IMG/VR virus record: IMGVR_UViG_3300046000_004287
Location: 1 to 23,948 of that record
Strand: one strand, 5' to 3'
DNA length: 23,948 nt
Origin: a virus
Shown here: piece by piece, positions 1 through 23,948 of the stretch
How the letters are laid out: each line of letters opens with the position of its first letter
Numbering within the stretch: position 1 is the stretch's first letter
The notes under the pieces: model-generated
What the model was told of the DNA's origin: nothing
What the model saw: the letters and a program-made list of their open reading frames with translations, nothing else
Database searches by the model: none
Program-made: the position numbers and the translations under genes

Positions 1-92
1 GGGAGGACACAGGTGGGCCTTTACGCAAATTACAATCTTATCCATTGAGTTTCATCTATTGTGCTTCTTTACAATATTCTACAGTAGTGCTG

Positions 93-120
93 TTGACACA
101 CCAGCATACCTTGATACCAT
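93..120 (+). promoter_or_regulatory. Candidate sigma70-type promoter for the small-terminase operon
   Basis: A perfect TTGACA (93-98) is followed after 16 bases by TACCAT (115-120), which matches four of six positions of the -10 consensus. Transcription would start near 127 and read into the gene at 166. The preceding bases are A/T-rich. Bases 1-48 are open in frame 1 and end in TGA, so they may be the tail of an upstream gene, but too little is visible to call it. Assignment rests on consensus match only. Confidence 0.45.
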
Positions 121-165
121 TCCACTCGTTGTTTGTATCACATCCCTACCGAAAGGAACTAAGTC

Positions 166-489
166 ATGGCCACAAAGGATCAGATTAGCCTGGTCAAGGC
201 ATCCCATCGTCGCATTAAGGATCTTCTGGAAGGAACAGACATTGAAGCACGAGTCAGCTACACTTCTGCTGACGACACATTGAAGATCGTATTCTCCAAG
301 CGGTACAAACGTCTCGGTACATCACTGGAGTTCACTCGCATTGCATCTCTACGTGAAGTATCTGCTTGCTCAGGAATTATTGAGCACATCGTTCGTGAGA
401 TGACACACGAGATGGGTCCGAAGAAGTTCGATCCTGCAATGATCCCCCTCAATCCGCCATTTCGCGAAACAGCAGCCTTCCCATTCTAG
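166..489 (+). CDS. Small phage protein of unknown function, upstream of small terminase
   Basis: I do not recognise this 107-residue protein. The ATG at 166 has a good ribosome binding site (GAAAGGA at 151-157, about 8 bases away), which decides this start over a longer out-of-phase overlap. The sequence is mixed alpha/beta in character, rich in Arg and Lys in its first half, with no membrane segment, signal peptide or cysteine motif beyond a single Cys. It ends with a Pro/Phe-rich tail (PPFRETAAFPF). It is the first gene of a three-gene rightward run and lies 9 bases before the likely small terminase, so a role in packaging or early head functions is possible but is only inferred from position. 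Confidence 0.7.
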   Translation: MATKDQISLVKASHRRIKDLLEGTDIEARVSYTSADDTLKIVFSKRYKRLGTSLEFTRIASLREVSACSGIIEHIVREMTHEMGPKKFDPAMIPLNPPFRETAAFPF

Positions 490-498
490 GACATCCTC

Positions 499-996
499 AT
501 GAGCAGACCTAAACGGCACACAGCCCTCGAACGATTCTACTTCTCAGGTATTCCCTTACCAGAAACCAACACGGAACTCTGCACAGCCGATACGATGCCT
601 GTTCCCGGTCGTATTGCTTCAGACCCCATGAAGAAGGAGCTATGGGACTTCATCGTAGCTGACATGCAGAACAGGAGATGTCTCAGTACAACCTACCTGC
701 TTCTCATCACAGAGCTAGTTGAAGTCCTCTCCATGATGCATGAGTGCCGTGAGAAGATTTCTGAGAATGGAATGGTAACTACCCTGTTCGATGACGAAGG
801 ATCATTCAAGGGGGAAATGGAATCTCCGTATGTGAAGATATTGGCAAGACAACAGCCCATCCTCATAAAGATACTGGAGAAGCTGGGAATGAATCCCAGA
901 GACATATCGTATCTCATCAACACAGAAGCCTCTGCGATACAGCCAATAGAGGCTCAAGTGGCAGACTTCAAGCAGATAACTTATTTCAGGAGTTAA
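499..996 (+). CDS. Phage terminase small subunit, P27-like
   Basis: Likely DNA-recognition subunit of the packaging motor, which binds phage DNA and hands it to the large subunit. The 165 residues follow the P27-family (Terminase_4) plan. A Pro-rich N-terminus leads into KKELWDFIVADMQ (about 48-60). A helix with EVLSMMHECREKISENGM follows (about 75-92). The C-terminal SPYVKILARQQPILIKILEKLGMNPRD matches the family pattern in which NPxxKI..., several helical turns and LGL(T/N)P precede the end. The ATG at 499 has AGGA at 487-490. The large subunit is not adjacent but 8 kb downstream at 9117. Recognition is by motif layout, not by a database match. Confidence 0.72.
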   Translation: MSRPKRHTALERFYFSGIPLPETNTELCTADTMPVPGRIASDPMKKELWDFIVADMQNRRCLSTTYLLLITELVEVLSMMHECREKISENGMVTTLFDDEGSFKGEMESPYVKILARQQPILIKILEKLGMNPRDISYLINTEASAIQPIEAQVADFKQITYFRS

Positions 997-998
997 CC

Positions 999-1253
999 AT
1001 GACCGACGACGAGGAAACAATGCAGCAACGAGCTACTAGAATACTGAACGAGTCGATTGCGTTCAGAACATCCTTAGTCGCTGGTTTGCATAAAGAGATA
1101 GAGGCAATGTGCTGCGATGGATGGGGACAGTATCATCCTCACAGCAACATGTGTCCTAGCAGAACATCAGAACGAACCCTAAACTTCATCGACACTACTT
1201 GTGCAGAAATGGGTAAAGGTAAGCGACACTACATCGGATCAGTCAAGTATTGA
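999..1253 (+). CDS. Small acidic phage protein of unknown function
   Basis: This 84-residue protein starts at an ATG with an excellent ribosome binding site (AGGAG, seven bases upstream) and begins two bases after the small-terminase stop, so it is translationally linked to it. The N-terminus is acidic (TDDEE) and helical. The middle holds a Cys/His-containing patch (MCCDGWGQYHPHSNMCPSR, about 34-52) that could bind a metal, although no standard zinc-finger spacing is obvious. It is the last gene before the bidirectional terminator at 1271. I cannot assign a function. Confidence 0.65.
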   Translation: MTDDEETMQQRATRILNESIAFRTSLVAGLHKEIEAMCCDGWGQYHPHSNMCPSRTSERTLNFIDTTCAEMGKGKRHYIGSVKY

Positions 1254-1270
1254 GTTCAGTCCATAAAGAA

Positions 1271-1306
1271 ACCCCGTTCAGGTGATAAGCCTGACGGGGT
1301 CTTTTC
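1271..1306. terminator. Bidirectional intrinsic terminator between convergent operons
   Basis: ACCCCGTTCAGG (1271-1282) pairs with CCTGACGGGGT (1290-1300) with one bulged T, leaving a loop of about seven bases. CTTTTC follows on the right, and AAAGAA precedes on the left, giving a U-rich tail in either direction. It sits exactly between the ends of the rightward operon (1253) and the leftward operon (1324), so it can end both transcripts. Confidence 0.85.
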
Positions 1307-1323
1307 ATTGGTACTCTTAACCT

Positions 1324-1674
1324 TTAACCGTCCGAAGGTTTGTGCTTTACGAATCGTAAGTAAACACGAGACACCTGAGCAGATTCCCACAGTCCACCAG
1401 ATTGAGTTCTTATCTTCTGCTGGTTCAAGTGTTTAGCGATTGCATATAGCGACTCACCTGCTTTAACTCGCTCAACAATGTCCAGCACAATCGGGAACTG
1501 CTCCGGCTGCGGTTCAAGCTGGCCAGCTTCATTCTTCACGTAGCCAAACGGCACTCCGCCCCAGTGCTTGCCAGCATTCTTGTGACTCTCAGCGGTTTTA
1601 GTCATCAGGTTTCGTACACGTCGAATATGTGCGGCACTCTGGTACGTATTGCTTGCCTGAGTATTATCAGTCAT
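1324..1674 (-). CDS. Stand-alone serine-recombinase DNA-binding ('Recombinase') domain protein
   Basis: The 116-residue protein matches the 'Recombinase' domain that follows the catalytic domain in large serine integrases: GGVPFGYVKNEAG (39-51), EQFPIVLDIVERVKAGESLYAIAKHLN (58-84), and an IRTQSGGLW...VSRVYLR end (88-107). The preceding helix also resembles the end of the linker helix of such enzymes. No resolvase catalytic domain (Ser nucleophile region) is present here or upstream. The ATG at 1674 is chosen because GAAAGGG lies five bases before it; a longer frame to 1752 lacks support and would overlap the upstream gene. The start is one base after the stop of that gene. It may bind DNA as a regulator or recombination accessory factor. 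That is inference. Confidence 0.72.
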   Translation of the reverse strand: MTDNTQASNTYQSAAHIRRVRNLMTKTAESHKNAGKHWGGVPFGYVKNEAGQLEPQPEQFPIVLDIVERVKAGESLYAIAKHLNQQKIRTQSGGLWESAQVSRVYLRFVKHKPSDG

Positions 1675-1675
1675 C

Positions 1676-1897
1676 TCAACCCTTTCGTAACTTAGGTGTA
1701 GGTCTTCCAACACGCTTGGACTTAACCGTATCCGGTAGTCCCCAAGCCTCAATACAGGTATCGACGATCAGCTTGGCCTTAGTCTTCCCTGTCTGTTCCA
1801 TCTTCACTCTCACAGCTTCCCAGAACTCCTTAGAGGCTGAGATTCCATGGACTGCACTGTCGCCTTCATTGCGACCCTTCTTCTGTTCACTTGGCAT
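1676..1897 (-). CDS. Small ribbon-helix-helix-like DNA-binding protein
   Basis: The 73-residue product contains AVHGISASKEFWEAVRVKMEQ followed by a TGKTKAKLIVDTCIEAWG helix (about 15-53). This resembles a ribbon-helix-helix fold: a short strand, then a helix, a Gly/Thr turn and a second helix. The C-terminus is basic (KSKRVGRPTPKLRKG), as expected for DNA contact. The ATG at 1897 has AAGGG eight bases upstream and overlaps the previous gene by 11 bases. A TTG at 1927 would give a longer form but lacks a better site. It is probably a regulator acting with or on the adjacent recombinase-domain protein. The fold call is by eye and is moderate. Confidence 0.6.
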   Translation of the reverse strand: MPSEQKKGRNEGDSAVHGISASKEFWEAVRVKMEQTGKTKAKLIVDTCIEAWGLPDTVKSKRVGRPTPKLRKG

Positions 1898-2339
1898 CGT
1901 CAATACCCTTCTGTGTGTAACCTTCAACTGGATCTGGCTGTAAAGACTTCAATCTCTCCAGCATCTGTTTGTACTGCTCAGAAACCATTGCTGGCGTCTG
2001 CTTACTCCTCGGTGGTCTATCGTCGTTCCAATTGTCCTGAATCATGGCATCACGCAGTACGACCAACGCACTAATGGCTTTCGTGATATGACTCAGTTGA
2101 CTGTCAGGATCAGTATCCTCACCTTCCCACCAAGCCTTGATATGCCTGAATGTAGCATCCCAGTACACCGAGGCTCTGACACCAATCACTCGCCAGTTAT
2201 AGCCTCCGTACTTGTGACTGCCTTCAGCGAGTGCTAAGCCGATCTCAGCCACAACAGACAAAGGAACATTGTGAATCGGCGGTTTAGTGCTGCCTATGTT
2301 ATCTTTAGGGTTACTGTCTTTTTTGAAGTCATTTTCCAT
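1887..2339 (-). CDS. dATP/dGTP diphosphohydrolase-like protein (DUF5664 type)
   Basis: The 150-residue protein has the hallmark segments of the phage dATP/dGTP diphosphohydrolase N-terminal family: NPKDNIGSTKPPIHNVP (10-26), EGSHKYGGYNWR (39-50), RASVYWDATFRHIKAWWEGEDTDPDS (55-80), and LSHITKAISALVVLRDA (82-98). The acidic and His residues of these helices are the expected metal/nucleotide ligands. Family members hydrolyse purine deoxynucleoside triphosphates and alter the dNTP pool in infected cells. ATG at 2339 has AGGA upstream. It lies eight bases after the HNH gene and two genes after ThyX, so this strand carries a deoxynucleotide-metabolism cassette. The C-terminal 45 residues are charged and probably less structured. 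Confidence 0.78.
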   Translation of the reverse strand: MENDFKKDSNPKDNIGSTKPPIHNVPLSVVAEIGLALAEGSHKYGGYNWRVIGVRASVYWDATFRHIKAWWEGEDTDPDSQLSHITKAISALVVLRDAMIQDNWNDDRPPRSKQTPAMVSEQYKQMLERLKSLQPDPVEGYTQKGIDDAK

Positions 2340-2347
2340 GCAAAGTC

Positions 2348-2860
2348 CTATAGTGGCCTTTCTTGCCCGTGATTGGGATGATAACCATATTGCTCTTCTG
2401 CTCTCTGTCTTGCTATCTTTGCTTCTTCTAATGTCGGATACGATCCGATGTACTTCAGCTTATTGTCCCCTTTTATCTGCACCTCCCATCGAGTGGGCGA
2501 ACGCTGGATTACACCAGATACGCCTGACCTATTGTTGGAGTTCAGTCTCCTGTTCCTTTGATTCTGTTCTGCAGATACATCTCTCAGGTTATCCCACTTA
2601 TTATTGGTTCCGTTTCCATCTTTGTGATCCAATAACTGAGTAGGCCAACTACCTGTTGTGAGTAGCCATGCAATATTGTGAGCACCATACGCCTTACCTT
2701 TGACTTTAATCCGTATATACGTTTTTCCGCATACTTGCTTGAGTGGTCCGCCAGCAACAACTCCCGGTTTGCGATTAAATGTTCCTGCAGTCAACCAAGT
2801 AATAATTCCTGTCTCCGGATTGTAACTCAGGTTTTGACGTATGTACTCTTCTACTGACAT
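2348..2860 (-). CDS. HNH homing-type endonuclease with AP2 DNA-binding domain
   Basis: The 170-residue protein begins with a small beta-rich domain (YNPETGIITWLTAG, 13-26), then an HNH_3-type nuclease core LLDHKDGNGTNNKWDNLR (76-93; His79, Asn86/87 and Asn91 are the likely catalytic and metal residues), and ends with an AP2-type DNA-binding domain (112-162, SGVSGVIQ...RWEVQI...YIGSYPTLEEAKIAR). Such free-standing enzymes cut intron- or gene-free alleles and spread by repair. The ATG at 2860 has GGAG upstream and overlaps the end of thyX by 10 bases, so the gene has been fitted between thyX and the diphosphohydrolase gene without breaking either. A paralogue of the same layout lies at 4359. 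Confidence 0.88.
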   Translation of the reverse strand: MSVEEYIRQNLSYNPETGIITWLTAGTFNRKPGVVAGGPLKQVCGKTYIRIKVKGKAYGAHNIAWLLTTGSWPTQLLDHKDGNGTNNKWDNLRDVSAEQNQRNRRLNSNNRSGVSGVIQRSPTRWEVQIKGDNKLKYIGSYPTLEEAKIARQRAEEQYGYHPNHGQERPL

Positions 2861-3666
2861 TGATATTCTCCACGCAAAGTCTTACGATACTGAATCCAAC
2901 CATACCCGAGGTTGCCACCGTCACCAGTGTGCTTTCCTGATCGAGCAACATGCTCAAACGGACTAAAGTGCTTACTAGCCAACAGTCGATCATGCAGATC
3001 AATATCAGCCTGTACGTCTCGGATACCATCGTGTGTCAGATAGCTGACCCTCGCACATCGACCAACTGACACCTTTACCTTATCTTCATCACTCAGAAGT
3101 TCATCACCCTCAAAACCGATCAATGGGTGATGCCATTGTCCCGTAGAGAGTTTCTGAGGAATAGATTGACTACGAACCTCACGAGCCATTCCAGCAATCT
3201 TCTGAATGTGTGGCTCAGCTTCATGATGACACCTCAGAGCAAAGAAGTTATTCCAAGCTCCTTCATTGCCGGTACAGATGACTGTAATCCACATCCAAGG
3301 CTCCAGCAATCGATTAGCAATCTGTTTGTGGAGACCCATAATCAGCATCATTTTTACCCAATAAATGCTATCCCTGCGAGCATTCATCCACGAATCTTCG
3401 CACATGTACGCATCTGCTTCACTCAACACCTCATACGCCTGCATCCCCTTCTGAGCTTTACCCCAGTGAATAGGAATAACAGGATTCTTCTCCACTTGCT
3501 CAATCATCTTCTCTACAGGTATGGCACGACTGGATGCAGCATTCCTGCTGAACATTCGATGTGTCATCACTTCACTATGGATGAACCGTGGATACGTCAA
3601 CTCCATCGTCGTCAACCTGTTGTCACAGGTATTGGTACTATCTGCGAGTACCTTGGCACTAAACAT
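2851..3666 (-). CDS. thyX: Flavin-dependent thymidylate synthase, ThyX family
   Basis: Makes dTMP from dUMP using FAD, methylene-tetrahydrofolate and NADPH in the cytoplasm, supplying thymidine for phage DNA. In the 271 residues, THRMFSRNAASS (35-46) sits where ThyX proteins have RHR-X7-S, so spacing and Ser45 are kept while the first Arg is Thr. GLHKQIANRLLEPW (111-124) and NNFFALRCHHEAEPHIQ (139-155) match the conserved FAD/dUMP-binding helices. The C-terminal part (SPFEHVA, RKTLRGE) is also ThyX-like. The ATG at 3666 has GGAG seven bases upstream. It overlaps a tiny ORF upstream by 8 bases and the HNH gene downstream by 10. Whether the Thr form is a normal synthase or has altered chemistry cannot be told from sequence. 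Confidence 0.87.
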   Translation of the reverse strand: MFSAKVLADSTNTCDNRLTTMELTYPRFIHSEVMTHRMFSRNAASSRAIPVEKMIEQVEKNPVIPIHWGKAQKGMQAYEVLSEADAYMCEDSWMNARRDSIYWVKMMLIMGLHKQIANRLLEPWMWITVICTGNEGAWNNFFALRCHHEAEPHIQKIAGMAREVRSQSIPQKLSTGQWHHPLIGFEGDELLSDEDKVKVSVGRCARVSYLTHDGIRDVQADIDLHDRLLASKHFSPFEHVARSGKHTGDGGNLGYGWIQYRKTLRGEYQCQ

Positions 3667-3841
3667 GTCTTTCTCCAGAAACAGTTAAGGGGTTACCACC
3701 AACGAACTGTATCATATTCCCTACATCAGTCAACAGTCTGTTACACATTTCTTGTACACTATCTGTACACGTCGAGGCTCTAGGATCGCGTATAGGCTCC
3801 TGTAGCCATTGGTCGACTCTCAGGTCGTATTGGAGATCCAA
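3659..3841 (-). CDS. Possible 60-residue leader protein overlapping thyX
   Basis: A short frame starts at TTG (3841), with AGGA five bases upstream, and ends eight bases inside thyX, an arrangement typical of translational coupling. The product has no recognisable motif. A later in-frame ATG exists but lacks a ribosome binding site. It would be the first gene of the leftward operon. Support is limited to the ribosome site, the overlap and the otherwise unfilled space, so this may be untranslated leader instead. Confidence 0.38.
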   Translation of the reverse strand: MDLQYDLRVDQWLQEPIRDPRASTCTDSVQEMCNRLLTDVGNMIQFVGGNPLTVSGERHV

Positions 3842-3933
3842 TCGCTTCCTAGGCCTATCCTGTGCGACGAGAGAGGCATATCCATGGTCTGTGCTGATTG
3901 CAGTGACAATCTGTAGGCATTTTCAGACAAGTG

Positions 3934-3962
3934 TTGACAGAACGTAACACTGCTGCCATACT
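3934..3962 (+). promoter_or_regulatory. Candidate rightward promoter with extended -10
   Basis: A perfect TTGACA (3934-3939) is followed after 17 bases by CATACT (3957-3962), which matches four of six -10 positions and is preceded by TGC, an extended -10 element. The transcript would start near 3969 and run through the hairpin and repeats as a leader of almost 400 bases before the gene at 4359. Call is by consensus match only. No equally good leftward promoter was found. Confidence 0.42.
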
Positions 3963-3981
3963 GTGCTCGAATAAGCGTGTC

Positions 3982-4048
3982 GGTCCGAGCATAAATCGGC
4001 CAACGTCTCCAAGGGCAGGTTCAGTCAATACCTGGAAGGCCGGAGACG
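3982..4048 (+). other. Nested hairpins in the control region, possible structured leader RNA
   Basis: Two neighbouring stems can form. The first pairs GG-CCGA (3982-3988, one bulged T) with TCGGCC (3996-4001) around a seven-base GCATAAA loop. The second pairs CGTCTCC (4004-4010) with GGAGACG (4042-4048) and contains an inner stem CAGGT/ACCTG (4016-4020 with 4030-4034). They start just downstream of the promoter candidate. I do not recognise a known riboswitch or ncRNA family. Confidence 0.4.
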
Positions 4049-4141
4049 AAAATAAATCGGCTGGAGAAACGACTGAGCATAAAGCTACTCCAATATCCCA
4101 TCGCTTCCACGCGGTGAGGAGGGAGGGGTGGAGCATAAAGC
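3987..4141. repeat. Four-copy ATAAA-containing short repeat
   Basis: Copies are GAGCATAAATCGGC (3987-4000), ATAAATCGGC (4052-4061), GAGCATAAAGC (4075-4085) and GAGCATAAAGC (4131-4141). On the minus strand the core reads GC/GA-TTTATGCTC. Spacing is about 61, 24 and 56 bases. The copies flank and partly overlap the hairpins, and could be binding sites for a phage regulator or iteron-like elements. Confidence 0.5.
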
Positions 4142-4154
4142 CTATGGGAAGTTC

Positions 4155-4265
4155 GACTACAGCTAGTCACTTACAGTTGCTACTGTAGTCTAGTCATTAC
4201 TCACAGTAACACTAGCTGCTGTAGACCATACAGTAACAGTTAGTGACAATAACTGATTACTCACA
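4155..4265. repeat. Cluster of direct and inverted repeats, candidate operator or origin
   Basis: Within about 110 bases lie the perfect inverted repeats GACTA-N4-TAGTC (4155-4168) and ACAGT-N4-ACTGT (4173-4186). A long imperfect inverted pair spans 4166-4187 and 4229-4247. CTACAGCTAGT (4157-4167) matches the complement of 4211-4224 apart from three extra bases. Direct repeats are CAGTAACA (4204-4211, 4231-4238) and ATTACTCACA (4196-4205, 4256-4265, exactly 60 bases apart). The cluster ends about 95 bases before the gene at 4359. Confidence 0.55.
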
Positions 4266-4358
4266 TCACTCAGATAGAGTAGCTCTTGACAAGCAAGCCT
4301 GATGAACTTGTTTCTGAGTGTTTATTACTTTCATCAATCCATCATCAGGATTACTCTC

Positions 4359-4874
4359 ATGCTTACTCAGGACCGATTGAAGGAACTTCTGCATTACTGT
4401 CCAGAAACTGGTGTGTTTACTTGGTTGGTTAGCGGTAATGGCAGGCGTAAGGGAGCAGAGGCAGGCACTGCTCACCGTAACATTATTTCTGGTAAGTCCT
4501 ACCGTGAGGTGCAAGTATTTGACCACAAATATCAGGCACATAGGCTGTCGTTCCTGTACATGACTGGCGAGTTCCCTGTGGATCAAGTAGACCACATTGA
4601 TGGCAACGGACTTAACAACATCTGGACTAACCTTCGGCCAGTTACTTTTGGTGAAAACCAGAAGAATAGGCGTAAATATGCTCATAACACATCTGGGACT
4701 ACAGGTGTGTATTGGAATGTGCAATGTGACAAATGGGTATCTCAAATTGTGGTCGAAGGAAAGAGCAAGTATCTAGGGTACTTCCACAACAAAGAAGACG
4801 CCATCGCTGCCCGTAAAGCTGCTGACGTACTCTACGGCTTCCACGAAAACCATGGAACTGAACGACCACTGTAG
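4359..4874 (+). CDS. HNH homing-type endonuclease with AP2 domain (paralogue of 2348-2860)
   Basis: The 171-residue protein shares the whole layout of the minus-strand HNH gene: CPETGVFTWLVSG near the N-terminus (14-26), HNH core VDHIDGNGLNNIWTNLR (77-93, with Asp78-His79 at the same residue numbers as in the paralogue), a QKNRR link, and an AP2-type domain (about 112-162) that ends YGFHENHGTERPL against YGYHPNHGQERPL. The ATG at 4359 is chosen because AGGA lies eight bases before it; a longer frame opens at 4302 without such a site. It is the first gene of the rightward run and faces the control region. Probable DNA endonuclease of selfish or marker-exclusion type. Confidence 0.87.
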   Translation: MLTQDRLKELLHYCPETGVFTWLVSGNGRRKGAEAGTAHRNIISGKSYREVQVFDHKYQAHRLSFLYMTGEFPVDQVDHIDGNGLNNIWTNLRPVTFGENQKNRRKYAHNTSGTTGVYWNVQCDKWVSQIVVEGKSKYLGYFHNKEDAIAARKAADVLYGFHENHGTERPL

Positions 4875-4912
4875 CTGACAGTAATACTCTCTCCGCCCCC
4901 ATGGAGAAGTTC

Positions 4913-5599
4913 ATGCCCAATCATCGTGTTCTCGTTATCCCCGACCTTCATTGCCCCGGTATGCTATCTTCTTTCCCAGAATTTCTTCAGGGGATTTACG
5001 ATAAATACCGCTGCAATAAGGTCGTCGCCATTGGTGACATTGCTGACTTCCACTCCATGTCCTACCACGAGCAGATGCCTAACCTGCGTTCGGTAGACGA
5101 TGAAGTTACTGCCACTCAGGAACAGCTTGCTGAAGTCACCAGAAGATTTCCTAAGGCAGAATACCTAAAGGGTAATCACTGCTGCTTAATTGAGCGTAAG
5201 GCTGTTACCGCCGGATTATCCGCCAGCCTCGTACGCCCCATCAACGAGATATTGAACCTTCCTCGTGGTTGGAAAGCCTATCCTCGCTACCACAAGCTCA
5301 TCCTCGACGATGTGATCTACACGCACGGAGACGCTGCTAAAGGCGGTCAGTTTGCTGCGTTGAAGACTGCTCAGGCAGAGCACATGAGCGTCGTCATGGG
5401 GCATCTGCACAGCCAGTCAGGTGCTTGGTATTACGCAAATGAAAGAAGCCGCATATTCGGCTGTGCTACAGGTTGTGGTATTGACCGAGAGGCTTTGCAG
5501 TTCTCTTACGGTATCAAATTCCCAACCAAACCGATCATATCCTGTGCTGTAATACTTGACAAAGGTCGTCTACCGATTGTGGAAACCATGTACCTGTAG
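4913..5599 (+). CDS. Calcineurin-like metallophosphoesterase
   Basis: The 228-residue protein carries the full set of metal-binding motifs of this superfamily: PDLHCP (10-15, D-x-H), GDIADF (41-46, GDxxD), GNHC (87-90), YTHGD (136-140) and GHLH (163-166). Two metal ions held by these residues would hydrolyse a phosphodiester or phosphomonoester; the substrate is unknown, and phage homologues range from nucleases to phosphatases. The ATG at 4913 is preferred because GGAG is six bases upstream; the ATG at 4901 has no ribosome site. The gene sits 38 bases after the HNH gene and 11 before the metallopeptidase-like gene. Confidence 0.86.
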   Translation: MPNHRVLVIPDLHCPGMLSSFPEFLQGIYDKYRCNKVVAIGDIADFHSMSYHEQMPNLRSVDDEVTATQEQLAEVTRRFPKAEYLKGNHCCLIERKAVTAGLSASLVRPINEILNLPRGWKAYPRYHKLILDDVIYTHGDAAKGGQFAALKTAQAEHMSVVMGHLHSQSGAWYYANERSRIFGCATGCGIDREALQFSYGIKFPTKPIISCAVILDKGRLPIVETMYL

Positions 5600-5610
5600 G
5601 AGACACGATT

Positions 5611-5916
5611 GTGAAACTAAATATCTGCGGACGGAAGTATGATGTAAGACGTGGTGATATCCCGGGTAACTTTGGGCTATGTGACTGCAACAAAGCGACT
5701 ATCACAATCGCTGAGGATCTGGAAGTCCATACGGATATTCCACCAGAGACTATTCTGCTCCACGAGGTGCTGCATAGTGTGCTTTACGAGACTGGCATCA
5801 CTAATGCCCTCAAGGATCGCATCGAAGAGACTATAGTACACGCACTAGCACTTCAACTAACCAGAATTGGTTATCGTCTCGACAGACCGTTGCCCCCTGA
5901 TCTCAGTAACCATTAG
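5611..5916 (+). CDS. Small zinc metallopeptidase-like protein (HExxH)
   Basis: The 101-residue protein starts at GTG (5611), with AGGAG eight bases upstream. Its plan is that of a common small phage zincin family: a beta-rich N-terminus (KLNICGRKYDV... LCDCNKATITIAEDL), then LLHEVLHSVLYETG (about 49-62) with the HEVLH zinc-binding motif, then a helix with EETIVHALALQL that can supply a third ligand Glu. It is far shorter than ImmA/IrrE peptidases, and whether it cleaves a host or phage protein is unknown. The end overlaps the end of the opposite-strand nuclease gene by 14 bases. Confidence 0.68.
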   Translation: MKLNICGRKYDVRRGDIPGNFGLCDCNKATITIAEDLEVHTDIPPETILLHEVLHSVLYETGITNALKDRIEETIVHALALQLTRIGYRLDRPLPPDLSNH

Positions 5917-6295
5917 CAACTTCTTCGAGCACCGACAGTACCAAGTTTATCCGACTGAATACGTCTGAGTTCCTGAAGCGGACCACAGTGTACCCCCATT
6001 TCTTCAGTCTTCGAGTCCGCAAGGCGTCACGTCGTTTCACATCTTTCCTGTCATGAACTTTACCGTCAATCTCGACGATAAGATGCAATGATTCGCATAC
6101 GAAATCGCCAATGTAACCATACACTACTTGCTGTGGCAGGAACTGATGCTCCCAAGTCTTCTGTCGTTTCTTCAGTCTATTCCAGAACAACGCTTCTGCT
6201 CTGGTCATGTTGTTTCGTAGTTGTAACGCATAATTCGCCGTAGATGTCTTGCATCTCTTAGGGGATCGTGGTACCTTACGTCGGAGCCGTGCCAT
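5903..6295 (-). CDS. DUF559-type endonuclease (Vsr/PD-(D/E)xK-like)
   Basis: The 130-residue protein follows the DUF559 pattern: LRNNMTRAEALFWNRLKKRQ (27-46), QFLPQQVVYGYIGDFVCE (51-68), LIVEIDGKVHDRKDVKRRDALRTRRLKKWGY (72-102), and VVRFRNSDVF (104-113). Asp64, Glu76 and the Asp78-Gly are the likely catalytic core of a Vsr-like nuclease fold. The basic N-terminus (MARLRRKVPRSPKR) may contact DNA. The ATG at 6295 has AGGA six bases upstream; an upstream extension to 6346 lacks a site. It is the only leftward gene within a rightward run, and its 3' end overlaps the neighbour, which suggests late insertion as a mobile or accessory nuclease. Confidence 0.82.
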   Translation of the reverse strand: MARLRRKVPRSPKRCKTSTANYALQLRNNMTRAEALFWNRLKKRQKTWEHQFLPQQVVYGYIGDFVCESLHLIVEIDGKVHDRKDVKRRDALRTRRLKKWGYTVVRFRNSDVFSRINLVLSVLEEVANGY

Positions 6296-6352
6296 AACAT
6301 TTCCTTTCTCAGAAATTATCGAAGGCCCTTGAGGTTTAAGGACCAATAAGAA

Positions 6353-6613
6353 ATGGACATACCGACTATCGTGACAACTGTACTCAGCATCCTAGCACCA
6401 GTTGGTGCCTCTGCAACAGCATTGTGGAAATGGATTGTCAGACAGTTGGATGAGTGCAAAGCCAAGCACGCTGAGTCACTGGAGAAGATTGATAACCTTC
6501 ACGATGAACTACGTACTCTCTCAGAAGATGTCGGCAACATGCGTGGTCAGCTAAGCGTATACCAATCACGCAAAAATACAGAAAAGGGTGTTGACGTTAC
6601 ACCCACACCTTGA
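6353..6613 (+). CDS. Small membrane protein with coiled coil, holin-like candidate
   Basis: The 86-residue product has one hydrophobic segment near the N-terminus (about residues 5-27, IVTTVLSILAPVGASATALWKWIV) followed by a charged helical stretch with heptad character (about 30-75) and a Thr/Pro tail. This layout occurs in small phage holins and in other membrane-anchored phage proteins. There is no lysin gene next to it, so lysis function is a guess. The ATG has AGGA about ten bases upstream. A strong terminator follows at 6632. Confidence 0.62.
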   Translation: MDIPTIVTTVLSILAPVGASATALWKWIVRQLDECKAKHAESLEKIDNLHDELRTLSEDVGNMRGQLSVYQSRKNTEKGVDVTPTP

Positions 6614-6631
6614 TAATCTTTGCGTAAACAT

Positions 6632-6699
6632 ACCCACAAACTTAGTTACGGCACCATCACCAGGTAATCCAAGGTAACTTTAAGTCCCTGTGGGTTTTG
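6632..6699 (+). terminator. Long-stemmed intrinsic terminator before the fibre module
   Basis: ACCCACA (6632-6638) pairs with TGTGGGT (6689-6695). Inside it ACTT (6640-6643) pairs with AAGT (6682-6685), and AGTTAC (6644-6649) with GTAACT (6674-6679), with small bulges. TTTTGTC follows. The total of about 17 pairs makes this a convincing end for the 4359-6613 transcript. Confidence 0.72.
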
Positions 6700-6714
6700 T
6701 CGTTTGCAGTAAAC

Positions 6715-6731
6715 GCGGATCGTTGATCCGC
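6715..6731. other. Perfect seven-pair hairpin in the 5' leader of the fibre gene
   Basis: GCGGATC (6715-6721) and GATCCGC (6725-6731) are perfect inverted repeats with a three-base loop. No T-run follows; instead A-rich sequence and the ribosome site AAGGGG lead to the GTG start at 6755. It may stabilise the mRNA 5' end, act as an operator, or mark a recombination edge, as sequence composition changes here. Confidence 0.45.
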
Positions 6732-6754
6732 TGTTGATAAAAAAGGGGTAAAAC

Positions 6755-7405
6755 GTGGGCGATCCAGTGCCATCATCGGCAATTTACGACGCGACGACTG
6801 GTGGTCTGTCTGTGATCGTGATCACTGGTGGATCGACTGGTGACGTACTGACTAAGCAGAGCGATGGCACCTATGCACCGGTGACGCCGTCAAGCGGCGG
6901 CAGCCCCGGCGGGTCTAGCGGGCAGGTCCAGTACAACAACGCCGGAGCATTCGGCGGAATGACTGCAGTCGTGTACGCTGGCACGGGATCACATGTAACA
7001 ATTACCTCGCAGGCCGCTTCGACAATTCCGCTTTGCATCAAAGGGGCCGCGTCGCAGTCTGGGCCGCTGATTGAGACGCAGAATTCTAGCGGTACGAGAT
7101 TGCTGTGGATCGACCCGTCTAGTGCCACGAATGCAGAAGCAGGAAGGTTGCGGCACGGAGCAAAAACAGCGTACCTTGGCTGGTATTCGAGTGATTGGCT
7201 GTCGCTTGATGGGGGGAATGGGACTCTCTGTTTTCATGCGTTTGTTTGGGGATCTGCGTTCACTGCAAGATTGAGAACGGACGGCACAATAACTTTACAG
7301 ACGCTAGCAAGCGATAGCGGGAACAACGCTACGCTGTACTGCAAAAACGGTGAATTGTACTGGCGTGGCGGAGCGGGAACGATCACAAAACTTGCGAACA
7401 CTTGA
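6755..7405 (+). CDS. Tail-fibre-like or accessory structural protein
   Basis: The 216-residue protein starts at GTG with AAGGGG seven bases upstream. It contains the phrases GDVLTKQSDGTYAPV (about 29-43) and GQVQYNNAGAFGG (56-68), which are widespread in phage fibre and appendage proteins. A Gly/Ser-rich linker (TPSSGGSPGGSSG) lies between them. A long Ser/Thr/Gly-rich beta-type region follows with repeated short strands (LIETQNSSGTRLLWID, LRTDGTITLQTLASD). It probably forms part of a trimeric beta-helical fibre or a head decoration. Its codons (many GCG, TCG, ACG) differ from those of the terminase and capsid genes, which points to separate ancestry. Confidence 0.65.
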   Translation: MGDPVPSSAIYDATTGGLSVIVITGGSTGDVLTKQSDGTYAPVTPSSGGSPGGSSGQVQYNNAGAFGGMTAVVYAGTGSHVTITSQAASTIPLCIKGAASQSGPLIETQNSSGTRLLWIDPSSATNAEAGRLRHGAKTAYLGWYSSDWLSLDGGNGTLCFHAFVWGSAFTARLRTDGTITLQTLASDSGNNATLYCKNGELYWRGGAGTITKLANT

Positions 7406-7415
7406 GGTACCGACC

Positions 7416-7763
7416 GTGGACAAAATCGAGATCAAGATCACTCGCGGATGTGATGCAGGCGGCAACGGTGGAAGCGTCGTTGATCATGCGGCGGCAATTC
7501 TTGGAGCAATGCCTAGTGGCGTTCCGATTGTCGATGTGATCGTTGCTGCGTTCGCAGAGGCATATGGTCTGCATGAGGTCGAGGTCGACGGCGAAATGCA
7601 GCCAGTCTCGGGCTTCCGGAATGTTTCATATCGACTACGGCAGCACATGACAGAAATCGTGTCGTCGTATGCTCAGAGGCAGGCACAGCAACAAGCTGCA
7701 CAGCAGGCAGGAGCGGCGGTGTCAACGGCTCTTGGCAATGTCACGATTTTGGATCAGGTGTAA
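7416..7763 (+). CDS. Small protein of unknown function in the fibre module
   Basis: The 115-residue protein is placed at a GTG (7416) with GAGG eight bases upstream; an in-frame extension to 7350 overlaps the previous gene and has no site. The N-terminus is KIEIKITRGC, a likely beta strand, followed by Gly-rich turns. A predicted helix holds VVDHAAAILGAMP. The C-terminus is Gln/Ala-rich (QRQAQQQAAQQAG), probably coiled or flexible. It lies 10 bases after the fibre-like gene and three bases before the next, so all three are co-expressed. It could be a fibre chaperone or linker; no family is recognised. Confidence 0.6.
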   Translation: MDKIEIKITRGCDAGGNGGSVVDHAAAILGAMPSGVPIVDVIVAAFAEAYGLHEVEVDGEMQPVSGFRNVSYRLRQHMTEIVSSYAQRQAQQQAAQQAGAAVSTALGNVTILDQV

Positions 7764-7766
7764 ACA

Positions 7767-9101
7767 ATGACGACGCAAACCATTCACATACACACATTCG
7801 ATTACGGGGCATCGCTCAGCAGTGCGACACTTCGCAATGTGTCTGATGATACGCTGGTTGCGACCGCAGACACCGTAAATGAGGTAACTGCGGATTCGGG
7901 ATTGTACGCGGCTGTTTTTGGTGAGGTTTCTGTCATCGCAGCCGGGGAATATCGGCTAAGGGCAGTTGTAGGCGGAAAGCCGATCAATCGCTATGTGACA
8001 TTGGATGGGACAAATAACGAGGTAGTTGAGGCCCGAAACGAGCGCCTATCGGTACTGGACTCCGCTGCTACTGCCGCACTGGTAGACTTGATCTGGGATG
8101 AGCCATTAACAGGTGCCACGCATAATGTCGCCACGTCCTCTGGCAAACGACTGCGTCAGTCAACAGCATTCCAGCAAATCGACTCGACTGTCATTGATGC
8201 GTCTGCAACCACAACTACGTTCATCACTGGCCTCGATTCAGCGGTCGATGATTTTTACAACGACTCAATGCTGGTGTTCACCGATGGGGCACTGGCCGGA
8301 CAGGTTCGTTCGATAGTAGACTATGTGGGAGCCACAAAGACCATCGTGCTGGAGGAAGCTCTGACATCGGCTCCGGTCAACGGAGTGGCGTTTACCATCG
8401 TTTCGCTGCATATCCATCCGGTGAGTCAGATTCAGAGTGGGCTGGCGACGAGTGCTGCATTGGCTGCAGCTAAAACTATTTTAGACAAGGTTGATACCGG
8501 ACTGGTCGTCGACGGTGCTGTTTACCAGTTTACTGCGAATATGCTGGAGCTAGCACCTGCTGGTGGTGGTGGAGGTGGCGGTGACGCTACACTCGCCAAG
8601 CAAGAAGAGATACTTGCTCAATTGGATCTGGTTCAAGCTCAGACCGATCTCATCGGTACTGCCGCAGGAGCCACTACACTACTTGCTGCTGCAGTCCTAG
8701 AACCCGGAACCATTACTTCGTTCCCAGAAACTCTTACGATCGGTGATTCGTACACGGAACAGAATGGTCGTGAGATCCAGATCCCAATCGTTGACACTGA
8801 TGGTACTCCGCTATCGTCTACAGGCTCCCTGAACTTCGCTGATGCTTCTGTTACTTTCACGCTTCAACGATCCGGTGAGACTGACTCTACACGAGTCATT
8901 ACAGGTACTGCAACTTTCGTAGACCCTCCGGGTACTGGAACAGGTGCTGGTGCTCCTTACGCTGTCATTGAACTTCCTGCTTCAGAAACAGCCAAGGGAC
9001 TCAAGAAGTACAAGTACTCTGGCATCCTGACCTTTACGTGGACCGGAACAGGAACTGATGTCATGTCCTTCGAGACTGACACCGTTACATTCGACAACTA
9101 A
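7767..9101 (+). CDS. Chimeric structural/fibre protein with poly-Gly linker and C-terminal Ig-like domain
   Basis: The 444-residue protein has two parts. Residues 1-265 are beta-rich with the phrase LIWDEPLTGATHNVATSSGKRLRQ (about 107-130), often found in phage appendage proteins. Seven glycines (266-272) follow, then a helical KQEEILAQLDLVQAQTDLIG link. The last 150 residues look like a beta-sandwich (TITSFPETLTIGDSYTEQ, FTLQRSGETDST) with Gly-Thr linkers PPGTGTGAGAP and WTGTGTD. Codon style changes from GC-rich to that of the neighbouring head genes near the poly-Gly, which suggests a fusion point. Position directly before the large terminase is unusual for a fibre. Function in the virion is inferred. 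Confidence 0.62.
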   Translation: MTTQTIHIHTFDYGASLSSATLRNVSDDTLVATADTVNEVTADSGLYAAVFGEVSVIAAGEYRLRAVVGGKPINRYVTLDGTNNEVVEARNERLSVLDSAATAALVDLIWDEPLTGATHNVATSSGKRLRQSTAFQQIDSTVIDASATTTTFITGLDSAVDDFYNDSMLVFTDGALAGQVRSIVDYVGATKTIVLEEALTSAPVNGVAFTIVSLHIHPVSQIQSGLATSAALAAAKTILDKVDTGLVVDGAVYQFTANMLELAPAGGGGGGGDATLAKQEEILAQLDLVQAQTDLIGTAAGATTLLAAAVLEPGTITSFPETLTIGDSYTEQNGREIQIPIVDTDGTPLSSTGSLNFADASVTFTLQRSGETDSTRVITGTATFVDPPGTGTGAGAPYAVIELPASETAKGLKKYKYSGILTFTWTGTGTDVMSFETDTVTFDN

Positions 9102-9116
9102 GACTCGACACACCCC

Positions 9117-11009
9117 ATGTCGCTAGAACTTGAAATAGACCCAGCTTCTTCGTACATCTCAGGTAACCAGAAGATAAAGGTTCCAGATCCCATCTACGAA
9201 TTCGATAAGATGATCGGATGGAAATGGATCGAACTGAATACCTGCGACTTTCTTAGAGGCATCCCCGGATACGACCCGTTCGTTACAGCCAAAGACTATT
9301 ACTTTGACTGTGCTGAATGGGATCGTATAATTGCATTCGTAGTCAATGAGTGCTGCTTTCCAGAAGGTGAGTTAACAGGACTGCCGTACATCCCTGAACG
9401 ATGGCAGTCCAGCATCTACGCCAACTTGTTCTGCTGGAAGCATAAGGATACCCACCTCCGACGTTACCGCGAATGTTTCATATACGTTCCACGAAAGAAC
9501 AGTAAGACCTCATCGTTCGGGGCGATCATCTCGCTGATCATGTTCTTCGTAGACAAAGAGAAACGCTCACAGAACTATTGCTGTGCGGCTGATGTGGAGC
9601 AAGCCTCCAACAACTTTCGTCACTGTCAGTACATGATCGAGAACAACCCCAAGCTAATCTCCAGACTACGAGAAAAACGAGTATTCAGGTCCACACGATC
9701 TTTTGAGCATACCGATGGTGCTATCTACAAAGTCCTATCGTCTATCGCAGATACCAAGCACGGATTATCCCCCAACTTCGTGTACGTCGATGAAGTTCAC
9801 GCTCATCCCAATAGCGAGCTTATTGACGTTATGCTCACAGGAACTGCTGCCCGTACCCAACCCCTTGTACTGTACACGACCACCGCTGACTATGATCGCC
9901 CCTCAGTCTGCAACAGCCTATACGACAAAGCCAAGAACATTGCCAGTGACAAGCAGTGGGAACCAACCTTCCTGCCGGTGATCTATGAAGCCGATCTATC
10001 AGATGACTTCCGTTCAGAAAAAGTGTGGAAGAAAGCCAACCCGAATTACGGTAAGTCCATCCGTAAAGATTACTTCGAGCGTCTGGTTCGCAACGCCCAA
10101 GACAACCCTGTAGAACTTAACCGATTTCTTCGTCTTCATCTTAACGTCCGTACCAAAACAGAAACAGCTTGGATTCCATCCCACATCTGGGCCAACGGAA
10201 ACGCTAGTCCTGAAACCCCATTACTGTCGATCACTGCTATCAAAGAGTGGATGTCAAAGCACCCATTCTGGTGCAACATTGCTAACGACCAGAAATTTAC
10301 TACGGCAACTTCGGTTGACGTGTACATTGGTCGCTATCAGTTGTACTGGTCGTGGTTCATTCGTCAGGTTGAATTCCTACAAGAAGAAGAGTGTTACGCT
10401 GGATTCGACAACGCTTCGGTGAACGATATTGCATCACTGAACTTGTGGTTTCCTAAGTACGGTGTTATGCTGCACTGGGGCTGGTGTCCTGCAACCTCCA
10501 TATACCAGCGATCTCAGGAACAGAACCTACCTTACAGTCAGTGGTGGGAATCAGGTGTCATCAATGCAACATCCCCTCTGGATACAGTCGATGAGAACGC
10601 AATCATTACTGCCATGCTTGGGGATGGAAACAACAAAGGTATCCTTTCCCATTTCTCCGGTTGTCGAGAAATATGCTTCGACCGCTGGGGATCACATCAT
10701 ATTTACACTACCCTCAAGCAATACGGTTTTCCAGCTAGAGCTTACCCCCAGTCCTTTGCCGGAATGAATGAGCCTTGCCGTCGAATGGAAGCGTTGGCTA
10801 TCGACCACCAATTCCAGCATGGCGGACACCCTGTCCTTGATTGGATGATCGGAAACGTAGTTATCGTGCAGTCCAGAGATGGACAACGCAGACCGGACAG
10901 ATCGAAGTCTACAAACAAGATCGACGGTATCGTAGCGGGGTTAATGGCCATGGGAGCATGGATGTACCCTGAAGTTGAAACCATCACAGAAATCCGTGGT
11001 TTGAAATAG
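9117..11009 (+). CDS. Terminase large subunit, HK97 type
   Basis: ATPase and nuclease of the DNA packaging motor, acting at the portal. In 630 residues, the ATPase has a Walker A-like VPRKNSKT (124-131) and Walker B FVYVDE (221-226), followed by a TTT coupling motif (254-256). After AWIP (351-354) the nuclease starts at GFDNAS..ND (429-437), and ends with the family-typical DWMIGNVVIVQSRDGQRRPDRSKSTNKIDGIVA. The distance between AWIP and the nuclease motif, about 70 residues, is longer than I expect for this family. No ribosome site is clear before the ATG at 9117. Its partner small subunit is at 499. Confidence 0.93.
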   Translation: MSLELEIDPASSYISGNQKIKVPDPIYEFDKMIGWKWIELNTCDFLRGIPGYDPFVTAKDYYFDCAEWDRIIAFVVNECCFPEGELTGLPYIPERWQSSIYANLFCWKHKDTHLRRYRECFIYVPRKNSKTSSFGAIISLIMFFVDKEKRSQNYCCAADVEQASNNFRHCQYMIENNPKLISRLREKRVFRSTRSFEHTDGAIYKVLSSIADTKHGLSPNFVYVDEVHAHPNSELIDVMLTGTAARTQPLVLYTTTADYDRPSVCNSLYDKAKNIASDKQWEPTFLPVIYEADLSDDFRSEKVWKKANPNYGKSIRKDYFERLVRNAQDNPVELNRFLRLHLNVRTKTETAWIPSHIWANGNASPETPLLSITAIKEWMSKHPFWCNIANDQKFTTATSVDVYIGRYQLYWSWFIRQVEFLQEEECYAGFDNASVNDIASLNLWFPKYGVMLHWGWCPATSIYQRSQEQNLPYSQWWESGVINATSPLDTVDENAIITAMLGDGNNKGILSHFSGCREICFDRWGSHHIYTTLKQYGFPARAYPQSFAGMNEPCRRMEALAIDHQFQHGGHPVLDWMIGNVVIVQSRDGQRRPDRSKSTNKIDGIVAGLMAMGAWMYPEVETITEIRGLK

Positions 11010-11017
11010 GACATCAC

Positions 11018-12829
11018 ATGGGCTGGTTTTCTCGCAAACCAAAAGATACTATCTCCAAGACCGCTGTCGGCAACTTAATCGACATCGTACTTAATACTAC
11101 GGGTACGCTGTCATGGAAGAACCTGTTTGGCGTACTGAACCACGAGAAGCAGTATACCAACAACACGACTGCTGCTCTGAAGTTGTCTGCCGTTAAGTGT
11201 GCTATCGACATTTACACCGGCATGATTGGTTCCATTCCTCGTCGTATGTACGCACTGGAAGCTGGCTCACAAGCCAAGACTAAAGTCGTACCAACAACGG
11301 ACAACCCAGCTTCACGCATCTTCTCTCATTACTTCCATCCAGAACTATCCTCCGACGACGGTCTCCTGACAATCGTCTACGATGTCCTGATGGACGGTAA
11401 CTGTTACTTCTACCGAGAGCGTGACCTCCAAGGTCGTACGTCCCGCCTGTACTACATTCACCCGTCCAGAATTACACGAGGGAACATCTCTCGTGCTTCT
11501 GGTCAGGAACAACTGTCTACAGGTCGTAAAGCTGTTCAAGGCGAACTTCTGTACCGCATTGACACAGGAGTATCCTCTCGCGACATCCGTACAGAGCCTC
11601 TGCTGCTGCCTAAGAGCGACATTGCCCACTTCAAGGGTAAAGTCCTCGATACGGAATACCACCGTGCTATCGGCTTCGTAGAGTGTTCTGAGGTGTCTCT
11701 GGATCTCTACCGTGCTTCTGAAGAGTTCGGCTGGAAGTTCTACAGTCGTGGTATCGCTACGCAGATGTTCCTGACGACAGAGAACCGACTGGCTCCTGAA
11801 GTCCTGAAGCGTCTCGAAGCCAACTTCACAGACGATCCCAACGCTCCGCTGGAAGACATCTTCCGTACCCGTATCCTCGAACAGGGACTGAAGCCTGTTC
11901 ACATGGGTATTCCGTTCCAGCATCTCCAGTTCATCGAGACTCGTGCTTTCAGCGTTGAAGACGTAGCACGCGGACTGAACATTCCACCTGCTCTGCTCCA
12001 CAGCTACATGGGAACCAAAGCTGGTGATGCTGATCTATCACAGGCAGTAGCCCTGTTTGTCCAGACGGGTATTGGTCCATTACTCTCACGCATCGCAGGT
12101 CAGTTCAAGTCGGAGCTTATCCCTCTGCCATCTCAGATGTTGTACTGCTTCGAGTTCGAGTTACTGTACCTCTACCGTAACGTCATCGACAAGTTTACTA
12201 CCGCTCTCAGAAACTTGTTTGAGATCGGCTTCATCGACAGGACTTACGGTGCTGGTCTCCTCGGTATGCACATTGATCCTAACGATGAGTCCAGTGCCTT
12301 GCGTTATGTTCCTGTTAACCTGATGACCGTCCAGCACTCGCTTCACTTGGAGGAAGGTGCTGATCTTGCCAATGACATGGCTGAAGCTCAGATCGAAACC
12401 ACCAAGAAGACTAACGAAGGTATGGTGTCTGCCGAAGAACATGCAGCAGTCACGGAGAAAGCTGAAGCAGCCAAAGCTCCATCAGGAGGCAAGATGGACA
12501 AGTCTCCTTCGGGCGACAACATCGACAAGCGTATCCGAAATGCTGAAGAGAGAGTGAAGTCGGCATTCCTTAATGTCATCAACGGTTTGAAGCAGTACGA
12601 GACTCGTGTACTTGATCAGAAGAAGCAGTCCCGTCCTGACGACTTCGATGTTGCTAAGGCTGAGTTCTACAACGATAAGTTCCACGGAATGCTGATGGAC
12701 CAGCTAGCACCTTGGAAAGACCTGATCACCATTGGTCCATCAACTCTGGACAACGTCGTCGCAGATTGGGTATCCAACCAGAAATCACCAGAAGGAATTG
12801 ACAATGAAGTCACTTGTATTGAACCGTAA
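11018..12829 (+). CDS. Portal protein, HK97 family
   Basis: Forms the dodecameric ring at one capsid vertex through which DNA enters and leaves, and to which neck proteins attach. The 603 residues include the typical HK97-portal N-terminal half (ALKLSAVKCAIDIYTGMIGSIPRRMY, then VYDVLMDGNCYFYRERD...YYIHPSRI). The clip/stem segment (AFSVEDVARGLNIPPALLHSY) and ELLYLYRNVIDKFTTALRNLFEIGFI also match. A charged C-terminal tail of about 150 residues (AEAQIETTKK...SGGKMDKSPSGDN...) is longer than in minimal portals and may serve capsid assembly. The ATG at 11018 has AGGA upstream, nine bases after the terminase. It overlaps the protease gene by 26 bases. Confidence 0.9.
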   Translation: MGWFSRKPKDTISKTAVGNLIDIVLNTTGTLSWKNLFGVLNHEKQYTNNTTAALKLSAVKCAIDIYTGMIGSIPRRMYALEAGSQAKTKVVPTTDNPASRIFSHYFHPELSSDDGLLTIVYDVLMDGNCYFYRERDLQGRTSRLYYIHPSRITRGNISRASGQEQLSTGRKAVQGELLYRIDTGVSSRDIRTEPLLLPKSDIAHFKGKVLDTEYHRAIGFVECSEVSLDLYRASEEFGWKFYSRGIATQMFLTTENRLAPEVLKRLEANFTDDPNAPLEDIFRTRILEQGLKPVHMGIPFQHLQFIETRAFSVEDVARGLNIPPALLHSYMGTKAGDADLSQAVALFVQTGIGPLLSRIAGQFKSELIPLPSQMLYCFEFELLYLYRNVIDKFTTALRNLFEIGFIDRTYGAGLLGMHIDPNDESSALRYVPVNLMTVQHSLHLEEGADLANDMAEAQIETTKKTNEGMVSAEEHAAVTEKAEAAKAPSGGKMDKSPSGDNIDKRIRNAEERVKSAFLNVINGLKQYETRVLDQKKQSRPDDFDVAKAEFYNDKFHGMLMDQLAPWKDLITIGPSTLDNVVADWVSNQKSPEGIDNEVTCIEP

Positions 12830-13538
12830 GCAGTTGCCTTCTGGTGAAACGCTGGAATGCAAGGTCACCTTCAACAAGGCTGACGAACTGCTGATCTATG
12901 ACATCATCATGCCTCAGAAGACGTATGATGGTGAGACCTTCAACTTCGCTACACCCGCCGATGTTACAGACTTCCTGAAGGATGCACCACGAGACTTCAA
13001 CGTCCGTATCAACTCTTCAGGTGGCGAAGTCGGTGCTGCTCTGGCAATGTACAATCGCTTGCTGGAACATCCCGGTAAGGTTACAACCATCGTCGACGGA
13101 TACGCATTCAGTTCTGCTGGCTGGCTGGCACTTGCTGGCTCAGAGCGACAGATATGCAATGGCGGTCTATTCATGATGCACAACCCATACCTGTACGCCA
13201 AGATCGACTCACTCAATGAGATCCAGAACGTACAGAACCGCTGGGAGTCTCACCGCAACAGCATCGTAGATATCTTCACTACCAGAACTTCTATGAACGA
13301 AGCTCAGGTGAAGACTCTTATGGAAGCTGAGACCTACATGTCTGCCTCAGAAGCAGTAACCAATGGCTTGTTCCATTCCGTCCGTAACGCTAAACCTGAT
13401 ACTGCCATCCTCAACTGCCTGCATATTCCTGACGCAGTTAAGAATCGAGCAGACGTTTCTATTGCACAAAATGTAGTAGACGTAAATGCTCTTAGAATCA
13501 GGGCTTTGAACTTACGAAAGAATTTTGCAATTAAGTAG
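12804..13538 (+). CDS. Prohead protease, ClpP-like (S14 family)
   Basis: Likely cleaves the N-terminal scaffold region of the capsid protein during head maturation. In 244 residues the ClpP signatures are INSSGG (69-74, oxyanion region), VDGYAFSSAGWLAL (97-110, Ser103 nucleophile), and MMHNP (124-128, His126). AETYMSASEAVTNGL (175-189) has Glu176 where bacterial ClpP has the catalytic Asp. The ATG at 12804 is chosen for its AAGGA seven bases away; it starts inside the portal end (26-base overlap). The order portal-protease-capsid supports the role. The start at 12732 would add residues from within the portal gene and has no site. Confidence 0.88.
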   Translation: MKSLVLNRKQLPSGETLECKVTFNKADELLIYDIIMPQKTYDGETFNFATPADVTDFLKDAPRDFNVRINSSGGEVGAALAMYNRLLEHPGKVTTIVDGYAFSSAGWLALAGSERQICNGGLFMMHNPYLYAKIDSLNEIQNVQNRWESHRNSIVDIFTTRTSMNEAQVKTLMEAETYMSASEAVTNGLFHSVRNAKPDTAILNCLHIPDAVKNRADVSIAQNVVDVNALRIRALNLRKNFAIK

Positions 13539-13567
13539 TTGACGGGCTTCCGTCATGCTGTTATTCT
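13539..13567 (+). promoter_or_regulatory. Candidate promoter (or hairpin) before the major capsid gene
   Basis: TTGACG (13539-13544) is followed after 17 bases by TATTCT (13562-13567), matching five and four of six consensus positions. It directly follows the protease stop and lies 80 bases before the capsid start. The same bases form a perfect six-pair hairpin TGACGG/CCGTCA (13540-13545 with 13550-13555), so it may be an RNA processing or stop-associated hairpin instead. Confidence 0.42.
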
Positions 13568-13646
13568 TACCGTGTCAAAGGCTATGCCCACAGCAACGCA
13601 CATAAGCAGACGCCAGATGCCACATCACAATCTAGGAGGTTTTGTC

Positions 13647-15098
13647 ATGGCTTCTGCCATCGCTAATCGCGTACTCGTATTCAACGATACGCCCGCCAAA
13701 CACGACGACATCTTGAAGATGACCGTCAACCAGCTTCAGGACGAACGAACTCGTCTCATTACTGTCACCGAAGTCTTCGATGCCAAGGGCGACAAGCTCT
13801 CATCTGAAGACGCTCAGGCTTACTCAGACGCTGTGGATCGCATTGAAGCGGTTCAGAACGCACTGAGCAAGACTCCTGCCGGTCTCGCTGAGCGTAAGGC
13901 TGCACTGCTCGCCACGTCTCGTATCGCCAATGCGACAAGTGGGCTGACCTTTGACTTCTCCAAGAGTGTACACACTCGTCCAGCATGGGAAGACGACAAG
14001 GACAAGTTCGGCTTCAAGAACCAGCAGGAATACCTGGGTGCTGTTGTCAACGCCTACAAGTCTCGCAATCCAGAAGCAATCGACCCACGGTTGAAAGCTG
14101 CTGTGATGGACGCAGTAGGCTCTGACGAATTCAGCAAGGCCAACTGGGAAGCAGCAGGTATCACTGTACCTCGTGGCTTCATCAACACGGTCATGCAGCT
14201 TGAGCCAGAAGCTGACCAGCTTACGAGCAAGATGACTCGCATCCCAATGACCGCTCCAACGGTCGACATTCCTGCCCGAGTTGACAAAGACCACAGCACT
14301 TCCGTGACTGGTGGATTCGCTGTCTACCGTGGTAAGGAAACTGCTGCTCCGACGCTCAGCAAGAACGCCATGGAGATGATCACACTGAAGGCACATGAAC
14401 TGAACGGTGCTGCTGCAGCAACCAATCAGTTGATGGCTGACAGTCCTCTCTCTATCGCTGCTCTGATTGATCAGGGACTGCGTCAGGAAGCTCGCTCTTA
14501 CCGCATCAACGAACTGTTGAACGGTAACGGCATCGGTCGACCTCTGGGTATGTTGCACTCCAGCAACGATGCATTGCTGACTGTTCTCCGTGAAAGCGGC
14601 CAGTCAACATCTGTTATCGTCAACGGTACCAACATCCTGAAGATGCGTCAGCGAGTCTGGGGTTACGAGAATGCAGTGTGGCTGTGCTCTCTGGACCTGT
14701 TCCCGACAATCGCAACGCTGCACATCGAGTCGCCAAACAACGCTGGTCTCGTGAAGCTGTTCTACCCTGCTGACTCTGCCAACCCAGACATGCTGCTCGG
14801 TCGTCCAATCATCTGGACAGAGTACATGAATGGTATCACCAGCGGTCAGGACGGCTCAGCCATCAGCGAGTGGAACGACAACTTCCTCGCTTGCGTCAAC
14901 CCAACGCAGGTACTGTACGGTGAACGCGGAACTGGAACGCTGACACGCAGCATCCACGTACGCTTCCTCGAACGCGAAGAAGTCTTCCTCTTCACCAGCT
15001 TCGACGATGCTCGCCCATGGTGGAAGACCGTCATGACTCCTGCCAAGGCTGGTCTGACTCTGTCACCATTCGTTGTCCTGTCCAAGACGACTGCATAG
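13647..15098 (+). CDS. Major capsid protein, HK97 fold
   Basis: The 483-residue protein has an N-terminal helical region of about 100 residues (DILKMTVNQLQDERTRLITVTEVFD... YSDAVDRIEAVQNALSKTPAGLAERKA) that fits a scaffold-like delta domain removed by the prohead protease. The HK97-fold body includes IPMTAPTVDIPARVD, the long spine-like helix, NELLNGNG...RPLGMLHS, LLGRPIIWTEYMN and GTLTRSIHVRFLEREEVFLFTSFDDARPWW. The ATG at 13647 has a perfect AGGAGG at 13634-13639; an upstream frame to 13539 is untranslated leader. Strong translation suits the most abundant virion protein. The hairpin at 15112 may end its transcript. Confidence 0.92.
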   Translation: MASAIANRVLVFNDTPAKHDDILKMTVNQLQDERTRLITVTEVFDAKGDKLSSEDAQAYSDAVDRIEAVQNALSKTPAGLAERKAALLATSRIANATSGLTFDFSKSVHTRPAWEDDKDKFGFKNQQEYLGAVVNAYKSRNPEAIDPRLKAAVMDAVGSDEFSKANWEAAGITVPRGFINTVMQLEPEADQLTSKMTRIPMTAPTVDIPARVDKDHSTSVTGGFAVYRGKETAAPTLSKNAMEMITLKAHELNGAAAATNQLMADSPLSIAALIDQGLRQEARSYRINELLNGNGIGRPLGMLHSSNDALLTVLRESGQSTSVIVNGTNILKMRQRVWGYENAVWLCSLDLFPTIATLHIESPNNAGLVKLFYPADSANPDMLLGRPIIWTEYMNGITSGQDGSAISEWNDNFLACVNPTQVLYGERGTGTLTRSIHVRFLEREEVFLFTSFDDARPWWKTVMTPAKAGLTLSPFVVLSKTTA

Positions 15099-15111
15099 TT
15101 CATGCAGGTTT

Positions 15112-15150
15112 GAGGGGCATGTAGTAAGGTCCACCTGAACCATGCCCCTC
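15112..15150 (+). terminator. Hairpin after the capsid gene, probable terminator or attenuator
   Basis: GAGGGGCATG (15112-15121) pairs perfectly with CATGCCCCTC (15141-15150), with a possible inner AGGT/ACCT stem. It begins 13 bases after the capsid stop. The following bases are pyrimidine-rich (TCCCTTCC) but not a clean T-run, so it may be a partial terminator or a 3' stabiliser that keeps capsid mRNA in excess. Confidence 0.58.
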
Positions 15151-15173
15151 TCCCTTCCGTGTTTCGATTCTTC

Positions 15174-15185
15174 TCCTGTACAGGA
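15174..15185. promoter_or_regulatory. Palindrome holding the ribosome site of the accessory head gene
   Basis: TCCTGTACAGGA is a perfect 12-base palindrome, and its right half contains the AGGA that should bind the ribosome for the ATG at 15195. Base pairing would hide the site, or the DNA palindrome may be an operator. It is small and could be chance. Confidence 0.3.
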
Positions 15186-15194
15186 ACAAATACT

Positions 15195-15632
15195 ATGGCT
15201 ACTCAGAAGTTCACTCACTTGTCCTCTAAGAGCCAGATCACTGCTCTTGGGACGCTCACAATGACGGGGAGCATCGCTAATGCTCACGTTATTGATATCC
15301 TGTTCGACAAAGCTATGCTGGTCATCAACGATGCTGACCTGACTGGTGCTTTGACTGTTACTGTCGCTGGCTCAACTGCCGCTGACGGGGCATCTGGTTT
15401 CACGACCATCAAGACCTGTACCTTCTCTGCTGCTCTAGCCAACATGAACATGGCAGTGGAAGTCGACAGCGAAGAAGTCAGCTACGCTCAGGACGTTGCA
15501 GGCGTTGTTTTCCTGTCAGTCGTATTCCGATTGACTGGTACCAACACCAACACGCTGGATGCTGCTGTTCAGGTTACAACCCTGCACCAGTACAGCGACC
15601 TGACTCCAACCGGAACAGGCGTCACAGCTTAG
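15195..15632 (+). CDS. Probable capsid decoration or head-accessory protein
   Basis: The 145-residue product is Thr/Ala/Gly-rich and beta-type (ITALGTLTMTGSIANAHVIDILFDKAMLVI, LTVTVAGSTAADGASG), with no charged domain, and ends in PTGTGVTA. Proteins of this size and make-up directly after the major capsid gene often decorate the capsid, but no family is recognised. The ATG at 15195 is used: AGGA lies upstream within the palindrome TCCTGTACAGGA (15174-15185), which may mask the ribosome site. A GTG at 15159 would add 12 residues but lacks support. It is bracketed by two hairpins, so its expression may be set apart from the neck genes. Confidence 0.6.
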   Translation: MATQKFTHLSSKSQITALGTLTMTGSIANAHVIDILFDKAMLVINDADLTGALTVTVAGSTAADGASGFTTIKTCTFSAALANMNMAVEVDSEEVSYAQDVAGVVFLSVVFRLTGTNTNTLDAAVQVTTLHQYSDLTPTGTGVTA

Positions 15633-15658
15633 TACAACCTTCGCAAGAGGGTAAACAG

Positions 15659-15700
15659 CCGCAGTACAGTTCAGGGGGTGGCTGTACTGCGGTTTGTCTT
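15659..15700 (+). terminator. Strong intrinsic terminator after the head-accessory gene
   Basis: CCGCAGTACAG (15659-15669) pairs perfectly with CTGTACTGCGG (15682-15692) around a 12-base loop, followed by TTTGTCTTTT. This is a standard rho-independent terminator separating the head transcript from the neck and tail genes that begin at 15714. Confidence 0.85.
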
Positions 15701-15713
15701 TTGGAGATCATTC

Positions 15714-16376
15714 ATGCCGATGTACGTTGATCTTGCCAGTGAAGCTGCACTCAGTACGATTGTGGGCACCACACTGCTGGATGCCACTAAGCGTAACATT
15801 GGCTTCGATCCAGAAACACCTACGGAACTGTTGCCAGTCGATCTGGAAGACTTACTCCACGAGTGCATCTCGATCTGCGAGAAGGAACAGTGGAGATTCA
15901 TTCTCCGTAAACCTGTTACTCTCACTCTTCCTTACGAAGCCTTCTGCAATCCCGATGGTCTGTTCTTTTTGCCATTCGGACGTGTCACTGAGATCACAAC
16001 CTTCACGTACATTAAAGACGATCTGACCACCGGAACCGTATCATCCTCCGACTACACTCTCTACACCTCAGAACCATCCAAGCTATGGGCTGAGAACTGG
16101 GAAGAAGTCTTCGAAGAGATCAACGATGAGCAACCCTACCCAATCACCATCACCTACACCACCGGCTACGCATCATACGACGCTGTACCCAAATCAACCA
16201 TCCGAGCTATCAAGATCCTCGCTTACCACTTGTTTGAGTACCGCGATGCGATCTCTGATGGCTCTGTCTCAGAACTTCCTCAAGGCTATTGTCAGCTTCG
16301 CGATCTCAACCTTCTGAATGACCATCGTGCAATCCGTTACATCACAGAAGACTGGTCGAAAGTGAGTCGTGGATGA
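15714..16376 (+). CDS. Head-tail connector, gp6/phiE125 gp8-like
   Basis: The 220-residue protein resembles the adaptor that forms a ring under the portal. It has an N-terminal helical bundle (LEDLLHECISICEKEQWRFILRKPVTLTL), a beta section with RVTEITTFTYIKDD and SSSDYTLYTSEPSKLW (about 85-120), ITITYTTGYA, and a final helix TIRAIKILAYHLFEYRDA (about 165-185). The last two follow the connector-family pattern of YxxGY followed by a long helix with YENRE. The ATG at 15714 has GGAG seven bases before it. It is the first gene after the terminator and couples to the next through an ATGA overlap. Confidence 0.78.
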   Translation: MPMYVDLASEAALSTIVGTTLLDATKRNIGFDPETPTELLPVDLEDLLHECISICEKEQWRFILRKPVTLTLPYEAFCNPDGLFFLPFGRVTEITTFTYIKDDLTTGTVSSSDYTLYTSEPSKLWAENWEEVFEEINDEQPYPITITYTTGYASYDAVPKSTIRAIKILAYHLFEYRDAISDGSVSELPQGYCQLRDLNLLNDHRAIRYITEDWSKVSRG

Positions 16377-16768
16377 ACAAGTACAATCGTCGTTCACGCC
16401 CCAATCTACGAACCATCTGCGAGTTCTGGACACCTTCCACAGTCGTCAACACATCGGGTGAACTCACACAGGAATTTACTCTTCATTACAAAGGTCCGTT
16501 CTCTCTGGAGGTGCCCCGCAAGCCAACAGAGATTACGGACTCCGGTCGTGTGGCTTCTGAACAATCTTTCATGCTCATAGGCCAATGGTGCAAACCTGCT
16601 GAGGAGATCACTGCAGGTATGTTCTGTGTCATTCCTTCTCGTCAGAAAGTATTCGCGGTTCAAGGACCAGCGACTGACCCATGGGGTGACAGGAAGAAAG
16701 TCAACATCACGATCATCGACAACGTCTCACAGCCAATCACCATTCAACTTATACCCACAATGTACTGA
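16373..16768 (+). CDS. Head closure / head-tail adaptor protein
   Basis: The 131-residue, beta-rich protein lies in the slot of the head-closure (SPP1 gp16/HK97 gp7-type) protein that plugs the neck after packaging. It begins with a basic stretch (NKYNRRSRPNLR), followed by a strand-rich barrel region in which SFMLIGQWCKPAEEITAGMFCVIPSRQKVFAVQGPATDPWGDRKK resembles the conserved core of head-tail joining proteins (a ... VxGPAxDPWG turn). It starts within the ATGA overlapping the upstream stop, and its stop overlaps the next ATG (TGATG), so the neck proteins are made in step. The family call is by position and pattern. Confidence 0.65.
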   Translation: MNKYNRRSRPNLRTICEFWTPSTVVNTSGELTQEFTLHYKGPFSLEVPRKPTEITDSGRVASEQSFMLIGQWCKPAEEITAGMFCVIPSRQKVFAVQGPATDPWGDRKKVNITIIDNVSQPITIQLIPTMY

Positions 16769-17418
16769 TGGCTAAACCATTCTTCTCAATCAAGTTCGAC
16801 ATGCCTGCTGAGGTGATCAACGGCTTCCCCAAGTTCGTTGGTACGCTTCGCAGGCACATCGTACGTCAAGCATTGAGAAGTGCATTACTTCCATCCAGAA
16901 ACTCTTTGAAGTCTAAGCTGATGGCTCTCCCCCGTGAGTCTAAGCAGTCCTCTGGTGCTACCTACCGTGCGTTAGTGTCCAAATACAAGAACGCTCGCAA
17001 CAACCCTGATCGGTTCTACGGGATCATCGGAGTCAACAACAAGTACATCGAAGCCACAACGCTGGAGAAGTCCCCCCTCTACGCAAAAGCAATCCAGCGA
17101 CAGGTCTCATTCGGTATTCGTCAGAAACGTACAGCCGATGATGGTTCAGTGATCTACAGCAAGCGTTACCCTCGTGGTGACGTTCGCAGTAGACTTCGTA
17201 AGAAGGTGTTTGGTCCTAAGAGTGTTGGTGGCCTAAAGAAGCGTTGGCCTGCCCGTTACCTGCATCTGTGGGAAGCAGGCTTTACTCATGCTCGGAGTGG
17301 TAAGGCTTTCACAGGTCATCAGTTCTTCGCTAAGACCAAAGAAGAGACACAAGCTAAGGCTAAGGAAATCTTCCGCACCAAAGTACTGGAACACTTCCGT
17401 AAGGCATTCGGCAAATGA
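16768..17418 (+). CDS. Neck/tail completion protein, HK97 gp10-like
   Basis: The 216-residue, very basic protein has the features of the HK97 gp10 family: an N-terminal helix with HIVRQALRSALLPSRNSLKSKLMALP, a Tyr-rich middle (YRALVSKYKNARNN...FYGIIGVNN), and a C-terminal RYLHLWEAGFTHARSGKAFTGHQFFAKTKEETQ region, in which an H/Y-x-x-x-x-E-xGT motif followed by P/H-QFF..A is typical. It probably joins the tail to the neck. It is longer than most relatives (about 150 residues), owing to the basic insertion around 110-150. Start and stop both overlap neighbours (TGATG, ATGA). Confidence 0.7.
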   Translation: MAKPFFSIKFDMPAEVINGFPKFVGTLRRHIVRQALRSALLPSRNSLKSKLMALPRESKQSSGATYRALVSKYKNARNNPDRFYGIIGVNNKYIEATTLEKSPLYAKAIQRQVSFGIRQKRTADDGSVIYSKRYPRGDVRSRLRKKVFGPKSVGGLKKRWPARYLHLWEAGFTHARSGKAFTGHQFFAKTKEETQAKAKEIFRTKVLEHFRKAFGK

Positions 17419-17879
17419 GTCCATACACTTTAGATGTCGGATTACAGTCATTGATCAGCGGTGCTGTCGGAGCTACCATTCCGTGCAGCAAGTCTTCGTT
17501 CCTGCCCTCGCATGATCTGAAGACTGCCCCAGACGGTTATGTGTTCTACGACATCTCAGAGGTCACACCATTTCATTCCTCAGAAGGTCTTGCAGAGGCT
17601 AATGACTCAGAGAAGTGTAGCTTTACACTTGACGTAGCCTGTGTAGCCCATTCTAATACTCAACGTAAGGCTCTTGTTACCTCCGTGCTCGCAGTCCTTC
17701 AACCCATTGTTGCTGGCCGTCGAACACAACTCACCTCCTATGAGATAACCGGAACCAGCGTGTACATCAACTACCTGAGACTCGATTCTCAGGACGAAAC
17801 GTATGTGTTGAAAACAGGACAGTCGAATCCTGATCTGACGATGATCGTCCTGTCTTTTTCTGGTAAGGCTACCTGTTAG
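17415..17879 (+). CDS. Tail terminator-like protein
   Basis: The 154-residue protein lies between the gp10-like gene and the tail tube gene, where the tail terminator (lambda gpU/HK97 gp11-type, often DUF3168) is usual. Compatible features are an N-terminal LQSLISGAVGATIP helix and strand, a CSFTLDVACVAHSNTQRKALVTSVLAVLQPIV segment of strand plus long helix, and a C-terminal SVYINYLRLDSQDETY strand pair. The terminator ring stops tail-tube growth and docks the tail to the head. It begins in an ATGA overlap. Sequence similarity is weak, and the call leans on gene order. Confidence 0.55.
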   Translation: MSPYTLDVGLQSLISGAVGATIPCSKSSFLPSHDLKTAPDGYVFYDISEVTPFHSSEGLAEANDSEKCSFTLDVACVAHSNTQRKALVTSVLAVLQPIVAGRRTQLTSYEITGTSVYINYLRLDSQDETYVLKTGQSNPDLTMIVLSFSGKATC

Positions 17880-17888
17880 GAGGTTTTC

Positions 17889-18398
17889 ATGTCCGCACGC
17901 GATACATCACGTATCAAGATCAAGTGGTTCGAACAGACCACAGCACCAACTGGTTCAGGAGCAGCACCTGATGCTGTTGATACCGCAAGCGACGTTTACG
18001 CCTGTGTTACTGACGGTCCTACATGGTCCGGCTTCACTCGTGGGGACGTGGAAACAACTTGCTCCAATACGACACTTGACGCATGGGGGAACTTGATTCG
18101 TACCTTCCGTGCCGGTAAGCTGGTCGATCTTGGAACCATTACTTTCACTGTAGACTGGGACCCAGACGATACCAATGGTGGTCGTGAATTCGCAGCATTC
18201 TTCGACGGTCGCTCAGGTGACCTGCTCGTTGAATTCCCTGCTGAAGGAGCCGAAACCACTGGTCCAATTCTGGTCCTGACCGGATACTGCAACAAGTTTA
18301 CTCCAATGGGCACTGTACTCTCTGACGATCAGGGATCACGCTCACTGGCAGAACTTGTCTTCAAGTTGTCTGGTATTGACGTAACTGCTCCAGCTTAA
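17889..18398 (+). CDS. Major tail (tube) protein
   Basis: The 169-residue protein is the likely tail tube subunit: it lies directly before the G/GT chaperone pair, has beta-sandwich character (KLVDLGTITFTVDWDPDDTNGGREFAAFFDGRSGDLLVEFP; SRSLAELVFKLSGIDV), and has a very strong ribosome site (AGGAGG, 17878-17883, five to six bases from the ATG). That site is nearly identical to the one before the capsid gene. The TFxVDWDPDD...FFDG segment fits lambda gpV-like tube proteins. Many copies stack to form the tube around the tape measure. Confidence 0.8.
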   Translation: MSARDTSRIKIKWFEQTTAPTGSGAAPDAVDTASDVYACVTDGPTWSGFTRGDVETTCSNTTLDAWGNLIRTFRAGKLVDLGTITFTVDWDPDDTNGGREFAAFFDGRSGDLLVEFPAEGAETTGPILVLTGYCNKFTPMGTVLSDDQGSRSLAELVFKLSGIDVTAPA

Positions 18399-18445
18399 TG
18401 CTGATGGTACAACACCTCCATTCACCCCTTCTTTAGGAAACCTGT

Positions 18446-18868
18446 ATGTTGCTCAAACCTCTCAAGCGTGCCCCACTCCCATCTTCTTCTTCCTCAGAAA
18501 TTGTTGAGCCGTCAGCAGGACTCGCAACGGCATTTATTGCCAAGCTCCGTGAGTTCCCGGGATCATCTGAGACCGATGTCCAGCCTCATTACTTCTCCGG
18601 TCTCCGTGTCCTGATCTGTCTGTACGAAGACGGTAAGCCATTCCTGTCACAGTTGATCAACCACTTGTCTCAGGAGAATGCTGAGAAGTGGCCTGTCACT
18701 GTTCAGGAAGGTGTCTCTGTTCGTCAAACACTGGATGACATCGACGCTCCGTATCTGGCACGTGTTGTGGACTACTTCCTCGATATGATCAGTACGGAAC
18801 AGATGTCAGAGATCAACGCAATCCTGCGTGATACGGTCTGGACTCAGGCGGACTCCGCAAAAAACTAA
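18446..18868 (+). CDS. Tail assembly chaperone G
   Basis: The 140-residue protein is the short product of the G/GT pair, which coats the tape measure during tail assembly and is absent from the virion. It is helical after a Ser-rich N-terminus, with FSGLRVLICLYEDGKPFLSQLINHLS and YLARVVDYFLDMISTEQMSEINAILRDTVW. The gene starts at an ATG with AGGA seven bases before it. It ends ...GCA AAA AAC TAA, where the last bases are a -1 slippery heptamer, so a fraction of ribosomes continues in the -1 frame. Identity is supported mainly by the frameshift signal and position between the tube and tape measure genes. Confidence 0.82.
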   Translation: MLLKPLKRAPLPSSSSSEIVEPSAGLATAFIAKLREFPGSSETDVQPHYFSGLRVLICLYEDGKPFLSQLINHLSQENAEKWPVTVQEGVSVRQTLDDIDAPYLARVVDYFLDMISTEQMSEINAILRDTVWTQADSAKN

Positions 18869-19209
18869 TTACTCCCGACGATCCACGCTGGTTCATCTTG
18901 TTCCTGTGTAGTCGTTGGGGGAAATCCAAATCAGAGATCGAGTCTATTCCTTACTCAGAATTTTGTGAGCATCTGAACTTTTGGCGAGAGTACAGATGGG
19001 GAATGACTGATGACCTTCAGGCGATGTCGATTGCACATCAAATGAAGGTTGCCAACCCTAAGTCGTCAGCAGTTCCATGGATGATCAAGTCGTGGACTGT
19101 ACAAAAGGATTACACCTACCGTCTCAGCCGACTTGTCGCTAAACCCGTTGCTGCTATCAGGAGCGGGTTTTTTGCTATCCTGTCAGCAGTTAAGGGAATG
19201 AAGAAATGA
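18446..19209 (+). CDS. Tail assembly chaperone GT fusion made by -1 frameshift
   Basis: If ribosomes slip at 18859-18865, translation continues at 18865 in the -1 frame: CTA ATT ACT CCC and onward, adding about 114 residues (LITPDDPRWFILFLCSRWGKSKSEI...WREYRW...DDLQAMSIAHQMKVANPKS...) to the 140 of G, for about 254 in total. The extension looks like a real T domain (Trp/Tyr/Arg-rich, helical) and its frame stays open to the stop that overlaps the tape-measure ATG (ATGA, 19206-19209). No ribosome site supports separate initiation near 18898. GT links G to the tape measure and tube protein in assembly. The last 25 codons run through an intrinsic-terminator-like hairpin. Confidence 0.8.
18859..18921 (+). 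promoter_or_regulatory. Programmed -1 frameshift signal (slippery site plus stem)
   Basis: The heptamer A_AAA_AAC (18859-18865) is in the correct phase for tandem slippage and abuts the zero-frame TAA. Six bases later, CTCCCGACGA (18872-18881) can pair over its full length with TCGTTGGGGG (18912-18921), with two G-U pairs and a 30-base loop. Spacer and stem size fit known -1 signals. Confidence 0.85.
19141..19173 (+). terminator. Intrinsic-terminator-like hairpin inside the T frame
   Basis: AAACCCG (19141-19147) pairs perfectly with CGGGTTT (19164-19170), with an inner GCT/AGC possibility, and six T residues run 19168-19173. It lies within the -1 frame, 33 bases before the tape-measure start and far beyond the zero-frame stop at 18868. 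In most transcripts no ribosome would be on it; ribosomes that frameshifted would translate through it. Confidence 0.65.
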
Positions 19210-21773
19210 ATGACAGTATCCATGAGATGGCAATTAAGTTATCCGTCGATGCTGAAGGTGTATCCCGTGGCTTTCGTACTGCTGCTGAAGAGACTCGTGC
19301 CTACCAGAAAGAACTGGAACGTCTCACGTACGCAGTCAGTAAGAACGATCCTAAGCCGTATCAAGCTCATGTCGAACAGTTTGCCAAGGTCACAGAAGAA
19401 CGCCTCGCTCGTGAGAAGAAAGCTCAGGAGGAGTTCAACGCTTGGTACAACAAAGAGATGGAGCGTGAAGTAGCTGCCTTCATCGCTGCAGAGACAGCCA
19501 AAGAAGAAGCTACTAATTCTCGTATCGCTGCTGAACGTCAGGCTGCATTGTACACGCATAATATGCAGCAGCTTGCAACCGCACGTCCACTACCTACTGA
19601 AACAGAAGCTCGTGGTCAGGAGTTACTAAATCTTGAGCAGGCTATTCGAGCACGTTTTGCTTTGATGGACCAAGAGCAGCAGCGTATTCAGAACCAGATC
19701 GCAATGAACACTACGAACGCTCAGCGTTTCCAAGCTGTTCTTGAGATGGAGACTACTGCCCGAGCACAGGCCAATGCTGATCTCCGTGCCGCTATTACTG
19801 CTAGATACGCATTATTGGACGAAGAAGCTCAACTTACGCAGAACAATGCGGCCAATACTGCAGAGCTGCAGCGACTTGCCACAAGTCAGGCTGATGCGGT
19901 ACACGAGACCGAACTGACTCAACTTCGTGAGTACATCGTCCAGAAGTACGCAGCACTAGCGGAAGCAGACGCACAAGAGCAGCGTCAACTTGAGATGAAC
20001 CGTGTGAATGCCAATCGTTCACGCGAACGTGCAATGGCAGATGCCGAAGAAGACCGTGAAAGAGAATTGCGTCAGCTTCGTGAAGCTATTACTGCCCGCT
20101 ACGCTCTGGAAGACGAAGCAGATAGATTTGCACCGCAACAGCAGTCTCACGTAGACGCATTCCGTACCAATCAGATACGCGAACAGGCTAATGCACAAGC
20201 AGAAGCCAACCGCATCATGCAGCAGAATCTGACATTGAACGAGCGATATGCTCAACAACTTGCCAATCTGAATCGACTGAACACCACAGTCATTACTACC
20301 ACTGGCAGAGTAGCATTATCGACTCGTGACTTCACCAGAGCCAAGACCGCTTTAACTATTGCTACAATCAGACAGCAGCAGGCTCAAGTTGCTGCGAACG
20401 TAGCGATGGCTAACGGCTATGGTGGTGCCGCTATGGCAATCGGTCAGGCATCGTACGCTGCCGAAGACTTCATTCAGGTGCTGTCGATGGGTGGTGGGCT
20501 GAACATGGCACTCATGTCGGCATCCAACAACCTGTCTATGGTCGCTCGTGCCCTGCTCGGTACAAACGGAGCTATGTCTGCTCTTGCCGGTATCGGTATT
20601 CCAGCAGCACTCATTGGGATTGGGTTACTGGTTCGTTACTTAGTGGGCACAGAAGATGCTGCTGAAAAAGCTAAGAAGGCTCTGGAAGACTTCCGTAAGG
20701 AAATGGAAGACATCGGAAAGATGACAGACCTTCGTCAAAAATTCCAAGCTGAGTCTCGCGTTATTCAGGACATGAAGACTCGCGAAGAGATCGAAACTAA
20801 GATCACTGCCCTGAAGCAGGAGCAAAAAGACCTAGACGAAAAGATGGCTCAAGAGGAAGTGAAACGTGCTGGGGCTAATGCTGCGTATTTCGACGAGTTA
20901 TTGGGAGGGCAACAGGCTAGACTAGACTTTCTTCTGCAGATTGATAAGTCTATACATCAAGGATCTGAGGAGCAGAAACAGTCTGCTAGAGACTTGATTC
21001 TACTCTACGGAGAAGCACGCGACGCAGCCATCGCTGGTAACGAGCAGAACATGTTACAGGCGTTGCGTGAGATGCACGATCTAATGAATCGCTTTAGTAA
21101 AGAACAAACGGGTATCGTTGGTATAGACGTTGGCTTTTGGGATAACTACAAAGCCATTTTCAATGACCCAGAACTGCTTGACAGACTTGAAAGCATTTTT
21201 CATCCGAACGTGACTGATCTTCAGGAGAATCTAAAGCTCCAACAGGAAATAGCCGAAGCATTGCTCAGTAAAGATGAGCACATGACTGAGGAGCGTAAGC
21301 GACAGTTGGAGATCGCTAAAAAGTTGTTGGAAGCTCAACAGCAGATGGTACTGGTCGAAGCCGAGATTACTCGTGAACGCCAACAGCGTATGCGGAATGA
21401 TCTCGAAGAGTTGCGTATGACAGACGCTCAGAAAGAACTAAAACGCATACGTGACGCACAAGCTGCCTTCTCAGGAATTGACGACACATTTGTCGGACCA
21501 CAATTGCCTGAAGACGAAGAACAGATGATGCGTGACTTCATGCAGGCACAGCTGGCTGCGGTTCAGAAAGAAATTGCTGAGGCCACTAGACCTGTGGTTC
21601 AATCAGCGATGGAAGAAAACGGGTTCAGTGCTCAGGCTCAGGCATTCGACCAGATGCTGAAGGCTAAGTTCGAACGTGACCCACAAGCGGAAAAGCTTGA
21701 TACTCTCATCACTATCGAACGAGAGATGTTGAATGCTATCGAGAACAACGCTATGGTCCAAGTTGTTAAGTAA
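19206..21773 (+). CDS. Tape measure protein with four internal repeats
   Basis: The 855-residue protein sets tail length and fills the tube until ejection. Residues 1-135 are charged helix. About 143-335 hold four repeats of 47-51 residues, each opening with L-(R/E)-x-A-I-x-A-R-Y-A-L-like sequence (starts near residues 143, 193, 240 and 291). A central Gly/Ala/Met-rich hydrophobic region follows (about 395-480, including ALAGIGIPAALIGIGLLVRYLVG), of the kind that can insert in membranes at DNA entry. The rest is long coiled coil. If mostly helical, its length predicts a tail of roughly 130 nm by the usual 1.5 angstrom per residue rule. The ATG overlaps the GT stop. There is no lysozyme or peptidase domain that I can see. 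Confidence 0.88.
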   Translation: MNDSIHEMAIKLSVDAEGVSRGFRTAAEETRAYQKELERLTYAVSKNDPKPYQAHVEQFAKVTEERLAREKKAQEEFNAWYNKEMEREVAAFIAAETAKEEATNSRIAAERQAALYTHNMQQLATARPLPTETEARGQELLNLEQAIRARFALMDQEQQRIQNQIAMNTTNAQRFQAVLEMETTARAQANADLRAAITARYALLDEEAQLTQNNAANTAELQRLATSQADAVHETELTQLREYIVQKYAALAEADAQEQRQLEMNRVNANRSRERAMADAEEDRERELRQLREAITARYALEDEADRFAPQQQSHVDAFRTNQIREQANAQAEANRIMQQNLTLNERYAQQLANLNRLNTTVITTTGRVALSTRDFTRAKTALTIATIRQQQAQVAANVAMANGYGGAAMAIGQASYAAEDFIQVLSMGGGLNMALMSASNNLSMVARALLGTNGAMSALAGIGIPAALIGIGLLVRYLVGTEDAAEKAKKALEDFRKEMEDIGKMTDLRQKFQAESRVIQDMKTREEIETKITALKQEQKDLDEKMAQEEVKRAGANAAYFDELLGGQQARLDFLLQIDKSIHQGSEEQKQSARDLILLYGEARDAAIAGNEQNMLQALREMHDLMNRFSKEQTGIVGIDVGFWDNYKAIFNDPELLDRLESIFHPNVTDLQENLKLQQEIAEALLSKDEHMTEERKRQLEIAKKLLEAQQQMVLVEAEITRERQQRMRNDLEELRMTDAQKELKRIRDAQAAFSGIDDTFVGPQLPEDEEQMMRDFMQAQLAAVQKEIAEATRPVVQSAMEENGFSAQAQAFDQMLKAKFERDPQAEKLDTLITIEREMLNAIENNAMVQVVK

Positions 21774-21782
21774 GGAATACTC

Positions 21783-22883
21783 ATGGGTCTCAAACAGATT
21801 ATAGGATTCCTTCACGAAGCTCAGGATCTCTCAGCAACGTGGGGTGTCAACACAATCGTAGAGCAATGCCTGATCGAGATGGATTCTCCACTGGAGGATA
21901 TCATTGACGTTCAGGCTGCTCTGCCTGCGTACGACTTTGGTACTACACCAGAACCAACCTTCACGATTGGACTGTCGTACCATCCAGAACGTACTGACCT
22001 GATCCTGAAGCAGGCCAATGGTGTTCGTGTCCATCCAATGGGCAGACCATACTGGATCGTAGACCTCACCTACGAGACAGGCCAATGGCTGGACAAGTTG
22101 CTGAACAACGAGAACCAAGGTGCCGGTAATGTTGGTCGCATGAAGCGATTCGACAGCACGCCTGGTACCGGTGAACCAGCAACACAGATTATCAAGTACC
22201 CTTGGGACGAACCACCAACATGGCAGTCCAGTACTCGTCGTGTCAGAATCAACATCTTCCATGACATCAATGGTGATCCGCTGAAGCACGCTAACGGACT
22301 GCCGATACTAGAAGGCGTATCTGACGAACTTGATTTGGAAGTACATACCTTCACTTGGAACGTTGAGTACGATACGTTCACGTATAGTACAGACGTAGCT
22401 CCATTTATTGGAAGAATCAATGTCCTGTCCGTATTCGATGCTCCTATCGACCATGTATTACTAGAGTCATGTACCTGCATCGAGAACTACCGTACTGTAA
22501 ATCTGTCCGTTCCTGTAGGACAAGATGGAACAGGTGCCACAGCAACTCACCACTTTGTTACCCTCACAGCAACCTTTGTTATTGATAGGCGTACTGATTC
22601 CACACTTGGTTACTTCCGTGAAGCCAATCGCCGTGTGTCCATGCACACATTGCAGGTTATACGCGAAGGTGGATTACCTGTTGGTCTTGGACCGATTCCT
22701 GTTAACGAAAAAGGAGATGTTGCTACTTCTCCTTGGCCGCTGCGTGATGACGGCACAGCTTATCCTTACGCAACAATTGACGCAGCAGATCCGTTAACCG
22801 ACTTCGCGTTCATTGATACACTTCAACCAGAGCAGAACGACTTGACAGCATTTGCTGCTCTATATAGGTTAGCCATCCCATGA
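21783..22883 (+). CDS. Tail-tip or distal-tail protein, family not recognised
   Basis: The 366-residue protein directly follows the tape measure, where distal tail or tip-hub proteins are encoded. It is beta-rich: FTIGLSYHPERTDLILKQANGVRVHPMGRPYWIVDLTYETG (about 60-100), RRVRINIFHDINGDPLKHANGLPI, TFTWNVEYDTFTYSTDVAPFIGRINV, and HHFVTLTATFVIDRR. The repeated tendency for paired strands suggests a tube-like or Ig-like fold. Short Gly-Thr loops (STPGTGEPA, QDGTGATA) recur. The ATG has AAGGA upstream. Its stop overlaps the next start (ATGA). I cannot assign it to a named family. Confidence 0.65.
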   Translation: MGLKQIIGFLHEAQDLSATWGVNTIVEQCLIEMDSPLEDIIDVQAALPAYDFGTTPEPTFTIGLSYHPERTDLILKQANGVRVHPMGRPYWIVDLTYETGQWLDKLLNNENQGAGNVGRMKRFDSTPGTGEPATQIIKYPWDEPPTWQSSTRRVRINIFHDINGDPLKHANGLPILEGVSDELDLEVHTFTWNVEYDTFTYSTDVAPFIGRINVLSVFDAPIDHVLLESCTCIENYRTVNLSVPVGQDGTGATATHHFVTLTATFVIDRRTDSTLGYFREANRRVSMHTLQVIREGGLPVGLGPIPVNEKGDVATSPWPLRDDGTAYPYATIDAADPLTDFAFIDTLQPEQNDLTAFAALYRLAIP

Positions 22884-23809
22884 GCAATAACCGTCTCGGC
22901 ATTTACAGCGAAGGTGATGCACGCGAGATACACAAACGTGTGCTCGGTCACTCATTGCCTTTACCAGAACTCGGCCAAGCCAAACAGTACACCGTACAAA
23001 ATATGTTGTACTATGCTTTGTTGACTGAAGATCTCAACGCCGCTACAGATCCAGAGACAGGGTACACTTCTGCCGAATGCCGCGTATTGCGATATATTCA
23101 GCCTATAAGTGCTACCACGCTTGATATGGAAATGGCCACAGGCGATATCAGCCTGCTCACAATTACTAACCGCTACGTATCGTTCTCAGCATCAGCAGGC
23201 GATCTGCTTCTTATCATTCGTAACGGTGCTGAGTGGTCCCCTGTTACTGCAGTAGCTTCTTCTCAGAAACATGCGACGATCTTATCGTGTCTGGGTAACG
23301 GCTACTACTCTGCTGCACTATCGACCAATCCAACATTCGATCTGCCATCAACTACTGGTACAGGCACTGACACAGGAACAGGATCAGGCCAGTACAACGA
23401 ATGCAGTCCTTGTCAGTGGATCACAGGAGAGAACACTGGGACAGATGCTGCAGCGTGTGGTAGCCTTCAGCAACCATCTCGTGTATCTGTTCCGGGAGAC
23501 GGCAGTACTATTTATTGCTATGACCCACGCAAGCTAACGCTGTCGACTGGTGCCCACATCATTGTTACGAACATGGGCGATACTGTTGTCAACCCAGAAC
23601 CCGGAACTGGTACAGGTACCGGAACTGCAATCGACACGATTCCACTTTACATGATCCTGACAGGTAACTATGATCTTGTGGGAATACCCGACAGGTTCTA
23701 CGAGTGCTGTGACAACGTTGTTACTCTCACTCGCTGCGATACGTACATTGTAGAAGGTTTCTACTGCCCGGGTGTTCAAGTCGATTGTCCCGGTACAGGA
23801 TCAGCATAA
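22880..23809 (+). CDS. Tail-tip protein with Gly-Thr linkers and cysteine-rich C-terminal half
   Basis: The 309-residue protein has an N-terminal helical part (EIHKRVLGHSLPLPELGQAKQYTVQNMLYYALLTEDLNAATDPETG), a beta domain (about 65-150), and a linker of TTGTGTDTGTGSG (about 157-169). Its last 140 residues contain nine cysteines (ECSPCQW, AACGS, IYCYD, YECCDN, TRCDTY, FYCPG, VDCPG), interrupted by a second linker, EPGTGTGTGTA. The Cys pattern could form disulphides or bind metal in the mature tail. It may form part of the tip or receptor-binding apparatus, which is inferred from position. It begins in an ATGA overlap, and its TAA overlaps the next ATG. Confidence 0.65.
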   Translation: MSNNRLGIYSEGDAREIHKRVLGHSLPLPELGQAKQYTVQNMLYYALLTEDLNAATDPETGYTSAECRVLRYIQPISATTLDMEMATGDISLLTITNRYVSFSASAGDLLLIIRNGAEWSPVTAVASSQKHATILSCLGNGYYSAALSTNPTFDLPSTTGTGTDTGTGSGQYNECSPCQWITGENTGTDAAACGSLQQPSRVSVPGDGSTIYCYDPRKLTLSTGAHIIVTNMGDTVVNPEPGTGTGTGTAIDTIPLYMILTGNYDLVGIPDRFYECCDNVVTLTRCDTYIVEGFYCPGVQVDCPGTGSA

Positions 23810-23948
23810 TGCCCTCCAATCAACAACAGGCTTTACTCCAGTGTGGCTGCGGCTGCGTAGGATCATGTACAGGATGCTGCTTCTGCTCCCAGTCTCCAGC
23901 GACAAATGCGGACTACGTGATCGACGCTCCCAACTGTGCTGCTCTCGA
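23809..23948 (+). CDS. Cysteine-rich protein, cut by the window edge
   Basis: An ATG at 23809 overlaps the TAA of the previous gene (TAATG), and its frame is open to the end of the window. The visible 46 residues begin MPSNQQQALLQ and then have seven cysteines within 15 residues (CGCGCVGSCTGCCFC), followed by SQSPATNADYVIDAPNC. No standard zinc-finger or ferredoxin spacing is obvious. With the preceding Cys-rich tail protein it may form a disulphide- or metal-stabilised tail structure. Function unknown; the C-terminus is outside the window. Confidence 0.6.
   Translation, partial: MPSNQQQALLQCGCGCVGSCTGCCFCSQSPATNADYVIDAPNCAAL

Follow-up and report, generated by a model that had tools for sequence, protein, structure and literature searches.

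One of the closest described counterparts of the locus analysed here is the -1 frameshift between G and GT of phage lambda, where only a minority of ribosomes shift frame. Lambda T has a hairpin of its own, unrelated to the one described below and shallowly conserved, which lies in the T frame at about 10280-10310 (679-710 of our locus L135) and consists of GGGCTGA..TCAGCCT followed by GTTTTTC, a U5 run. Its arms are identical in PhiR12_2, and it is absent from N15 and mEp043; the idea that such a hairpin is a general feature of lambda-type T genes was rejected on this pattern. In phage HK97 a putative terminator is annotated immediately ahead of the tape measure gene, with a stem (ACCCGCT..AGCGGGT) similar to ours, but it is intergenic, behind the moron gene gp15 and outside T. 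The annotated putative terminator of N15 follows the major tail protein gene and is likewise outside T. T7 gene 10 offers a case of a shift site with a terminator-like hairpin at a distance of more than 200 nt on its 3' side, and CCCC in that terminator is reported to matter for frameshifting (PMC5009743). For the terminator tR2 in E. coli, translation across the terminator suppresses termination, and a stop codon well upstream relieves the suppression (PMC4824070). A literature search, with most subscription journals outside its coverage, turned up no description of a T hairpin of the present kind.

The window, meaning the whole stretch of DNA that was analysed, is a 23,948-base record of an uncultured virus and contains a siphophage-like late operon. 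The features needed below are as follows.

9117-11009, terminase, by profile match
13539-15098, HK97-type major capsid protein, by profile match
15657-15694, plus strand, second conserved hairpin of the late operon, intergenic, with a covarying stem and a U-rich tail that is kept
17889-18398, presumed major tail protein open reading frame, by position only
18446-18868, plus strand, open reading frame of a G-like tail assembly chaperone, zero frame
18859-18865, plus strand, -1 slippery heptamer A_AAA_AAC, read directly and in the right phase for the G frame
18866-18868, zero-frame G stop codon TAA
18865-19209, plus strand, T part, in the -1 frame only, its protein conserved in IMG/VR loci
18874-18882 paired with 18911-18919, plus strand, predicted frameshift-stimulator stem
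19141-19170, plus strand, conserved RNA hairpin of 13 positions and a 4-nt loop, T codons 93-102 (KPVAAIRSGF)
19168-19173, plus strand, six-T tract, sharing three Ts with the stem and unconserved in the family
19206-21773, plus strand, presumed tape measure gene, a large open reading frame assigned by position only, with an ATGA overlap with T

Neither window positions 9000-23948, compared as DNA, nor the T protein matched anything in a collection of known phages, and the genome contigs searched held no relative of the window phage. On the minus strand at 1324-1927 lies a recombinase-like gene whose two open frames overlap (1324-1752 and 1676-1927), the first of which matches Pfam Recombinase; these are perhaps two genes, or one gene that is broken or mis-assembled.

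The locus resembles lambda G/GT in its gene order, in its heptamer (A_AAA_AAC or G_GGA_AAC) and in a T frame that overlaps the tape measure start, whereas lambda T has no significant sequence match to the T of the window. The G assignment is based on a position between the presumed major tail protein and the presumed tape measure frames and on the -1 site at its end; the G frame found no PHROG or Pfam match in a profile search, and its AlphaFold model is of poor quality. T shows weak, sub-threshold matches to Phage_tail_T and to PHROG 337 'tail protein', and a fold search with T returned nothing significant. Because this similarity is only sub-threshold, the identity of G and T depends chiefly on the layout. 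Reading in the -1 frame continues to the TGA at 19207-19209 and overlaps the tape measure ATG at 19206-19208 by four bases. At the same junction in relatives a 4-nt overlap is commonest; in the rest the two frames share 1-29 nt or are separated by a short gap.

An earlier note on this DNA had described a slippery site, a stem and a zero-frame stop at 18868, and all three are present. Nearly all relatives retain the A_AAA_AAC heptamer; in L111, L112 and L113 (around 3985-4000) G_GGA_AAC stands in the same place. The stimulator stem, predicted by RNAalifold on alignment A5, begins 8 nt 3' of the heptamer. It is paired in 95.7% of cells, against 93.6% in shuffles, and one pair shows a double change from A-U to G-C in five rows. 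Since a downstream stem is predicted from the alignment and compensatory changes occur, the frameshift site looks genuine.

The hairpin lies 272 nt downstream of the G stop and about 35 nt before the tape measure start of the window. The same note had reported a perfect AAACCCG/CGGGTTT hairpin with six Ts inside the -1 frame. The outer arms are indeed exact (19141-19147 and 19164-19170), and the structure can now be drawn more fully, as 13 paired positions comprising 12 pairs and one G-G mismatch around a CTAT loop, with three of the Ts belonging to the stem. From the single sequence the hairpin is unremarkable, and its significance comes from conservation. The window has one match to the pattern AAACCCN{10,24}GGGTTT, and 100 shuffles produced none, but stems with at least 12 of 13 pairs number 14 in the window and 2-18 in 12 shuffles, so that the size of the stem is within chance. 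A generic terminator scan of the window gave no more sites than shuffled sequence, and Rfam covariance models run over 18300-19400 gave no match up to E = 1. T contains a second, weaker stem at 18970-18999 (12 of 13 pairs, -11.5 kcal/mol in a 30-nt fold).

Relatives of T were collected from IMG/VR scans down to about 50% amino-acid identity, giving 19 distinct versions. Whether related phages keep the hairpin and its phase in the T frame had been posed as a check in the earlier note, and 18 of the 19 keep both, with 12-13 of the 13 pairs. All 18 encode K-P-x6-G-F in identical phase, and in nearly all relatives the hairpin is 276 nt from T codon 1. Predicted stability in the lineages that carry it runs from -11 to -22 kcal/mol. 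A T tree that omits the hairpin codons resolves poorly, into a bush with about a dozen deep lineages. The sole relative found without the hairpin, whether through loss or because it never had one, is L119 (IMGVR_UViG_3300048076_000002), which retains the slippery site and a similar peptide, QPVSSIRAGF, and forms 7 pairs (P 0.40); it is a useful natural control. When synonymous codons were drawn according to the usage of the window, applied to all relatives, the resampled sequences averaged 6.7-8.7 pairs, and P was at most 0.0014 for each of the 18 versions, related versions not being independent of one another.

The hairpin uses codons (CCC, GGG, AAA and TTT) that are rare in the phage of the window. 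CCC accounts there for 13% of proline codons and GGG for 7% of glycine codons, and both are invariant in 16 of 16 hairpin-bearing representatives. The windows of highest synonymous constraint in T coincide with the hairpin codons. Both sides have changed in four of the pairs, and the covariation score reaches 0.244, where shuffles give 0.125 and slid controls no more than 0.122. For example, the window clade uses GCT..AGG within KPVAAIRSGF and L043 and L049-L051 use GCG..CGT, leaving pair and peptide intact. The alignment contains 20 G-U cells and 3 A-C cells, an excess arguing that the selected structure is the sense-strand RNA; a DNA operator was rejected because it fits this excess less well. 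Conservation, rare codons, compensatory changes and the G-U excess, together with the similar peptide of L119 that lacks the hairpin, show by sequence comparison that an RNA hairpin inside T is under purifying selection on the sense strand.

That amino-acid conservation by itself accounts for the hairpin, as a by-product or by chance, is barely credible. The K, P, G and F residues are conserved at the protein level, as this explanation would have it, but the resampling of codons, the use of rare ones, the compensatory changes at synonymous sites and the case of L119 exclude it in practice. A peptide that simply dictates the hairpin was also discarded, since L092, which a pattern search picked up, has KPVFAIRSGF in an unrelated frame and forms no hairpin. 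Nor is this a repeat family or mobile element: in 18 of 19 phage records a covariance model of the hairpin finds a single site, and in L119 none, the weaker matches at the same places being the opposite strand.

What the family shares beyond the stem is less uniform. The tail after the stem reads TTTTTTGC in the window clade and TTTTTCGC, TTTCTTGC, TTCTTTGC, TTTATGGC, TTTATGTC, TTTCGTGC and TTTGAGGC in other lineages. Six of the eight nucleotides are T in the window clade, as against 3-4 of 8 in about half of the loci; the T-tract is missing from about half of the lineages (TTTATGG, TTTCGTG, TTTGAGG) with the stem kept, and some of these, such as L052, have a perfect 13-bp stem. The likeness to intrinsic terminators and attenuators is partial: shared are a G+C-containing stem, flanking A- and U-tracts and, in the window clade, a U6 tail, but the T hairpin is within a coding sequence and about half of the lineages keep its stem with no U-tract. 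A strong, frameshift-gated terminator is thus unlikely as the function common to the family. A weak terminator stays viable, because a d'Aubenton-Carafa-type score exceeds zero in every one of 25 loci other than L042, L053 and L119, and because TTT is favoured directly after GF. This phenylalanine codon is TTT in the window, L037, L044, L110 and L114 and TTC in L039, whereas elsewhere in T TTC is the commoner (52 against 18 TTT); the preference is a small count from few lineages. Transcriptional slippage on the six Ts, fusing T with the tape measure protein, was rejected on the unconserved T run and a TAA at 19191-19193 in the tape measure frame.

Taken over the family, a weak terminator, a pause site or an mRNA-end barrier fits better than a strong terminator. 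The reading we prefer, tentatively and with a probability of roughly 0.4, is that the hairpin reduces expression of the tape measure gene and the tail genes after it, compared with the major tail protein and G, and most probably does so by acting as a weak terminator or an RNA polymerase pause site. T fills the entire gap between G and the tape measure gene, and this would explain why the hairpin is placed within T. It could fold there because most ribosomes, those that finish G, would leave at 18868, provided that frameshifting is a minority event as in lambda. On this model the frameshift makes the site possible and would not tune output. The second operon hairpin (15657-15694) occupies a homologous place in five relatives, just upstream of a ribosome-binding site whose gene probably starts at about 15714. 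The presence of this second element, U-rich tail included, at a different operon step speaks for the weak terminator or pause, as do the annotated putative terminators of HK97 and N15 near these genes, and by analogy with lambda, from which the stoichiometric reasoning on tail proteins is taken, the two hairpins together suggest operon steps that mark drops in protein demand. Against a weak terminator is the absence of the U-tract from about half of the lineages, which is poor for an intrinsic terminator, and the lack of a hairpin in L119. In lambda, moreover, late transcription is antiterminated, and if the same held here a terminator would be ignored.

Several other functions would also be served by a conserved stem. 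It may shield the 3' end of the capsid-tail mRNA from exonucleases after cleavage downstream, or may itself be cut, so that mRNA for the major tail protein and G outlasts that for the tape measure. Such a barrier or processing site would make the U-tract unnecessary, in keeping with a stem that is conserved where the tract is not, with the perfect stems of L052 and others, and with the position of the second hairpin, likewise between genes. It would have no need, however, of the TTT favoured beyond the stem in F103 lineages, and 13 bp is short for RNase III; we regard it as possible, though doubtful. Improbable, in our judgement, is a role in translation, with the hairpin gating initiation at 19206 or coupling it to the arrival of GT ribosomes. 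From the end of the hairpin to the start codon there are 32-38 nt in most lineages, and in the majority T stop and start codon share 4 nt, yet the spacing may merely mirror a conserved T length, the hairpin is upstream of the expected 30S footprint, and L044 and L048 have a spacing of 54 nt and a GTG start. A long-range stimulator of the frameshift, on the model of T7 gene 10 (PMC5009743), is very improbable. The distance of the hairpin from T codon 1 is constant in nearly all relatives, but an almost indel-free T would give that constancy anyway, a conserved local stimulator stem is already there, and the T7 mechanism itself lacks an explanation. T7 gene 10 differs also in being a capsid gene whose distant element is reported to affect frameshifting.

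The weak terminator or pause that we prefer differs from the proposal of the earlier note, in which ribosomes that shift frame override a strong terminator and the supply of tape measure mRNA tracks how often they shift. Its selected hairpin, within the T frame, of fixed phase and 3' of the G stop, is supported; a terminator strong enough for such tracking is not supported as the conserved function, given the missing T-tracts. In favour of the proposal, the window clade has a 12-pair stem and U6, the G stop is 272 nt upstream, and in E. coli a terminator is suppressed when ribosomes translate across it (PMC4824070), so that GT ribosomes could override the hairpin. Readthrough could track frameshifting only with near-complete termination, which is unlikely with the tails of half the lineages, and the leak from incomplete termination would probably exceed a frameshift of a few per cent; we regard the full proposal as quite unlikely. 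Within the window's own clade, ribosome-dependent readthrough at the U6 tail, coupled to frameshifting, is possible and not favoured; more probably the frameshift permits the hairpin to fold rather than tunes it. A broader form, in which GT ribosomes overriding termination or pausing, plus stop-start coupling at 19206, tie tape measure and tail-tip expression to the number of ribosomes making GT, is also unlikely. If true, one frameshift event would set both the chaperone ratio and the tape measure supply.

The T hairpin clearly exemplifies selection on an RNA element within a frame reached only by ribosomes that have shifted, its compensatory changes sparing the protein. It suggests that control of expression can reside at GT/tape measure junctions, and through it the setting of tail-protein ratios within one phage operon becomes testable by a few synonymous changes.
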